From NCBI RefSeq assembly GCF_000517445.1, contig NZ_CP006965.1:1712681-1776680 (forward strand): DNA of 64,000 bases, read 5' to 3'. Below, one piece after another: positions 1 through 64,000 of the stretch. Source of the DNA: Thermococcus paralvinellae (GTDB lineage: Archaea; Methanobacteriota_B; Thermococci; Thermococcales; Thermococcaceae). The notes under the pieces were generated by a model that worked only from the letters and a program-made list of their open reading frames with translations, was not told where the DNA came from and searched no databases. Position numbers and translations under genes: made by a program. Every line of letters begins with the position of its first letter. Position 1 is the first letter of the stretch.

Positions 1-853
1 TATCTGTCTTAATTTTCTCATGGACATCTGCTACTTTAATCTTAAGCTCTTTGTTAAGTATGTTAGCTTTCAAGTACATCGTAATTCCCAAATCACTCTC
101 CTCTCCACGTTTTATATGCTCAGCCCAAACCTTTGGCAGAACTGCAGTGTCAATGAGAGTTTTAACTTTTACAATTCCATAGCCATTTGCTGGAATTACT
201 GTATTCTCAATGAGTTCTCCAGAGGCAACTTGATTTTCATTTATGTTAATATTAAACTGTATTCCAGACACTGGAATTGGGAAATTGTTTGGATTGTATA
301 GCTTGACATCACTATATACTGTAATGTAATCATCGGTTATTGGTCCCCATCTTGAGGAAATCCCCTCAATTGCAGGCGTTTTAACTAAATCTCCACTACT
401 CTCTGTTTTTATGTTAAAATAAGACAAAATATTTGTCTCAACTTCTTGAGTAAACTCTCTCTTGAACACTCGTATTCCAAAGATTGATGCTTGAACACTT
501 ATCTTTGCATAGCTTTTCTCTCCATTCTTTATGTGATTTTTCAAAGCTTCAATTGCTTTGTAGTTGTCAAGAACTAAAACACCATCGACTCTATCCTGCA
601 TAAAGCCAAGCTTCATGTTTTCAATTCTTCCAATTTTAACTCCAGCCCACTCAATTGTCACGTCATTAACACTAACTGAAATTGGGAGACTTCCGCCCAA
701 ATAAATGTGCAACCATATCTCAGTTGTTTTGTCGTCAATATGACCCCATTCAGCAGTTATTTTTGGTTTTAAGTTCATGGCAGCATACCCTAAATATCCA
801 AGCCACACTATCAAAATAAGTAATACTGCAAGTACTATCTTAACAATTCTCAT
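1..853 (-). CDS. LEA14-like membrane-anchored protein, C-terminus cut off by window edge
   Basis: The reading frame is open from an ATG at 853 to the left edge (284 codons, no stop), so the C-terminus is missing. The product begins with one N-terminal hydrophobic segment of about 20 residues. Two related beta-rich stretches follow, the second with the NPNNFPIPVSGIQF pattern typical of LEA14/WHy (water stress and hypersensitive response) domains. Such proteins are usually anchored outside the membrane; their biochemical role in archaea is unclear. About 70 bp separates it from the secreted protein gene upstream, so it may share that operon. The domain assignment is by eye. Confidence 0.7.
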   Translation of the reverse strand, partial: MRIVKIVLAVLLILIVWLGYLGYAAMNLKPKITAEWGHIDDKTTEIWLHIYLGGSLPISVSVNDVTIEWAGVKIGRIENMKLGFMQDRVDGVLVLDNYKAIEALKNHIKNGEKSYAKISVQASIFGIRVFKREFTQEVETNILSYFNIKTESSGDLVKTPAIEGISSRWGPITDDYITVYSDVKLYNPNNFPIPVSGIQFNININENQVASGELIENTVIPANGYGIVKVKTLIDTAVLPKVWAEHIKRGEESDLGITMYLKANILNKELKIKVADVHEKIKTD

Positions 854-921
854 TGTCTTCACCTACAAACATAATCATCACTAAGATCGTTTAAAGTTTT
901 CTAAAAAGGAAAATGAAGAAA

Positions 922-3681
922 TTACTCCCTTCTCTTTAGATAGGTAATAACAACCGCCAAAACCACCAATATACCCACACCGATACCAAGATACTTTAAT
1001 GTGTGTGCTTGCTTTGTATTTTCCTGAACTGGTATTTTTACGCTATCTTCAAAAACATAAACGTTGTCATCTCCACTTTCTTTATCTCCGACCGCTCTCA
1101 TCCTAATTTGGACAACATAAGTCTTTGGTACTGCATCTCTGTCTATGCTTAGCTCTATAACGCCTTCTCCGCTTTGTCCAGGTTTTAGATTTCCAATGTA
1201 ATCAGTCCTCTTTGTCAATGTGAAAGGCTGTGATGACTTCACGACACCTTCAATCATCACATTTTCTGCTTTTTCTCCCCCAATGTTTTTCACTGTAATG
1301 TAAACTCTCACTTCTTCGCCCTGCATTGGGGTCTTGTCAAAGCGAACATTTTCAACAACAAGCTTTGGCTTTTCGTGAATTATTATTGGAACATTCAGCA
1401 TGATTTTCTGGCTGTTTCCAAGAGAGTCTTTATACTGAATCTCCACGGGGATTTTATAACTCCCACCTTTTGCATCCTCATTAACGTTGATCCTAAAGAC
1501 AGCGTTTGCTGAATCTCCTTGCCTCAGCGTCCCAAGGTTTATTATCTGCTCGCTTGTATCGCTAAGCTCAAACGGGCTTTGAGGCTTCGGAATAAGTAGC
1601 ACATACTTAGCCTCTCCGCTCCCAATGTTTTCAACACTTAAACTAATTTCAACATTGTGCGTTCCTGGGTAAACTCTGCTCGGCGAAGTTGAGACTTTTG
1701 AAATTATGAGTTGCTCCTTTCCGAGAACATTGATGCCAATCAAGCGCTCATCGCTAATTTTTGAATCATCTGGAGATGAAAGGTACTCAATACCTATTCT
1801 TAATGGATAAATTCCACTTTCAAGCCTGTTGTTTGCCTTTAGATGGAATGTCAACGTTACCTCTTGATTTGGAGCAATCTCTGGAACATACTTAACATTA
1901 TCCTCTCCAATAGGTAAGAATGCATCAACATTTCTCTTTGCAAGCTCTTTTAATATTTGGTTTAATGCCTCCTGGAGGTTCTCACTTATAGATTGGCTAC
2001 CTTGAATCGGCAGATTTTGAAGCGATGAAAGGTCAACTTTTTTAATTTCTCCTTGAACTGGAACTCGGGTGGGAATTATTTTCAGTGCAAATGCCCTCGC
2101 ATTTTCTTCTCCAACATTTCTGAGTTTTAAAGTAAGGGTAAACTCGTCTCCAGGTTCAACTTTCTTTGGATCCATCTCAATGCTCTCAATTTCTATGAAT
2201 GCCTCTCTTTTTCTAAGCACTTGAACTGAGAACTCAAAACTTTGGCTCTTTGACTCCTTTGAATCTCCACTGTAGTAGGTGAGCTTTAGGGTTACAGGAT
2301 AGCTACCAGTCTCTGCATCTTCGCTCACATGAAGCCTAAAAGTAAGTTCAACCTCGTCATTCGGCCTAACAATTGCCCTATAGTATTGATCGGTCTCATT
2401 AGCCACAAGAATTGGTGTTTTTGTCTCCATTGGTAAATTATTCCCAGAGAGCTGAGCATTTTGAATCTGCTGCTCTTCGATATTTAAAGACCCTTTAGGC
2501 TCAATGGTTGCTAAAAAGTCTTTGGCAGTATCTCCTCCCATGTTCCTAAGTCTTATTTTAACTTCAAAGTCTTCACCAGGATGAACTATTTTTGGCTTTT
2601 CAATACTCTCAATTACGAACGATGCATCGCTATCTCTAGCCACCGTAATTCCAACAAAGTTGAAGCTCTGCATCTGCTGAACATCTTGTCCTACACCGAA
2701 GAAATAAATTACAGTTACATATAGGGGATAAACACCAGGCTGGGCATTCTCATTAGCTTTGAACTTAAATTCCAGTGTTGCACTTTCCTTTCCATCAAGA
2801 TATTCGATGTATTTCATTGAGGTATTTACTGGCATTAAAGCAGACTGTACAACTCCACTTTGGCTTAAAGTCTGGGCTAAAGCTTGTCCAGTTGAACTTT
2901 GGGAGTCCTGATTCTCACTACTTCCAACATCCAGCATAACCGGAGAGACCATAACAGTTATATATTTTGCTTTCAGCGCACCTTCATTCTTCAAGTGAAC
3001 TTTTACAATAAATTCTTGTCCCGGATTCACACTTTTAGGAGCTTCTATACTTGTGGTTATAAGCGCAGGTATCACAGACACTTTCCAATCATAAGGACCG
3101 CTTATGCTTATCCTAACCCCATTTGGATATATTTCAAGCGCAGTTATGGTAACTTTTTGCCCATCAACATTAAGTTCAATTGTCTCATTCTCGCTTATGT
3201 ACGTGAATTCTGGAACTCGTATTGGCATTAAAAGATCTTCTTTGTTTATACCTAACTCTGGATGTTCATTAATTGTTTCAAAGACTGCATCTGCAATTTC
3301 TTCGGGTGAAGCTGTAGCTAGCCAAGCCAAAAACTGAGCATACGAAAGTGGGTCAGTAGTGTTATATCCCAATGTCTCTGCCATTGCATTAAGGAAAGCT
3401 GGATCAGCTAAAAGTTCCTGTATTTTGCTGGGGTTTGGTATATAAATCACAGTGTAGTTAGCGTTGAGTATTTTCCCATCTTTCATTATCACAAACATTG
3501 CTTTGTACTGATTCGTAAGATAGTCCTTTTGAACATCGTTCAGCGTGATTATAATGGGACCAACTAAGATTGTATCCCCCTTATTCAGATATCCCTCAAA
3601 GAGCAAAGCATCTTGAGCCAAGGCTATATTAAAACTCGCCATGATAATCATTACACCCAATAACATTCCAAACTTCTTCAT
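922..3681 (-). CDS. Large secreted CARDB/S-layer-type repeat protein (COG1361-like)
   Basis: 919 aa. It has an N-terminal signal peptide (residues 1-22, ending near ALAQ). A long ectodomain contains at least five repeats of a beta-sandwich module with the recurrent pattern 'IESIE.P..V.PG.EF.V...LRN.G...A', typical of CARDB/NEW3 domains. A single C-terminal transmembrane helix followed by KRRE anchors it. The start codon overlaps the stop of the MMPL exporter gene by 4 bp, so the two are translationally coupled. This pairing of an RND/MMPL exporter with a CARDB ectodomain protein suggests a cell-surface partner of the exporter. The substrate is unknown. Confidence 0.8.
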   Translation of the reverse strand: MKKFGMLLGVMIIMASFNIALAQDALLFEGYLNKGDTILVGPIIITLNDVQKDYLTNQYKAMFVIMKDGKILNANYTVIYIPNPSKIQELLADPAFLNAMAETLGYNTTDPLSYAQFLAWLATASPEEIADAVFETINEHPELGINKEDLLMPIRVPEFTYISENETIELNVDGQKVTITALEIYPNGVRISISGPYDWKVSVIPALITTSIEAPKSVNPGQEFIVKVHLKNEGALKAKYITVMVSPVMLDVGSSENQDSQSSTGQALAQTLSQSGVVQSALMPVNTSMKYIEYLDGKESATLEFKFKANENAQPGVYPLYVTVIYFFGVGQDVQQMQSFNFVGITVARDSDASFVIESIEKPKIVHPGEDFEVKIRLRNMGGDTAKDFLATIEPKGSLNIEEQQIQNAQLSGNNLPMETKTPILVANETDQYYRAIVRPNDEVELTFRLHVSEDAETGSYPVTLKLTYYSGDSKESKSQSFEFSVQVLRKREAFIEIESIEMDPKKVEPGDEFTLTLKLRNVGEENARAFALKIIPTRVPVQGEIKKVDLSSLQNLPIQGSQSISENLQEALNQILKELAKRNVDAFLPIGEDNVKYVPEIAPNQEVTLTFHLKANNRLESGIYPLRIGIEYLSSPDDSKISDERLIGINVLGKEQLIISKVSTSPSRVYPGTHNVEISLSVENIGSGEAKYVLLIPKPQSPFELSDTSEQIINLGTLRQGDSANAVFRINVNEDAKGGSYKIPVEIQYKDSLGNSQKIMLNVPIIIHEKPKLVVENVRFDKTPMQGEEVRVYITVKNIGGEKAENVMIEGVVKSSQPFTLTKRTDYIGNLKPGQSGEGVIELSIDRDAVPKTYVVQIRMRAVGDKESGDDNVYVFEDSVKIPVQENTKQAHTLKYLGIGVGILVVLAVVITYLKRRE

Positions 3682-5939
3682 TCCTCTTCACCCCTTCTCT
3701 TTATTTGTTTACCATAAAATATCTGAAGCAAAGCTGGAGTAACAAGATATGACGCCAGCATTGAGGCGAATATTCCAAATGCAAGAGTTTTTCCAAAATC
3801 ATGCATAGGTGTGAGCTCACCAAAGAGTAAAGCCAAAAATCCTCCAGCTGTTGTTAGTGCGCCAATGAAAATACCGGGACCTACACTTTTAACAGCCGTA
3901 ACAATTGGGTATGGATTACCTTCCTCGAGCTCCTCCATAAATCTGTGAGTAAGATGCATCCCATAATCAACACCCAAACCAACAATCATTGAAATAGTTC
4001 CAGCCAGAACTTGGCTGAAGGGGATTCCAGCCCAACCCATAAAGCCAATTGTCCACAAAGCTCCGAGGAACATGGGAGTTGCCATTGCAATTGATAGCTT
4101 TGCACTTCTAAAGAGTAGTATCACTATAAGCACTACGAGGAGTGTTCCATAGGTAGAGATTCTTTGAAGTTCAGTGTTTGTAAGCTTGTCAAGTGCATAA
4201 TTAAGGTATGTATCTCCAGCTAATGAGACCTCAACTCCTGGAGGAAATTCTGCATTCTGGATTTCTTCCTCAAAAGCCCGTATAATTTTCCTGAACTCAT
4301 CTTGACTAACGCCCATGAAGTTCCCTTTAAAGCGGATTAATGTCATAGAGTAATCAGAGCTAACAAGAGGTGTTCCTTGGTATTCCTCGAGAGCTTGTTG
4401 TATTTTTTCTTTATCCTCTGGAATGTAGCCGTATTTCTTGATTACAATATCAGCTATGCTCTCTGCCTCTACGGCATTATTATAATATGAATCCGCTAGA
4501 ATACTTTGCTCAAACACATAAATTGCTCTTACAACATTCGGATCCCTAACATCATCAGCAGCCTTTACGAGAACATCAAGCTCATCTTCACCTCCAAATT
4601 CATATCTAACATCATTCATGACCTGGATTTCTGGAATATTCTGAGGTATCATTTTTTCAAATCTCACTTCTGTTGTTACCATTGTGAGGCCATAACCAAA
4701 GAACAGTGTTATAACAAAGACTAAAGCTAAAAACTTCCATGGGTTATCTCTAACTGTTTTCCCCATTAATTCAAATGCCTGTGCTATAAATCCAGAGTGA
4801 GATCTTGTTTCTGGCATTTCATAGTGTCCAGTAATCAGTTTTCTCAAGTCCTCTTCAAGGATTATGATTGCAGGAGTTATAACCACAGCATTAAGGGCCG
4901 CAAGCCCCAGACCCATAATGAGGGCTAAGCTGAGTCTCCTAAGTCCAGGAAGAACTGAAATGCTGAGAGCAGAAAACCCAGCAATTGTTGTAAGAGCTGC
5001 CCCAAGTAGGGCTTTACCGGTCTCAGCTATAGACTCTTCCGCAGCTTCCTCTATACTCCTTCCTTTTTTCCTTTCCTCATAATATCTGTTAGTTACATGA
5101 ACTCCGTAATCAATACCCATACCAACCAGCATTGCTCCGACAGTTGTGGTTTCAATATCAAGAGGAACTCCCAAAATTCCCATGAATCCAAGGGTCATTA
5201 TAACCCCAAATATCAAAGGTATTAACGGAATAACCGCTTTTACAGAAGAACGATAGAAATAAAGGAGTAAGGAAGCAACAAAGAGGAATGCTATCGCCAT
5301 AGTCAAATACATATCATGCTGCATGAATAGGAGGAATTTATACAATATCCCAACCATTCCAGTCTGGACAACTTCGACATTTTGGGGAAATTTAACACTA
5401 TCAATATCATCTTGAATTTCATTGTAAACCCTAACTAAAGCTTGGGTATTCTTCTCTCTGTTCATTGTAGCAATTATCAGGGTAGTGGTGTAGTCTGAGC
5501 TTATAAGCTGATTTCTGACATCCTCGGGAAGCATATTAAGAACGAATTTGGACTCTTCCATACTCTTCGGTAACCTTCCAAGAACATTTATGTAAACATC
5601 AGCAATGCTCATTGTGTTAGTTATATACTCATGCTGTCTCAATTTTTGCTCAAGATCATAGATTCCCTGGATAACCTGTGGATCTCTAATATCATAAACT
5701 CCTCCTTCTTTAATATCCTTAACCTTGACAACAACTATCAAAACCTCATTGCTTTGAAACTCATTCTGAACAGTGAAATAATCTTGAACAGCTGGCAAAT
5801 TTTCAGGAAGTTGATTTGCTAGGTTAGTTTCAAATTTAAGCTGGGTTATGCCATAGAGGGAAACAATTAAGAGAAATATTGCTACTAATCCAAAGGCAAC
5901 TCTGTATTCTACTATTATCTTTGCAAGTTTCTTGAGCAT
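3678..5939 (-). CDS. MMPL/RND-superfamily exporter (HAE3-like)
   Basis: 753 aa from the ATG at 5939, preceded by GGTGAGAG. An in-frame upstream extension to 6011 would run through the palindromic operator and is unlikely to be translated. The protein is two homologous halves, each with one TM helix, a large extracytoplasmic loop and a five-helix bundle. Each half carries the family's G-x3-DYG signature (GMGIDYGVH and GLGVDYGMH), which includes the charged residue expected for proton coupling. Relatives export lipids or hydrophobic compounds, or act with hopanoid-type systems in bacteria. It is the first gene of the minus operon with the CARDB protein. A perfect palindrome at its predicted transcription start suggests repression by the divergent regulator. 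Confidence 0.88.
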   Translation of the reverse strand: MLKKLAKIIVEYRVAFGLVAIFLLIVSLYGITQLKFETNLANQLPENLPAVQDYFTVQNEFQSNEVLIVVVKVKDIKEGGVYDIRDPQVIQGIYDLEQKLRQHEYITNTMSIADVYINVLGRLPKSMEESKFVLNMLPEDVRNQLISSDYTTTLIIATMNREKNTQALVRVYNEIQDDIDSVKFPQNVEVVQTGMVGILYKFLLFMQHDMYLTMAIAFLFVASLLLYFYRSSVKAVIPLIPLIFGVIMTLGFMGILGVPLDIETTTVGAMLVGMGIDYGVHVTNRYYEERKKGRSIEEAAEESIAETGKALLGAALTTIAGFSALSISVLPGLRRLSLALIMGLGLAALNAVVITPAIIILEEDLRKLITGHYEMPETRSHSGFIAQAFELMGKTVRDNPWKFLALVFVITLFFGYGLTMVTTEVRFEKMIPQNIPEIQVMNDVRYEFGGEDELDVLVKAADDVRDPNVVRAIYVFEQSILADSYYNNAVEAESIADIVIKKYGYIPEDKEKIQQALEEYQGTPLVSSDYSMTLIRFKGNFMGVSQDEFRKIIRAFEEEIQNAEFPPGVEVSLAGDTYLNYALDKLTNTELQRISTYGTLLVVLIVILLFRSAKLSIAMATPMFLGALWTIGFMGWAGIPFSQVLAGTISMIVGLGVDYGMHLTHRFMEELEEGNPYPIVTAVKSVGPGIFIGALTTAGGFLALLFGELTPMHDFGKTLAFGIFASMLASYLVTPALLQIFYGKQIKRRGEEE

Positions 5940-5950
5940 CTCTCTCACCA

Positions 5951-5972
5951 ACTTTCGGAAATTTCCGAAAGT
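5951..5972. promoter_or_regulatory. Perfect 22-bp palindrome, candidate operator between MMPL operon and regulator genes
   Basis: The 22 bp read identically on both strands; the core is CGGAAATTTCCG flanked by ACTTT/AAAGT. A second half-like copy (ACGGAAATTTAAA) lies at 5982-5994. On the minus strand a T/A-rich TATA candidate (about 5984-5997) would place the transcription start inside the palindrome. On the plus strand TTTATATATA (5973-5982) follows it. The arrangement fits a repressor site for the exporter operon, possibly bound by the GbsR/MarR-type product at 6248-6775. The binding partner is inferred. Confidence 0.7.
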
Positions 5973-6014
5973 TTTATATATACGGAAATTTAAAAACCTT
6001 TTGGTAATCATGAC

Positions 6015-6242
6015 ATGATTGCCTTTATCTTAATCACAATCCAAAATGGAAGAGAAAATGAAATTGCAGAGAATCTCAAGAAAATTCCAGAGGTTAAAGA
6101 GGCATACACTCTTTATGGAGACTATGATGTCATTGCCAAAGTGGAAGTTGAAAATTTGCAAAGATTAAACGAGCTTAGGAACGAAATCTTAAAAGAGAAT
6201 AAGGGCATTTTATATACCGAAACTCTAATCTGTGCGAGGTGA
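6015..6242 (+). CDS. Stand-alone Lrp/AsnC ligand-binding (RAM) domain protein
   Basis: 75 aa with no DNA-binding part. It consists of the alpha-beta RAM fold found at the C-terminus of Lrp/AsnC regulators: 'AFILITIQNG', 'IPEVKEAYTLYGDYDVIAKVE', then a helix and 'YTETLI'. Such short proteins form oligomers and bind amino acids or modulate other Lrp proteins. An ATG also lies at 6010 in another frame; 6015 is the start in this frame. The TGA stop lies inside the ribosome-binding sequence of the next gene, so the two are likely coupled. Confidence 0.8.
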   Translation: MIAFILITIQNGRENEIAENLKKIPEVKEAYTLYGDYDVIAKVEVENLQRLNELRNEILKENKGILYTETLICAR

Positions 6243-6247
6243 TTGTG

Positions 6248-6775
6248 TTGGGAATTGAAGAGGCAAGAAGGATTATGATGAATCACTTTGCAAATGCCGC
6301 AAGAAGGTTTGGATTAAGCGAGCTCTATGGATATATCTATGGTGTCTTGTTCTTCGCAGATGAGCCGTTAAGCCTAGGCGAGATTGCAGAGAAAACAGGA
6401 TACTCAATTTCTCATGTAAGCTCTGCTTTAAAGCTCCTTGAAAGTGTTGGTTTAGTTACAAGGATTAAAAAGCCGGGAGATAAAAAAGCATACTTTACAG
6501 CAATAAAAAATCTAAAAGAATGGAGAAAAGCTGCCTATTATAACAAGCTTCTTGAAGATGTCCAACAAACAAGAATAAATGTTCAAAAAGCTCTTGAAGA
6601 GATTGAGAAGGATAAAAGTGAAGAAGCAGAGAAAATACGGGAAAAACTTAAATTTATGCTCAAAAGAAATGAAATAACAGAGAGAATTATAAAATTGCTC
6701 ATAAAAAGCGATGAGGAAAAGCTCCTCGAAAAACTAATCCTCTGCTTAGATGAACTTGAAAAGGAAAGAGCTTAA
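6248..6775 (+). CDS. GbsR/MarR-type winged-helix transcriptional regulator
   Basis: 175 aa from the TTG at 6248. GGTGAT at 6238-6243 sits exactly 4 nt upstream, the spacing seen before most starts in this window. The in-frame GTG at 6239 and 6245 lie in or too near that site. A winged helix (about residues 25-90, 'LSLGEIAEKTGYSISHVSSALKLLESVGLVTRIKKPGDKKAYF') resembles GbsR-family MarR regulators. It is followed by a long charged, probably coiled-coil, dimerisation region. It sits divergent from the MMPL exporter operon across a 22-bp palindrome, the usual arrangement for a local repressor of an efflux system. Confidence 0.8.
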   Translation: MGIEEARRIMMNHFANAARRFGLSELYGYIYGVLFFADEPLSLGEIAEKTGYSISHVSSALKLLESVGLVTRIKKPGDKKAYFTAIKNLKEWRKAAYYNKLLEDVQQTRINVQKALEEIEKDKSEEAEKIREKLKFMLKRNEITERIIKLLIKSDEEKLLEKLILCLDELEKERA

Positions 6776-6808
6776 AAAGGAAAGTAAGTAAACCATGAAG
6801 GTGATTAA

Positions 6809-7315
6809 ATGAATCCTCTGCTTGAAGCACTTTGGTACATTCTCCCGGCATACTTCGCAAATGCTTCCCCAGTGATATTTAAAGGAAAGACTCCAATGGA
6901 CTTTGGGAAAAAGTTTAAAGATGGCAGACGAATTTTAGGTGATGGAAAAACTTGGAGGGGATTCTTCGGAGGACTGCTCGCAGGAACCCTTGTTGCTGTT
7001 ATCCAGTATTATTTAACCCCCAATTTCTATGGCTCCCTTGCTATGGCATTAAAATTGGGATTTGCTCTTTCTTTGGGAGCTCTTCTTGGTGATTTAATTG
7101 GAAGTTTTATAAAGAGAAGAGTGGGAATGCCCCGTGGTTATCCCGCTGTAGGATTAGACCAGTGGGGATTCATAATTACAGCACTACTTCTTGCATATCC
7201 CATAAAAGCGCTCTCAACCGGCCAAGTTCTATTTTTGCTGGTGGTTACACCATTCATTCATTGGGGAGCAAATATATTTGCATATAAAATGGGATGGAAG
7301 AGCGTTCCTTGGTAA
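6809..7315 (+). CDS. carS: CDP-archaeol synthase
   Basis: 168 aa, an integral membrane enzyme with about five TM helices. CarS transfers CMP from CTP to unsaturated archaetidic acid (DGGGP), giving CDP-archaeol, the activated precursor of archaeal polar lipids. The sequence shows the family pattern 'ANASPVIFKG..PMDFGK.F.DGRRILGDGKTWRGFFGG' near the N-terminus, with clustered Asp/Gly/Lys residues, and 'GDLIGSFIKRR.G.PRG..AVGLDQ' further on. Length matches the archaeal family. The start is preceded by GGTGAT at the usual spacing. It follows the regulator gene after 33 bp. Confidence 0.93.
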   Translation: MNPLLEALWYILPAYFANASPVIFKGKTPMDFGKKFKDGRRILGDGKTWRGFFGGLLAGTLVAVIQYYLTPNFYGSLAMALKLGFALSLGALLGDLIGSFIKRRVGMPRGYPAVGLDQWGFIITALLLAYPIKALSTGQVLFLLVVTPFIHWGANIFAYKMGWKSVPW

Positions 7316-7376
7316 ACATTCACACTTTGCACAAACCTTTTTTAAAGTATAAAGCGTTAAATTTCTTGGTGATATC

Positions 7377-7640
7377 ATGAAGATTAAGGTAAAATATTTT
7401 GCCCGCTTCAGAGAGCTGGCTGGGGTTAGTGAGGAGATTATAGAGCTTCCCAATGGGAGCAGAGTGAGTGATTTAATTGAAATCATAAAAGAGAGACATC
7501 CAAAGTTCAAAAATGAAGTTTTTGCCCAGAATGAAGACGCTGATGTTAATGTGTCAAGAAATGGAAGTTATGTGAGCTTTGATGAAGAACTAAAAGATGG
7601 AGACGTTGTTGCCCTCTTCCCGCCAGCGAGTGGTGGTTGA
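7377..7640 (+). CDS. moaD: MoaD-like sulfur carrier / small archaeal modifier protein
   Basis: 87 aa ubiquitin-like beta-grasp protein ending in the required diglycine (PPASGG). 'KVKYFARFRELAGVSEE' at the N-terminus is the MoaD/SAMP signature. As a molybdopterin-synthase small subunit it would carry sulfur as a C-terminal thiocarboxylate for synthesis of the tungsten-pterin cofactor. Archaeal relatives can also be conjugated to proteins as SAMPs. The E1-like gene starts one base after its stop, giving an obvious activating partner. MoaE is encoded 6 kb downstream. Confidence 0.88.
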   Translation: MKIKVKYFARFRELAGVSEEIIELPNGSRVSDLIEIIKERHPKFKNEVFAQNEDADVNVSRNGSYVSFDEELKDGDVVALFPPASGG

Positions 7641-7641
7641 G

Positions 7642-8340
7642 ATGCTAACTGAGAGAGATCTTGAGAGGTATGATAGACAGATTAGAATTTTTGGAGTAGA
7701 GGGTCAAGAAAAGCTCAAAAAAGCCAAGGTAGCTGTCGTTGGGGTTGGCGGACTTGGAAGCCCAGTTGCCTATTATTTAGCGGCTGCTGGAGTTGGAACC
7801 TTACTTCTAATTGATGAGCAAACACCAGAGTTGAGCAATTTAAACAGGCAGATACTTCACTGGGAGGAGGACATAGATAAGAATCCAAAGCCAATATCAG
7901 CCAAGTGGAAGCTTGAGAGATTCAATTCAGACATAAAAGTTGAGACATTTGTGGGAAGGCTTACAGAAGAGAATATTGAAGAAGTTCTGGATGATGTAGA
8001 CGTTATAGTTGATTGTTTGGACAATTTCGACACAAGGTATCTTTTAGATAAGTTCGCACACAAAAGAGGAATTCCTCTGGTTCATGGGGCCGTTGAGGGC
8101 ATGTTTGGACAAGTTACAACAATAATCCCCGGAAAGACAAAATGTTTGAGGGAAGTATTTCCAAAACCCCCAAAGAAAAAAGAGAAGTTCCCGATTTTAG
8201 GAGCAACAGCTGGAGTCATTGGAACCATCCAAGCAGCTGAAGTCATTAAGCTGATTACGGGTTATGGGGAAGTGCTAGCAAACAAGCTGTTGATAGTCGA
8301 TTTAGCCCATGGAAGCTTTGAGATTGTTGAGCTTATCTAA
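7642..8340 (+). CDS. MoeB/ThiF/HesA-family E1-like adenylyltransferase
   Basis: 232 aa from ATG 7642, one base after the moaD stop. The family activates the C-terminal glycine of MoaD/ThiS/SAMP by adenylation. Seen: a Rossmann ATP-binding motif 'VAVVGVGGLGSPVAYYLAAAGVG', the 'LNRQILH' arginine motif, and 'DCLDNFDTRYLLD'. The region that usually carries two CxxC zinc pairs has no such pairs: 'KCLREVFPKPPKKKEKFPILGATAG' has one Cys, and the C-terminus ends without the second pair. It therefore resembles the short HesA-like subgroup without structural zinc. Adenylation of the adjacent MoaD is inferred. Confidence 0.85.
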   Translation: MLTERDLERYDRQIRIFGVEGQEKLKKAKVAVVGVGGLGSPVAYYLAAAGVGTLLLIDEQTPELSNLNRQILHWEEDIDKNPKPISAKWKLERFNSDIKVETFVGRLTEENIEEVLDDVDVIVDCLDNFDTRYLLDKFAHKRGIPLVHGAVEGMFGQVTTIIPGKTKCLREVFPKPPKKKEKFPILGATAGVIGTIQAAEVIKLITGYGEVLANKLLIVDLAHGSFEIVELI

Positions 8341-9347
8341 GCCTTGACTTCCCCCTTTGGAGCTTCAACTTTCTTCCTCACATTAACTTCTTTTATCACA
8401 AATTCGTCGTACTCCTTACCTATCTCAATGATTTCCATCGGCTTTCCTTCTAAGTCTTGTGTTTTTATTCTAATCTCCATGTTGTACATCAACCTTCCAC
8501 CGTAAAGCTGTCCATTCTTAAAGACTATCTCCATTATTCCGTTGCTGAAGCTTATTGTCATGTTTTCATTTTCAACAGTTCCGAGGAATGCCTCAATAAT
8601 ATACTTTAAGTCCTCATCACTTATGTTGTAGTAGAAAATCTGGCTTCCGTTAACGATGGTTGTATTTTGAGGTTCTTTTTGTAAGTAGAGCTTAACAAGG
8701 CTCACGAGATTGTACTTCCAAGTTAAATTGAGCAAATTCTCTGGAGGCATTCCAAGGGTTTCGTTAGTGAGCTTTTGCCACATTCCGTTGGCATAAAGGT
8801 AAATTTCTCCATCTTTTATTATCTCCCTCGTAAAGCTTGAGCCCCCTCCAGGAAAAGTTCTTGTCGTCGTGTTTATATCTGCCTCATACGCTTCTAAATC
8901 AATGTAGCCGACTTTCTTTGCAATTATACTCACTTCACCAGCATTAATTGTGGTGTTTCCTTGCTCTATTTTCACATCAAATGTTACACTTGTGTTCTCC
9001 AAGTACGTGAAGCTCTTTATCTTTTCCAAGTTTTTCAAGAGTTCCTCTCTCGTGTAAATCTTTGGCTTAGATTTGGTTTGTGTTTGAGTTGGAGTTTGGG
9101 ATTGGGTCTCCGTTGGAGTTGATGTTTTAGTTGGTGTTGCGGTTGTTGATGTTTTTGTGACGGTGGACGTTGTTGAAGATGTCATTGTTTCTGATGTCTC
9201 TGAATGGGTTGTTGAAGTTACCTGAGTTGAGTGTGTTGGAGTTTGAGTAACCGTTGATGTTGTGGAAGTTGATTCTTTTTCCCCAATACAACCAGCAACT
9301 AAACCAACTAAAAGTATTCCAACCAGCAAAATTCCCAACTTTCTCAT
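8337..9347 (-). CDS. Secreted lipoprotein with Thr/Ser-rich linker, function unknown
   Basis: 336 aa. The N-terminal signal ends in a lipobox-like VAGC (Cys about residue 20). A linker of about 70 residues follows, made almost entirely of Thr, Ser, Pro and Gln, probably O-glycosylated. The remaining ~230 residues are a beta-rich domain with several N-glycosylation sequons. The pattern is loosely reminiscent of LolA/LppX-type lipid-binding folds, but this is only an impression. Its start overlaps the M48 protease stop by 4 bp, so the two are coupled. Its end overlaps the convergent MoeB-like gene by 4 bp. Confidence 0.75.
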   Translation of the reverse strand: MRKLGILLVGILLVGLVAGCIGEKESTSTTSTVTQTPTHSTQVTSTTHSETSETMTSSTTSTVTKTSTTATPTKTSTPTETQSQTPTQTQTKSKPKIYTREELLKNLEKIKSFTYLENTSVTFDVKIEQGNTTINAGEVSIIAKKVGYIDLEAYEADINTTTRTFPGGGSSFTREIIKDGEIYLYANGMWQKLTNETLGMPPENLLNLTWKYNLVSLVKLYLQKEPQNTTIVNGSQIFYYNISDEDLKYIIEAFLGTVENENMTISFSNGIMEIVFKNGQLYGGRLMYNMEIRIKTQDLEGKPMEIIEIGKEYDEFVIKEVNVRKKVEAPKGEVKA

Positions 9348-10501
9348 TCCTCTACCTCCTCAAGGTGTTTTATTCGTTCTTCTATTGATGGGTGAAAGCT
9401 CAAAACGTTGAACCATTTACCCGTTCTCTCAGGCGTTAGATTGAAGTCTGCCAGCTTCCTTAAAGCTTTAATCATTGTGTCTTTCCCACTAACTTTTGCG
9501 GCGAACTCATCTGCCTTGAACTCGTTCCTTTGGATTATCCATGATTCGATTCCAAAGAGCCAGAAAAAGAATGGAAAGAAATAGATGCCAAAGAAGACCC
9601 ATGATGAGGAAAAGACCTTAATGCCGAACTTGTGAAGGACATAAACAATTCCAATCCAGAAAACAAACCAACTAATGCTCAAAGCCGCGTTTATCCAGAG
9701 GTGTTTTCCTTTTATGTGCCCTATCTCATGCGCCAGAACCGCTTTAATCTCGTCCTCTTCGAAGTTATCAACCAGATAGCGGGTTAAAACAACGTAACGG
9801 TAGCGGGGAATTATACCCGTGACCATGGCGTTGGCAAGCTTTTGGCCGGGCTTTCCTTTAACGATGATGTCCCTGACTTTAACTCCCTGCTCCTCACAGA
9901 ACCTCATGAGTTCGGCCTTAAGTTCGGGGTCGAACTCACTCTTTGTCCCGACCCTAATTAGGATGAGCGGGAAAAGTGCAAAGAAAGCAAGTATTAGAAT
10001 TGAGTACATGAGCAGGTCAAACCACCACTTTGAGGTCAAAGTGCTTGGTAGGTAAAGCATCAGGAGTTGCCAGATAAAGGCAAAGCCAACAATTGAACCG
10101 AGAATTATTGCGAGAGCTTTTAGAACCTCTTTTTTTGGATTTTCAATCTTCTCTTCCGTGATATTCACTCTAAGTTTAACAATTTCGTACATTATCAGGA
10201 AGATTGAGATGAGAAGCGGGGATATGATAATCGCTGCAAATACAAACGCTAGCAATATTGGGGGCAGAGGTAGCTTGTCCACTATATCCAATGCCCAGTC
10301 AAGGATTTCAAGTGCCATCGTTCCTAGAAGATAGACAAAAAATGCCCCTAAAATACAGATAACGCCAAGCTTCTGAAGCTGATAGTTCTTTTCCTTTTTG
10401 GAGATACTTCTCTTGAGGATTTTTCTCCCCCAGTGCCGCATTATTAGAGGTGGAACGACAATCGTCACGAGCCAGAGGATGAGTATAAGAATAGTCTTCA
10501 T
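9344..10501 (-). CDS. M48-family membrane metalloprotease (HtpX/Ste24-like)
   Basis: 385 aa. Four to five N-terminal TM helices are followed by the catalytic zinc motif HEIGH at residues 258-262, two more TM helices, and the downstream glutamate ligand region 'NEFKADEFAA'. This is the M48 (HtpX/CAAX prenyl protease 1-like) layout, with cytoplasmic-face proteolysis of membrane proteins as the usual role. Overlaps of 4 bp with the upstream small membrane gene and the downstream lipoprotein gene indicate one operon. The lipoprotein could be a partner or substrate; that is inference. Confidence 0.88.
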   Translation of the reverse strand: MKTILILILWLVTIVVPPLIMRHWGRKILKRSISKKEKNYQLQKLGVICILGAFFVYLLGTMALEILDWALDIVDKLPLPPILLAFVFAAIIISPLLISIFLIMYEIVKLRVNITEEKIENPKKEVLKALAIILGSIVGFAFIWQLLMLYLPSTLTSKWWFDLLMYSILILAFFALFPLILIRVGTKSEFDPELKAELMRFCEEQGVKVRDIIVKGKPGQKLANAMVTGIIPRYRYVVLTRYLVDNFEEDEIKAVLAHEIGHIKGKHLWINAALSISWFVFWIGIVYVLHKFGIKVFSSSWVFFGIYFFPFFFWLFGIESWIIQRNEFKADEFAAKVSGKDTMIKALRKLADFNLTPERTGKWFNVLSFHPSIEERIKHLEEVEE

Positions 10502-10815
10502 ATGCTCTCACTCTCGTTGGGTTTTCTAGTTAGGAACATTATTCCAATGTTCAACATGATTATGCTGAACACAAATGAATAAGTGTTCCTTCCATCTGCA
10601 CTAATGATAAGCATTATTATCCCCCCGAAGAGAATACCAAAAGCTCCAAACTTCCTGCAGAAAGCCATGCGCTCGGTAAGAGCCATAGCAATGAATATCT
10701 GGAAAAGCCCCCATCCAATGAACTCCCATCTGTGCAACAACAGGGCAACCACAAACATAAGAAGCCCGCTGAGAACAAGCATAAAAGCCCCAAGAGGCTT
10801 AATCTTTTTCATCAT
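10498..10815 (-). CDS. Small four-helix membrane protein, unknown
   Basis: 105 aa from ATG 10815, nine bases after a GGGGG stretch; a second ATG follows at 10812. It is almost entirely hydrophobic, with about four TM helices and short polar loops ('HRWEF', 'TERMAFCRKF', 'ISADGRNTYS'). I recognise no motif. It overlaps the protease start by 4 bp and the preceding small gene by 17 bp, so it belongs to the protease operon and could be an accessory membrane subunit. Confidence 0.65.
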   Translation of the reverse strand: MMKKIKPLGAFMLVLSGLLMFVVALLLHRWEFIGWGLFQIFIAMALTERMAFCRKFGAFGILFGGIIMLIISADGRNTYSFVFSIIMLNIGIMFLTRKPNESESI

Positions 10816-10975
10816 TATCAAATTCCCCCGTCAACAGCACTATCATTATCACCATGAAGACGCCCGTCCAGATTACTGTCTTGTTCCAAGACAGGACACC
10901 TAAGACTATCATAAACAGCCCCATTAAAAGGAAAGGATTTTCTTCAATCTCCTCTAGGAACTCATCCCAGTTCAC
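10799..10975 (-). CDS. Tiny two-helix membrane protein, unknown
   Basis: 58 aa from the GTG at 10975, chosen because GGTGGT lies 4 nt upstream; the GTGs at 10984 and 10981 fall inside that ribosome-binding sequence. An acidic N-terminus (VNWDEFLEEIEENP) precedes two TM helices, and the tail is acidic (EFDNDEKD). It overlaps the next small membrane gene. It is probably the first gene of the protease/lipoprotein operon, although the HTH regulator gene ends only about 75 bp upstream. Confidence 0.6.
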   Translation of the reverse strand: MNWDEFLEEIEENPFLLMGLFMIVLGVLSWNKTVIWTGVFMVIMIVLLTGEFDNDEKD

Positions 10976-11052
10976 CTTCACCACCCTTAAGAGCTTTTAG
11001 GTGATTTGCTTCTATTGAGGATAAAGCATTATGAATGAAACCCAATTCATAC

Positions 11053-11448
11053 TTACTCCTCCAGTCTCCGGAGAAGCTCCTCTCTATTTAAGTTTTTCGC
11101 TAGTCCAAGCCCCAATGCATGTTTGAGTAAATATTCTGGGAATTCAGAATCTTCAAAGAATGCTCTAACCCCCATTTTAGGAATATAGAAAAAGTAAACC
11201 CTTTTTACTTCTTGTCCTATTTTTGCATTTGCCACCATGAAGCCTTTCTCAACGTTAACCCTCACCACTTCAAAGCCAAAAACTTCAGCCAAACTGAAAA
11301 ACATCTCGAAGAGCTTTGCTTTGGCATCTCTTACGGCTTTATTCACTGCCTGTCGTGAAATTCCCAAGGTATCAGCTATCTCAATCTCTCTGAGACCCTT
11401 AGCCTTCATGAGCCAGATTCTCTCCATCCCTTCGGGTAGTTTAAACAT
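11053..11448 (-). CDS. HTH transcriptional regulator of unknown subfamily
   Basis: 131 aa. The N-terminal 45 residues form a helix-turn-helix of the sigma-70 region 4/Tc3-like type ('GMERIWLMKAKGLREIEIADTLGISRQAVNKAVRDA'). A C-terminal alpha/beta domain of about 85 residues follows, which I do not recognise. Its start overlaps the end of the upstream membrane gene by 8 bp, so it is co-transcribed with two PH-like membrane proteins. It is the natural candidate for binding the inverted repeat at 12847-12866 in front of that operon. Confidence 0.75.
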   Translation of the reverse strand: MFKLPEGMERIWLMKAKGLREIEIADTLGISRQAVNKAVRDAKAKLFEMFFSLAEVFGFEVVRVNVEKGFMVANAKIGQEVKRVYFFYIPKMGVRAFFEDSEFPEYLLKHALGLGLAKNLNREELLRRLEE

Positions 11449-12157
11449 TTTGAGCCACCTTCAGAAGAGCTTTAATAATCTCATCGGCACTTTTCGTAGT
11501 TAAAAGGTACAGTTTTTTAGGAGTTCTTATCACAACATATTCAACACTATATGCTTCCCAGAGAGCTACTGTAAGGACAAATGCAGTGCTTATGAGCACA
11601 AAAACATCATCTGCTGTAATGTTTCCAGTTTTTAAGTGGAGTATAAAGACTTCAAGAGGGATAAGAGAGTATGTAAAGATCACAATAATCCATTTTTTTG
11701 AAAACGGTACAGTGAACACAGATATATAAAATAGTCCAAATATTATAAGCCCAATATCCCCAAAATAATACCCCCTTAGAAGTCCACGTGGTAGAATTAT
11801 TAAGTCAAAGAGGGCATAGATCACAAATATCGTGAACAGGAATATTTCCCACTTAAAATATTTAGCAATAGTGCCTTTCTGAAGCTTGTTAAGTGTTGTT
11901 ATCTCCTCAATCTCACTGAAGGGTATCCTTATCTTCAACTTTCCAAAGACGTACTTTAGCACAATTGAATCTCCTTCAATCTCAGCTCCTGTTCCCCAAG
12001 ATGCGAACAGAATTACCCAACCCAGAATCCATAATGGCCAGTACCTCTCAGGCATTGTTACTGCTTTAGGGAGAATGACGATAAGAGAGAACGCTACAAC
12101 AACAAGAGCGAAAGGAATTCCGCTAAAATTCATGGGTCTTACGTTTTCAAGCTTCAC
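11441..12157 (-). CDS. Membrane protein with bacterial-PH-like cytoplasmic domain
   Basis: 238 aa starting with GTG 12157 (GGGG just upstream; an ATG at 12133 is an alternative). Two N-terminal helices are followed by a polar stretch with 'AEIEGDSIVLKYVFGKLKIRIPFSEIEEI', the pattern of a bPH2/YdbT-type beta domain. Four more TM helices follow, and then a C-terminal strand region 'VEYVVIRTPKKLYLLTTKSADEIIKALL'. The architecture closely parallels the upstream gene product, suggesting a paralogous pair. The role is unknown. Confidence 0.68.
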   Translation of the reverse strand: MKLENVRPMNFSGIPFALVVVAFSLIVILPKAVTMPERYWPLWILGWVILFASWGTGAEIEGDSIVLKYVFGKLKIRIPFSEIEEITTLNKLQKGTIAKYFKWEIFLFTIFVIYALFDLIILPRGLLRGYYFGDIGLIIFGLFYISVFTVPFSKKWIIVIFTYSLIPLEVFILHLKTGNITADDVFVLISTAFVLTVALWEAYSVEYVVIRTPKKLYLLTTKSADEIIKALLKVAQNV

Positions 12158-12162
12158 CCCTC

Positions 12163-12837
12163 TTACCCCCCCAATGCTGCTAAAAGAGATTTGATGTCAT
12201 TCTCATCACTATATGTTAAAAGATAGTTCCCATCTTTTGTGACCAAAATTAAATAGTTCGACCCAATAGCCCCCTCATACCATATAACACCCGCCATTAT
12301 TCCACCAATGAGGGTAATCTGAAACAATGCCATTCTAAGTCTAATGGAATATGCATAGACTACAATAAATGCTGTGACTAAAAGAACAAAAACTAAAGCT
12401 TTGTTTTTTTCCGCTTTTGAAAAAACATGACCTGCCAATTGAAAAACTCCAAAGAGCAACCATCCAAATGCCGCAAATTTATAGGAGGTAAATAAAAGAA
12501 TCCATACACCTACAATTATCATTCCTAACGGCACCAAAAGAAGCCATGGCATATATTTTGCCAAAATCACATGGCGAGCTCTTGAGGCACCTATGACATC
12601 CACGACATCTTCAGCTGTGATTACCTTTTTGAGCTCTCTAAGATATCCCCACTTTAAAATTATCCTTCCAGGTTCGAGTTCAACTTTTTTGCCCGCAAAT
12701 ACAAAAAGTGTTAAAGCCAAAGCTAAGAAAACCAGCCATATCATTACTTCACTTAGATAATACACTCCAACTGTAAACAAAACTAACTCTACAGAAAGTG
12801 CTATTTGAAGTTCTTTTGTGATGCCACTGCGGAGCAT
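12163..12837 (-). CDS. Membrane protein with bacterial-PH-like domain, first gene of operon
   Basis: 224 aa from ATG 12837, with GTGATG just upstream; ATG 12843 and GTG 12846 are upstream in-frame alternatives. Two TM helices are followed by 'GKKVELEPGRIILKWGYLRELKKVITAEDVVDV', a bPH2-like strand pattern. Four TM helices follow, and a tail 'NYLILVTKDGNYLLTYSDENDIKSLLAAL' that matches the tail of its neighbour. This looks like an intramolecular split PH-type domain flanking the membrane region. An inverted repeat lies directly over its predicted transcription start. Confidence 0.68.
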   Translation of the reverse strand: MLRSGITKELQIALSVELVLFTVGVYYLSEVMIWLVFLALALTLFVFAGKKVELEPGRIILKWGYLRELKKVITAEDVVDVIGASRARHVILAKYMPWLLLVPLGMIIVGVWILLFTSYKFAAFGWLLFGVFQLAGHVFSKAEKNKALVFVLLVTAFIVVYAYSIRLRMALFQITLIGGIMAGVIWYEGAIGSNYLILVTKDGNYLLTYSDENDIKSLLAALGG

Positions 12838-12846
12838 AGTCATCAC

Positions 12847-12866
12847 GTCAACCTTTGTAGGTTGAC
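12847..12866. promoter_or_regulatory. Inverted repeat (8-bp perfect arms, 4-nt loop), candidate operator
   Basis: GTCAACCT and AGGTTGAC flank TTGT. A T/A-rich TATA candidate lies at about 12869-12882 for minus-strand transcription. That places the start at about 12850, so the repeat covers the start site and precedes the ribosome-binding site of the PH-like membrane operon. Repression by the operon's own HTH protein is a plausible reading. An RNA hairpin near the 5' end is an alternative. Confidence 0.6.
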
Positions 12867-12979
12867 AAAATATTTAAATTTTTCGATTGATCAGCATAAT
12901 ACCATAATTCTCTGAAGTGGTGGATCAGATTAGTAAGGCTTAAAGTCTTCATTAGAAACTACTTGGTGAGGAACCGAAA

Positions 12980-13798
12980 ATGAACCTTGAAAAGCTTTAT
13001 GAATTTCTTCACTGGCCCATGCATCCAGATGATGAAGCCACAAAGATAAGATTTGAAAGAATTGTGAGAGTTTTTGACAGGTTAATTGAAGAGAGAATTA
13101 TCGAGAGCAAAGAAAAAATCACAATTCTGGACTTAGCGGCTGGAACTGGAATTGCTGGTGCTGCATTAACTAAGGCCTTTAGTAATAAAGGAGTTAAAGT
13201 TGAGCTGACTGCTGTCGATCTAAGAGAAAAAGACCTGCACCTCATTGATGAGTGGATTAAATCATACAGTGTTAATGCAGAGGCAAACATTGTTGTAGCA
13301 GATATAAGAGAACTCCACAGGTATTTTGAAGAAGCCCACTATGACATTGTCATACTCTGGGGATTAACAATGCCCCACTTTGACCCCTTTGATACGGTAA
13401 GGATTTTTGCCAACGTCTCTTATGTTCTTAAAGAAGATGGGATTTTCCTAATGGAGGAATCAGACAGAGTGTTCGGTATTCTCTATAACACAGGCTACAA
13501 AGATTTCCTTATTGAAACCAAGACAGAGGATTACACACTGGTTTCAATTCATGAAGGCTACAACCTAAAGAGAGGCATGTTCAAGAGAACATACTACAAA
13601 CTACCTGGTTTTGAAAAAATTGCTGAGGAAGAACACAGATTATGGGACATAGCCGGAATACTGGGAATAGGGGGCATTTTCTTTAAAGACTTCAAATTAA
13701 TAACCAAAGGGCAACATGAAGTTTTGGGAGTTGCAGACGTTTTGGTCTTCAAAAATCCACGAAAGAATATGCCACTTAATGAATTTGTGGAGGGTTAA
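12980..13798 (+). CDS. Class I SAM-dependent methyltransferase
   Basis: 272 aa. Motif I 'ITILDLAAGTGIAGAALTKAF' (about residues 48-68), an acidic residue ending the next strand ('VELTAVDLREKD') and 'VVADIRELHRYF...YDIVILWGLTMPHFDPFD' define a Rossmann-fold AdoMet methyltransferase. The substrate cannot be read from sequence. The start is preceded by GGTGAGG at a wider spacing than usual. MoaE begins 2 bp after its stop, so the two genes are likely co-transcribed; a direct functional link is not established. Confidence 0.85.
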   Translation: MNLEKLYEFLHWPMHPDDEATKIRFERIVRVFDRLIEERIIESKEKITILDLAAGTGIAGAALTKAFSNKGVKVELTAVDLREKDLHLIDEWIKSYSVNAEANIVVADIRELHRYFEEAHYDIVILWGLTMPHFDPFDTVRIFANVSYVLKEDGIFLMEESDRVFGILYNTGYKDFLIETKTEDYTLVSIHEGYNLKRGMFKRTYYKLPGFEKIAEEEHRLWDIAGILGIGGIFFKDFKLITKGQHEVLGVADVLVFKNPRKNMPLNEFVEG

Positions 13799-13800
13799 AA

Positions 13801-14235
13801 ATGCTCGCAAAGCTGTTTAAGAAGCCAGATGATTTTGACGTTGATAAAGCTATTGAGTTAGTTTCCTCAAGAAAAACTGGAGGCATTGCAATCTTTTTGG
13901 GCAAAGTTAGAGAAGAAAGCCATGGACGAAAAGTAAAGAAGCTAATTTATGAAGCCTACGAAGAGATGGCTCTCAAGGAAATGGAAAAAATCAGGAAAGA
14001 AGCAAAAGAAAAATTTCCAATTGAAGAAATCCTGATTTGGCACCGCTACGGCGAACTTGAAGTTGGAGAGAACACAATACTAATAGTAGCAGCTGGAAAG
14101 CATAGAAAAGAGGCATTTGAAGCATGTATATGGGCAGTAGACGAAGTCAAAAAAAGGGTTCCCATTTGGAAGAAGGAGGTAACCGATAAGGGCGAATTCT
14201 GGATAGAGGGGGATAAAATAATACCAGCAGACTAA
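13801..14235 (+). CDS. moaE: Molybdopterin synthase catalytic subunit MoaE
   Basis: 144 aa. MoaE with MoaD converts precursor Z (cPMP) to molybdopterin, the ligand of tungsten/molybdenum cofactors. The sequence has the family features 'GGIAIFLGKVREESHGRKVKKLIYEAYEEMA', 'WHRYGELEVGENTILIVAAGKHRKEAFEAC' and the catalytic lysine region 'DEVKKRVPIWKKE'. Length is normal for archaea. Its products would serve tungsten enzymes such as the GAPOR encoded at 20.1 kb. It sits 2 bp downstream of the methyltransferase gene. Confidence 0.93.
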   Translation: MLAKLFKKPDDFDVDKAIELVSSRKTGGIAIFLGKVREESHGRKVKKLIYEAYEEMALKEMEKIRKEAKEKFPIEEILIWHRYGELEVGENTILIVAAGKHRKEAFEACIWAVDEVKKRVPIWKKEVTDKGEFWIEGDKIIPAD

Positions 14236-14322
14236 TTGCTGTACATTTTTGTACTCTTCATTTTTTGCAAACTAAATACAGTAGTAATAAAAATCCGCAT
14301 AGAAAAAGTATATATAGCTCTT

Positions 14323-14345
14323 CTCCACTTCTATCTTTGGTGGAG
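14323..14345 (+). promoter_or_regulatory. Small hairpin that would pair with the ribosome-binding site
   Basis: CTCCAC (14323-14328) is complementary to GTGGAG (14340-14345) across an 11-nt loop. The 3' arm overlaps the ribosome-binding sequence of the SPASM gene starting at 14350. A TATA candidate (AAGTATATATAG) is at about 14306-14317, so most of the hairpin would lie upstream of or at the expected start site. This weakens an RNA role and leaves an operator as an alternative. Confidence 0.3.
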
Positions 14346-14349
14346 CTAA

Positions 14350-15279
14350 ATGGAGAATGTCATAAGCACCACTGTTTCCCATGTGGGTATTAGAGGAAGT
14401 TTAAATATTGCAGCCATAGGAAAGCCCCCATGGAGCAATTATTCTCACTCAGGAAAGCTTGAAAGATTAATTTTACAGTTAGGACAGGGAAAAGGTAAAT
14501 TTTCTGAAGTTACAGGGATTCCAAGGTCTCTTGGATGTATTGGAAACAATGAATTCATACTTAGAAGAGAACCATTAAGCGTTGAAAGAGTTAAAGAAAT
14601 TGTCAAAGAGTTCTACTTTACCAAAGGTAGGGAGCTTTATTTAACTAACTATGATAGCCCCGAATACCTAGTCAGAATTGCAAGATACGCAGCAGCACTT
14701 GGAATTAAAGAGGTTTATGCCATCATTAGATTAGAAGATGTTGAAAAGATATCCCCAGAGGAAGATATTAACTTTATAGTAGAACTTGAGTATTCTCCAG
14801 AAAATTTCAAAAAGCTTGAAAAACTAAAATGGGTTTACGGAGCTCTTATAATGATGACATACAGAGAGTATCAAAAATTCCTTAAGCATCCACCCCAGTT
14901 CCATGGGGAGATGTACATCGATATACTATATCCCGGTTCACTAAGATATGTCAATTTCAACCTTATTGAAATGAGGAGAATCCATTCTCCAACTACTGAT
15001 ACTTACCATGATTGTCTCGCTGGGACATTAGCAATAACTGCAGATGGATACGCTCTACCTTGCCCACTCTTAAGAAATTTTGTCGTTGGAGACGCTAAAA
15101 GCGAGAGCATAAAACAACTCCTGAGAAAAAAGAGGCTCAAAAACTTCTGGAAATTAACTAAAGATAACATTGAAGGCTGCAGTACTTGCCCATTTAAGTA
15201 CCTCTGCCATGACTGCAGAGCCCTTGAATATCAAGCAAGTGGTGACATTTTTGGAGTTGAATATTGCAACATAGGCTAG
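14350..15279 (+). CDS. SPASM-domain protein lacking the radical-SAM cysteine triad
   Basis: 309 aa. The C-terminal ~90 residues carry a textbook SPASM auxiliary iron-sulfur cluster pattern: C-x10-G-x4-C, then C-x2-C-x5-C-x2-C, then a last Cys five residues from the end. The N-terminal ~200 residues have the alternating strand/helix rhythm of a partial TIM barrel, but the CxxxCxxC triad that binds the catalytic 4Fe-4S cluster is absent; only one Cys (about residue 63) is seen there. It is probably a degenerate radical-SAM relative. It converges with the tandem-Lrp regulator gene, overlapping by 4 bp. Confidence 0.75.
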   Translation: MENVISTTVSHVGIRGSLNIAAIGKPPWSNYSHSGKLERLILQLGQGKGKFSEVTGIPRSLGCIGNNEFILRREPLSVERVKEIVKEFYFTKGRELYLTNYDSPEYLVRIARYAAALGIKEVYAIIRLEDVEKISPEEDINFIVELEYSPENFKKLEKLKWVYGALIMMTYREYQKFLKHPPQFHGEMYIDILYPGSLRYVNFNLIEMRRIHSPTTDTYHDCLAGTLAITADGYALPCPLLRNFVVGDAKSESIKQLLRKKRLKNFWKLTKDNIEGCSTCPFKYLCHDCRALEYQASGDIFGVEYCNIG

Positions 15280-16178
15280 AACTCTAAAATCGATCTATAC
15301 CCGCTTCCATCCCTTTTTACTCTCTCTGCAAATTTATAATTTGGTTCAATTCCCTCCAATAGGTCAAAATAATAAATTGCGAACTTTTTGACATACCTAC
15401 TAAACTCAAATATCTTAGCTCCAATGTCTTCCTTTGATGAAAAATACCATTCGATAAGATATCCTTGAGGTTTTAAAACTCCAAGGTGAATCTCATAATT
15501 CCTAAACTTCCCAAGGATTTTCTCAGAAAGCTCATCGGTTATACCACAGAAACCCCTGTTATATGCAGTCATGTCAACCAACGCATAATATTTTCGAATT
15601 ATTCCCGTTTCTTCAAGTCTTCTAATCATGTAGCTAATTGTGGGTCTGGATTTCCCTAAAAGCTCAGACATTTTTGTCGGGCTAGTTCTAGCATCATATT
15701 TCAGTATGTCCATTAAGACAGCATAATCATAACTCAAATTCCAATCTCCAAATTCCTTGGGCTTCTCTGGATAAGCTCTCACTTCATAATATTCGTAATC
15801 ATCGGAATACCTTGATAGGAGTTCGTCAATTAGATTCGTTTGTTCTTTTGGGACATGGAGAACAGCAGAAATTCCATTTTTAAATCCAAACATTGCGGCT
15901 ATTGATGGAATAAATGGGTTTCTTGCCATTTGAAGTGCAACTCTCCTTATATCTTCTCTAGGAACAGACAAAAATGCCACATAGCTCTTCAATCCAAGCT
16001 TTGCAATATCATATATAGCAGAAACATGGACATATTTGCCATAATACTTGTCATAAAGCCTTTTGAGTTTATAGTAATCTATACCTTCCTCTTTTGCTAT
16101 TTTTAAAAGACTTCCCCTCGGAGATTTCTCCAAGATTTCAGCAAGATACTCAACTTCCTCAATTTTTACTTCGTTCAT
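15276..16178 (-). CDS. Lrp-like regulator with two HTH modules
   Basis: 300 aa. An N-terminal degenerate HTH (about residues 10-45) is followed by a beta-alpha segment. A clear winged helix then lies at about 150-200: 'YAVLMDILKYDARTSPTKMSELLGKSRPTISYMIRRLEETGIIRKY', ending in the Lrp-type I-x-K-Y wing. The C-terminal part resembles a diverged RAM-like sensor. This two-module layout is seen in archaeal Lrp-related proteins of unknown targets. It ends tail-to-tail with the SPASM gene; the shared intergenic region with the adenosine-specific kinase gene would allow divergent control. Confidence 0.72.
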   Translation of the reverse strand: MNEVKIEEVEYLAEILEKSPRGSLLKIAKEEGIDYYKLKRLYDKYYGKYVHVSAIYDIAKLGLKSYVAFLSVPREDIRRVALQMARNPFIPSIAAMFGFKNGISAVLHVPKEQTNLIDELLSRYSDDYEYYEVRAYPEKPKEFGDWNLSYDYAVLMDILKYDARTSPTKMSELLGKSRPTISYMIRRLEETGIIRKYYALVDMTAYNRGFCGITDELSEKILGKFRNYEIHLGVLKPQGYLIEWYFSSKEDIGAKIFEFSRYVKKFAIYYFDLLEGIEPNYKFAERVKRDGSGYRSILEF

Positions 16179-16237
16179 TTGACCCCACTAAGAAAAAGTT
16201 TTATGCAATCAGAATTAAATTATTTTTGGTGATGGTT

Positions 16238-16726
16238 ATGGTTAAGATTGAGGTTGTTGATATTGAAAAACCAGAAGGAGTTGAGTGCATTATTGGACAA
16301 GGCAATTTCTCAATCTTCACAATTGATGACTTAGCGAGAGCACTACTAACAACTGTTCCAGGGATCAAATTTGGGATAGCTATGAATGAGGCAAAACCAC
16401 AGCTGACAAGATACACCGGGAATGACAAAGAACTAGAGGAGCTTGCTGCAAAGAATGCCGTAAAAATTGGTGCTGGGCATGTGTTTGTAATTCTTATGAG
16501 AAATGCATTTCCAATAAACGTCCTTAACACAGTTAAAAACCATCCAGCAGTTGCTATGGTCTACGGGGCAAGTGAGAATCCAATGCAGGTTATAGTTGCA
16601 GAAACAGAACTAGGAAGATCAGTTCTTGGAATAGTTGATGGCAAAGCTGCAAACAAAATTGAGACAGAAGAACAGAAAAAAGAGAGAAGAGAACTCGTTG
16701 AAAAGATTGGCTACACTATTGACTGA
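16238..16726 (+). CDS. Adenosine-specific kinase-family protein (DUF355)
   Basis: 162 aa from ATG 16238, with GGTGAT exactly 4 nt upstream; the in-frame ATG at 16232 overlaps that site. The sequence matches the small archaeal/bacterial family annotated as adenosine-specific kinase ('GQGNFSIFTIDDLARALLTTVPGIKFGIAMNEAKPQLTRYTGND', 'GHVFVILM..AFPINVLNTVK..P.V..VYGASENPMQVIVAET..GR.VLGIVDG'). The enzymatic function rests on family annotation. Confidence 0.85.
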   Translation: MVKIEVVDIEKPEGVECIIGQGNFSIFTIDDLARALLTTVPGIKFGIAMNEAKPQLTRYTGNDKELEELAAKNAVKIGAGHVFVILMRNAFPINVLNTVKNHPAVAMVYGASENPMQVIVAETELGRSVLGIVDGKAANKIETEEQKKERRELVEKIGYTID

Positions 16727-16898
16727 AACAGAATAATATAACGTTTGCTACACTTTTGTTCACTTTTGTTTATTATACTTAGACTTTAATTGTTAATCCA
16801 TATTTAAAGGCCTTTTAGAGTTGCATTGTGATTAGTAAAATTTATATAAAGGTTTCATAGCCCTTAGAGAGATAAAAACTTACTTATCGGTGATAAAC

Positions 16899-17453
16899 GT
16901 GGAGATAGTATTCATAACTTCAAACAAAGGTAAAGTCGAAGAAGCTCAAAAATATTTCACCCCTTTAGGAATCAAAATTATCCAACAAAAAATTGAATAC
17001 CCTGAAGTTCAGGCAAAAGAGCTGGAGGAAGTTGTTGAATTTGCCATTAAATGGCTCAAAGACAAGATTGATAAACCATTTTTCATAGATGATTCAGGAC
17101 TGTTTATCGAGGCATTAAACGGATTTCCAGGAGTTTATTCTGCATATGTATTCAAAACTCTTGGAAATGAAGGTATTCTAAAGCTTATGGATGGAGTTGA
17201 AAATAGAAAGGCATATTTCAAGAGTGTTATCGGATATTATGATGGAGAGATACACATTTTCAAAGGAATAGTAAATGGAAGAATTGGATACAAAAAAAGA
17301 GGAAGCTTAGGTTTTGGATTCGATCCGATATTCATTCCCGAGGGATTTAACAAAACTTTTGCCGAAATGACAACTGAAGAAAAGAATAAGATATCACATA
17401 GAGGCAAGGCTTTAATGGCATTCTCAAAATGGCTAAAAGAAAACCTTATATAA
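16899..17453 (+). CDS. XTP/dITP diphosphatase (HAM1/RdgB family)
   Basis: 184 aa from GTG 16899; GGTGAT lies 4 nt upstream, and the GTG at 16890 is part of that site. The enzyme hydrolyses XTP, ITP and dITP to monophosphates and keeps deaminated purines out of nucleic acids. Family motifs are present: '[16 protein letters not shown]' at the N-terminus, '[24 protein letters not shown]' (metal/base pocket), '[16 protein letters not shown]' and '[11 protein letters not shown]'. Length matches the Pyrococcus enzyme. A TATA candidate (AAATTTATATAAAGG) lies at about 16837-16851. Confidence 0.93.
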
Positions 17454-17517
17454 TGGTTAAACGACAAAGAAGATGGGTCATAAGTTGAAGAAATGACAAC
17501 AAGGTGAGGGACCTAGA

Positions 17518-17970
17518 ATGGGGGAGATCCTAGATAGAATTGATTTAAGGCTCCTTGAAGAGCTAAAGGAAAACGCGAGAGAGAACATAGCAACACTCAG
17601 CAAAAAGTTAGGCATACCCAGGACAACCGTTCACTACCGCATAAAAAAGCTTGTTGAAGAAGGAATTATAGAGAAATTCACAATAAAGCCAAATTACAAA
17701 AAGCTTAACTTAGGAACAACAGCTTTCATTTTGGCACGTTATGATCCAGATTCGGGATTAACTCAAAGAGAGGTTGCAGAAAAAGTAGCTAGAATTAATG
17801 GTGTCTACGAAGTACACATTATAGCTGGAGAATGGGATCTGCTTATAAAAGTTAGAGCCTCTTCAGCTGAAGACATTGGGAAGATAGTTATTGATAAGTT
17901 ACGGGAGATAAAGGGCATTGATCAAACCGTAACAATGGTATCATTTGTTACTGTGAAAGAAGATGTTTGA
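17518..17970 (+). CDS. Lrp/AsnC-family transcriptional regulator
   Basis: 150 aa. N-terminal HTH 'DRIDLRLLEELKENARENIATLSKKLGIPRTTVHYRIKKLVEEGIIEKFTIKPNYKKL' (residues 6-63), then a RAM sensor domain 'YEVHIIAGEWDLLIKVR...IDKLREIKGIDQTVTMVSF'. This is the full-length octamer-forming Lrp architecture of Pyrococcus LrpA-like proteins. The target genes are not evident. A candidate C/D sRNA begins 8 bp past its stop. Confidence 0.9.
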   Translation: MGEILDRIDLRLLEELKENARENIATLSKKLGIPRTTVHYRIKKLVEEGIIEKFTIKPNYKKLNLGTTAFILARYDPDSGLTQREVAEKVARINGVYEVHIIAGEWDLLIKVRASSAEDIGKIVIDKLREIKGIDQTVTMVSFVTVKEDV

Positions 17971-17977
17971 TTGATTA

Positions 17978-18037
17978 GGGCGATGATTACCGTTCTCCTT
18001 CCTGATTTTATGATGATGCGAGGAGTTAGATGAGCCC
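17978..18037 (+). ncRNA. Candidate box C/D guide sRNA
   Basis: About 60 nt with the spacing of Thermococcales C/D sRNAs. There is a terminal stem GGGC/GCCC, box C-like GCGATGA (17980-17986, one mismatch to RUGAUGA), a 15-nt guide, box D' CTGA (18002-18005), a 4-nt spacer, a perfect box C' ATGATGA (18010-18016), a 13-nt guide and a D-like ATGA (18030-18033, one mismatch to CUGA). Two imperfect boxes lower certainty. By the N+5 rule the D' guide would target the G in a GAAGG context and the D guide the C in a CTAAC context; I did not identify the rRNA targets. Confidence 0.55.
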
Positions 18038-18241
18038 TTCATGAGGTTTGCTCTAGCTAAGCTAATTTTAAGAGTAAAAGCTTATTTGATTAAAGCCTTG
18101 TAATCTTCGAGTGCATTCCCCAGATTGATGGCACTTCTGTTCACTCTTAATAATAGACACTTTGTAGAAACTTGTAAAACATACTATGTAGCAGACTTTT
18201 ACTCAAAAATCAGCACTCTCAAACAAAAGAACTTGTTAAAA

Positions 18242-18382
18242 TGGTGGGGGCGCGGGGATTTGAACCCCGGTCCGCGGGTTTCTCCGGGTCAGAGCTCCAA
18301 AGGCTCATCCCCAAATCAGCAAACCCGCCTGTCTTCACACCTCTGGAGCCCGCGATGATGGACCAGGCTACACCACGCCCCC
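18242..18382 (-). tRNA. tRNA-Trp (CCA) with 63-nt intron
   Basis: Read on the minus strand: acceptor GGGGGCG/CGCCCCC, discriminator A, and an encoded CCA at the 3' end (18244-18242). The anticodon stem is GCGGG/CCCGC with loop CTCCAGA, giving anticodon CCA. An intron (18342-18280) interrupts the loop after position 37, the normal archaeal site for a bulge-helix-bulge endonuclease substrate. The exons sum to 78 nt including CCA. A TATA box lies upstream at 18411-18420. The intron contains box C/D guide elements. TrpRS for this tRNA is encoded at 54.7 kb. Confidence 0.95.
18280..18342 (-). ncRNA. tRNA-Trp intron containing a box C/D methylation guide
   Basis: On the minus strand the intron holds a C-like box (GTGTGAAGA region), D' CTGA (in TTTGCTGATTT), a C'-like GGATGAG and D CTGA (in GCTCTGACC). 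Guide pairing fits the N+5 rule precisely. Upstream of D, the guide TGGAGC pairs with GCTCCA of the anticodon loop and puts C34 opposite N+5. Upstream of D', GCGGGTTT pairs with AAACCCGC, putting the base at 39 opposite N+5. Methylation of 34 and 39 by the pre-tRNA-Trp intron is established for other euryarchaea. The A-tract of the second target includes intron bases, so pairing favours the unspliced precursor. Confidence 0.85.
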
Positions 18383-18410
18383 ACGTTCAATACTCCTTAG
18401 ATGTTGATCA

Positions 18411-18420
18411 GCTTATAAGC
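18411..18420 (-). promoter_or_regulatory. TATA box of tRNA-Trp gene
   Basis: GCTTATAAGC lies 29-38 bp upstream of the tRNA 5' end on the minus strand, the usual distance for an archaeal TATA element serving a tRNA. A-rich sequence (AAAGC) at its upstream side could act as BRE. Confidence 0.65.
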
Positions 18421-18487
18421 TTTATCCTTCCTAATTTTGCGGAAAGTTTTATTAACTTTAACTTACAAAAATATTTTGGTGAGTGTC

Positions 18488-18721
18488 ATGACTGCAATAA
18501 TGATCGGACAAGACAAATTCAAGATTAGTGAAGATGAAGTAGCTAAAAGGGAACTTAAGGTCACAAAGGTTAGTGATGATGTCATACAAGTACAAGAAGA
18601 AATTCACGGGATTATAGCCCTTGTAGGAGCAACAAGCAGTGTGAACATCAAAAAAGAAGAGCTTAAAAACCTGATCAAAGTTGTTAAAGAAGAGTTTGGT
18701 TGGACTGATATCTGTGAATGA
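18488..18721 (+). CDS. Small conserved-looking hypothetical protein
   Basis: 77 aa from ATG 18488, with GGTGAG 4 nt upstream; an in-frame ATG at 18500 is the alternative. Mixed alpha/beta, no TM segment, no cysteine until the last residues ('WTDICE'). Charged composition and good codon structure support a real gene, but I recognise no family. A pyrimidine-rich T-run follows the stop and would end transcription before the FBP gene promoter. Confidence 0.65.
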   Translation: MTAIMIGQDKFKISEDEVAKRELKVTKVSDDVIQVQEEIHGIIALVGATSSVNIKKEELKNLIKVVKEEFGWTDICE

Positions 18722-18736
18722 TAAATATAAAAGAAC

Positions 18737-18759
18737 CCTTTCCTTTTCCTTTATATTTT
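18737..18759 (+). terminator. Pyrimidine/T-rich terminator
   Basis: CCCTTTCCTTTTCCTTTATATTTT directly follows the small gene ending at 18721. Oligo-T clusters without a stable hairpin are the usual archaeal termination signal. Confidence 0.4.
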
Positions 18760-18804
18760 AAAAGTAAATGTTTTCACAAATCAGCAACTTTTTTCGAGTT
18801 TTTG

Positions 18805-18821
18805 TATCATTTGTAGTGATA
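18805..18821. promoter_or_regulatory. Thermococcales glycolytic motif (TGM) upstream of the FBP gene TATA box
   Basis: TATCATTTGTAGTGATA matches the TGM consensus TATCAC-N5-GTGATA with one mismatch and is extended by a G/C pair outside. It lies about 20 bp upstream of the TATA box at about 18838-18848. In Thermococcus and Pyrococcus, a TGM upstream of BRE/TATA marks gluconeogenic genes activated by the TrmB-like regulator Tgr/TrmBL1; that fits the gene downstream. Confidence 0.88.
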
Positions 18822-18837
18822 CATTTTTGCTTAACAA

Positions 18838-18848
18838 AATTTTATAAG
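18838..18848 (+). promoter_or_regulatory. TATA box for the FBP aldolase/phosphatase gene
   Basis: ATTTTATAAGG, preceded by an A-rich stretch, lies 34-44 bp before the ATG at 18882. A start about 25 bp downstream gives a leader of roughly 10-15 nt that just contains the GGTGAC ribosome-binding sequence. Confidence 0.65.
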
Positions 18849-18881
18849 GCTAAAATAACATATGGTTATTTGGTGACGAAA

Positions 18882-20006
18882 ATGGCAATTGGAGAGAAAA
18901 TAACAATTAGCGTTATAAAAGCAGATATCGGAGGCTGGCCAGGACATCACAAAGTTCATCCAGCCTTGATAGAAAGAGCAAAGGAAGTTCTTTCAAAAGC
19001 AAAAGAAGAGGGAACAATCATCGACTTCCATGTCACATACTGTGGCGATGATTTGCAACTGATAATGACGCACAAGAAAGGAGTTGACAGTCCAGATATC
19101 CACGGCTTGGCTTGGAACGCATTTAAAGAGGCAACTGAAGTAGCTAAAGAGCTTGGCCTTTATGGAGCTGGGCAAGACTTGCTTAAAGACGCATTCAGCG
19201 GAAACATTAGAGGAATGGGTCCGGGAGCTGCTGAAATGGAAATCACTCTAAGAAAAAGCGAGCCAATAGTGACGTTCCATATGGACAAAACTGAGCCAGG
19301 AGCATTCAATCTGCCAATCTTCAGAATGTTTGCTGACCCATTCAACACAGCTGGACTTGTAATTGATCCAAACATGCACATGGGATTCCGCTTCGAGATT
19401 TGGGACATACTGGAGCACAAGAGAGTTATAATGAGCTCTCCAGAGGAGCTCTACGACATCTTAGCATTAATCGGAGCAAAATCAAGATATGTCATAAAAA
19501 GTGTCTATCCAAAAGAGGGTCACAAGATACCAAAGGATGAACCTGTTGCTGTCATTTCTACAGAAAAGCTCTTTGAAATTGCCGGCGAGTACGTAGGAAA
19601 AGATGATCCAGTTGCAATAGTAAGAGCCCAAAGCGGTTTGCCAGCTCTTGGAGAGGTCTTAGAGCCATTTGCATTCCCACACTTGGTAAGCGGTTGGATG
19701 AGGGGTTCACACAACGGACCAATAATGCCCGTACCACTCAAATATGCAACACCCTCAAGATTCGACGGACCTCCAAGAGTTGTTGCATTAGGATGGCAGA
19801 TAAGCCCAGAAGGGAAGCTCATAGGGCCAGTTGACCTCTTTGATGATCCAGCATTTGATTGGGCAAGACAGAAGGCGTTGGAGATTACAGACTACATGAG
19901 AAGACACGGCCCATTTGAGCCACACCGCCTACCACTTGAAGACATGGAGTACACTACATTGCCAGGAATTCTTGAAAGACTCAAAGATAGATTTAAGCCT
20001 CTCTAA
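18882..20006 (+). CDS. fbp: Fructose-1,6-bisphosphate aldolase/phosphatase
   Basis: 374 aa from ATG 18882 (GGTGAC 4 nt upstream). The longer frame from 18768 would cross the promoter and is excluded. This archaeal bifunctional enzyme condenses DHAP with GAP and dephosphorylates FBP to fructose-6-phosphate, making gluconeogenesis unidirectional. Metal-binding 'KADIGGWPGHHKVHP' at the N-terminus, 'TYCGDDLQLIMTH', 'GMGPGAAEMEI', 'ADPFNTAGLVIDP' and 'GSHNGPIMPVP' are the family's conserved blocks. Control is probably by Tgr/TrmBL1 through the upstream TGM, giving activation during gluconeogenic growth. Confidence 0.95.
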   Translation: MAIGEKITISVIKADIGGWPGHHKVHPALIERAKEVLSKAKEEGTIIDFHVTYCGDDLQLIMTHKKGVDSPDIHGLAWNAFKEATEVAKELGLYGAGQDLLKDAFSGNIRGMGPGAAEMEITLRKSEPIVTFHMDKTEPGAFNLPIFRMFADPFNTAGLVIDPNMHMGFRFEIWDILEHKRVIMSSPEELYDILALIGAKSRYVIKSVYPKEGHKIPKDEPVAVISTEKLFEIAGEYVGKDDPVAIVRAQSGLPALGEVLEPFAFPHLVSGWMRGSHNGPIMPVPLKYATPSRFDGPPRVVALGWQISPEGKLIGPVDLFDDPAFDWARQKALEITDYMRRHGPFEPHRLPLEDMEYTTLPGILERLKDRFKPL

Positions 20007-20010
20007 AGCC

Positions 20011-20029
20011 TCTATTCTTTTTAATTTTC
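20011..20029 (+). terminator. T-rich terminator after the FBP gene
   Basis: TCTATTCTTTTTAATTTTC begins 5 bp after the stop codon region and separates the FBP transcript from the oppositely regulated GAPOR promoter. Confidence 0.4.
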
Positions 20030-20076
20030 ACGTACTTATTTGTACATGTTCTTGGGAGCTTTCTCATTCAAAAACC

Positions 20077-20085
20077 TTAAATAAT
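20077..20085 (+). promoter_or_regulatory. TATA box for the GAPOR gene
   Basis: TTAAATAAT preceded by AAAACC (BRE-like). The predicted transcription start at about 20105 falls inside the TGM that follows. Confidence 0.55.
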
Positions 20086-20097
20086 TCTTTTCTAAAC

Positions 20098-20114
20098 TAA
20101 CACTCAGAGTGATA
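20098..20114. promoter_or_regulatory. TGM overlapping the predicted start site of the GAPOR gene
   Basis: TAACACTCAGAGTGATA matches TATCAC-N5-GTGATA with one mismatch. It lies downstream of the TATA box, the position established for glycolytic genes repressed by Tgr/TrmBL1 when maltodextrin-type sugars are absent. Confidence 0.85.
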
Positions 20115-20127
20115 TGGAGGGATCAGC

Positions 20128-22086
20128 ATGAAATTCACAGTCCTCAAAATTAAGCTGGACAGTGAAGAAATCAAAATGGAAAGCGTGGAGAAGGAAGGGA
20201 TATATGGAATCATAGACTACGCTCTTTACCTTCATGATGAGGTTTACAAAACATACGAAGTTGATCCTTATGACCCAATGAATGTCACAGTTTTCGGAAA
20301 AGGTCCATTTGCCGGTTCTGTTCTTCCAGGAGCACACAGATTGATGTTTGTCTTTCGCTCACCACTCTACGGAGTCATCTTTCCTTCAGCGATGGGTGGA
20401 GCAGCATATCAGTTCCAGAGAGTTGGAGTGGACTTTGTAGTTCTTGAAGGTAAGAGAGAGAAGCCAACCATAATTCTTCTACAAGGAGATGGAGAAAACA
20501 TCAACGTTGAGTTGCATGAAATAGAGTTGGAAAAAGTTATCGAAATCTGGAAGGGATACAAGGGAGAAGAAGGCGTCTATGCCCTAACTGAATATCTCAT
20601 AGATAACTTCAAGGATAAATTTGACAGTGAATTTAGAATTGCCTGTGTTGGTCCAGCTTCACTCAACTCGAACTTTGGGGCCATCTTCTCACAGACGTTA
20701 AAGAATGGAAAGCGTGTAGAAGGAAGCGAGGACTGGGCAGCAAGAGGAGGAAGCGGAAGCGTCTTGATGAGAGCTCATAACGTTGTTGCGATAATCTTTG
20801 GAGGAAAAGCAAAGAAAAAATTCCCCAAAGAGAACATTGGGGACATAAAAGTCGCAAGACCTATAGTTGAGGGGGTTCACAAAAAACCAATGTTCCAAAT
20901 TATCAGTGAAAAGACTACAAAGTATAAATACAATCCAAAGCTGAAGACTGGTGGAACTTTTGGTGGAAACTATCCAGCTGAAGGCGACTTCGTGCCAATT
21001 CTAAACTGGCAGATGCCCTACATTAACAAAGAGGAGAGAATCAAGATTCACGAGAACATAATGAAGCACTACTGGGAGCCTTTCAACAAGGAAGCTATTG
21101 AAACTAAGAACTGGACGACTTGTGGTGAACCGTGTCCTGTCGTCTGTAAGAAGTTCCGTAGAGGTCACCACGTCGAGTATGAGCCTTATGAAGCTAACGG
21201 ACCATTAAGCGGAAGCATAGCACTTAGGGCAAGCGATATAAGTGTTCACGCTGTTGATGCAATGGGCTTTGATGCAATAGAATTCGGTGGTCTAGCTGCA
21301 TGGGTTCTTGAGCTCGTTTACAGAGGACTTCTCAAGCCAGAAGAAGTTGGCTTAAGCGATAAGCCAGAGTTCAACAAAGATGCCCTAATTCTGAAACCTG
21401 TTGAAGCGAGCGAAAAGAATGCAAAGCTTGTTGCAGAATTAGCCCATAAAGTGGCTTTTGCAGAAACTGAAATTGCCAAGATTTTAGGCTTGGGAAAGAG
21501 AAAAGCAAGCGCAATTCTTGATGAGAAGTTCAAGGATAGATTAAACTATGGCGAGAGCTTCAAAGACTATGCAGTCTTTACACCTCTTGGTGAAGATGGA
21601 GAAATCTGTCCAACAATGTATTGGGCAATAGGAAATTACATTCCGTTGCCAATTCAAGGAAGATACTGGACATTCTACCAGTTTGGAGTTTTCCTTGAGC
21701 CCGAAGAGCTTGCCCAGAAGATAGTGGCAAGCGCCTTATGGGAGTTCTGGTATGACAATGTTGGGTGGTGTAGATTCCATAGAGGTTGGATGAAACCAGT
21801 TCTCAAAGCTCTCTTCCTCGAAGCCTATGGTGAGAATGTCGACATGGAAGAACACGCAAAGAAAGTCATAAGAAAGCTCATAAACTATGCAAAGAAAGCG
21901 GGTTATGAGCCTGTATTCTGGGACAGCATGAGAGTCATTGATTTAGTTGTTGCAGGTGCGGAAGAGTTTGGAAATGAGAAGTGGGCAGAGAAGTTCAAGG
22001 AGGACAAAGTTGGCACTGCAAAAGAATACCTCAAGAGAGTGCTCGATGCTTACAGTGAAATTTTAGGAGTTGATTGGACAATTTAA
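20128..22086 (+). CDS. gor: Glyceraldehyde-3-phosphate:ferredoxin oxidoreductase (GAPOR), tungsten enzyme
   Basis: 652 aa, AOR family. GAPOR oxidises GAP irreversibly to 3-phosphoglycerate with ferredoxin as acceptor in the modified Embden-Meyerhof pathway of Thermococcales. The protein has the N-terminal pterin-binding domain ('GKGPFAGSVLPGAHRLMFVFRSPLYGVIFPSAMGG', 'ARGGSGSVLMRAHNVVAIIFGG') and cysteines 'CGEPCPVVC' that, with a later Cys, would bind the 4Fe-4S cluster. The C-terminal part is AOR-like. GGAGGGATC precedes the ATG. Cofactor genes moaD, moeB-like and moaE lie within 13 kb. The TGM over the start site predicts repression during gluconeogenesis. Confidence 0.95.
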   Translation: MKFTVLKIKLDSEEIKMESVEKEGIYGIIDYALYLHDEVYKTYEVDPYDPMNVTVFGKGPFAGSVLPGAHRLMFVFRSPLYGVIFPSAMGGAAYQFQRVGVDFVVLEGKREKPTIILLQGDGENINVELHEIELEKVIEIWKGYKGEEGVYALTEYLIDNFKDKFDSEFRIACVGPASLNSNFGAIFSQTLKNGKRVEGSEDWAARGGSGSVLMRAHNVVAIIFGGKAKKKFPKENIGDIKVARPIVEGVHKKPMFQIISEKTTKYKYNPKLKTGGTFGGNYPAEGDFVPILNWQMPYINKEERIKIHENIMKHYWEPFNKEAIETKNWTTCGEPCPVVCKKFRRGHHVEYEPYEANGPLSGSIALRASDISVHAVDAMGFDAIEFGGLAAWVLELVYRGLLKPEEVGLSDKPEFNKDALILKPVEASEKNAKLVAELAHKVAFAETEIAKILGLGKRKASAILDEKFKDRLNYGESFKDYAVFTPLGEDGEICPTMYWAIGNYIPLPIQGRYWTFYQFGVFLEPEELAQKIVASALWEFWYDNVGWCRFHRGWMKPVLKALFLEAYGENVDMEEHAKKVIRKLINYAKKAGYEPVFWDSMRVIDLVVAGAEEFGNEKWAEKFKEDKVGTAKEYLKRVLDAYSEILGVDWTI

Positions 22087-22122
22087 ATTTTCCTTCTTAC
22101 TTATCTACATATCCAAAAATAA

Positions 22123-22818
<696 letters not shown>

Positions 22819-22867
22819 ATTCTCAATTCCCTTTAAATTTTTCTGACTAAAGTTATATAACGGGAAT

Positions 22868-23893
22868 CTATGCCTTCTCAATAACTATTAGATCGGCCTC
22901 GATATCTTCAAGAGAAGAATTCCAGCCACCGACAACATACCTTTTTCCGTCTTCAGTCTCAACAGTGATATTTGAAATAACCTTAGCTTTATCTTCGTAG
23001 TAGTCCACTATCCTACCCTCAATTTCTACAGGTTCTTTGCTTTTAACGAACTTCCCTATGACTCTAACTTTTGAATTCATTAAGTTAAAGAGCCGTATAT
23101 CCCTAACTAACTTTCTTATGTGAATATACTCTTTTGGAAGAATCAACTTCCTTTCTTCCTCATACACAGTCTTTCCGGTAGGCCAGAGGGCATGATAGAA
23201 ATATCGGTCAAACATGAACAGTAAATTTTCATCTTTAATTATCATTGCGTAGCCGTGAAGACTTGAAGTTCCTGACATCAGGGCTTCACTCGGTGCATAA
23301 ATTCCCATCTCTTTATCTTGGATCAAAATAAATGGATCTGGAACCTCCCTAATCTTGATTTTATGAGCAACTGGGGGAACTTTGCCTGTTCCATATACAA
23401 ATAAATCTATCTCGACACCCATCTTTTTCTTCTTCATGAGGTCATCTTGAATTTTCCTCAAGAAAGAGAGAGGAAGAGCCAAAGATATATGCCTCTTGGC
23501 ATTTTTGATGGCATCTTTTACATATTTTTCAAAGGTTATCTTGCTTTTCACTACGATTATATTCCCTATCTCACCCTCTCCCGGGTTGTAAAGCTCCTTC
23601 AGCATTTCTTTTACCAAATTAACTTTTCTGACATATTTACGCTCGATTTCAGAGAAAACTTTTTCTGGATTAACTGCAACTACCTTTTTAGGTCTACCAC
23701 CGATTGTTATTACAAATCCTTTGCCCATAAGAGTTCTAATTACGTCGTATATCCTTGGCTGAGGAACTTTTGAGAGAGTTGCCAATTCACCAGCTGTTAA
23801 AGGTCCTTCCTTGATTAGGGTAAGGTATGCACTAACCTCATACTCATTGAATCCTAGCTCCTTGAGGAGTTCTTTAAGTTCTTTTTCGCTCAT
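22868..23893 (-). CDS. TrmB-family sugar-sensing transcriptional regulator
   Basis: 341 aa. An N-terminal TrmB winged helix ('LKELGFNEYEVSAYLTLIKEGPLTAGELATLSKVPQPRIYDVIRTLMGKGFV', residues 8-60) precedes a linker and a long effector domain with the 'ITFEKYVKDAIKNAKRHISLALP' PLD-like strand pattern. A C-terminal beta part is present too. Length equals Thermococcus litoralis TrmB (~338 aa), a maltose/trehalose-responsive repressor. It is the last gene of the ABC transporter operon, 9 bp after the ATPase gene, so it probably controls this transporter. The candidate site is the motif shared by the promoters at 28122 and 30265. Confidence 0.88.
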   Translation of the reverse strand: MSEKELKELLKELGFNEYEVSAYLTLIKEGPLTAGELATLSKVPQPRIYDVIRTLMGKGFVITIGGRPKKVVAVNPEKVFSEIERKYVRKVNLVKEMLKELYNPGEGEIGNIIVVKSKITFEKYVKDAIKNAKRHISLALPLSFLRKIQDDLMKKKKMGVEIDLFVYGTGKVPPVAHKIKIREVPDPFILIQDKEMGIYAPSEALMSGTSSLHGYAMIIKDENLLFMFDRYFYHALWPTGKTVYEEERKLILPKEYIHIRKLVRDIRLFNLMNSKVRVIGKFVKSKEPVEIEGRIVDYYEDKAKVISNITVETEDGKRYVVGGWNSSLEDIEADLIVIEKA

Positions 23894-23901
23894 ATTATCC
23901 C

Positions 23902-25014
23902 TCAGATTATCGCTTTTTCGGTGCTCTTATCAAAGACATGAATATTGTCAAGGTCTATGATTATGCTAATTTCTTTCTTTAACTCTACTGCTACATGACC
24001 AGGTATTTTAACTTTTATGATTTTACTCCCCACTCTTGCATGGATTATTGTATCAGTTCCCAGCGCTTCTACAAAATCAACCACACCTTTAATCTTTGCC
24101 TTTCTTTTGACGTGCAGAAATTCAGAGATGCCCTCAACAGTCATGTGCTCCGGCCTTATTCCAAACACAACAGTTTTGTTAATGTAATCTCTAAGGAGTT
24201 CCCCCAACTCCTCAGGGAGAGGCACTTCAAATCCTTCTCCCTCTAAAACAACACCTTTATCAGTTTCTTTGACAGTAACATCAACAATGTTCATCTCTGG
24301 GGCCCCTATGAAAGTTGCAACAAAGATTGAATTTGGCTTCGAGTAAACTTCCACTGGTGGCCCTACTTGTAGGACTTTTCCTTGCCTCATCACAGCAATT
24401 CTGTCACCCATTGTCATTGCCTCAACCTGATCGTGGGTAACATAAATCGTCGTGACCTTAAGCTGAGCTTGAAGCTTTTTAATTTCAGCACGCATCATGA
24501 CTCTGAGCTTTGCATCTAAATTTGAGAGAGGTTCGTCCATTAAGAGAACATCAGGCTCAACAACAATAGCCCTAGCAACTGCAACTCTTTGCCTCTGACC
24601 ACCACTTAGCTGGGCAGGATATCTGTCCAAAAGCTCCTCTATCTGCAAAAGCTCAGCAACCCACTTGACTTTTTTTCTAATTTCATTTTCTGGGTATTTC
24701 TTTATCCTCAATGGAAACGCTATGTTGTCGTAGACTTTCATATGCGGCCATACTGCATAGCTCTGGAAGACCATCGAAATGTTTCTGTCCTTTGGGGGCA
24801 GATATGTTACGTCTCTATCCCCAAACCATATCTTTCCCGCTGTTGGTATTTCTAGTCCAGAGATCATTCTAAGTGTTGTTGTTTTCCCACAGCCACTCGG
24901 CCCTAAAAGAACCAAAAATTCACCATCTTTTATCGTTAGGTTTATTCCATCAACTGCTTTTACCCTTCCCTTGTCAAAATACTTCTTGAGGTTTTCAAGT
25001 CTAACTTCAACCAT
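23902..25014 (-). CDS. Sugar ABC transporter ATP-binding subunit (MalK/UgpC type)
   Basis: 370 aa. Walker A 'GPSGCGKTT', Q-loop 'SMVFQSYAVWPHM', signature 'LSGGQRQRVAVARA', Walker B 'VLLMDEPLSNLDAKLR' and H-loop 'TIYVTHD' are all present. A C-terminal TOBE/regulatory domain of ~130 residues ('GIRPEHMTV') is typical of carbohydrate importers. It energises the two permeases encoded just upstream; the gene starts 10 bp after the second permease stop. The start ATG is preceded by GAGGTG. Confidence 0.93.
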   Translation of the reverse strand: MVEVRLENLKKYFDKGRVKAVDGINLTIKDGEFLVLLGPSGCGKTTTLRMISGLEIPTAGKIWFGDRDVTYLPPKDRNISMVFQSYAVWPHMKVYDNIAFPLRIKKYPENEIRKKVKWVAELLQIEELLDRYPAQLSGGQRQRVAVARAIVVEPDVLLMDEPLSNLDAKLRVMMRAEIKKLQAQLKVTTIYVTHDQVEAMTMGDRIAVMRQGKVLQVGPPVEVYSKPNSIFVATFIGAPEMNIVDVTVKETDKGVVLEGEGFEVPLPEELGELLRDYINKTVVFGIRPEHMTVEGISEFLHVKRKAKIKGVVDFVEALGTDTIIHARVGSKIIKVKIPGHVAVELKKEISIIIDLDNIHVFDKSTEKAII

Positions 25015-25023
25015 GTTAACACC

Positions 25024-25857
25024 TCACTTGAGTGTTATACCCCACATTGTGATTAAATACTTCCTTGCGAAGAAGACGAACAGCATAGCTGGGAGCATCA
25101 TTATAAATGCAGCAGCAAATTTGTAATAATCAGGTGCAGCTCCACCACTAGCCCCTGCCATTATCGATAATATTTGGGCAGGCAGAGTTCTGTGCTGAAG
25201 AGTTAAAACCGATGCAACAAAGACCTCGTTCCACGACATGACAAAGGTAAACATTGCAGCTGCTGCCAATCCTGGAAGGGCCAATGGAAGAGTTATCCTA
25301 AGAAATGCCCCAAGTCTCGTTAATCCAAAGACCATTGCAGCCTCTTCAAGCTCAGTGGAAACTCCAGCAAAGATGCTTGAAGTTATGAGAACAACAAAGG
25401 GAAGAGCCATTGCAGTGTGAGCCAATGCAACACCAAGCAGAGTATCTATGAGATTCAGCCTGATGTAAAGCACAACCAGAGGTATTGCCATGACGGGAAT
25501 TGGAAACATCCTCAGTGCAACTATCGAGAGTTTTATGGTGTCCTTTGCTGGGAAGATGAACTTTGCTATTGCGTAACCTGCGGGAATTCCAAGAGCGAAG
25601 CTTATAATTATTGTCAAAACTGCCACGATAATGCTGTTTTTAATAGCATCAAGAGCCCTAAGTGTAAATAGCAAAGTATAAACCCACTGCTTTGTATAGT
25701 GAAAGGGAATTATCTTGCTAGGATCATAGTAATCAAGCTTTGATGAAAATGCATAAAGGGTCACTACTATCAATGGCACAACTATCCAAGCAACGACCGT
25801 AAAAACGAACGTGTAAAAGGCTATTTGCTTAAGCATGAACTTTGTCTTCTCATTCAT
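25024..25857 (-). CDS. Sugar ABC transporter permease (MalG type)
   Basis: 277 aa with six TM helices. The EAA loop 'EEAAMVFGLTRLGAFLRITLPLALPGLAAAAMF' couples to the ATPase. Overlaps the preceding permease gene by 4 bp (ATGA type). MalG-like permeases form a heterodimer with MalF-like partners; the substrate cannot be told from this subunit. Confidence 0.92.
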   Translation of the reverse strand: MNEKTKFMLKQIAFYTFVFTVVAWIVVPLIVVTLYAFSSKLDYYDPSKIIPFHYTKQWVYTLLFTLRALDAIKNSIIVAVLTIIISFALGIPAGYAIAKFIFPAKDTIKLSIVALRMFPIPVMAIPLVVLYIRLNLIDTLLGVALAHTAMALPFVVLITSSIFAGVSTELEEAAMVFGLTRLGAFLRITLPLALPGLAAAAMFTFVMSWNEVFVASVLTLQHRTLPAQILSIMAGASGGAAPDYYKFAAAFIMMLPAMLFVFFARKYLITMWGITLK

Positions 25858-26708
25858 TCTTTCACCTCCAAATACTCAGCTTTCATGAACTTGATGTACA
25901 TGGCTCCAAGAACAATTGAAAGCGCAGCAATTGTCAATGCATAGATTGAAGCAACACCATAGTCCTTAATCTCGGTGAGCTGATAGAAACCTTCTCCAGC
26001 CAAAATTGGGATATCCCTCCCTGCCAAGATCCAGACGATACCGAAGACCTGCATTGCAAAGAGCGTTCTTATTATTAGGGCACTCTGGATACTTGGTTTC
26101 AATAGTGGAATCACTATTTTCCTTAACTTTGTCCAATAATCCGCCCCAAACACTTCTGCTGCTTCCAAGTACTCCGGACTTATCATCTGCAAACCGGCTA
26201 GGATAATAACGAATACAATTGCAGTCGCTCTCCAAAGCTCCGCTAGGACTATTGCTAAAAATTCCATATGCCTAAATTGATAACCAAAGAAATAAACCGG
26301 ATTATCAATTAATCCAATGTTCAGAAATAGCTTATTCAAAAATCCGCTTGGAGAAAGCATGGCATACCAAATCAGACCTGCAGCAACATCGCTAATCGTG
26401 AGGGGAATTATTAAAGCATAAAGCGCTAAATCTTTACCTTTAAATGCCCTGTTCATAACCAGGGCTAAAACTAATGCCAAACCAACTTGAGTAGGCACAA
26501 TAACGGCAGCTAAACCGATAGTATATTTAAGAGCATCCCAAAAACGGGGATCACTAATCGTTCTATTAACAGTTGCAAGAGAAAAAGCACCATTCTCAGT
26601 GAAAGCTAAATACAGAGCTTGAATAAGGGGATAACCAACAAAAAACATCAGATATGCAAAAGCCGGCAAAATTAAAAGATAGGGAAGATAGGAGGCCTTA
26701 ACCTTCAT
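25854..26708 (-). CDS. Sugar ABC transporter permease (MalF type)
   Basis: 284 aa, six TM helices, EAA loop 'LEAAEVFGADYWTKLRKIVIPLLKPSIQSALI'. It is shorter than enterobacterial MalF, having no large periplasmic insertion, as usual for archaeal CUT1 permeases. GGAGG lies 5 nt before the ATG. It is 9 bp downstream of the binding-protein gene and overlaps the partner permease gene by 4 bp. Confidence 0.92.
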   Translation of the reverse strand: MKVKASYLPYLLILPAFAYLMFFVGYPLIQALYLAFTENGAFSLATVNRTISDPRFWDALKYTIGLAAVIVPTQVGLALVLALVMNRAFKGKDLALYALIIPLTISDVAAGLIWYAMLSPSGFLNKLFLNIGLIDNPVYFFGYQFRHMEFLAIVLAELWRATAIVFVIILAGLQMISPEYLEAAEVFGADYWTKLRKIVIPLLKPSIQSALIIRTLFAMQVFGIVWILAGRDIPILAGEGFYQLTEIKDYGVASIYALTIAALSIVLGAMYIKFMKAEYLEVKE

Positions 26709-26717
26709 ATTCCTCCC

Positions 26718-28055
26718 TCATGGAACTTCTACGCCTTGCTCCTCAAAGAGTCCAATAAGCTTTGGCTTAAGCTCTTTTGTGACTGCCGCTGGATCTTCGC
26801 CCTTAAGAACTATTCTCTCAAATGCTGTTCTGTAAATGTCCTTGAATTCACCACCTTTTGCTCCAAGGTTTGGAATCATTGCAACAACTGCATCTGGTGT
26901 TGCGGACTGTACAGCAACACCTTCAGCCAGAATCTTAAGTGGTCCTTCTGGTAATACACCACTTGCTTCTTTGACTGTTGGGAAGAATCCAACCTTCTCA
27001 AGGACTTTAACCTGTGTCTCTGGTCTTGTGAGGTAATCAATTAACTTCCATGCTTCCTCTGGGTGTGGAGCGCCCTTTGGAATTGCCAATCCTGCAACTA
27101 CTAAGATAAATCCTCTTCCCTTTGGTCCTCTTGGAACAGGAACAACTACGAATTGATCTGGACTTGTCTCAATTGCGTTTTTAATTCTTGCAGTGTGATC
27201 CCAAGCAATAAGAACCTCTCCTCTTAAGAGCGGCTCAGCCATTGCATCCCAAGTTGTGCTTGCTGGGTTTACATACGGCCAGAGCTCCTTGAGGTAGTTC
27301 CACATTGTAACTGCCTCTGGGCTGTCAAATGCCTTTGTTTGGTAACCAGTGAATGATGGATAGATGTACCCGTGGAGGAATCTTACAAAGAGTCCTTTTG
27401 GTCCAGCTGGAAATCCGACTTGTGGCTTTCCTGTTGCCTCTTTAAGCTTCTTGGCCCAAGCTAAGAATGCATCGTAAGTCCACTTGTCAGTTCCCTTCAT
27501 AACATCCTCCTTTGTAAGTCCATCTGGCAAGTACTCAAATGCCTTCTTGTTGATTACCATAACGTATGTAGCACTCATCCATGGAACGTAAACCTTCTTT
27601 CCTCCAATTGTTGCATATTTCTCAAAGGTTGTTATGAAAGTTCTTCCCTCAAGCTTCGGCATTCCGCTTAAGTCCATGAGCCAGCCTTTTGAGTTAAAGT
27701 AATCTAGACCACCATGCAAGTCACCGATGAGATCAATAGTAACTTTTCCAGCTTTTTCCTCAGCCTCAAGTCTTGTAGCCATGTCAGAATAGCTTATGGG
27801 TATGAAATCAACATCAATTCCCGTCTCTTTCTTAAATCCGCTCAGGAGCTCTTCTTGAACAAAAACTCTCTCCTCTGGTGGATTTAGCTGTGTTGAGAGC
27901 CAAATAAGCTTTACTGCTTCTTTTGGCTGCTCAGTAGTTGTTGGCTGTTCAGAAGTAGTCGGTGTTGTTGTCTTTTCGCCACCTATGCACCCACTTACTA
28001 TCGCTCCTAAAAGAACGAAAACCAAAAGCCCCACAATTTTTGCTTTTCGGTTCAT
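26718..28055 (-). CDS. Sugar-binding lipoprotein of ABC transporter (MalE/UgpB-like)
   Basis: 445 aa. Signal peptide with lipobox VSGC (Cys about residue 23), a Thr/Pro-rich tether, then an extracellular solute-binding protein family 1 fold ('EELLSGFKKETGIDVDFIPISYSDMATRLEAE', 'VYVPWMSATYVMVINKKAFEYL', 'GEVLIAWDHTARIKNAI'). It captures the substrate at the cell surface; the sugar is unknown. It is the first gene of the operon SBP-permease-permease-ATPase-TrmB. The promoter has a TATA box (TTTATATAT on the minus strand, about 28103-28112) with the shared operator motif directly upstream. Confidence 0.92.
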   Translation of the reverse strand: MNRKAKIVGLLVFVLLGAIVSGCIGGEKTTTPTTSEQPTTTEQPKEAVKLIWLSTQLNPPEERVFVQEELLSGFKKETGIDVDFIPISYSDMATRLEAEEKAGKVTIDLIGDLHGGLDYFNSKGWLMDLSGMPKLEGRTFITTFEKYATIGGKKVYVPWMSATYVMVINKKAFEYLPDGLTKEDVMKGTDKWTYDAFLAWAKKLKEATGKPQVGFPAGPKGLFVRFLHGYIYPSFTGYQTKAFDSPEAVTMWNYLKELWPYVNPASTTWDAMAEPLLRGEVLIAWDHTARIKNAIETSPDQFVVVPVPRGPKGRGFILVVAGLAIPKGAPHPEEAWKLIDYLTRPETQVKVLEKVGFFPTVKEASGVLPEGPLKILAEGVAVQSATPDAVVAMIPNLGAKGGEFKDIYRTAFERIVLKGEDPAAVTKELKPKLIGLFEEQGVEVP

Positions 28056-28121
28056 TAACCCTCACCTCAGTGCAGTAAGTCACTAAAATCTACTTCAAGG
28101 AGATATATAAACATTATGATA

Positions 28122-28142
28122 AAACCACTTTTAGTTGTTGTA
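28122..28142 (-). promoter_or_regulatory. Shared operator-like motif upstream of the ABC transporter promoter
   Basis: On the minus strand it reads TACAACAACTAAAAGTGGTT followed by T. It lies about 12 bp upstream of the TATA box of the binding-protein gene. A near-identical copy sits at the same relative place in front of the Gfo/Idh genes (30265-30285). Regulation by the TrmB-type protein of this operon is inferred. Confidence 0.65.
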
Positions 28143-28177
28143 TTTTGTAAAGGAAACCAAAAAAAGAAGAGGAGAAA

Positions 28178-29182
28178 TTAGAGTTTTACAATCTTTCCAG
28201 TTCTAGAAGACTCGTAAGCTGCCAAAACTATCTCCAAGTTTTTCTTTGCATCTTCCCCAGTTATTGGGGGTTCTTTATCCTCAAGTATGGATTCTATAAA
28301 GTATTTAACAATGTTTTCGACATCTGGCCTCTCCCAGTAAATCTTTTCAGCCCTGTCTTGGTACACTGTGAAATCGGGATACGCTGTTCTTATATCCAAA
28401 AAGCCGTCCTTACCAAGGATATAGTATTTCATTTCAAGCCCATAGGGATAGCCTCTTGGGTTGCCCCAGCCAGCATTTAACACCGCAGTGACACCATTCC
28501 TGAATTCTAAAACTGCAGTCCCAATGTCATCAACTGGAAATCCATAAATCTTCGAACCAATATCGGCGTAAACCCTCTTAACATCGCTCTCTGTCAACCA
28601 GAGGAGAGAATCAATTCCATGTGGTGCAGTGTCCATAAATCCTCCTCCACCAGACTTTCTAACATCGAGGAACCAAGTCATATCCAAGCCTTCAAGGAAT
28701 ATTGGTGGCTTAACATACTCTGAAATTGCATAGATGTATTCCAACTTTCCTATTTCTCCGTTTTCAATCATGCTCTTTGCTTTCCTAAGAGGAATTGTGA
28801 ATCTTGGATTGAAAGGAACCATTAGTTTAACCCCAGCCTTCTTGGCTGCTTTGATAATTTCGTCAGCATCTTCAAGAGTCAAAGCAATTGGCTTTTCTAG
28901 GAGAAGATGTTTCCCCTCTTCAATAACTCTAAGGGCAACTTCCTTATGGCGGTAAGTCTCAATTGCGACATAAACAGCATCAACTTTTTTATCCTTCAGC
29001 AAGTCTTCATAGTTCTTATAGAATTTAGCCTTAAGTCTCTGAGCTTCCCTTTTAGCAACATCAGAATTAGAACCATCTCCGGAAATTGCATACAGCTTAG
29101 CTTTTGGATTGGAAGCAAAAGTTGATCCATACCTGATGGCATGAGGATGAGCATAGCTTATAATTCCAATGTTAATTTTCAT
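28178..29182 (-). CDS. Gfo/Idh/MocA-family NAD(P)-dependent oxidoreductase
   Basis: 334 aa. N-terminal Rossmann fold ('INIGIISYAHPHAIRYGSTFASNPKAKLYAIS'), the family hallmark 'EKPIALTLEDADEI' (Lys of the catalytic EKP), and a C-terminal alpha/beta dimer domain with 'MDTAPHGIDSLLWL'. The first glycine motif is unusual (GIISYAHPH instead of GxGxxG). Such enzymes oxidise or reduce the hydroxyl groups of sugars or inositols. Overlaps the upstream paralogue by 4 bp; the two together may carry out coupled oxidation and reduction on one sugar. 122 bp separates it from the ABC operon. Confidence 0.88.
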   Translation of the reverse strand: MKINIGIISYAHPHAIRYGSTFASNPKAKLYAISGDGSNSDVAKREAQRLKAKFYKNYEDLLKDKKVDAVYVAIETYRHKEVALRVIEEGKHLLLEKPIALTLEDADEIIKAAKKAGVKLMVPFNPRFTIPLRKAKSMIENGEIGKLEYIYAISEYVKPPIFLEGLDMTWFLDVRKSGGGGFMDTAPHGIDSLLWLTESDVKRVYADIGSKIYGFPVDDIGTAVLEFRNGVTAVLNAGWGNPRGYPYGLEMKYYILGKDGFLDIRTAYPDFTVYQDRAEKIYWERPDVENIVKYFIESILEDKEPPITGEDAKKNLEIVLAAYESSRTGKIVKL

Positions 29183-30210
29183 ACTACCACCCCCTTGAGG
29201 TTAACAGGTTCCTCTTTGTGAGCTGATTCAATGGCCTTTTCAGCGATTTGAAGTGCTATCAATGCATCTCTCGCTGTAATCACTGGCTCTTCTTTTCCAA
29301 GAATTACACGGAAGAAGTGCCTCAATTCTCTTTCGAATGCATCTGGAAATGTTGAGAGCATTGGGGAAAATCTAGGCATTTCAAAGTGACTCTTAATGAC
29401 ACCAACAACTGGAGTGTCCATTGGAGTGTAGCGAATCCTTCCATTTTTGCCAAGAATATCGAGATGATGGTAGAACACACCATAACGAGCTGGATACGAA
29501 TATGCCCAGCTCACCTCAGCTATTCCAGTCTTTCCCCCCTCAAACTGTATCATCATGACAAAGTGATCGTATGTGTTGTTAACCCTCGCTTCCTTCCTTA
29601 TCTCTTTTCCAATTCCAAGAACCCTAACAGGCTCGCTCTCAAAGAACCACCTCAAGAAATCAGTGACATGGACTCCTAAATCAATTGCAACTCCCCCACC
29701 TTTATGAGGCTTCCAGTACCATGCACTTTCTGGAAAAGGAAGTCTTTGAACCTCTGCTTTTCTAATTTGCATTGGTAAGATGTTTCTCTTTTTGATAATT
29801 TCTTTTATCTGCATCCATCTCTTATCAAATCTCCTCGTGTGTCCAACCAAAAGCCACAATCCTTCTTTTTCTGCTGTCTTTATCATTTTTTCTGCTTCTT
29901 CACTTCTTAAGGCGATTGGTTTTTCAACAATGACATGCTTGCCAGCTTTCAGTGCTTTAATTGCAATCTCAGCATGAGTATAAGTTGGGGTTAGAATTTC
30001 AACAACATCCAAATCTAAGTCAAGAAATTCATCCAAATTTGTAAAATACTTAGCATTAAACTCTTTTGCGGCTTCTCTTGCTTTCTTTTCTTTAATATCC
30101 ATAAAGGCCACAACTTTTATTATTTCAATGTTTTTAAGGGCGTTCTTATGGGCCAAATTGAATATATTTCCACAACCTACAACGCCTACTCTTAGCTTCC
30201 GCTCAGGCAT
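29179..30210 (-). CDS. Gfo/Idh/MocA-family NAD(P)-dependent oxidoreductase
   Basis: 343 aa. Canonical dinucleotide motif 'VGVVGCGNIFNLAHKNALKN', catalytic 'VEKPIALRSEEAEKMI', and 'GGGVAIDLGVHVTDFLRWFF' with the conserved Asp/His of the active site. The C-terminal domain is typical of glucose-fructose oxidoreductase/inositol dehydrogenase relatives. First gene of the two-gene operon; its promoter (TATA about 30244-30252 on the minus strand) carries the motif shared with the ABC transporter operon. The divergent glycosyltransferase uses the same 92-bp intergenic region. Confidence 0.9.
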   Translation of the reverse strand: MPERKLRVGVVGCGNIFNLAHKNALKNIEIIKVVAFMDIKEKKAREAAKEFNAKYFTNLDEFLDLDLDVVEILTPTYTHAEIAIKALKAGKHVIVEKPIALRSEEAEKMIKTAEKEGLWLLVGHTRRFDKRWMQIKEIIKKRNILPMQIRKAEVQRLPFPESAWYWKPHKGGGVAIDLGVHVTDFLRWFFESEPVRVLGIGKEIRKEARVNNTYDHFVMMIQFEGGKTGIAEVSWAYSYPARYGVFYHHLDILGKNGRIRYTPMDTPVVGVIKSHFEMPRFSPMLSTFPDAFERELRHFFRVILGKEEPVITARDALIALQIAEKAIESAHKEEPVNLKGVVV

Positions 30211-30264
30211 ATGGCATCACTAATAGTAACCGACAAACAAAAAGTATATAACATTTTTCATTAT

Positions 30265-30285
30265 AAACCACTTTAGATGGTTGTA
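30265..30285 (-). promoter_or_regulatory. Shared operator-like motif in the oxidoreductase/glycosyltransferase intergenic region
   Basis: On the minus strand it reads TACAACCATCTAAAGTGGTT followed by T. It contains inverted arms AACCA/TGGTT. It lies about 14 bp upstream of the TATA box of the oxidoreductase operon, and on the plus strand it lies just before the glycosyltransferase ribosome-binding site, close to that gene's expected start. Related copy at 28122-28142. Confidence 0.65.
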
Positions 30286-30302
30286 TTTTTCAGGTGATGA
30301 AA

Positions 30303-31445
30303 ATGAAAGTTATGGTGGGAATACCCAGCTACAACAATGCTGACACCATAGGCTTTGTAGTTAAGCAAGCAGCTGAAGGATTGAAAAAATATTTTGGTGG
30401 AGGAATAATAGCTAATGCCGATGGTGGGAGCAGTGATGGAACGAGAGAAGTAGTCATGAAGACCAAAGTTCCGGAAGGAGTGGAAGTAATGAGCTTCGTT
30501 TATAAATGGCCAATTCCCGGCAAAGGTAGCGCAATGAAAGAGCTTATGGAACTTGCAAGGGAAAAAGGTGTTGATGTTCTTGTTTTTGTTGACAGCGATT
30601 TGAGAAGTATAACTCCAGAATGGATTTACAAATTTGCTAAGCCTATCGAGGATGGTTATGATTTCGTTGCTCCGCTCTATATAAGGCACAAATATGACGG
30701 GACAATAACAAACAACATCGCTTATCCAATGACCGCATCTCTGTATGGCTACAATGTTAGGCAACCAATTGGAGGAGATTTCGGGATTAGTGCAGAGCTG
30801 ATTGATGTTTATTTAGCGGATGAAGAGACTTGGAAAACAGATGTTGCAAGATTTGGTGTTGATATCTTTTTAACCACAACAGCCCTAGCTGAGGGATTCA
30901 GAGTAATTCAAACAGCCCTTGGCTTGAAGATACACAATCCAAAGGATCCAGCTGCTTCACTTGGCCCAATGTTCAACCAAGTCGTGGGAACTTTGTTCAT
31001 GTTAATGAAGAAATATGAGGAGAAGTGGAAGCCAGTTAAGGAAATTAAAAAAGTTAAAACTTTCGGGAGCATTAAATGGCAAGAGCCAGAAGAAGTAAAA
31101 GTTACACTTAAACTGCTTAAAGAAAAAGCAAGAGAACTCTTCAACGAAAATAAAGCAATCTTAAAGAAAGCTTTAGCTGAAGAAACATTTGCCCAAGTTA
31201 CTAAGGCCCTTGAAACCTTTGAACTTGATGATGTCCTTTGGAGTCATGTTCTTTTTGATGGTGCTGTTGCATACAAGAAGGGAATTCTCAAAAATGCCGA
31301 ACCACTAATTCCGCTCTACTTTGCAAAGACTGCTGATTTCGTTGAAAAGACGAAAGAGTTAACAACGGCAGAAGCAGAGAAGATAATCCAGGAGAGAGCA
31401 AAGATTTTCTTGGAGGAAAAAGACTACCTGCTTGAGAAGTGGTGA
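30303..31445 (+). CDS. GT-A glycosyltransferase, possibly glucosylglycerate/mannosylglycerate-type synthase
   Basis: 380 aa from ATG 30303 (GGTGAT 4 nt upstream). GT-A fold: 'MVGIPSYNNADTIGFVVKQA', nucleotide-sugar contact 'NADGGSSDGTREVV', and a metal-binding DSD in 'VLVFVDSDLRS'. 'FVAPLYIRHKYDGTITNNIAYPM' and 'QPIGGDFG' recall glucosyl-3-phosphoglycerate/glucosylglycerate synthases (GT81-like), which make compatible solutes. The C-terminal ~130 residues are helical. It is divergent from the Gfo/Idh pair and shares a regulatory motif with the ABC transporter. The exact donor and acceptor are not readable. Confidence 0.75.
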   Translation: MKVMVGIPSYNNADTIGFVVKQAAEGLKKYFGGGIIANADGGSSDGTREVVMKTKVPEGVEVMSFVYKWPIPGKGSAMKELMELAREKGVDVLVFVDSDLRSITPEWIYKFAKPIEDGYDFVAPLYIRHKYDGTITNNIAYPMTASLYGYNVRQPIGGDFGISAELIDVYLADEETWKTDVARFGVDIFLTTTALAEGFRVIQTALGLKIHNPKDPAASLGPMFNQVVGTLFMLMKKYEEKWKPVKEIKKVKTFGSIKWQEPEEVKVTLKLLKEKARELFNENKAILKKALAEETFAQVTKALETFELDDVLWSHVLFDGAVAYKKGILKNAEPLIPLYFAKTADFVEKTKELTTAEAEKIIQERAKIFLEEKDYLLEKW

Positions 31446-31446
31446 G

Positions 31447-31467
31447 CTTTTGTTCCTTTCCTTTTTA
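31447..31467 (+). terminator. T-rich terminator after glycosyltransferase gene
   Basis: The run GCTTTTGTTCCTTTCCTTTT directly follows the TGA stop; several oligo-T clusters without a hairpin, as usual in archaea. Confidence 0.4.
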
Positions 31468-31516
31468 AAGTTTTCAAAAGAACATTAAGAGGAATAAAAT
31501 CTGGAGCCCGGGGGTT

Positions 31517-31592
31517 TGGTAGCCCCGCGGGGATTCGAACCCCGGTCGCGGGATCCAAAGTCCCGCATGCTTGGCCGCTACACCACGGGGCT
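31517..31592 (-). tRNA. tRNA-Gln (TTG)
   Basis: 76 nt including an encoded CCA. On the minus strand the acceptor is AGCCCCG/CGGGGCT with discriminator A, the anticodon stem CGGGA/TCCCG, loop CTTTGGA and anticodon TTG. The T arm is CCGGGG-TTCGAAT-CCCCGC type. The first pair A1-U72 is the identity element used by the archaeal GatDE amidotransferase, since archaea make Gln-tRNA from Glu-tRNA. No intron. Confidence 0.96.
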
Positions 31593-31616
31593 GCCCGATA
31601 GATTGAACTGAGGGTG

Positions 31617-31630
31617 AATTTATAAACTTT
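31617..31630 (-). promoter_or_regulatory. TATA box of tRNA-Gln gene
   Basis: On the minus strand AAGTTTATAAATTC lies 25-38 bp upstream of the tRNA 5' end; the 5' A-rich sequence could serve as BRE. Confidence 0.6.
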
Positions 31631-31682
31631 ACCTTTATTCTAAAAATATCCAAAACTCAGCCATTAATACCTTAGCTTAAGT

Positions 31683-32366
31683 TCAAAAGATAATCTCTTC
31701 TTCTCCAACTTCCAAAGAGAACTCTGAAAGCACTTTATCAAAGTCACTCTCCGCTGTGAATATGAATCCACAAGTATCACATTTCAATGCAAGACCCTCT
31801 ACTCTAAGCGGAGAAAAGCAAACGGGACATCTATACTCTTTCTCCTCTAGCTCTCTAAAGATCTCATCAAGCATGACCAAAATCCTCAGGTCATTTTCCC
31901 AATCCTCATGAACCATTCCCCAATACGGGAGTGAAATTGGAACTCCATCTTCCAAAATCAATGCATTTATTCCAATGCTCCTAATTTTTGGAGGCAATTT
32001 TTGTGCAGGCTCAATTGAAACAACATCTTGACCATAAAATTCAATGTGCTGAGCTCGAATTGTTATACCCGAAGAGAGCCTTTTGGTCAAAGGATAAAGC
32101 TGAATAAATACAGCATTCTCTGGCTCAAAATACGCAGTTAAGCCGAGGTTTTTCTTTGTGAAGAAATAGACATAAGTTTCGTCATCAACACTTTCTCCAG
32201 CCCATGAAAAGCCCAGTTTAGCCAAAGCTCTTTTCAAGAAGAGGGGCTTTGGAAAAGAACCTTTAATCAAGAGATGCTCACCTATCCAGCCAGCTAAGGG
32301 CATTGAGTAGCCTATAAAATACTGCCTCTGAACGCGAAGATAAGCAATACTAGGGATTAACTTCAT
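31683..32366 (-). CDS. Hypothetical protein with C-terminal zinc ribbon
   Basis: 227 aa. The first ~175 residues are mixed alpha/beta with many aromatic residues and no recognised motif. A zinc-ribbon module follows: 'CPVCFSPLRVEGLALKCDTCGF' (C-x2-C ... C-x2-C), and then an acidic tail. It is cytoplasmic by appearance. It lies 40 bp downstream of the PolD large-subunit gene in the same direction and could be co-transcribed with the replication operon. A nucleic-acid or protein-binding role is possible but not shown. Confidence 0.72.
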   Translation of the reverse strand: MKLIPSIAYLRVQRQYFIGYSMPLAGWIGEHLLIKGSFPKPLFLKRALAKLGFSWAGESVDDETYVYFFTKKNLGLTAYFEPENAVFIQLYPLTKRLSSGITIRAQHIEFYGQDVVSIEPAQKLPPKIRSIGINALILEDGVPISLPYWGMVHEDWENDLRILVMLDEIFRELEEKEYRCPVCFSPLRVEGLALKCDTCGFIFTAESDFDKVLSEFSLEVGEEEIIF

Positions 32367-32405
32367 AACAAAAATAAAAAGGTGTTAAACTTTATAGCAC
32401 TTTCG

Positions 32406-35400
32406 CTAAGCTCCAAAGAACTCATCCAAACTGACAACTTTCTTTTTCTTCTTAGGTTTGGGCTTCTCAGACTTTTCAGACTTATGAGTTTGTGTTTTAG
32501 CAGAGTCTACTCTTTTTTCAACTGTTTTCGGCGTTTCTACCTTCTTCTTTCCGTTTCCATTGAACTTATCAAGATAGCCGTTCTTAGCAACAACTTTTCC
32601 TGTCCTCTCAGCAATCATTCTGTCACAGATGTCATTTGTGTTTAACGCCAACAGAGTTCTCTGAGTTTCGGGGAAGACATTTGTAAATAGAGTTTTAATG
32701 TCTTTCTCCGTTAAGCATATCCTCTGCCTCGTGTAATTGAGCACATCATAGTTCGCAACCAACAGTTTTGCTGTCGGAAGATATTTTTCAATAGCACCCT
32801 TGCTGACTGTTAGGACTATCTTTCCACCACACTTTGGACATTTTCCACTCAAAGGAGGTCTTCTGTACTTAGTATTGCACTTTACACATCTAAATTCCTG
32901 CCTTGTAAAGCTCCTCAAGTTACCTCTCAAGTCTGGAATTAGATGAGAGTTAATTATCGTCTCAGCAACGTGATGCTCATTAACAGCCCTAATTTTCTCA
33001 GCCAAAGCTAATTGCTGCCTAACTTTTTCCTCCATATCTCCCAACTGCTTGTACTTGCTCAGCTTTGGTCCAAGAGCAATGTCATCGGTGTCATGGGTGA
33101 ACTTTAAGCCTTCATACATCTCCGGCTTCCCTAATCTATCCTCAACCCTTTCAACAACCCCAACAAGTTCCTTCGGAGATTTAAGTTCATACGTTGCTTC
33201 ATAGAATTCGAGCGGATAATAACGGGCAATGTCCATATTGTGGACTTCGCTGTCAACTTCTCTTGGATCAAGCCTTGTAGTTACAACGAGAGGAGCATCC
33301 ATTTTTCCTCCACGCTTCTCGGGCAGATAATAACGGGAGAAGTTCAATAATGCATCAAGGAGGAGCATGACAGCATCCTCGTCGCCATCACATTGAGATG
33401 TTACAATATTTTCATTTATTATGACATTATGATATATTTTAGCATTTAGAGAAAACACAAAGTCATCAATTGATTTGACATACTCGACACGCTTAACCTT
33501 TAGGAGCCATCCATTTTCAGTGAAGTGCTTATCCTTAACGCGATTTCTAGTCTTGTGTAAGTCATAAACAGAGTTCTTACGCTCACTAATGAAGCCAATC
33601 TCCTCAAAGAACCTGTCATAGTGTTCACCAGCTATGTTGAGAGCATATACCTTAGATACTGGCGGCTCGTTTCCACGCTCAATATGATAGAGCCTTCCGC
33701 GAGCGTTGCCTCTGTTGGCATTCTTGTCCATAGTGTAATATCCTCTGATACCAAACTTGGACAGAAGCAAAGTTTCAATATCCTCAAGGAGGGGCTTGTT
33801 AACGCTATAAACAACTACACGAGCAGCTGTTTTCAAGGCACTCCCATCTCCCTCGAAATACGCCTGAAGCAAGTGCCTAACCTTCTCCTTTGGAAGCTTG
33901 AAGACAAATGCCGGGACCCTTTTATCCTTAGCTCCTTTTCCAATCTTTAGAACTCTAGTGAAAAGCAGATAGATAACCCTTGAGCCAACAGTTATTTTCT
34001 CCCCACGCTCGTAGATTCCAAAGCCATCTCCGAAGGCTTTCCTAAGGGCACGTTTAATGTCCTCTCTAACATCCTCATCTCCGTTTGAGAAGCTTATCTG
34101 ATAGACACTGTCACTCTCTCTTGCGTAACCTTCTGCTAAATAGTAGCCTATAAGCCTAAGGAGAGGCTCTATTGGAATGAAGCGCTTGATTTTTACGTGG
34201 TCGCGCTTAAAGCCAATGTAACAGTCAGGCACATCCTTAATCGAGAGACCCTTTTCTTTCAAAACCTCAAGGAGAACTGCCAAGGGTATGGAATTTCTTC
34301 TTATGTAGTCAGGGTTAACTTCAGCACCAATTTCAATTAGCCATTCAGCTATTCCGCGAACCATTATCCCCTCATGAAGCTCCTCAAACTCGTCTTTTGA
34401 GAATTCCTCGAGCAAATCTATGCTGTCAATATCATCTTCTGGAAACTCAATCTTAGGTACAAGAATCAAGTCACCTTCCTTTACTTCAAAAGCTCTCTTC
34501 TTAATGAACCCCCCATTTTCGTAGACGAGCACCGGATGATCAACCGTCGTTTTAAAACTCCTACCCAGCTCAAGCTCGAACCTTATGATGTGATCAGTTG
34601 AAGGCAGTTTAATCACGTCTTCAATGTCAGTTAAAACTACTTTTCCGCTCTCTTCGTCAAAGGAATAAACTTTGATATCTACTTTTGGCTTCTTTCTTAC
34701 ATATGCCATGTTTTCATAGCTTTCTTCTTCAAATAGCTCATACAGCTCTCTGAGCGTTATCCTCTGAGGCATTCCGTTGATCTGAACAAGTATTCTAGTA
34801 TCACCAGGGAAGCAGTTCCTCCTCTTTGCAGCATGATAATACGGATGAGCGTAGCCCACAAGAGCATCAACAAATCCTATAATCCTTCCAATGATTCCAG
34901 CGGATGTGTGCGGAGCTAAGCCTATGACAAGATGACCAATCAAATCCTCCATCTTCTCGACATTGTAGAACCTTGGCAGACCATAAAACCTCTCAAGCAG
35001 GTCATCTATAAACTTTGCAACCCTTACAAGATACTTTCCAGCCTCTTTAGAAAGGATAATATCTTGAACTTTGAGCTCAACTATCTGATCTTCATTCACC
35101 AAAGGCTTTCCTTCAAAGTCATGGGTATAGCCCAATTCACGGAGCTTCTCAACGCTTACTCCAATCTCTCTCGGCTTGAAATGAGTTATTGGTGCATCTG
35201 TTGCATCAAAACGAATTGTACCATCCTTGAACACATACACATCATTCTTAGCCCTCAGTATTCCCTTCTCTAATGGCTCTGGCACTTTGTGGGCTGAAGT
35301 CATACCCATAACGCCTTTGAGCTTATCAAGAGTATTCACTCTCACATTTTGCATTGCCTGTTTTACAAGTTGAGAGGGGTTTATTGTCCTTTTGACATAA

Positions 35401-37667
35401 GCCCTCATCTCAATGCCGCACTTTGAACAGATCGTTTCCTCGGTTGACTGATAACCACACTTTGGACATCTATACAACAGCTTAGCCTCAGCTCCACACA
35501 CGGGACAAGTTGGAAAGATATCAACATGACCGCAGTTGGTGCACTTGAACTGGGCGATCTCAACCTCGGCGAGCTTTCCTTCCTGTGCAGCTTTGTAAAT
35601 ATCTCTCGAGCTACCTCCGGCCAAACCAATCGGGAAGAGGACGTGAACTGGTGGCTTCATTTTTCTCTCTTTAGCTTTTTCCGGTCTTCCCATTCTCGCA
35701 CCAATCCAGCTTATTCCTCTGTCCCTAAGCTTTACCTCACTGATTTCATTGATTATGTCCATGGAAGTGTGGAATTCCTTTGGCTCAAATCTTTTCTCCA
35801 AGTTAGCTAAGGGAGTTAGCAAAGCGGCGCTCCAAGGATACTCAATGATTACGCTTCCATCTTCAACCCTGTGAGGCAAGCCGAGCAGTTCAAGGTAGCG
35901 CTTGCCTGTTCTTCTAAGCACTTCCAAGCTTATTACAATCTTCTTGGCATACTTTGTTCCAAGATATTTGTCCCACTCAATCTCAGCATTGACGAGGAGA
36001 TTCTGCAGTTCAGCGACTTCCTCTGGCTTAAGGGTGTTCCAGTAGAGAGTGTAGTATGGGTGAAGGGGAATCCCAAGGACTTTTGATAGATGGATTGCCT
36101 CTTCAACTTTTGGTCTAACTCTCATTGGGTCTCTCAAAAGCTCTGCCAAAAATTCAGGCTTTAAGTCAAGGTAATCCGCGGCTTCTTCAACTGCCTCTTT
36201 ATCATTTTCAGCAAAGGGCTTGAGAGAAACTTCATATATGTCTTCAACTGCTTTCACAAACTCTTGAATCCACCATTCTTCAACATAATTAGCTGGAAGT
36301 AAGGTTTGATTGTTCTCCACAAAGTCTCCAAACGCTATAATTGCATCACCCAAGTAGAGAATTTCCTCGACTTGATCCCTAATCTTTAAAGCAAGATAGT
36401 AATCGTCAACCCTAATGACAGAGCCATCTTTGAGCTTGACAATTGGGCCTTCAGCTGTTGTAGCAGGAGTAACGATACAGCCCTTTCCAGGCCTTTCAGT
36501 CTTCATTTGCGTTCCTACAGCTAAGAATTCATCAACGAGAATCATGACTGCCGGGTTTATACTCCAAGTTGCGAATCCACTTACTCTTGAGCGACCGTAC
36601 CTCAAACGGAAGCCACCATTTTCAGATGGCTCTGCAAATAATGGTCTTCCCCCAATGATTTCCTTTGTGTATTTGTTATTTGGAGCAATATTAGCCCTGA
36701 ATTTTTCATAAAGTTCATAATAGAAGCCTTTTTTAACTTTTACAGAAGTCCTTATCTCAGCTTCTTCTGCTTTTGAGTCCTCAGCTTTCTCTTCTGTCTC
36801 TTCTTCCGTTTTGCCCCTCTCCTTTGCTTCAACAAATTCCTTAAGCCAGTCCCAGCCCTCAATACCCATTTTATCAATATATTTAACCAGCTTTTTCGCC
36901 TTTTGAAGAACACCTTCTGCCAAAACGAGAATTGCTCCACCTCTTAGCTGATTAGTCTCAACTCCCGGAACGTCTCTATGAGAAACTTCAACGTCATCAG
37001 TCGCTTCACCAGTTATCTCAACTGGAATATTTTGCATAGCCAGTCTCACTTCATCTGCTGATGGATGATACTGCAAGCGAGTAACGGCTCTGTGATACAA
37101 ATCAACTTCTTCAACCATTCTCTCTATGTGTTTCTCTGTGGGCTTAAAGCGATCCAATCCAAGCTTTTTCCTAACGTAATCACCAACGAGAACACTCAAT
37201 GCCTGAGCAGTTCCACCAGAACTTCTGATTGGGCCAGCGTAGTAGAGAGCCAAATACTCAGTTCCATCAAGATTCTTCTTGATTTTAACCTGAGCTATAC
37301 CTTCAATTGGAGCAGAAACTATACCCTCCGTCAGAATAGCCAATGCCGTTCTAACAGCCTGCTCCGCCAGCTTTTCTTTACTATCAAACTCTCCAAATTT
37401 GCCTTCAATGATTTCATCAACAATTTTAAGAGCAGCAAGCTCTTTGCCATACTCCTTTGCGAGCTCCCTAATTCTTTTGGCAACACCTTTTGGACCAACC
37501 AAGCTTTCGACACGACCCGCCATGTCTGTTGCTTGAGGAATTTCAACATCTCTGACAGGATCTTTTCCCTGAGCTCTCGCTTTCTTGGCTATCTCATAAG
37601 CCTTATCAATTTCTTTCTGCAACATTTCAAAATAAGCTTTCATTTCATCGCTGTAAAGCTCGCTCAT
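32406..37667 (-). CDS. polC: DNA polymerase D large subunit (DP2), with intein
   Basis: 1753 aa precursor; 1279 aa after removal of the 474-residue intein (precursor residues 952-1425). DP2 is the catalytic subunit of the replicative archaeal polymerase D, with a two-barrel active site. Visible: the conserved N-terminus 'YFEMLQKEIDKAYEIAKKAR', a cysteine-rich zinc block 'CTNCGHVDIFPTCPVCGAEAKLLYRCPKCGYQSTEETICSKCG', and the catalytic C-extein beginning 'CDGDEDAVMLLLDALLNFSRYYLP'. A second zinc pair 'CVKCNTKY...CPKCGGK' follows, then a Lys/Pro/Thr-rich tail ending in a PCNA-binding-like 'SLDEFFGA'. The start overlaps the DP1 stop by 4 bp. Confidence 0.97.
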   Translation of the reverse strand: MSELYSDEMKAYFEMLQKEIDKAYEIAKKARAQGKDPVRDVEIPQATDMAGRVESLVGPKGVAKRIRELAKEYGKELAALKIVDEIIEGKFGEFDSKEKLAEQAVRTALAILTEGIVSAPIEGIAQVKIKKNLDGTEYLALYYAGPIRSSGGTAQALSVLVGDYVRKKLGLDRFKPTEKHIERMVEEVDLYHRAVTRLQYHPSADEVRLAMQNIPVEITGEATDDVEVSHRDVPGVETNQLRGGAILVLAEGVLQKAKKLVKYIDKMGIEGWDWLKEFVEAKERGKTEEETEEKAEDSKAEEAEIRTSVKVKKGFYYELYEKFRANIAPNNKYTKEIIGGRPLFAEPSENGGFRLRYGRSRVSGFATWSINPAVMILVDEFLAVGTQMKTERPGKGCIVTPATTAEGPIVKLKDGSVIRVDDYYLALKIRDQVEEILYLGDAIIAFGDFVENNQTLLPANYVEEWWIQEFVKAVEDIYEVSLKPFAENDKEAVEEAADYLDLKPEFLAELLRDPMRVRPKVEEAIHLSKVLGIPLHPYYTLYWNTLKPEEVAELQNLLVNAEIEWDKYLGTKYAKKIVISLEVLRRTGKRYLELLGLPHRVEDGSVIIEYPWSAALLTPLANLEKRFEPKEFHTSMDIINEISEVKLRDRGISWIGARMGRPEKAKERKMKPPVHVLFPIGLAGGSSRDIYKAAQEGKLAEVEIAQFKCTNCGHVDIFPTCPVCGAEAKLLYRCPKCGYQSTEETICSKCGIEMRAYVKRTINPSQLVKQAMQNVRVNTLDKLKGVMGMTSAHKVPEPLEKGILRAKNDVYVFKDGTIRFDATDAPITHFKPREIGVSVEKLRELGYTHDFEGKPLVNEDQIVELKVQDIILSKEAGKYLVRVAKFIDDLLERFYGLPRFYNVEKMEDLIGHLVIGLAPHTSAGIIGRIIGFVDALVGYAHPYYHAAKRRNCFPGDTRILVQINGMPQRITLRELYELFEEESYENMAYVRKKPKVDIKVYSFDEESGKVVLTDIEDVIKLPSTDHIIRFELELGRSFKTTVDHPVLVYENGGFIKKRAFEVKEGDLILVPKIEFPEDDIDSIDLLEEFSKDEFEELHEGIMVRGIAEWLIEIGAEVNPDYIRRNSIPLAVLLEVLKEKGLSIKDVPDCYIGFKRDHVKIKRFIPIEPLLRLIGYYLAEGYARESDSVYQISFSNGDEDVREDIKRALRKAFGDGFGIYERGEKITVGSRVIYLLFTRVLKIGKGAKDKRVPAFVFKLPKEKVRHLLQAYFEGDGSALKTAARVVVYSVNKPLLEDIETLLLSKFGIRGYYTMDKNANRGNARGRLYHIERGNEPPVSKVYALNIAGEHYDRFFEEIGFISERKNSVYDLHKTRNRVKDKHFTENGWLLKVKRVEYVKSIDDFVFSLNAKIYHNVIINENIVTSQCDGDEDAVMLLLDALLNFSRYYLPEKRGGKMDAPLVVTTRLDPREVDSEVHNMDIARYYPLEFYEATYELKSPKELVGVVERVEDRLGKPEMYEGLKFTHDTDDIALGPKLSKYKQLGDMEEKVRQQLALAEKIRAVNEHHVAETIINSHLIPDLRGNLRSFTRQEFRCVKCNTKYRRPPLSGKCPKCGGKIVLTVSKGAIEKYLPTAKLLVANYDVLNYTRQRICLTEKDIKTLFTNVFPETQRTLLALNTNDICDRMIAERTGKVVAKNGYLDKFNGNGKKKVETPKTVEKRVDSAKTQTHKSEKSEKPKPKKKKKVVSLDEFFGA
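33393..34814 (-). other. Intein within PolD large subunit, with homing endonuclease domain
   Basis: 474 residues, exactly 1422 bp, between extein ends KRRN and CDGDE. Block A is CFPGDTRIL, block B contains TVDHPV (T-x2-H). Two LAGLIDADG-type motifs are 'LIGYYLAEGYA' and 'LLQAYFEGDGSA', both with acidic catalytic residues, so the endonuclease may be active. The C-terminal residues are TSQ before the +1 Cys: the usual His-Asn is replaced by Ser-Gln. A C-terminal Gln is known for the Pyrococcus abyssi PolII intein at this site and still supports splicing. Confidence 0.95.
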
Positions 37668-39697
37668 TCACACCACCTGCTGAAATCAACAACTGTCTTT
37701 AACCTTGCAGTTTCGATATCAATTATCGGAACTCTCGCTGGAGTTGGAACAATATTAACCATCTTCTGGAACTCAGTTTGGGCTTGCCAAGTAGCTGAGT
37801 TAATCAAAAACACACCGCGATAGATCTGGTAATCCAGAACATGAACGTGACCCATCTGAACCAAATCTGGGACTTCCTCAATGACAAGCAAATCCTCTGG
37901 GTCTGGCGCAATTGGAACTTTTCCACCAAATGTAGGTGCGACGTGCCTGAGCTTTAGCAGTTCAATCATCGGCTCAACAGGACGGAGATGACTCTTACCA
38001 GGGATATAACTCACAACGTCCTCAATGCCTCTTCCATGAACAACCAGGAAGTCTCTACCATGGAGGTTAATAACGGCTGGATTACTTATGATTACTGCGT
38101 TTTTTAAATCGTAAAGCGGCTTTGCATACTCTCTATAGAATTCAGGCTGAGGGAGAGCAGTTCTCGCAGCATCGTGATTGCCTGGACCGATGAACATAGT
38201 TATATGATCTGGGACATTTGCCAATAGATTTGCTAAGGCTTCATACTGGTCAAATATATCTGGAATTGAAAGCTCATTGTACTGACCTGGATAGATACCA
38301 ATGCCATCAACAACATCTCCAGCAATTATCATGTACTTTATCCTGCTTACAATTTCCTCCTCTTCTTTGCTTTCAACGTTGCCGTTAAGCCATTCAAGGA
38401 ATTTCATAAATGCTTTTTCACAGAATTTTGTACTTCCAACGTGAATGTCACTGATCAAAACAGCATAGACTTTTTCTTCAAGAGGTGGCTTTTCTCGCTT
38501 GTAGAGTGGAACATCAGGCAAATGAAGCTTGTTCGCAAATAAAATCCCACGCTTTGAGTAATATCCTCTAAAAGCAACGACACTATCTGGGAGAATTTCA
38601 AATGCCTTCTTGTAATCTTCATTATCTCTTCCCAAGAAAACCTTGACAATACCCGTCATATCCTCCACTTCAAAAATAAAGCCCTTCTTTGTTTCTCTCT
38701 TTGAGTTGACAAGGCCAATAATCGTAACTTCCCCATCTGGGTTCACATAGCTAAGCTTCCCTATATCCACAACCCCACTAACTTCAGGATTCTCCCTTAA
38801 GATTCTTCTTAATTTCTTCAGTCTGCTCTTAAAGTAGTTCTCATAAACTTTAACTATTATTTCTCCCTCTTTACCATTTGCGTTCTTAGCTTTTGGGGGC
38901 TTTAACTTGACTTTCCTTACGTCAAATTTGATTTCATACTCGGATTTTATCCTCTTTGCGATAAATTCAAAGCTTTCATTTGGTTCAACCCTAAAGTCTT
39001 CATAAATTGAATATGCTCTCTTTTCTTCAACTGGAATTTCCTCCTCTTCCAGTGGAACCAAGACTCCGTAATCACCATAAACTGCCCTTACTCTACCCCC
39101 GTTTTCTTCATCACCGTTACCATTGTACTCTTCACTAACAGAAGTTCCAGTGGAAATGAAACTCTCCTCCCTTTCAATTGTGGGTTCTTCTTCCACTATT
39201 TCTTCAGAAATAGTTTCAGAGGCCACATTTTCAATAGGTTTTCCAGTGGAAACAAAGGTCTCTTCTTCAGAGGACATTTCTTGAATTTCATGAGTTATTT
39301 TAGCAGGAACAGCTGTTTGGGATTGAATTTCAGCATTTTCTAAAACCTCCAATGTTGTTTCATTACCTATAGTCCTTTGGATTGAGATTTCTTCTGAGCC
39401 TTCATTGGTGCTGATTTCCATTGGAACTTCAGCTGTAGCTGTTATGGGCTCTGCCTTATTTTCCACTGGAGCCTTTGGGATATATTTCGTGAAATTTTCC
39501 AATGGAGATGATAACCCTTTAAATTCAAGAAACTCTTTAGCAAGCTTTTCATCAATTACAAATGTATTCTTTGCCCGTGCAAATTTTACAAGCTCTGCCA
39601 AAGTGAAGTTCTTTTTGTAATATTCAGAAAGAATAAAGTATGCCGATGGAGTAATGAGATAGCGATTAGAAAGCAAATCCCTTATCAGCTCGCTCAT
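37664..39697 (-). CDS. polB: DNA polymerase D small subunit (DP1), 3'-5' exonuclease
   Basis: 677 aa from ATG 39697 (GGAGG 8 nt upstream; the TTG at 39700 is an alternative). An N-terminal helical domain of ~70 residues, then an acidic Ser/Thr/Glu-rich disordered linker of about 130 residues. An OB-fold domain and a calcineurin-like phosphodiesterase domain follow, with 'DIHVGS', 'GDVVDG', 'GPGNHD', 'VVHGRG' and 'MGHVHVLD' supplying the Mn-binding residues of the proofreading nuclease. The start overlaps the Cdc6 stop by one base (TGATG). The linker-coding DNA holds several origin-recognition-box-like sequences. Confidence 0.96.
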   Translation of the reverse strand: MSELIRDLLSNRYLITPSAYFILSEYYKKNFTLAELVKFARAKNTFVIDEKLAKEFLEFKGLSSPLENFTKYIPKAPVENKAEPITATAEVPMEISTNEGSEEISIQRTIGNETTLEVLENAEIQSQTAVPAKITHEIQEMSSEEETFVSTGKPIENVASETISEEIVEEEPTIEREESFISTGTSVSEEYNGNGDEENGGRVRAVYGDYGVLVPLEEEEIPVEEKRAYSIYEDFRVEPNESFEFIAKRIKSEYEIKFDVRKVKLKPPKAKNANGKEGEIIVKVYENYFKSRLKKLRRILRENPEVSGVVDIGKLSYVNPDGEVTIIGLVNSKRETKKGFIFEVEDMTGIVKVFLGRDNEDYKKAFEILPDSVVAFRGYYSKRGILFANKLHLPDVPLYKREKPPLEEKVYAVLISDIHVGSTKFCEKAFMKFLEWLNGNVESKEEEEIVSRIKYMIIAGDVVDGIGIYPGQYNELSIPDIFDQYEALANLLANVPDHITMFIGPGNHDAARTALPQPEFYREYAKPLYDLKNAVIISNPAVINLHGRDFLVVHGRGIEDVVSYIPGKSHLRPVEPMIELLKLRHVAPTFGGKVPIAPDPEDLLVIEEVPDLVQMGHVHVLDYQIYRGVFLINSATWQAQTEFQKMVNIVPTPARVPIIDIETARLKTVVDFSRWCE
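39040..39510. repeat. Cluster of ORB-like sequences inside the DP1 coding region
   Basis: TTCCAGTGGAA at 39047-39057, 39145-39155 and 39241-39251 (96-98 bp apart), TTCCATTGGAA at 39416-39426, TTCCACTGGA at 39461-39470 and TTCCAATGGA at 39497-39506. The core matches the elements in the adjacent origin. In the minus-strand gene some copies are read TCC-ACT-GGA (Ser-Thr-Gly) and others CCA-NTG-GAA (Pro-X-Glu), so they are not a protein-level repeat. Binding by Orc1/Cdc6 is inferred. Confidence 0.6.
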
Positions 39698-40959
39698 CAA
39701 AACAACCTCCTCTGTGTGACAATATTTATGGTGAGGAGAGGTTGGAGGGAATAATCAAAGCGGTAAATATTTTTGACCTTATATGGTGTAACGTTCAGCC
39801 TTATTTCTTTTGTCCTTCCATATCTTCCCTTGCTGACAACCTTAGCATTAATGATGCCCAGCATGTCGAGCTCATTTATTAAGTCACTAACCCTTCTCTG
39901 GGTTAGGGGTTCAATATCCATATAATCACAGAGCTCTTTATACACTGAGTAAACATCACCAGTGTTGGCTGGCAGATCACCGTTCTCATCAAGGAGCACT
40001 ATAGCATAGAGGAGAATTTTTGAGTGTAAGGGAAGAGTCTTAATAACCTCTTCCATTGTATCTTGCTCAATCTTTTCCTGAGCTTTCCACACATGTTTTT
40101 CGGTAACTTTTGATGCCCCTTCTCTTTCAGCAATTTCACCACTTACTCTAAGCAAATCCAAGGCTCTTCTAGCATCACCATGTTCCCTTGCTGCTAAAGC
40201 AGCACAGAGCGGAACAACTGCCTCATCCAGAACATCTGGATAAAATGCTTCTTGAGCTCTTTGCATTAAAATATCTCTCAGCTGATTTGCATCATATGGT
40301 GGGAAAACCACTTCTTCTTCACTGAGACTTGAAAGAACCCTAGGATCAAGATACTCTTTGAATTTCAGATCATTTGAAATTCCTATGATACTCACCTTCG
40401 CATTCCTTAATTCAGTATTTATACGGGTCAAGCTGTAAAGGATGTCATCCCCACTTTTCTTAATTAGCTTATCAATTTCGTCAAGAACTATTATAACGAA
40501 TCTCTCTTTTGCATCAATAACCTCCTTAAGCTTTGTATAAACTTCATCAGTGGGCCATCCAACCAATGGGACTTCGAAACCACTTTCATGCTTGAAGTGA
40601 TTCACAATGTTTGCTAAAACTCTATACTGAGTATCGACGATTTCACAGTTGAGATAAATAACATCCACTGGAATGTTATACTTGCGGGAAATTTTCTTCA
40701 ACTCCTCAGTAACAAATTTTACGGTAACAGTTTTTCCAGTACCAGTTTTTCCATAAACAAATACATTAGAAGGAGTTTCACCCCTCAAGACAGGAACCAG
40801 AATATGTGCCAATGCCTCTATCTGCTCCCTTCTGTGAGGCAATTCCTTAGGGGTATAACTGTGCCTAAGTACTTCTTTGTTCTTGAAAATTTTACGTGCC
40901 TTTAGGTACTTTTCAAAAATTGAATCGAGGTAAGTCTGCTCCTTTTCTTTTCTTTCCAT
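39697..40959 (-). CDS. cdc6: Orc1/Cdc6 replication initiator
   Basis: 420 aa. AAA+ ATPase with Walker A 'GKTGTGKT' (residues 70-77), Walker B 'FVIIVLDEIDKL', sensor 1 'SIIGISND' and sensor 2 'HGDARRALDLLR'. A C-terminal winged-helix domain ('NTGDVYSVYKELCDYMDIEPLTQRRVSDLINELDMLGIINAKV') binds origin recognition boxes. It marks and loads the replicative helicase at oriC, here immediately upstream (40960-42801). It is the first gene of the cdc6-DP1-DP2 operon, so initiator and replicative polymerase are co-expressed. Confidence 0.97.
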   Translation of the reverse strand: MERKEKEQTYLDSIFEKYLKARKIFKNKEVLRHSYTPKELPHRREQIEALAHILVPVLRGETPSNVFVYGKTGTGKTVTVKFVTEELKKISRKYNIPVDVIYLNCEIVDTQYRVLANIVNHFKHESGFEVPLVGWPTDEVYTKLKEVIDAKERFVIIVLDEIDKLIKKSGDDILYSLTRINTELRNAKVSIIGISNDLKFKEYLDPRVLSSLSEEEVVFPPYDANQLRDILMQRAQEAFYPDVLDEAVVPLCAALAAREHGDARRALDLLRVSGEIAEREGASKVTEKHVWKAQEKIEQDTMEEVIKTLPLHSKILLYAIVLLDENGDLPANTGDVYSVYKELCDYMDIEPLTQRRVSDLINELDMLGIINAKVVSKGRYGRTKEIRLNVTPYKVKNIYRFDYSLQPLLTINIVTQRRLF

Positions 40960-41261
40960 CCTTGACCCTCCACTGGAAACATAACCCTTGTTTATAAAGG
41001 CATTTGTTATTTAAAGTACATATTTTTTGCGTTCTGTTATAAGATTTATACATAATTATAACATAATATCCCATTAGATTTCTAAGGTTATCAATATTAA
41101 TATTGGCTCCACAGGAAACATAAGATGCAGAGGAAGCAATAGGATAATACCCGCTAGGGTATATATGCTTTATTGGGCAAGTTCATGTAAAAGTTTTAAA
41201 GAATGTCCTAAAAAATTCAAATACATAATTCGCGTTTAAAAGTCAAAAAGAAGTTAAAATC
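40960..41261. other. Non-coding part of probable oriC next to cdc6
   Basis: 302 bp, AT-rich, without a convincing gene. It holds mini-ORB-like sequences TCCACTGGAAACATAA (40969-40984) and TCCACAGGAAACATAA (41108-41123), plus the promoter region of the cdc6 operon (for example GTTTATAAAGG at about 40989-40999). Confidence 0.75.
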
Positions 41262-41879
41262 TCAGAAGTAGCCAACATCAGCAGATTCCTTCGATAGACC
41301 TTGTGACTTTAGAATATCATCTATGAACTTCTCAGCTTCTTCTTTGGGCATCCCTACTTTTACAATCAAAAATTTAATGAGTTCTTCCCTCGTAGCACCG
41401 CTTTCAAGTCTTTCAAGTATCATAAGTACAACCCTCTCAAAAACAGCTTTTGCAAAGTCTTCCTCTAGACCCAACGCTTTTACAAGTTCGTTCATTCCTA
41501 TCAGAAGAGCCACTAATGCATCATTAAATTCAGCTTTTCCAAGCGTTTTCTTGTCTAAATCCACCCTTAAGACAACTTCATCGTTGATTCCACTTAAGGT
41601 GAACTTTAATAAGTTTATTCGATCATTCAAAACCAGCATTGTATGATATATCTTCAGCCTTTCTTCCAAAGGCAAGACTATTGTCTCTACCCCAAATGGC
41701 ACCATTAAGTGAACAAATCCTTCACTGAATAAGATATTCAAGATAAAGGGCATCTTAGGATGTTCGGCAATGTAAAAATGTTCACTTTGTTTTTTAACTA
41801 TCCATGGCAAATCTACAATATCTTGAGCATCGTCACGTCCATCTTTTAACCATTGAACAACTTGTTCTTCAACTTCCAC
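41262..41879 (-). CDS. Conserved-looking hypothetical protein within the origin region
   Basis: 205 aa from GTG 41879, with GGTGAT 5 nt upstream. Soluble alpha/beta protein: an N-terminal ~110-residue domain with the strand pattern of YbjN/CesT-type folds ('FYIAEHPKMPFILNILFSEGFVHLMVPFGVETIVLP', then 'NLLKFTLSGINDEVVLRVDLD'), followed by helical segments. The fold assignment is tentative. It lies between two ORB-rich stretches, and its ribosome-binding site and start codon lie next to or inside an ORB-like sequence (41874-41884). Confidence 0.7.
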   Translation of the reverse strand: MEVEEQVVQWLKDGRDDAQDIVDLPWIVKKQSEHFYIAEHPKMPFILNILFSEGFVHLMVPFGVETIVLPLEERLKIYHTMLVLNDRINLLKFTLSGINDEVVLRVDLDKKTLGKAEFNDALVALLIGMNELVKALGLEEDFAKAVFERVVLMILERLESGATREELIKFLIVKVGMPKEEAEKFIDDILKSQGLSKESADVGYF

Positions 41880-42133
41880 AGGAAATCACCAACAAATATT
41901 GGCGTTTGTCCTTTAAAATGTCATCGTTCCACAGGAAACATAAGGAACAATTGTACAGTAATATACATTTATTGTTGATATTTGTAAACGTCGGAATGAT
42001 GACATTTGTCTATTTCAAGTGGAGTTAAAATACACACAAATGTTCATGAAAATATGTTCATTAGTGAAAATATATGAGCATTAAGCTAAACATAATAACT
42101 TAACAAATATACAAAAGTTTAACAGAACATAGC

Positions 42134-42160
42134 ACCCTGAGAGTTTTATTTCCACTGGAG
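42134..42160 (-). repeat. Long ORB element, left of AT-rich region
   Basis: On the minus strand CTCCAGTGGAAATAAAACTC is followed by TCAGGGT. It shares CCAGTGGAAATAAAACTCT with the ORB at 42414. A G-rich end like that of archaeal ORBs points left. Confidence 0.8.
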
Positions 42161-42413
42161 TTGGGCGTAAACACCCAGAATATTTTCCATTTCTTTGGTG
42201 ATAAACACTCCCACTTTCTATACTCATTCTAGTATATAAAATTATCTATGAACATTGTTCAAAAGTTCGAATAAAAAATAGTATAAACATACAGAGATAT
42301 GGCCTTCTACTTAAAAATACATGAACATATGATTAATTTACTACGTAAAGACTTTTTTCAGAATTTGTTAACGCCATATGTTTTCGTTATCGTCACTTGA
42401 TCTCCAAAAGTAA

Positions 42414-42441
42414 GTTCCAGTGGAAATAAAACTCTGGGAGG
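42414..42441 (+). repeat. Long ORB element, right of AT-rich region
   Basis: GTTCCAGTGGAAATAAAACT followed by CTGGGAGG. The dyad TTCCAGTGGAA plus a downstream G-string is the archaeal ORB signature. Inverted relative to the element at 42134-42160. Confidence 0.82.
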
Positions 42442-42457
42442 TCATTTCGATAGACAT

Positions 42458-42485
42458 CTTAAAAGACCTTTATTTCCAGTGGAAC
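42458..42485 (-). repeat. ORB-like element adjacent and inverted to the right ORB
   Basis: On the minus strand GTTCCACTGGAAATAAAG, then GTCTTTTAAG. The dyad and AAATAAA are kept but the G-string is weak, so it may be a mini-ORB. It faces the ORB at 42414-42441. Confidence 0.7.
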
Positions 42486-42801
42486 TTTTTGATGTTTACT
42501 GTCCATGGTTATTCACTGTTGGGTGTTTTAGATTTATGTCATAATGTCACTCACTTAGATTCGCAGCTTTCATAGAAACTTAAAAATAATAATGACTATA
42601 AGAGTTTCTTCATAGCATTAATTGGGTGGGTTCCATTTCCACTGGAAATTTTAGTGTATATTGGTTTATTTGTCAAAAATCAGCCTTACTTATCTTGTAT
42701 TTTTAATTTTGGATTATATGCAGCTTTTTTCCCGAAAAGAGAAAAATATATAACCCCTAGAATCAAACACTTACCAGCAATTATGCTTATGGGTGGTACT
42801 G

Positions 42802-43869
42802 ATGGCGAGAAAGAAAAAGGTTGAAATTCCTGAAGATGAAATAAAAGAACTTGATGAGTTTGAAGAGCTCTCAATTGATGCTGAAGTCACTGAAACATCA
42901 AAGAAAAAGAAGAAGGAAATCAAAACACTTGAAGATCTCCCGGGAGTTGGTCCAGCTACAGCTGAAAAGCTTAGAGAGGCAGGTTATGATAGCTTGGAGG
43001 CAATTGCTGTTGCATCTCCGATAGAGCTCAAGGAAATTGCTGGAATAAGTGAAGGTGCTGCCTTAAAGATAATCCAAGCTGCTAGAGAGGCAGCCAACAT
43101 TGGAACGTTCATAAGGGCTGATGAATACCTCCAGAGGAGGCAGACCATAGGCAGGATTTCCACTGGAAGCAAATCTCTTGATAAGCTCCTTGGTGGTGGG
43201 ATAGAAACACAGGCAATTACTGAGGTTTTCGGTGAGTTTGGTAGTGGAAAGACTCAAATAGCCCATACTTTAGCTGTCATGGTTCAACTTCCTCCAGAGG
43301 AAGGAGGTTTACACGGAAGCGTCATCTGGATTGATACTGAAAACACATTCAGACCGGAGAGAATAAGACAGATTGCTGAAAACAGAGGCTTAGACCCAGA
43401 TGAAGTTCTCAAGAACATCTATGTTGCAAGGGCTTACAATACAAATCACCAAATGCTCCTTGTTGAGAAAGCCGAGGAAATAATCAAGGAGAAGCTCAAC
43501 ACTGACAAGCCTGTTAAGCTTTTAGTCGTTGACTCTTTAACAAGTCACTTCCGTTCTGAATACGTTGGTAGAGGGGCTTTAGCAGAGAGACAGCAAAAGT
43601 TAGGAAAGCATTTGGCGGATTTACACCGTTTGGCAAACCTATATGACATTGCAATATTTGTTACAAACCAAGTTCAAGCAAGGCCAGATGCATTCTTTGG
43701 CGACCCAACGAGACCAATCGGTGGGCATATCTTGGCTCACTCGGCCACACTTAGAGTATACCTCAGAAAAGGCAAAGCTGGAAAGAGAATTGCAAGGCTC
43801 ATTGATTCACCACATCTACCAGAAGGAGAGGCAACCTTTAGAATCACGGACAAAGGTATTGAAGATTGA
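42802..43869 (+). CDS. radA: DNA repair and recombination protein RadA
   Basis: 355 aa from ATG 42802 (GGTGGT 4 nt upstream; in-frame GTG 42793 lies in that site). Archaeal Rad51/RecA homologue forming filaments on single-stranded DNA for strand exchange. It has a Lys-rich N-terminus, an N-terminal helix-hairpin-helix domain ('[19 protein letters not shown]', residues 43-61), a polymerisation motif region near '[13 protein letters not shown]', Walker A 'GEFGSGKT' (144-151) and Walker B 'LLVVDSLT'. The L2 region reads '[25 protein letters not shown]'. No intein, unlike some Pyrococcus RadA genes. Located on the far side of oriC from cdc6. Confidence 0.97.
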
Positions 43870-43923
43870 TCTTTTCCCTTCTTAATCCTTTTAAACGGCA
43901 CAATTTATTCTTAGTTGATGAGC

Positions 43924-44685
43924 ATGAAAGTGGAAGCTAAAGTTGACCCATCTCATGAAGAGATGGTTGAAATTTTGGATAAAGCTCTTTCCACTGATGC
44001 AATCATCACTCTCTTTGCTTATTGTAGAGTGTTTTATGAGGGAAGAGCCAAGAGCGAGTTAGGTCCAGGAGATAGAGTCATTATAATCAAACCAGATGGT
44101 TCTTTTTTAATCCACCAGAAGAACAAGAGAGAGCCCGTTAACTGGCAGCCACCGGGAAGTGCTGTTAGCATTGTTCTTGAAGATGGAAAGATAATGCTGA
44201 GAAGTGTTAGAAGGAAGCCAAAAGAAACTCTTGAAGTTGAGCTCATTAAAACTTATCTTGTAAGTTATTTCCAAGCAGAGGATTATGAAGAGCTGGCATT
44301 GACTGGAAGTGAAGCAGAGATGGCTGATTTGATCTTTGAGAATCCTTCGTTAATCGAAGAGGGATTTAAACCGCTTTTTAAGGAAAAACCAATTAAACAT
44401 GGGATAGTTGACGTGCTTGGAAGAGACAAACATGGTAATTTGGTTGTTCTTGAGCTTAAGCGCAGAAGAGCAGATCTGCATGCAGTTAGTCAGCTTAAAA
44501 GATATGTTGATGCCCTAAGAGAAGAGCATAAAAATGTTCGTGGGATTTTGGTTGCTCCATCTATTACGGCAGGAGCTAAAAAATTACTTGAAAAAGAAGG
44601 GCTGGAATTTAAAAAGCTAAACCCTCCAAAGCGTGAAAAGAAGAAAAAAGGCAAGCAAAAAACTCTTGATTTCCTTAGCCCATAA
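43924..44685 (+). CDS. nucS: Endonuclease NucS/EndoMS
   Basis: 253 aa from ATG 43924; GTTGAT lies 4 nt upstream, and the TTG 43915/ATG 43918 alternatives overlap it. NucS is a PCNA-associated endonuclease that cuts mismatched double-stranded DNA and branched substrates. It has an N-terminal dimerisation/DNA-binding domain and a C-terminal RecB-like nuclease with 'HGIVDVLGRDKHGNLVVLELKRRRADLHAVSQLKRY' (D, E-x-K and Q catalytic residues). The tail is basic and ends in a PCNA-interacting 'QKTLDFL'. Its place beside radA and the polymerase genes fits a replication/repair role. Confidence 0.95.
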   Translation: MKVEAKVDPSHEEMVEILDKALSTDAIITLFAYCRVFYEGRAKSELGPGDRVIIIKPDGSFLIHQKNKREPVNWQPPGSAVSIVLEDGKIMLRSVRRKPKETLEVELIKTYLVSYFQAEDYEELALTGSEAEMADLIFENPSLIEEGFKPLFKEKPIKHGIVDVLGRDKHGNLVVLELKRRRADLHAVSQLKRYVDALREEHKNVRGILVAPSITAGAKKLLEKEGLEFKKLNPPKREKKKKGKQKTLDFLSP

Positions 44686-45055
44686 CCATTTCGTGAGGAA
44701 GCATTTCTCTGACTTTTGCTTTGACTAAATCTCCTTCCCTTCTAATTTCAATGACTTTTCCAAGCCCTATCAAGCGAAGCTGAACTCTGCACACCATTTG
44801 CTCCCTTTCATCACTTTCTTCCCACAAAATCCTCTGTTCCATCTTTTCCATCCTTAATATCTTGGCTATTATTCCCTCAGTTCCCTTTGTTATGTCTTGC
44901 AGGGTTTCGTATGTTAGGAATACTTTATCACCTTCTCTAAGATGTTCAAGAACGAATACATTGCTCGCACTCCTAAATTCCAATGTGCGGTATGGATTTC
45001 TCAATAACTGATCAAGGGTTCGTCTTGTAATTCCTGTCAAAATTAGAACCTCCAT
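44675..45055 (-). CDS. Small conserved-looking protein, function unknown
   Basis: 126 aa from ATG 45055; GGTGAT lies 5-6 nt upstream, so the longer frame from 45151, overlapping the PAC2 gene, is not used. Opens 'MEVLILTGITRRTLDQLLRNPYRTLEFRSASNVFVLEHLREGDKVFLTYE', then beta-rich 'GTEGIIAKILRME...LIGLGKVIEIRREGDLVKAKVREMLPHE'. The second half resembles an OB- or PUA-like beta-barrel, but I do not assign a family. Directly downstream of the PAC2 gene (10 bp) and converging with nucS, overlapping it by 11 bp. Confidence 0.68.
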   Translation of the reverse strand: MEVLILTGITRRTLDQLLRNPYRTLEFRSASNVFVLEHLREGDKVFLTYETLQDITKGTEGIIAKILRMEKMEQRILWEESDEREQMVCRVQLRLIGLGKVIEIRREGDLVKAKVREMLPHEMVMG

Positions 45056-45065
45056 AGGCATCACC

Positions 45066-45788
45066 TCACAAGTAGATGCTCTCATATTGCTTCTCTGCTT
45101 TCTTTCTTGCCATTTCCATCTGTTCGTGCATCTTCCTAAGCTGCTCTTCAATCATCTCTGCTTCCTTTATGAGCGGCTCTGTGGATATTTCAATTGGTGT
45201 GAGCTTCTTGATAACTTCAATTACATTTGCTGCTGCTCTTGGATCGGGTCTGTCCCCAAAAGTCTCACCCAGTAAAACATATCCGTTAATCTTCTCTTTT
45301 GAGGCCTCCCATAAGAGCTTCCCGCTCATGCCCATTATTGAGCCATATTGAAGTATTTTAACTCCTAAATCTTCAAGCTCTTTGTTGAGCCCTTCATTTG
45401 CCCCAACGCCCCACACTTCCATCTGTTCCTTGAAAAAGCCAATTCCCATTCCACCAATGGAAATGAGTTTTTGAGCATTTGTCTCTTTTAGATAACTGAC
45501 AATCTCCTTTGCAATCTCATTAACTAGGGTTGGTGGGACGTAGATGTCAGCAATGGCTATGATAATGTTATCTTTTCCATAAAATCTCAAAGGTGGGTTG
45601 GGTTTTCCTTCGAGGATCAAGCTCATTGGCGGTATGAATGGACTTTCGATATAGCCAATCATATCCATGTTTAGCTCTTTTGCCAAGAAGTTAGCGGCAA
45701 TGTGTCCAACAAGCCCAATTCCTGGGTAACCTTCGATGAAAATTGGATTTTCTATCTTTGGGAGAACTAACCTCACTGGCTTTTCCAT
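45066..45788 (-). CDS. PAC2-family protein, proteasome assembly chaperone homologue (PbaB-like)
   Basis: 240 aa. 'PIFIEGYPGIGLVGHIAANFLAKELNM' and 'LISIGGMGIGF....V.GVGANEGLNKELEDLGVKILQYGSIMGMSGKLLWEA' are PAC2 domain signatures. A C-terminal helix of ~45 residues rich in Glu/Lys/Met forms a likely coiled coil. Archaeal homologues PbaA and PbaB are related to eukaryotic proteasome assembly chaperones, and PbaB also has a general chaperone-like activity. The start follows a GAGGTGAG site. It forms a two-gene unit with the small protein downstream. Confidence 0.85.
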   Translation of the reverse strand: MEKPVRLVLPKIENPIFIEGYPGIGLVGHIAANFLAKELNMDMIGYIESPFIPPMSLILEGKPNPPLRFYGKDNIIIAIADIYVPPTLVNEIAKEIVSYLKETNAQKLISIGGMGIGFFKEQMEVWGVGANEGLNKELEDLGVKILQYGSIMGMSGKLLWEASKEKINGYVLLGETFGDRPDPRAAANVIEVIKKLTPIEISTEPLIKEAEMIEEQLRKMHEQMEMARKKAEKQYESIYL

Positions 45789-45906
45789 CTTCTCACCTCA
45801 AAGCTTAGTTTAGCTTTTGAAGGTAATTAAGTTTTTGCCACTATCTTGTAAATGTTAAAGTTAAAGCTTAAATAATTTTAAATCGAATATTTACAAGGTG
45901 ATGTCC

Positions 45907-46680
45907 ATGCCAAAGATTGGAATTATTGGTGGTTCTGGTGTTTATGGTGTCTTTGAACCAAAAGAGACGATAAAGGTTCACACACCTTATGGAAGACCAT
46001 CAGCACCCGTGGAAATAGGAGAAGTTGAAGGCGTTGAAGTAGCTTTCATCCCGAGACACGGCAAAAACCATGAGTTTCCACCACATGAAGTGCCATATAG
46101 GGCGAACATCTGGGCTCTTCATGAGCTTGGTGTCGAGAGAGTCATAGGGATCACAGCCGTTGGCTCCCTCAGAGAGGAGTATAAACCCGGAGACATTGTA
46201 ATTACCGACCAGTTCATTGACTTCACAAAGAAAAGGGAATACACCTTCTACAACGGTCCGAGAGTTGCTCACATAAGTATGGCTGACCCATTCTGTCCAG
46301 AAATGAGAAAGATATTCTATGAAACTGCCAAAGAGCTGAACTTTGAAGTTCATGAGAAGGGAACCTATGTCTGTATTGAAGGGCCAAGATTCTCAACAAG
46401 GGCTGAATCCGCAATGTTTAGGCAGTTTGCCCACATAATTGGGATGACTCTCGTTCCCGAGGTAGTTTTAGCAAGGGAGCTCGGAATGTGCTATGTTAAT
46501 ATCGCAACAATTACGGACTATGATGTCTGGGCTGACAAGCCAGTTGATGCTCAGGAAGTGCTTAGAGTTATGAAGGAAAACAACTATAAAGTGCAGGAAA
46601 TCCTTAAGAAGGGCATTCCAAGGATCCCTGAGGAAAGAAAGTGTGGCTGTGCCGATGTTTTAAAGAATGCTTTTGTTTGA
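45907..46680 (+). CDS. mtnP: S-methyl-5'-thioadenosine phosphorylase
   Basis: 257 aa from ATG 45907 (GGTGAT 4 nt upstream; ATG 45901 overlaps it). Cleaves methylthioadenosine with phosphate to adenine and methylthioribose-1-phosphate. Family blocks: '[12 protein letters not shown]', '[23 protein letters not shown]', '[25 protein letters not shown]', '[17 protein letters not shown]' and '[25 protein letters not shown]'. The C-terminal CGC is the CxC disulfide motif known from the 257-aa Pyrococcus furiosus enzyme. The next gene encodes a deaminase acting on the same class of substrate. Confidence 0.95.
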
Positions 46681-46699
46681 CTTCTTTTCTCTTTCCTTA
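46681..46699 (+). terminator. Pyrimidine-rich terminator after mtnP
   Basis: CTTCTTTTCTCTTTCCTTA starts right after the TGA stop of mtnP and precedes the promoter region of the deaminase gene. Confidence 0.4.
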
Positions 46700-46760
46700 C
46701 TGGCAAAAGGCTTATAATTTCCCTTTCTTAGACCCTGTTTAAAAAGGAAAAGGTGATACT

Positions 46761-48038
46761 ATGGGGATACTAATCAAAAATGGCTATGTGGTTTATGGTG
46801 AGAACCTTGAAGTCTTAAAAGCCGATATTTACATTGAGGACAACAAAATAACTAAAATCGGTAAAAATCTCAACATTTCAGCAGATTATGTAATAGATGC
46901 AAAAGGAAAAGTGGTTTCCCCCGGGTTCATAAATCTGCACACTCATTCCCCAATGGGACTCTTCAGAGGGTTAGCTGATGATCTGCCCCTCATGGACTGG
47001 CTTAAAAATCATATATGGCCTAAAGAAGCAAAGCTTACTAGAGAGATCACTAAAGTGGGAGCATATCTTGGAGCATTAGAAATGATTAAAACAGGGACTA
47101 CGGCGTTTTTGGATATGTATTTTTACATGGATGCCGTTGCAGAAGTTGTTCTTGAATCTGGACTTAGAGGATATCTCAGCTATGGAATGATTGATTTAGG
47201 TGAGCCTGACAAGACAGAAAAAGAGATTAAAGTGGCTTTAGAAACAATGGAGTTCATTGAAAAGCTGAACTCTGAGAGAGTTCAGCTTGTATTTGGTCCG
47301 CATGCACCTTACACTTGCTCAATAGCTCTTCTCAAGAAGGTTAGAGAGCTTGCTAATGAACACAAAAAGCTCATAACAATTCATGTAGCTGAGACAATGA
47401 CTGAAATAGGTCAGATAGCTGAACGTTATGGAAAGAGCCCTGTTGTTCTGCTCGATGATATTGGCTTCCTAGCTGATGACGTTATAATAGCTCACGGCGT
47501 ATGGCTTGACAGTAGAGATATACACATTTTGGCAAGATATCGCGTGAGCATCGCCCACAATCCAGCTTCAAACATGAAACTTGCGAGTGGTGTTATGCCC
47601 ATTGAGAGACTTTTGAATGCTGGAGTAAACATAGGTCTCGGTACTGATGGAAGTGCAAGCAACAACAACTTGGACATGCTTGAGGAGATGAAAATCGCCG
47701 CATTGCTTCACAAAGTTCATAACTTGGATCCAACAGTTGCAGATGCAAAGACAATATTTAAAATGGCAACCCAGAATGGTGCAAAAGCTTTGCACTTGAA
47801 TGCTGGTGTGATAAAAGAAGGTGCTTTGGCTGATTTGGTGATTATAGACTTTAACCAGCCTCACTTGAGACCAATTAACAACGTTATAAGCCACCTTGTT
47901 TACTCGGCAAACGGCAACGATGTGGAAACAACGATAGTTGATGGAAAGATTTTGATGCTCGATAGAGAAGTTCTCACATTGGATGAGGAGAAAATTTTGA
48001 AAAAAGCTGAAGAGGTTGTGGAAAAGCTTGCGGGGTGA
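46761..48038 (+). CDS. mtaD: 5-methylthioadenosine/S-adenosylhomocysteine deaminase (amidohydrolase)
   Basis: 425 aa, amidohydrolase superfamily. It deaminates MTA, SAH and related 5'-substituted adenosines to inosine forms. Metal ligands are visible in 'GFINLHTHSPMGLFRGLADDLPLMDWL' (H-x-H), 'ITIHVAETMTEIGQI', 'IIAHGVWLD' and 'LGTDGSASNNNLDMLEEMK' (catalytic Asp), with the C-terminal strand 'GALADLVIIDFNQPHLRP'. The start is 3 nt after GGTGAT. Lies 80 bp after MTA phosphorylase, pointing to one purine/methylthio salvage module. Confidence 0.9.
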   Translation: MGILIKNGYVVYGENLEVLKADIYIEDNKITKIGKNLNISADYVIDAKGKVVSPGFINLHTHSPMGLFRGLADDLPLMDWLKNHIWPKEAKLTREITKVGAYLGALEMIKTGTTAFLDMYFYMDAVAEVVLESGLRGYLSYGMIDLGEPDKTEKEIKVALETMEFIEKLNSERVQLVFGPHAPYTCSIALLKKVRELANEHKKLITIHVAETMTEIGQIAERYGKSPVVLLDDIGFLADDVIIAHGVWLDSRDIHILARYRVSIAHNPASNMKLASGVMPIERLLNAGVNIGLGTDGSASNNNLDMLEEMKIAALLHKVHNLDPTVADAKTIFKMATQNGAKALHLNAGVIKEGALADLVIIDFNQPHLRPINNVISHLVYSANGNDVETTIVDGKILMLDREVLTLDEEKILKKAEEVVEKLAG

Positions 48039-48042
48039 AGTT

Positions 48043-48612
48043 ATGGAACTCCGCTTTGGAAATTTAATTTTTAAGATTGCTCAGGGGGATATAACCCGTT
48101 TTAAAGCGGAAGCCATTGTAAATGCCGCCAACAAGTATTTGGAGCACGGTGGTGGAGTTGCTTATGCGATAGCAAAAGCTGCTTCTGGAAACGTTCGGGA
48201 GTATATAAGGATAAGCAAGGAAGCTATGATGGAGCAGATTGGAAGGGACTGGATTGAACATGGTGAAGTCGTTGTAACTCCAGCTTTAAGGTTGGAGCAG
48301 TATGGGATTAAATATGTCATCCACACAGTTGGTCCTTACTGCGGCGGCAGATGGGATGAGGATAAGAAGGAGAAGCTCAAGAAAGCCATTCTTGGAGCTT
48401 TGAGAAAAGCTGATGAGCTAAAAGTTAGAAGCATAGCTTTTCCAGCCATAAGTGCTGGAATCTATGGCTGTCCTTTTGAGGAAGTTGTGAGAACGTTCCT
48501 TGAAACAGTTGAAGAGTTTTCAAGGGGAACAGAGAACGTGAGGGAAGTCTATTTGGTGCTTTATTCAAGGACGGATTATGAGAGGGCTTTGGAGGTGCTG
48601 GAAGAAAATTAA
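48043..48612 (+). CDS. Macrodomain protein (ADP-ribose-binding)
   Basis: 189 aa from ATG 48043 (GGTGAA 3 nt upstream), 4 bp after the deaminase stop. Macrodomains bind ADP-ribose and often hydrolyse ADP-ribose-1''-phosphate or remove ADP-ribose from proteins. Key loops: 'QGDITRFKAEAIVNAANKYLEHGGGVAYAIAKAAS' (Asn and the GGG loop) and 'SIAFPAISAGIYGCPFEEV'. Probably co-transcribed with the deaminase gene. The nucleotide-repair gene that follows suggests a shared theme of metabolite clean-up. Confidence 0.92.
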   Translation: MELRFGNLIFKIAQGDITRFKAEAIVNAANKYLEHGGGVAYAIAKAASGNVREYIRISKEAMMEQIGRDWIEHGEVVVTPALRLEQYGIKYVIHTVGPYCGGRWDEDKKEKLKKAILGALRKADELKVRSIAFPAISAGIYGCPFEEVVRTFLETVEEFSRGTENVREVYLVLYSRTDYERALEVLEEN

Positions 48613-48661
48613 AGAGAAAAGCCCTTAACTCTCTTTTCCCAATTTTCTCATGGTGATGCTT

Positions 48662-50104
48662 ATGAAAATTGAAGATGTCTACATTTGGGATATCAACGCT
48701 AAGTGGCTTGGCATCTCACCATTTCAGCTCATGGAAAATGCGGGGGCTGGAGTGGCAAGAGCAATAGAAGAAAATTTCGGAAAAGGACTTAAAGTGGCAA
48801 TATTCTGTGGAACTGGAAACAATGGTGGGGATGGCTTTGTTGTTGCTAGGCATCTTAGCTTTGAGAATGATGTAACTGTTTTTTTGGTTGGTGATGAAAT
48901 AAAAATCAGAAGTGAGGAAGCTAGGCACAACTGGGAATTACTAAAGAAGCTTGACTTTGTAAAAATTAAAATCCTTAAGGACTCAAGCCAGATAAAGGTC
49001 CTCAATCTTGAAGGTTATGATGTTATTGTTGATGCCCTTCTCGGTGCTGGAACTAAGGGAGAGCCGAGGGAGCCTATACGCTCAGCGATTGAAAAAATCA
49101 ATGAATATTCTGGAAAAGCTAAGATTGTGAGTGTTGACCTGCCAAGTGGCTATCCTTCAAAAGTTCAAGTCAAATGTGACTTTGCCGTAACTTTCCAGTG
49201 GGACAAAGAAGAGTTTGAAGGTTTTGAAAGAATTGTTGCCAAAATTGGTTATCCAAAGGAGCTTTACCACTTAGTCGGCCCGGGAGATGCAAAGTTTGCC
49301 CTGAAAAAGAAGGGAGAACATAAAGGACAGAACGGAAGGCTTTTGATAATTGGGGGAAGTGAGGATTACTTTGGCGCTCCCTACTTAGCGGCAAAAGCTG
49401 CCAGTTATATCGTTGATTTAGTATATTTGGTGATGCCAGAATACTCAGCGAAGCGCATAACTGACCCAGACATGATTTTGAGACCCGTTGAAGGAAAGAA
49501 CTTCACAAGAGAACATCTTGAAGAAGTTTTGGCCTTGGTAGAGAAAGTCGATGCAGTCATCATAGGCCCGGGTATTGGACTCAAGGATGAAACCAAGGAG
49601 TTTGTTAGAGAATTTGTAAAGCGCTGTGAAAAGCCTTTAGTTATAGATGCTGACGGATTAAAAGCCATAGCTGAAGATTTAAGCGTCCTCAATGGTAAAA
49701 CATTCGTCTTAACACCACATGCTGGGGAATTCAAAACGCTCTTTGGAGGGAAGCCAGAAGGCTCTCTGCAGGAGAAAGCTGAGCTTGTCATAGAGAAAGC
49801 AAAAGAAATTGGTGGGGTAATTCTCCTTAAAGGGGTTTACGACATCATCAGCGATGGAAAAGTCTGGAAATATAATAAAACGGGAAACAAGGGAATGACG
49901 ACTGGAGGAACCGGTGACGTTTTAGCCGGTATTGTTGGAGCGTTGTTAGCTCTTGGAAATTCTTCCCTTGGGGCAGCTTCAGTTGGGGCTTTCCTCAATG
50001 GATTGGCTGGGGATTGGGTAAAAGAAGAAAAAGGTGAAAACTATACAGCCCTAGAAGTTGCGAGAAAAGTTCCTTATGTTGTTAAATGGGTTTTGGAGTT
50101 TTAG
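48662..50104 (+). CDS. nnr: Bifunctional NAD(P)H-hydrate epimerase / ADP-dependent NAD(P)HX dehydratase
   Basis: 480 aa from ATG 48662 (GGTGAT 4 nt upstream). The N-terminal YjeF_N domain (about 1-210; 'LMENAGAGVARAI', 'IFCGTGNNGGDGFVVARHL', 'DALLGAGTKGEPREP', 'VSVDLPSGYP') epimerises damaged NAD(P)HX. The C-terminal ribokinase-like domain ('VIIGPGIGLKDETKEFV', 'VIDADGLKAI', 'LTPHAGEFKTLFGG', 'KGMTTGGTGDVLAGIVGALLA') dehydrates it using ADP. Hydration of NAD(P)H is rapid at high temperature, so this repair matters in hyperthermophiles. Confidence 0.95.
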   Translation: MKIEDVYIWDINAKWLGISPFQLMENAGAGVARAIEENFGKGLKVAIFCGTGNNGGDGFVVARHLSFENDVTVFLVGDEIKIRSEEARHNWELLKKLDFVKIKILKDSSQIKVLNLEGYDVIVDALLGAGTKGEPREPIRSAIEKINEYSGKAKIVSVDLPSGYPSKVQVKCDFAVTFQWDKEEFEGFERIVAKIGYPKELYHLVGPGDAKFALKKKGEHKGQNGRLLIIGGSEDYFGAPYLAAKAASYIVDLVYLVMPEYSAKRITDPDMILRPVEGKNFTREHLEEVLALVEKVDAVIIGPGIGLKDETKEFVREFVKRCEKPLVIDADGLKAIAEDLSVLNGKTFVLTPHAGEFKTLFGGKPEGSLQEKAELVIEKAKEIGGVILLKGVYDIISDGKVWKYNKTGNKGMTTGGTGDVLAGIVGALLALGNSSLGAASVGAFLNGLAGDWVKEEKGENYTALEVARKVPYVVKWVLEF

Positions 50105-50116
50105 CATATTCAAAAT

Positions 50117-50674
50117 TTAAAACTCTAGCAGTTTCTTCATTTTTTCTGCTTTTTCACAGAGTTCACATGATTGAAGAAACACAAGCAAATTTAACAGATG
50201 AAAAAGTTCAACTTCTTTTAAATCTAAATCTGCTTGGGAAATTTTTTGAAGAATTGGCCTAGAGTTGTCTTCTATTTCTTTTAAGATTTCCTCTACTAAT
50301 CTGACGAATTGTTCTTCATTATTTATCTTAATCCCAGATTTTTTAAGGATCTCCATTAGCCTAGATGCCTCTATCCTAAGATATTGCCTTCTGAATTCCT
50401 CTATGCCTTCATCAGGTTCAACTTTGAGAAGAAACAATCTTGCTGTTCTAGCATATATTTTTTCATTTCCTTCATGTCCAATTTCCTCAACAAATCCCGC
50501 CTTTTCGAGAGCTTTAACATGCCTATACACTGTGGAGCGATCTTTCTTTAGGAATGTACTTAGTTCAGTGATGCTCATGGGATGCATTCTGAGTAGCTCA
50601 AGTATTTTGAACCTTGTGGGCTCTGCAAGAATTTTCATTTTATCTAGTTCAGTTATTATAATAACTTCTCTCAT
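50117..50674 (-). CDS. ArsR-like winged-helix transcriptional regulator
   Basis: 185 aa from ATG 50674, with GTGATAAC just upstream; the GTG at 50683 overlaps that site. HTH 'KMKILAEPTRFKILELLRMHPMSITELSTFLKKDRSTVYRHVKALEKAGFVEEI' at about residues 13-65, then a helical C-terminal region with two Cys ('SCELCEKAEKM') near the end. It lies directly after DUF211 and close to a second, similar regulator at 51015-51593. Targets unknown. Confidence 0.83.
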   Translation of the reverse strand: MREVIIITELDKMKILAEPTRFKILELLRMHPMSITELSTFLKKDRSTVYRHVKALEKAGFVEEIGHEGNEKIYARTARLFLLKVEPDEGIEEFRRQYLRIEASRLMEILKKSGIKINNEEQFVRLVEEILKEIEDNSRPILQKISQADLDLKEVELFHLLNLLVFLQSCELCEKAEKMKKLLEF

Positions 50675-50682
50675 TGTTATCA

Positions 50683-50988
50683 CTAGAATTCATCTAATTT
50701 GTCTTGTGGGGTTTCGCTCTCCTCAATTATTCTTTTTCCAGCCGCAACCATGTCAATGCTGTGCACGACACCGCCAAACTCTTCGATGGTTCTGACGATC
50801 TCATCGTAGTCTAAGTTATCACCAACTATTGTTATTTTTATATTCTCTGTTTCTTTATCGATTTCCACAAGTGTAATGTTAACTCCCTCAACACCACGGA
50901 TTTCGCTCAATCCTAGAGCCAGTTCAGTTACCATGGGCTGATGTGGTTTAAGAACATCCAGCACAAGCAGTCTGATACCTCTTGCCAT
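50683..50988 (-). CDS. DUF211-family protein
   Basis: 101 aa matching the short archaeal DUF211 family throughout ('GIRLLVLDVLKPHQPMVTELALGLSEIRGVEGVNITLVEIDKETENIKITIVGDNLDYDEIVRTIEEFGGVVHSIDMVAAGKRI'). The fold is ferredoxin-like, as in ACT/RAM sensors; known structures are oligomeric but the function is not established. It is flanked on both sides by ArsR-like regulators on the same strand, suggesting it acts in their circuit. Confidence 0.9.
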   Translation of the reverse strand: MARGIRLLVLDVLKPHQPMVTELALGLSEIRGVEGVNITLVEIDKETENIKITIVGDNLDYDEIVRTIEEFGGVVHSIDMVAAGKRIIEESETPQDKLDEF

Positions 50989-51014
50989 TTTCTCTCCCCT
51001 TTGCCCTTTGGAGT

Positions 51015-51593
51015 CTACTTTTTAAGTATTTCCCCCAACTTTTTCAAAAGCTTCAATGCTTCTTCATCTCTTCCCAGCTCAGCCATGCTGAGCCATTCAA
51101 TCGCATGGATTATGTCCTCATTTGAGAAATCCTTTAAAAGTTCTTCCTTTTCTTCGATCTCCTTTGAAATTTTCATCTTATACTCATGTTCTTTTTCGAG
51201 AATTTTGTCCATGGTATTTAGAAGCTCTTCATCATCAAATTTGTATCCAAGGGCTTTGAATATGTCCAATTTTGTTTTGAGTCTTGATCTCGCTAAATAC
51301 CTCAGCTCTTCATCTCCGAGGTATAGGTTTATGTAAAAGGCATCTGCAGTTCGTCCATAGTATTTTTCAACTAGATTTCCTTTCATCTCTGTTCTTTTAA
51401 CCTCCACTAAGCCCGCCTCTTTGAGCTTTTCTATGTGGTGGTAAACTGTTTGTGGCGTTTTGCCAAGAATTTCACTCAGCTGAGAAATCGTCATTTCTCT
51501 GTTCCTTAAAAGCTGGAGTATTTTTCTCCTTGTGTCTTCAAGCATAAGCTTGATGACCTTTGGATCAGTAATCACTTTGACTTTTTTACTCAT
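51015..51593 (-). CDS. ArsR-like winged-helix transcriptional regulator
   Basis: 192 aa from ATG 51593 (GGTGAT 4 nt upstream; GTG 51602 lies in it). HTH 'VIKLMLEDTRRKILQLLRNREMTISQLSEILGKTPQTVYHHIEKLKEAGLVEVKRTEMKGNLVEKYYGRTADAF' (about 13-85), followed by a long Glu/Lys-rich helical region. It resembles the regulator at 50117 in layout, and the two may be paralogues. Divergent from the DASS transporter gene (154 bp between starts), so it could regulate transport. Confidence 0.83.
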   Translation of the reverse strand: MSKKVKVITDPKVIKLMLEDTRRKILQLLRNREMTISQLSEILGKTPQTVYHHIEKLKEAGLVEVKRTEMKGNLVEKYYGRTADAFYINLYLGDEELRYLARSRLKTKLDIFKALGYKFDDEELLNTMDKILEKEHEYKMKISKEIEEKEELLKDFSNEDIIHAIEWLSMAELGRDEEALKLLKKLGEILKK

Positions 51594-51747
51594 TTCGATC
51601 ACCTAATTTTAACGTTTTAATTTTTATTTGAACGTTCTGTAATATAACTTTTTCGGGTTTTTATATCCAATGAGCTTTACAAAAGACAAAAAGGTTTATA
51701 AATGTAAAGGTTCACAAAGTTGGATAAATTATCCAAGAGGTGATATG

Positions 51748-53067
51748 ATGAAGCTCAAAAATGAGAAGCTTCGGGATGGTATAATAGCGTTGATTATTAC
51801 TTTGTTTTATATCTTGAGCTTTCATTTAAGCCAAGCAATGCTGACGCTTTTGCTTTTGGTTGTCGCTTTTGTGTTGTTTTTCACAGAGCTGATTCCCATA
51901 GCGTTTACAGCTTTAATGGTTCCGGTAGTCCTTTCAATAACCAGGATTCTAGATGCTAGCTCTGCTTTCTTGTACTTTGGCTATAAATGGGTCATTGTTT
52001 TTCTTTTCATGTTTATGGTTGGTGAAGGTCTGTTTAGAACAGGTGCCGCCCAGAAAATTGGTGGAATTATTGTCAGAGTTGCAGGAAAGAGTGAAATCAA
52101 GCTAATGCTTTTGATTATGATAGTTGCAGCCGTAATGTCTGGCTTTTTAAGTAATACCGCCACGACAGTGGCTTTAATACCAATTGTGGTTGCCTCTGCT
52201 TACTCTGCAGGAATAAGCTCAAAAAGATTATTACTTCCATTGGCTTGGGCTGCTTCTCTCGGAGGAACTTTAACTGTCATTGGAACTCCTCCAAATGGAA
52301 TAGTCAACAGCATTCTTGAGGAACTCAATATGAAACCGTTTGGTTTCTTTGAATTTGGCAAGATAGGTCTTCCGTTGGTTGTTATTGGGATAGCTTTATC
52401 TGTTACAGTCGGCAGAAAATTTCTCCCAAGTGTAGAGACTAAATTTGAAGGAAAGAGCTTTGAAGATGTTGAGGAATTAAGAACAGAAAAGATGTGGCTC
52501 GCTGTTGTCATCTTCATTTTAACGATTGCTTCGATGATGCTGAAGCTTCTGCCTTACCAGACGGCAGCAGCGTTAGGTGCTTTGCTGATGGTGGCTTTTG
52601 GAATAATAACTCCTAAAGAGGCGTTAAATTCTGTAAGCTGGACGACTGTTTTTCTCTTCGCTGGGATGCTACCGTTGAGTAAAGCTATGGAAACCACAAA
52701 AGCGGCTGAAATGATTGGAAATAGTGTTGTTTCTCATGTAAACAATCCGTATTTAATTCTGCTCTCTGTGATGTTCATAGCTTTCATTTTGGGCAATTCC
52801 ATGTCTCACACAGCAACGACTGCAATACTGTCACCTCTTGCAGTCAGCATTGCCCAAGCTGGAAACATTAGTCCTTATCCTCTCCTGATGGCTATTGCCA
52901 TGACTTCTTCTATAGGCTTCTGGACGCCAATCTCAACGCCGCCAAACACTATAGTCTTCGGTTCTGGGGGGTATACATTTATGGACTACATAAAAGCTGG
53001 GGCTGTCATTGAAATAATCTTATTTGCCATGCTCTTCATTTTGATTCCAATGTTTTACCCATTTTGA
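51748..53067 (+). CDS. SLC13/DASS-family anion or dicarboxylate transporter
   Basis: 439 aa from ATG 51748 (GGTGAT 3 nt upstream at 51739-51744); the longer frame from 51670 would start in the promoter. About 11-12 TM helices in two inverted halves. Each half carries the family's ion/substrate hairpin: 'SGFLSNTATTVALIPIVV' with '..IGTPPNGIVNSIL', and 'LGNSMSHTATTAILSPLAV' with 'STPPNTIVFGSGG'. DASS proteins move sodium with di/tricarboxylates or sulfate; the substrate here is undetermined. Confidence 0.88.
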   Translation: MKLKNEKLRDGIIALIITLFYILSFHLSQAMLTLLLLVVAFVLFFTELIPIAFTALMVPVVLSITRILDASSAFLYFGYKWVIVFLFMFMVGEGLFRTGAAQKIGGIIVRVAGKSEIKLMLLIMIVAAVMSGFLSNTATTVALIPIVVASAYSAGISSKRLLLPLAWAASLGGTLTVIGTPPNGIVNSILEELNMKPFGFFEFGKIGLPLVVIGIALSVTVGRKFLPSVETKFEGKSFEDVEELRTEKMWLAVVIFILTIASMMLKLLPYQTAAALGALLMVAFGIITPKEALNSVSWTTVFLFAGMLPLSKAMETTKAAEMIGNSVVSHVNNPYLILLSVMFIAFILGNSMSHTATTAILSPLAVSIAQAGNISPYPLLMAIAMTSSIGFWTPISTPPNTIVFGSGGYTFMDYIKAGAVIEIILFAMLFILIPMFYPF

Positions 53068-53130
53068 TTTTATTTTGACCTAAGTAAAGTTTAAATTTGA
53101 AAGGAAAGAAAGCAAAATGGAGGTGAAAAA

Positions 53131-54522
53131 ATGAACTTGGACTTTTTATTTTATCCGAAGAGTGTTGCGGTTATAGGAGCATCACATGTTTCTGGCAAGA
53201 TAGGAAATGCAATAATGAGGTCAATAACAAGGCAGTTCAATGGGAAAATCTATGCTGTTAACGTTAAGGGAGGAGAAATTGAAGTTAATGGGAAAAAGTT
53301 CAAGGTTTACAAGAGCATTCTTGACGTTCCAGATGAGGTTGATGTTGCTGTCATAGCTGTTCCAGCAAAGTTCGTCCCAGATGTCATAGATGAGTGTGGG
53401 CAAAAGGGAGTTAAGGGAGCAATAGTTATCTCGGCTGGCTTTAAAGAAGCTGGAAGAGCTGATTTGGAAGAAGAGCTTGTAAAGAGAGCAAGAAAATGGG
53501 GTATCCATGTAGTGGGTCCCAACTGTCTCGGTGTTACAAACCTTGAGAACGGCTTTGACTGTAACTTCAACCCACCAGAAAGACAGGCAAGACCAAAATT
53601 CGGTGGTATTGCTTTCATGAGCCAGAGTGGGGCATTTGGAGCTGCAATTCTTGACTGGGCTGCAAGGCATGAGGTGGGAATGAGCAAATTCATCAGCTTA
53701 GGAAACATGGCTGACTTGGATGAGAGCGACTTTATGAGCTATTTAAAGGATGATCCCAAGACAAAAGTCATAACTGCCTATCTTGAAGGTGTCAAAGATG
53801 GCAGGAAATTCTTCAACATCGCAAAGGAGACAACTAAAGTTAAGCCTGTAATAGTTTTAAAGGCTGGAAGAACAGAGGCCGGAGCAAAAGCAGCAGCATC
53901 TCATACTGGCTCACTTGCGGGAAGTTATGCAATTTATGAAGCAGCATTTGAACAGACTGGTGTTTTGAGTGCAAAGAGCATGAGACAGCTCTTCAACTAT
54001 GCAAAAGCCTTGGCCATGCAGAAGCCAGCAAAAGGGGACAGAGTTGCCATAGTCACAAACGGCGGCGGCGCTGGAGTTATGATGAGTGATGGATTGCTCG
54101 AGAAAGGGCTTAAGCTCGCTCAGCTCAGCGATGAGACTAATGAGAAGTTTGCAAAAGCCATAGAGGAAGGAAAGCTGCCTCATCACATGAGCTATAAAAA
54201 CCCAATTGACGTCATTGGAGATGCTCCATCAAAGAGGTATGAGCTGGCAATGCGCTATGCTTTGGAGGATCCAAATGTTGACGTTCTTGTCGTCATTGCT
54301 CTGTTCCAGAGCCCAGCATTGGATGAAGGTATCGTTGATGTTATGGAAAAAGTGCAAGAGTATGGAAAGCCGATAGTCTTCGTCGCTCCCGGTGGAGAAT
54401 ATCCGGAAAAAATGGCGCGCAGAATTGAGGAGAAAGGAGTTCCAGTGTTTGAGACTGTCGAAGATGGAGTAGATGCAGTTTATGCTCTGGTTAAATATGG
54501 AAAGTATTTGAGTGGGGTTTGA
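53131..54522 (+). CDS. acdA: ADP-forming acetyl-CoA synthetase, alpha subunit
   Basis: 463 aa. Converts acetyl-CoA, ADP and phosphate to acetate and ATP, the main substrate-level phosphorylation of Thermococcales fermentation. CoA-binding Rossmann domain ('FYPKSVAVIGASHVSGKIGN'), then 'GPNCLGVTN' and 'SQSGAFGAAILDW'. The phosphohistidine is H258 in 'AAASHTGSLAGSYA', and 'VTNGGGAGVMMSD' follows. Only the alpha subunit is in the window; beta (ATP-grasp) subunits are often encoded elsewhere in this order. A GGAGGTG precedes the ATG. The isoform (I or II) is not determined. Confidence 0.93.
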   Translation: MNLDFLFYPKSVAVIGASHVSGKIGNAIMRSITRQFNGKIYAVNVKGGEIEVNGKKFKVYKSILDVPDEVDVAVIAVPAKFVPDVIDECGQKGVKGAIVISAGFKEAGRADLEEELVKRARKWGIHVVGPNCLGVTNLENGFDCNFNPPERQARPKFGGIAFMSQSGAFGAAILDWAARHEVGMSKFISLGNMADLDESDFMSYLKDDPKTKVITAYLEGVKDGRKFFNIAKETTKVKPVIVLKAGRTEAGAKAAASHTGSLAGSYAIYEAAFEQTGVLSAKSMRQLFNYAKALAMQKPAKGDRVAIVTNGGGAGVMMSDGLLEKGLKLAQLSDETNEKFAKAIEEGKLPHHMSYKNPIDVIGDAPSKRYELAMRYALEDPNVDVLVVIALFQSPALDEGIVDVMEKVQEYGKPIVFVAPGGEYPEKMARRIEEKGVPVFETVEDGVDAVYALVKYGKYLSGV

Positions 54523-54673
54523 GTTTCTTTATTCTTTTAACAGAAAACTTTAAATTCTCCTCTTGCATTTTCTAAACCATGTTCGGTGATTGTTTTTGGC
54601 TTTGGTACTGATGAAATCAAAACTCTTTTACTTGGGTTAGTCTATTTTATCAAAGCTTTTGGAGGTGCTTTTG

Positions 54674-55828
54674 ATGGCTGAATTCAAGGTTACACCATGG
54701 GATGTCGAAGGAATGGTGGATTATGACAAGCTGATAAAGGAATTCGGAACACAACCGCTAACAGACGATCTTTTGGAAAAGACAGCCGTGCTAACAAAGA
54801 GTGAACTTCCAATTTACTTCAGGAGGAGATTCTTCTTCTCTCACAGAGACTACGACTTAGTCCTTAAAGACTACGAAGAGGGGAAGGGTTTCTTCCTTTA
54901 CACTGGAAGAGGTCCGAGCGGGCCTATGCATATCGGACATATCATTCCATTCTTCGCGACTAAATGGCTCCAAGAGAAGTTTGGAGTTAATTTGTATGTC
55001 CAAATCACAGATGATGAGAAGTTCCTATTTAAGCCAAATCTAAGCTTTGAAGACACCAAGAAGTGGGCTTATGATAACATTTTGGACATAATTGCAGTTG
55101 GCTTTGATCCAGATAAGACTTTCATATTCCAAGATAGCGAATTCACGAAGATTTATGAAATGGCTATTCCAATAGCGAAAAAAGTGACATACTCAATGGC
55201 TAAAGCTGTTTTTGGCTTCACAGAGCAGAGCAAGATTGGAATGATTTTTTACCCAGCAATTCAAGCTGCTCCAACGTTCTTTGAAAAGAGGAGATGTCTA
55301 ATTCCAGCGGCAATTGATCAAGACCCGTACTGGAGAATTCAGCGCGACTTTGCCGAGAGCTTGGGTTACTATAAAACTGCCGCACTTCACAGCAAGTTCG
55401 TTCCTCCTTTGACTGGATTGGAAGGAAAGATGAGCGCATCAAAGCCTGAAACAGCTGTTTATTTAACGGATGATCCGGAAGAAGCTGGCAAAAAGATCTG
55501 GAAGTTTGCCTTAACCGGCGGTCAGCCAACGCTGAAAGAGCAGAGAGAAAAAGGTGGAAATCCTGAGAAGTGCGTTGTTTTCAAGTGGCTCGAGATATTC
55601 TTTGAACCAGATGATAAGGCTTTGCTTGAGAGATACCACGCATGTAAGAGCGGTGCTCTGACATGTGGAGAATGCAAGCGCTACCTTATAAAGAAAGTTC
55701 GGGAGTTCCTTAAAGAGCACCAGAAGAGAAGGGAGAAAGCTAAAGATGAGATTGAGAAGTTTAAATACACTGGAAAATTGGCTCAAGAGAAGTGGAACGA
55801 GGCAATCCCAGAGCCTCTGAGGAGGTGA
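54674..55828 (+). CDS. trpS: Tryptophanyl-tRNA synthetase
   Basis: 384 aa from ATG 54674 (GGAGGTG upstream; the ATG at 54659 belongs to that site). Class I synthetase with HIGH motif in 'GPSGPMHIGHIIP' (residues 80-92) and 'GKMSASKPE' as the KMSKS signature. Eukaryote/archaeal-type Trp features include 'ITDDEKFLF', 'FQDSEF' and 'PAIQAAPTF'. A Cys-containing segment 'CKSGALTCGECKRYL' near the C-terminus is typical of the archaeal form. It charges the tRNA-Trp encoded at 18.2 kb. Confidence 0.95.
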   Translation: MAEFKVTPWDVEGMVDYDKLIKEFGTQPLTDDLLEKTAVLTKSELPIYFRRRFFFSHRDYDLVLKDYEEGKGFFLYTGRGPSGPMHIGHIIPFFATKWLQEKFGVNLYVQITDDEKFLFKPNLSFEDTKKWAYDNILDIIAVGFDPDKTFIFQDSEFTKIYEMAIPIAKKVTYSMAKAVFGFTEQSKIGMIFYPAIQAAPTFFEKRRCLIPAAIDQDPYWRIQRDFAESLGYYKTAALHSKFVPPLTGLEGKMSASKPETAVYLTDDPEEAGKKIWKFALTGGQPTLKEQREKGGNPEKCVVFKWLEIFFEPDDKALLERYHACKSGALTCGECKRYLIKKVREFLKEHQKRREKAKDEIEKFKYTGKLAQEKWNEAIPEPLRR

Positions 55829-55869
55829 TCTTTCTTTTGTTTTATGTTTTAATGTAGTTTATAACAGCG

Positions 55870-55957
55870 TGAGAATTTTAAATCCTCAAGATTTATAAAT
55901 CGTTGAGAAATATAAATTCGCAACCTTTATAAATATATGAGAACTAACAATTCTCAT
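55870..55957 (+). repeat. Iterated 34-bp repeats and inverted repeat before AAA ATPase gene
   Basis: TGAGAA occurs at 55870, 55904 and 55938, each exactly 34 bp apart, with TTTATAAAT following at matching places (55892 and 55926). TTCTCA at 55951-55956 is the inverted partner of the third copy and overlaps the A of the ATG at 55956. The second TTTATAAAT would place transcription start at about the ATG. Confidence 0.75.
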
Positions 55958-57113
55958 GATTGAGGAAGTTGCCAAGTTTAACCCATGGTGGGAAGATAGA
56001 GAGGATTATCACGTCAGGCTGTGGAGGGCTCAAAGGTATAGATGGAGACCGAACTGGATTGATGAGCTTTCTTTGGAACCTTTTTCTCTCAATTTTGTCC
56101 TTGGGCCGAGACAAGTTGGGAAGACAACAGGGATAAAAATTTTGATTTCAGAGCTTATTAAAAAAATTGAACCTGAGAGAATTCTTTATCTCAACTGTGA
56201 AATTTTTCCTGACTTTATAACACTTAGAAAGCTCATTGAAGAATTCCTCAAAGAGGAAAAAGAACCCTTTGTATTCCTTGATGAGGTCACAAGCCTAAGA
56301 GAATGGTGGAAGGCAGTCAAACCATTGATAGACGCTGGTGAGCTTGAAAATGCCGTTATTACAGTGACTGGTTCAAGTGCTTTGAAGGTTAGGCGAGATA
56401 TGGAACTGTTTCCGGGGCGGAGAGGGAAAGGGAAGACTGTTGAAGTCCTGCCCCTCACCTTTAGGGGGTTTGTTGAGGTTTATGGAATTAAAAAGTGGAG
56501 ACTTCGCTATGATGAGGTGCTGGAGCTTTTTAATAAGTATCTTGAAATTGGCGGCTTTCCTGGAAGCATAAATGGCATGCCAGTTGATGATATTCTGGGT
56601 TCATATGTAGGGGAATTTGTTCGCTTTGATAAGAGCTTGGAAATAATGAAAGAAGTGTTCTCCTCTTTAATGCTTACTATTCCCTCTGCAACGAGCTTTC
56701 GTTCTTTGGCTGAAAAAACCTCAGGATACTCATACAAAGTCGTGCAGGATTATCTCGAATTTCTCAGAGATTTATATGTTCTTGAGTTTGCTTATCTCAA
56801 AGGAGGTTCCCGGGTTCTGTACAAAAGAGAAAAGAAGATATTCTTCAGAGACCCTCTTCTCCTAAGGCTGTTTTCTTTATGGAGTGGAACTAAGCCTGTA
56901 GAATCTGCGATTTATGAAAATATAGTTCAAGAACATCTATACAGGAAATTTGGTGAAATTTACTATTACAGAAATAGGTATGAGATTGATGCCATTGCTG
57001 ATGGACTTAGGGTTGAGGTTAAGGCTGGAAAAGCCCATCGCAAGTATCCACGAACCGTCGTTGTGCTTGAGAAAGAAGACATCCCGAGATTCTTGATTGA
57101 ACTTTTCTCCTGA
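55956..57113 (+). CDS. AAA_14/DUF4143-type ATPase with PD-(D/E)xK-like C-terminus
   Basis: 385 aa. Walker A 'GPRQVGKTT' (50-58), Walker B 'PFVFLDEVTSL', sensor 'VTGSSALKVRRD', a helical/winged DUF4143 region ('SLAEKTSGYSYKVVQDYLEFLRDLYVLEFAY') and a C-terminal 'YEIDAIADGLRVEVKAGK', which has the spacing of a PD-(D/E)xK nuclease-like core. These ATPases are abundant and mobile in hyperthermophilic archaea; their function is unknown. No ribosome-binding site precedes the ATG, and a TATA box 22-30 bp upstream suggests a leaderless mRNA. Unusual iterated repeats cover the promoter. Confidence 0.85.
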   Translation: MIEEVAKFNPWWEDREDYHVRLWRAQRYRWRPNWIDELSLEPFSLNFVLGPRQVGKTTGIKILISELIKKIEPERILYLNCEIFPDFITLRKLIEEFLKEEKEPFVFLDEVTSLREWWKAVKPLIDAGELENAVITVTGSSALKVRRDMELFPGRRGKGKTVEVLPLTFRGFVEVYGIKKWRLRYDEVLELFNKYLEIGGFPGSINGMPVDDILGSYVGEFVRFDKSLEIMKEVFSSLMLTIPSATSFRSLAEKTSGYSYKVVQDYLEFLRDLYVLEFAYLKGGSRVLYKREKKIFFRDPLLLRLFSLWSGTKPVESAIYENIVQEHLYRKFGEIYYYRNRYEIDAIADGLRVEVKAGKAHRKYPRTVVVLEKEDIPRFLIELFS

Positions 57114-57188
57114 GCAAAAACTTTTTATTTGAGCAGTAGATTCCTAAGAAGTTATAAACACAGATTCCAACTATGAAGCGGTGGTTCC

Positions 57189-57866
57189 ATGATTCGCTTG
57201 CCTTTTAGAGATGGCTTTTATGAAGTTAATCCGAGCAAGATAATATCCCTTGGGAGGAATTATGCTGAACACGCAAAGGAGTTAGGTCATGAGGTTCCAA
57301 AAGAACCAGTAATTTTCTTAAAGCCTCCTTCCACTTTGATAGGGCCTAATCAAATTATAATCTTGCCACGGAAGAACAAAGAAATTCACCACGAAGTTGA
57401 GCTTGCCGTTATTATAGGGAAGAGGGGGAAGAACATCCCGAAAGAAAGAGCTATGGATTATGTGCTGGGCTATACAATTCTGCTCGACATCACCGCTAGA
57501 GACCTGCAGTGGGAAGCTAAGAGAAAGGGTCTCCCTTGGACAGTTGCTAAAGGCTTTGACACCTTTGCACCTATTGGACCAAGAATTGTCCCAAAAGAAG
57601 AGCTTGATCCGAGCGATCTTGAGATAGGACTGAAGGTTAACGGAGAAGTTAGGCAGCTCTCAAGGACAAGCAAGATGATTTTTAAGATTCCGGAGATAAT
57701 CGAGTACATCTCAAGCATAATGACGCTTGAAAAGGGCGACATAATTGCAACGGGAACTCCAGAAGGCGTTGGTCCCCTAAGGCATGGCGACACGGTTGAG
57801 GCGTGGATTGAGGGTATAGGAACGTTAAAAGAAGAAGTATTGGCGGAGAGGTCAATATTGTGCTGA
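57189..57866 (+). CDS. Fumarylacetoacetate hydrolase-family protein
   Basis: 225 aa, the short FAH form (COG0179). 'IISLGRNYAEHAKELG' , 'EPVIFLKPPSTLIGPN', metal ligands 'IHHEVELAVIIG' and 'LLDITARDLQW', 'WTVAKGFDTFAPIGP' and 'IIATGTPEGVGPL' are all present. Family members hydrolyse acylpyruvates or decarboxylate oxaloacetate and related compounds; the substrate here is not determined. It converges with and overlaps the next gene by 15 bp. Confidence 0.9.
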   Translation: MIRLPFRDGFYEVNPSKIISLGRNYAEHAKELGHEVPKEPVIFLKPPSTLIGPNQIIILPRKNKEIHHEVELAVIIGKRGKNIPKERAMDYVLGYTILLDITARDLQWEAKRKGLPWTVAKGFDTFAPIGPRIVPKEELDPSDLEIGLKVNGEVRQLSRTSKMIFKIPEIIEYISSIMTLEKGDIIATGTPEGVGPLRHGDTVEAWIEGIGTLKEEVLAERSILC

Positions 57867-58244
57867 TTTCTTTTCTCTCAGCTTCACAGAAATCCACTTC
57901 ATCTTATTTTCTTCATTTTTAACAACCAAAATGTAGTCTCCTTGTGGAATCTTGACATCGTTGAACTCAACTGTTTTCACATGTTTCCAAGCTTTGTAAT
58001 ACTCAAAATGCTCTTCTTGCTTCATTTTCTCAAAGTTTTCTTTGGTTAGAATGTAAATGCTTATCTCTCCATCAGCTTTTATGTACCCGCTCAGTGTTGA
58101 GCTGCCAAGAAGGTGATATACCTTATATTCATTGAGGTTTGTTTTCCACTGGTATGTATAGCTCCCGTAGTGGGAAACTACACCATAAACTACAATTCCG
58201 ATTATGATTAGCATTGCTAATGTTGCTACAATACCTCTTCTCAT
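57852..58244 (-). CDS. Small membrane-anchored extracytoplasmic protein, unknown
   Basis: 130 aa. One N-terminal TM helix (about residues 5-24, 'IVATLAMLIIIGIVVYGVV') then a ~100-residue domain outside the membrane with a beta-strand pattern ('LSGYIKADGEISIYILTKENFEKMK', 'VEFNDVKIPQGDYILVVKNEENK'). The 'GDYILVVKN' ending recalls emp24/GOLD-like or extracellular beta-sandwich domains, without firm assignment. Probably a single-gene unit. Confidence 0.68.
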   Translation of the reverse strand: MRRGIVATLAMLIIIGIVVYGVVSHYGSYTYQWKTNLNEYKVYHLLGSSTLSGYIKADGEISIYILTKENFEKMKQEEHFEYYKAWKHVKTVEFNDVKIPQGDYILVVKNEENKMKWISVKLREKKSAQY

Positions 58245-58284
58245 GCTATCACCGAAAAGAGTAAAGAAAATCGGTTTAAAAGTT

Positions 58285-60458
<2,174 letters not shown>

Positions 60459-60852
60459 CTCGCACCACCGTTATCTCAAATATCACAGTCCCCCCATCTG
60501 TGTAAGGCGGTCCGGGATCAAGGCATTGCACATATGCTTTATCTCCTTTTCCTAGACCAATCTCACTCGGCTTAACTCCTTTTCTAAGTGCTACTATATA
60601 AGGGATCAGTGAAGCAAATGCATGAGTGCATATTGCATCTGTTTCTTCTAACTTCACTTGTGGCCCTTCAATAACTATTTTGTCCCCAACTTTAAACACT
60701 GGGCACTTTCCTTTAATTTTTATAGCTCTTATGACCAGTTTCTCCATATCCACCACCGAAATGTAAATAAGATTTGAAATTAAAAATTACTTCGAATATA
60801 CTGAGAGGGTAGTGTGGGAATTTAATGGAATAACTTTATGGTGGTGCTCATT

Positions 60853-62274
60853 GTGGCTGAGGACATTGAAGAAAAGATCAGAAAACTTAGAGAGTTAGGT
60901 AGGGCTCCAATTCAGCGAGAGACAAAACCTACAAAACCTATTTTACCTGCTGAACCTCAAAGAAAAATTTCCAAGATTGGAACATTAAGAGAAAAGGAAA
61001 GAAAGAAGAGGGTATTAATTGGAGCATTCGTTGTAATTGTGATTATATTGATTGCTTCTTTTGGTGTCTACACTTTTATCCAAAGACAACAATTAAAAAA
61101 ACTTGAAGCAGCAAAACAAGCAAAAATAGCAGAAGTTAACGCGTATTTTAAAGGTGAACTTGCAAATGATTCTGTAAAAATTGAGTTGATTAAACGAATA
61201 GAATCTGCAAAGAGCATTGAAGAGCTTAATAATATTAATGTAAAAGCAGCATATGAGAAAAGATTAGCTGAAATACAAAAACAAAAAGAATTAGAAGAAC
61301 AAAAGAAAGCACTTGAGGAATTGAATAAATTAAAAAGCCAGCAAATCGTGGTGATTACCCAAGCATTTGATCAGCTATTATCTCAACCACTTCCTGAAGA
61401 TATTAGGACTGAAGCTATTAACACTCTAAATGAGCTTAAACAGAGAGTTAATGAGGCTAAAACTCAGGAGGAAGTTCTTTCTGTTGATCCAACCCCCTAT
61501 TTAACCACTCTTTGGAGAAGGTATTACTTTTACTTGATTGATTCAATTCCAACACAGCGGGTTATTCTTAGGAAGAATGGTGAGGCTCATATCTATACAA
61601 AACTTGAAGCTAAGCAAGTTTTAGGAAAAATTACTGATTATCGTGAATTAATGAAATATACTGTTGAAAAAGTTGAGTTAGTTAAAATGGCATTAGTAGT
61701 AAAGCGAGAAAACGTTGTAGGAGCGTTTTTATCCTCAGGAGATAAAATAAAAATTTATGCCAGAAACCAAACAACTGGAAAGTACTTTGAAATTGCTGAT
61801 GAGGGTTATTTAGATTTGATATTACTTCCAACGTCAGTTGGCCAAATATCACTAAGTGAATCTCAGGGAGAAGGAAGTTCAATTTCGTCTTCTTCCTCAA
61901 CTAGTTATACTACTTCCCAATCAACATCATATAATGTTGGAGAAGAATCTCTTTCAAATTCTCAATCGAGTACTGATCAATATTCCACAACCCAATCAAG
62001 TAGTGAGACCTCAAATGCATATTACAATTACAATGTTAACCTCGCTGAAGTTTTAAAAGCGATAGCCGCTGGAAAAATTAATGCACCTGAAGAAGTCAAA
62101 GAGCAACTTTCCAAGTATGGATGGAAAGTTCTTGATTTAGAGAAAGATACAAGAATGCTCGTAGTTGATCCAAGTACTGAAGTACTTGTTATCTTTGAAG
62201 TTCCCTCAGATTTTGTTCCAAAGATATTGGAGTATAAAGACGCAATATATATCGTAAAAATTGAAACAGGGTGA
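60853..62274 (+). CDS. Membrane-anchored DUF515-like protein of pilus/secretion operon
   Basis: 473 aa from GTG 60853, preceded by GGTGGT; the ATG at 60838 is directly in front of that site. A basic cytoplasmic N-terminus of ~55 residues, one TM helix ('RVLIGAFVVIVIILIASFGVYTFI'), then a long Lys/Gln/Glu-rich coiled coil. A mixed alpha/beta domain follows, then a Ser/Thr/Gln-rich low-complexity stretch of about 65 residues, and a final ~75-residue domain. The layout resembles DUF515 proteins encoded next to archaeal pilus-type ATPases. Two further genes follow within 7 bp and by overlap, the last an ATPase. Confidence 0.65.
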   Translation: MAEDIEEKIRKLRELGRAPIQRETKPTKPILPAEPQRKISKIGTLREKERKKRVLIGAFVVIVIILIASFGVYTFIQRQQLKKLEAAKQAKIAEVNAYFKGELANDSVKIELIKRIESAKSIEELNNINVKAAYEKRLAEIQKQKELEEQKKALEELNKLKSQQIVVITQAFDQLLSQPLPEDIRTEAINTLNELKQRVNEAKTQEEVLSVDPTPYLTTLWRRYYFYLIDSIPTQRVILRKNGEAHIYTKLEAKQVLGKITDYRELMKYTVEKVELVKMALVVKRENVVGAFLSSGDKIKIYARNQTTGKYFEIADEGYLDLILLPTSVGQISLSESQGEGSSISSSSSTSYTTSQSTSYNVGEESLSNSQSSTDQYSTTQSSSETSNAYYNYNVNLAEVLKAIAAGKINAPEEVKEQLSKYGWKVLDLEKDTRMLVVDPSTEVLVIFEVPSDFVPKILEYKDAIYIVKIETG

Positions 62275-62280
62275 CAGAGT

Positions 62281-63144
62281 ATGAAAAAACTTCTGGGTCT
62301 GTTGCCTTTATTATTACTAATTGGGTTGATTTCTCCAATGGTAAAGGGAAGTCCTACCGGTGATTTACTAATAGACTTAAATGTTACTTTGGTAAATCCC
62401 ACTCCATTTCCAAAATTTGTAGTTGTAAATCCCCAATATAACTACACTGTATATAGAGAGCCTTATAACGAAATAGGAAAATTAAATTCTTTGCCTGGCT
62501 TCTGGATAAACCCATATGAGAGTTTAAAAGTTAATGTTGTGATAAATGATACAATATTAATCCCGGCAAACTACACATCCAAAAATACCAACATCTTCCA
62601 AGGAATAGTATATCCGAAACTCGTTGTATTGCCAAAATTATTCAAAATTAATGATGTTATTATGGGAGACATTATGATTGTGGAATACCATGGAAATGTC
62701 AAAATGAGGGTTAAAAATTCACCTTATGATGGAAGATATGTTTTTGCAGTAGGCATGCCTGTGATTTTTATGGGAGCAACACATTATGATTTTGTTCCAA
62801 AATATACCATGTGGTTTAGGGATTATTTTGAATTTTTGAAATCGTATCTCCCGCTTAAAACTTATAACAACGAGTCTACAAGAGTTTTAAACATTACTAA
62901 GAAAAATTCTGTATTATTCTCCCTCTCTGATAGATTGATTACTGGAAAAACCCTAAAGAAGAACCAAATTATTAATAACGAGGAACATAAACTTGATTTT
63001 CCAATATGGATTGTATGGCTTGGAGAGGGTAGTATTGAAATAAGTTACCAAGTAAAATGGGAGAATATGGAGAAGGTGAACTCCAGTGGAGGAAAAGAAA
63101 AAGAAAAAATCTGGTTTATTTTGGATAAACGAGATATTGAATGA
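62281..63144 (+). CDS. Secreted protein of unknown function in pilus/secretion operon
   Basis: 287 aa. N-terminal signal peptide (residues 1-23, 'LLGLLPLLLLIGLISPMVKG'), then a beta-rich ectodomain with many NxT/S sequons ('NVTLVNPTPFPKFVVVNPQYNYTVY', 'NYTSKNTN', 'NITKKN'). No C-terminal anchor is seen. The C-terminus is charged (KEKEKIWFILDKRDIE) because the last ~20 codons overlap the next gene in a different frame. Probably an extracellular component of the system. Not recognised as a known family. Confidence 0.7.
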   Translation: MKKLLGLLPLLLLIGLISPMVKGSPTGDLLIDLNVTLVNPTPFPKFVVVNPQYNYTVYREPYNEIGKLNSLPGFWINPYESLKVNVVINDTILIPANYTSKNTNIFQGIVYPKLVVLPKLFKINDVIMGDIMIVEYHGNVKMRVKNSPYDGRYVFAVGMPVIFMGATHYDFVPKYTMWFRDYFEFLKSYLPLKTYNNESTRVLNITKKNSVLFSLSDRLITGKTLKKNQIINNEEHKLDFPIWIVWLGEGSIEISYQVKWENMEKVNSSGGKEKEKIWFILDKRDIE

Positions 63145-64000
63145 GGGAGCGACCCCATTAGAAGACCTTCTTAAAGAAGAGGAATCTGGCGAAGAAGTTG
63201 GGGAGAGTGAGAAGAATATTTTATCATTTCTCCATGAAGAAAGTCCCGAAGAACCCACATCGAACACACTGTTAAAATCTACTTCTGAGGCTTCACCTGC
63301 ACTTCAACAAATTTTGGGGGGGACCCTATCTCAACAAAGGAAATTACCTTTCTTGGCTCCTGAAAGTGAAATGGAAGTCTTAGCAGAGTACGGGAATGTT
63401 AGGATAATAAAGGTTAAATGGGAACCAGTACCTGTTTATGAGCTCAAATTGCCTGAGCTTAGTAACGAAGAAAAGAAGCTGCTTAATATGATTAAGGATA
63501 GGGCAGTCGTACAAATTCGAATAAATCCTGAGAGTATTCCTGATATTGAGGAAAGAAGAAGGATATTTTTCAAAGCAGTAAAACAGCTAGCTAAAGAAAT
63601 GGCACCAACATTCTCTGAAGGAAAAATTGAATTATTTGCCCAATTAATTGTTCAAGACATGATTGGTTATGGAAGAATAGATCCTTTGGTGAGAGATGAT
63701 AATTTAGAAGAAATTATGGTCATTGGGGTTAGAAAGCCAGTATATGTGTGGCATAGGAAGTTTAATATGTGTAAAACTAATATTGTTTTTGATAATGAAA
63801 GGGAACTTCTAAATATCATAGAAAGGATTGCGAGAGAAGTTGGCAGAAGGATTGATCAGCAAAGTCCACTTTTGGATGCTCGTTTATCAGATGGGAGCAG
63901 AGTAAATGCTACAATCCCACCTATAAGCTTAGATGGCCCTACCTTAACAATTAGAAAGTTCAAAAAGGATAAATTAACTATTATCGATTTAATTCGATAT
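63086..64000 (+). CDS. CpaF/VirB11-type secretion ATPase, C-terminus beyond window
   Basis: Reading frame open from GTG 63086 (GGTGAA 5 nt upstream) to the right edge, 305 codons; it overlaps the previous gene by 59 bp. An N-terminal ~95-residue acidic, Ser-rich region precedes the conserved N-terminal domain of type II/IV secretion ATPases: 'QLIVQDMIGYGRIDPLVRDDNLEEIMVIG.RKPVYVWHRKFNMCKTNIVF', then 'IIERIAREVGRRIDQQSPLLDARLSDGSRVNATIPPISLDGPTLTIRKF'. The Walker motifs would lie further right. It should power assembly of an archaeal type IV pilus-like structure. Confidence 0.9.
   Translation, partial: MEEKKKKKSGLFWINEILNEGATPLEDLLKEEESGEEVGESEKNILSFLHEESPEEPTSNTLLKSTSEASPALQQILGGTLSQQRKLPFLAPESEMEVLAEYGNVRIIKVKWEPVPVYELKLPELSNEEKKLLNMIKDRAVVQIRINPESIPDIEERRRIFFKAVKQLAKEMAPTFSEGKIELFAQLIVQDMIGYGRIDPLVRDDNLEEIMVIGVRKPVYVWHRKFNMCKTNIVFDNERELLNIIERIAREVGRRIDQQSPLLDARLSDGSRVNATIPPISLDGPTLTIRKFKKDKLTIIDLIRY

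Follow-up and report, generated by a model that had tools for sequence, protein, structure and literature searches.

Background

TrmBL5 of Thermococcus barophilus was described together with the cluster TERMP_01835-01840, and the only site given for it was an in-silico one, TACT-N6-AGATA at positions 1,624,822-1,624,836 (PMC10667668). The Gfo/Idh and glycosyltransferase genes were not linked to TrmBL5 in that study, and deletion of TrmBL4 left the expression of TERMP_01835 unaffected (PMC10667668). According to an earlier finding reported there, the T. barophilus transporter cluster was raised at 40 MPa and undetected at 0.1 MPa (PMC10667668). Mannosylglycerate accumulates strongly in T. barophilus at sub-optimal pressure (PMC4932500). 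For TrmBL1 of Pyrococcus furiosus, a site downstream of the promoter led to repression of 9/9 tested templates, and a site upstream of the promoter led to activation of 2/3 templates (PMC4706686). No established binding site, set of targets, ligand or function had so far gone with the name TrmBL5.

The window analyzed here, meaning the whole stretch of 64,000 nucleotides, originates from the 1.96-Mb genome of Thermococcus paralvinellae. The comparison set consisted of 94 Thermococcaceae genomes, which were searched with the pattern TRCAACNANNNNNAGTGGTT. The locus is read as a TrmBL5-run glycosylglycerate regulon in which one regulator would activate, repress and switch the direction of transcription, and the probability of this whole reading is put at roughly 0.6.

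Gene content of the locus

The features are listed in Table 1. The ABC-trmBL5 operon (28055 down to 22868) is read from the solute-binding protein gene through two permeases and the ATPase to the regulator. Both Gfo/Idh proteins have Rossmann and C-terminal domains (Pfam), and the catalytic motifs EKP and DxxxH, the latter read as DLGVH or DTAPH, were seen in the translations. They scored below all NCBIfam cut-offs, including the inositol dehydrogenase and UDP-GlcNAc 3-dehydrogenase equivalogs. Myo-inositol, suggested by the best NCBIfam name for both proteins, was rejected as a reading, as the scores were far under the cut-off and no further inositol enzyme was recognized in the cluster.

Table 1. 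Coordinates of the cluster genes, operators and TATA boxes in the window.
Feature	Position	Strand	Remarks
TrmB-family regulator, ortholog of TERMP_01835 (TrmBL5), last operon gene	22868..23893	-	Pfam TrmB and Regulator_TrmB
ABC importer ATPase, MalK/UgpC type	23902..25014	-	Pfam and NCBIfam
ABC importer permease	25024..25857	-	Pfam and NCBIfam
ABC importer permease	25854..26708	-	Pfam and NCBIfam
Solute-binding protein, first gene of the ABC-trmBL5 operon	26718..28055	-	Pfam
TATA box region of the ABC-trmBL5 operon	28101..28110	-	Sequence; spacing near constant in 34 genomes
Operator 1, TACAACAACTAAAAGTGGTTTTA	28120..28142	-	Upstream of BRE/TATA of the ABC-trmBL5 operon
gfo2, Gfo/Idh/MocA dehydrogenase, SYAHPH nucleotide-binding variant	28178..29182	-	
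gfo1, Gfo/Idh/MocA dehydrogenase, first operon gene, overlaps gfo2	29179..30210	-	
TATA box TATATAAC, apparently common to gfo1 (minus) and the glycosyltransferase gene (plus)	30246..30253	.	BRE-like A-rich runs on both sides
Operator 2, TACAACCATCTAAAGTGGTTTAT	30263..30285	-	Between gfo1 and the glycosyltransferase gene
Glycosyltransferase, mannosylglycerate synthase fold; predicted glycosylglycerate synthase/transferase	30303..31445	+	

The TrmBL5 operon is adjoined by genes for a fructose-1,6-bisphosphatase-like protein, glyceraldehyde-3-phosphate:ferredoxin oxidoreductase and triosephosphate isomerase (18768-22818), and the operator was not found at these genes. Judged from the translation only, the gene for the large subunit of DNA polymerase II (32406-37667), on the other side of the cluster, seems to be interrupted in frame by an intein-like insert.

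Operator sequence and distribution

The operator is 23 bases long, can be written as TACAACnAynnnnAGTGGTT and has two copies in the T. paralvinellae genome. When the genome was searched with the strict pattern, matches were obtained solely at 28120-28142 and 30263-30285, and the same two operators were the sole matches to the family-wide pattern. A 25-base pattern built from both operators and allowing ≤3 mismatches matched only these two in the window, with 0 matches expected from the shuffled window (n = 100). The position weight matrix (PWM) scores were 33.5 and 31.5; the next-best match in the window (15.5) was operator 1 read on the reverse strand. The half-sites deviate from a perfect palindrome by one and two mismatches. 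The initial annotation had described two sites with the common blocks TACAAC, CTAAA and AGTGGTTT, and these are present as stated when the sites are read in register. Its figure of 12–14 bp between operator and TATA box was also correct: across the family, AGTGGTT and the TATA box are 12–14 nt apart at the transporter promoter and mostly 14–15 nt apart at gfo1.

In the comparison set, the pattern was present in 44/94 genomes, and all sites were at promoters of the cluster with one exception in G049, which falls within an apparent open reading frame and was set aside as a regulatory site. The reversed pattern, used as a control, occurred once in the 94 genomes. The fused consensus of the sites, drawn from about 40 genomes, is TACAACCACTTTNAGTGGTTYTA, and in many Thermococcus it becomes a near-perfect palindrome, AACCACT-N3-AGTGGTT. 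The block stands out against the variable flanking DNA, and its conservation equals that of the TATA box. Wherever trmB and the promoters were intact, the operator was found in the gfo1–transferase gap and at the promoter of the solute-binding protein in those genomes that have this promoter.

The motif was found in 43/46 genomes having a trmBL5 ortholog and in 1/48 genomes lacking it, where it falls inside a coding gene (Fisher's p = 7e-22). Shared ancestry inflates this value, and the losses, with only some two to four informative events, carry more weight. The three genomes with trmBL5 and without the motif were one whose contig ends before the promoters (G061), one with an orphan regulator (G057) and one with a decaying cluster (G081). 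Ten genomes (genus g3 and G025) have kept gfo1, gfo2 and the transferase gene, and trmBL5, the transporter and the motif are absent from them; on one short g3 contig among these ten, only the transferase gene was visible. In G079, the transporter has been lost, and trmBL5 and the motif are retained. Because of these two patterns of loss, the motif is considered to follow the regulator rather than the transporter. This joint presence and absence strongly supports the proposal of one regulon under the linked TrmB protein, made up of the ABC and Gfo/Idh operons together with the glycosyltransferase gene. Wide occurrence of the motif at unrelated promoters, which the initial annotation had named as a finding that would disprove it, was not observed. 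As sequence features, the operator and the regulon are near certain.

It could be argued that the block simply belongs to the core promoter, or was duplicated by chance, and has no regulator, since the sites are near TATA boxes, which are conserved anyway. This is highly improbable: the block is located outside BRE/TATA yet conserved as strongly as the TATA box, it is missing from other promoters genome-wide, and it disappears with trmBL5 even though the genes persist.

Several g3 genomes without TrmBL5 (L103-L107) have a conserved inverted repeat, TTTAGTTACTAAA, in place of the operator in the gfo1–glycosyltransferase gap, upstream of a different TATA-like box. In the sister family f2, the operator was not conserved. 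The f2 trmB gene is preceded by a palindrome of the TACT-N3-AGTA type (L163:1366-1388), which suggests autoregulation and may represent an older form of the operator.

A third operator was found approximately 950 bp beyond the transferase gene in some genus-g4 and genus-g2 genomes (G001, G021, G032, G034 and G038), and in the four in which its surroundings were read (G001, G032, G034 and G038) it was placed between a PfkB kinase gene and a divergent L-fucose-isomerase-like gene. The third copy lies close to a TATA box in L151, L160, L161 and their relatives. From its position, the regulon in some Thermococcus and genus-g2 genomes would also include the PfkB sugar kinase and the fucose-isomerase-like protein. 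In T. paralvinellae, the kinase and isomerase genes are found approximately 100 kb from the cluster, beside TreT and TrmB. There (L162; G000:C1:1838000-1857000), they flank an ABC importer, a GH5-like enzyme, TreT and the true TrmB in a trehalose-type cluster. The PWM scan of this region gave nothing scoring at least 8, and because no match was obtained near the kinase and isomerase genes, the regulon of this genome seems limited to three transcription units.

Regulator

The transporter operon had been said to end in a full-length TrmB protein, and both the DNA-binding and the effector domain were indeed found, the N-terminal winged-helix TrmB and the C-terminal Regulator_TrmB domains being far over the Pfam cut-offs. 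Scores against the NCBIfam equivalogs TrmB (malE-type), TrmBL1 and TrmBL2 were 95, 140 and 56 bits, respectively (cut-offs 600, 650 and 530). The protein is 93% identical to its T. barophilus ortholog TERMP_01835 (TrmBL5), which belongs to the same cluster with the same gene order, and orthologs were present in 46 genomes. The published qPCR primers for TERMP_01835 (PMC10667668) were mapped inside the ortholog in the genome G087, and the genome coordinates matched.

The sequence TACT-N6-AGATA was found in G087 exactly at 1,624,822-1,624,836. It overlaps the TATA box and was therefore rejected as the TrmBL5 operator. The conserved operator of T. barophilus is beside it, at 1,624,854-1,624,873.

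The operator is palindromic, with an ACT-N3-AGT / CAC-N5-GTG core near BRE/TATA as in the TrmB family, and TrmBL5 is very likely the protein that binds it, judging from this core and from the joint distribution of site and gene. Further TrmB paralogs are encoded in these genomes, and a regulator other than the neighboring TrmB protein might bind the operator. Binding by another regulator is improbable, however, as the motif has a TrmB-type core and tracks trmBL5 through losses, including the transporter-less genome that has kept the regulator. TrmBL4 was rejected as a candidate: by the primers, the regulator encoded in the cluster is TERMP_01835, the expression of which was unaffected by the TrmBL4 deletion (PMC10667668).

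Promoter arrangement

In 35/35 genomes, the gap between gfo1 and the transferase gene contains one symmetric TAT(A/T)TA box flanked by A-rich BRE-like runs on either side, and the operator starts 21–23 nt from the start of this box on the transferase side (35 genomes). In T. paralvinellae, operator 2 begins approximately 21 nt downstream of the start of the TATA box facing the glycosyltransferase gene. The second site had been placed at the start of the glycosyltransferase gene, and it is actually approximately 20 nt upstream of that ATG. In this genus, the operator overlaps with a further, weaker TATA-like element, TTATAAAC (30261-30268).

The operators had been assigned the position of an activator, which holds for both minus-strand operons and fails for the glycosyltransferase gene, where the site occupies the position of a repressor. 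In the proposed mechanism, a TrmBL5 dimer would bind operators of the AACCACT-N3-AGTGGTT type. The operator precedes the TATA box by 12–15 nt at the transporter and gfo1–gfo2 promoters, and bound TrmBL5 should therefore act as an activator there. The predicted transcription start of the transferase gene, approximately 25 nt from the apparently shared TATA box, would fall within the operator, and bound TrmBL5 should therefore repress this gene. Since gfo1 and the transferase gene appear to share the TATA box and the operator covers the predicted start, TrmBL5 may switch the direction of transcription; from the promoter sequence, a switch by one TrmBL5 protein on one site is plausible. A more specific version can be offered tentatively, with odds somewhat against it, in which the single symmetric core promoter and the TrmBL5 dimer would form a ligand-controlled flip from the transferase to the Gfo/Idh genes, that is, between holding and recycling glycosylglycerate. 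Opposite control of the transferase and Gfo/Idh genes is hard to reconcile with one linear pathway.

Glycosyltransferase and solute

The predicted model of the transferase (pLDDT 94) was matched by mannosylglycerate synthase in the top eight PDB matches, over the full length (TM 0.73–0.76, 397–404 alignment columns), and by glucosyl-3-phosphoglycerate synthase in the catalytic domain only. The transferase and the solved enzymes have low sequence identity (about 16% across the fold of mannosylglycerate synthase). The transferase scored 32.9 bits against Pfam MGS_GT (cut-off 27) and its f2 homolog 38.9 bits, and the score against the NCBIfam equivalog for glucosyl-3-phosphoglycerate synthase (GpgS) was 54 bits, below the cut-off of 262. 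R128, which aligns with residue 131 of mannosylglycerate synthase, was invariant among 20 transferase homologs. In glucosyl-3-phosphoglycerate synthase, the Arg of the acceptor motif GRVT binds phosphate. The motif reads GTIT or GVIT in the transferase, and because the Arg is replaced with Thr or Val, phosphoglycerate is a less likely acceptor.

The neighboring genes in other lineages were also considered. In L164, from the archaeal family f2, a glycerate 2-kinase gene comes after the transferase gene, and the same ABC genes are nearby, as are the two gfo genes. On another f2 contig, the glycerate 2-kinase gene is followed by a TrmB gene. A Bipolaricaulota contig (L197) has the order ABC importer, GT4, transferase and an overlapping glycerate 2-kinase; the GT4 protein matches mannosylglucosylglycerate synthase below its cut-off, and GT4 and the transferase are adjacent again on another Bipolaricaulota contig. 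No glycerate kinase was found in the Thermococcaceae clusters, and the T. paralvinellae copy is located elsewhere in the genome. The fold, R128, the GTIT/GVIT motif and the glycerate 2-kinase neighbors together suggest that the acceptor or product is probably glycerate. A kinase adjoining the transferase would fit the breakdown direction, by analogy with TreT for trehalose.

The mannosylglycerate biosynthesis gene PF09488 was found in 45/51 genomes with the transferase and 13/43 without it; among the more complete genus g4 genomes, the counts were 13/18 and 8/31 (p 0.0025). All transferase genomes without the regulator have PF09488, and all transferase genomes without PF09488 have the regulator cluster, a pattern as expected if the enzymes need an imported or home-made solute.

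The initial annotation had read the locus as serving a sugar or compatible solute, which stands and can be narrowed to glycosylglycerate by the fold and the glycerate 2-kinase neighbors. Given the mannosylglycerate synthase fold and the neighboring glycerate 2-kinase and sugar importer genes, the cluster is read as a regulon for glycosylglycerate uptake and turnover, and on this sequence and model evidence the solute is likely mannosyl- or glucosylglycerate. The ABC system would import the glycosylglycerate, and the transferase would exchange the sugar with a nucleotide diphosphate, so that glycerate is released or consumed. The Gfo/Idh pair may oxidize or epimerize the sugar part, which is the weakest step of the scheme.

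The TrmBL5 regulon could be as described and serve a different solute, such as a mannoside, an inositol derivative or some other glycoside or polyol, with the transferase making or breaking something else. The best score of the Gfo/Idh proteins was for inositol 2-dehydrogenase, although below the cut-off. In the Thermococcus genome L152, the kinase and isomerase genes are adjoined, downstream of the isomerase gene (5117-7868), by genes for a glycoside hydrolase of the MGH1-like type and for a GH130 protein that matches beta-1,2-mannobiose phosphorylase; they suggest mannoside use and would fit a mannoside as the solute. This alternative is taken seriously but considered unlikely, as the full-length mannosylglycerate synthase fold points to glycerate and glycerate 2-kinase neighbors occur in two distant lineages. 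With glycosylglycerate as the preferred solute, the pressure response of the transporter cluster and the accumulation of mannosylglycerate fit a recycling role.

For TrmBL5, the analysis offers a precisely defined operator, a delimited set of targets and a candidate ligand that can be tested. For Thermococcales, it suggests a route for uptake and turnover of glycosylglycerate, their salt- and pressure-stress solute; no description of such a route in Thermococcales was found in the literature searched, and a search on glucosylglycerate synthase and related terms returned nothing on this cluster.

Comparison with known systems

The T. barophilus TrmBL5 system has the same regulator and transporter operon as the locus described here (PMC10667668). 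The TrmB-controlled trehalose-maltose (TM) operon of T. litoralis and P. furiosus also combines an ABC sugar importer with a TrmB-family regulator (PMC4158304). Its glycosyltransferase is the NDP-sugar-dependent TreT (PMC4158304), whereas a mannosylglycerate synthase-type transferase and a Gfo/Idh pair are present here. The TrmB site TACT-N3-AGTA has the ACT-N3-AGT core in common with the operator, in which the arms are AACCACT-N3-AGTGGTT, and the TM operator is placed over the TATA box (PMC4158304), while the TrmBL5 operator is upstream of it. The regulator is 27% identical to the TrmB of its own genome over the whole protein.

The glycolytic motif of TrmBL1/Tgr, TATCAC-N5-GTGATA, has the same CAC-N5-GTG core as the TrmBL5 operator, and position-dependent activation and repression, known for TrmBL1 (PMC4706686), are proposed likewise for TrmBL5. 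The two differ in the outer arms (AAC/GTT for TrmBL5, TAT/ATA for TrmBL1) and in the number of sites per genome (two or three for TrmBL5, tens for TrmBL1), and the proteins are about 30% identical. By its sequence, the operator is thus a TrmB-family variant with the known CAC-N5-GTG core and new outer arms.

The transferase has the same fold as mannosylglycerate synthase (GT78), including the C-terminal part, and an Arg aligned with its residue 131. The QP(I/L)GG motif is common to the GT78 and GT81 enzymes and the transferase, with low sequence identity. The GT81 enzyme glucosyl-3-phosphoglycerate synthase has the GRVT Arg, in contrast to Thr or Val here. The ycj cluster of E. coli contains a glucosylglycerate phosphorylase, an ABC importer and a glycoside 3-dehydrogenase. 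It resembles the present cluster in bringing together an importer, a glycosylglycerate enzyme and a Gfo/Idh dehydrogenase, and differs in having a phosphorylase instead of a transferase and a bacterial regulator. Compared with these systems, the regulon would be a new variation on TrmB control, with a proposed ligand and mechanism that can be tested.
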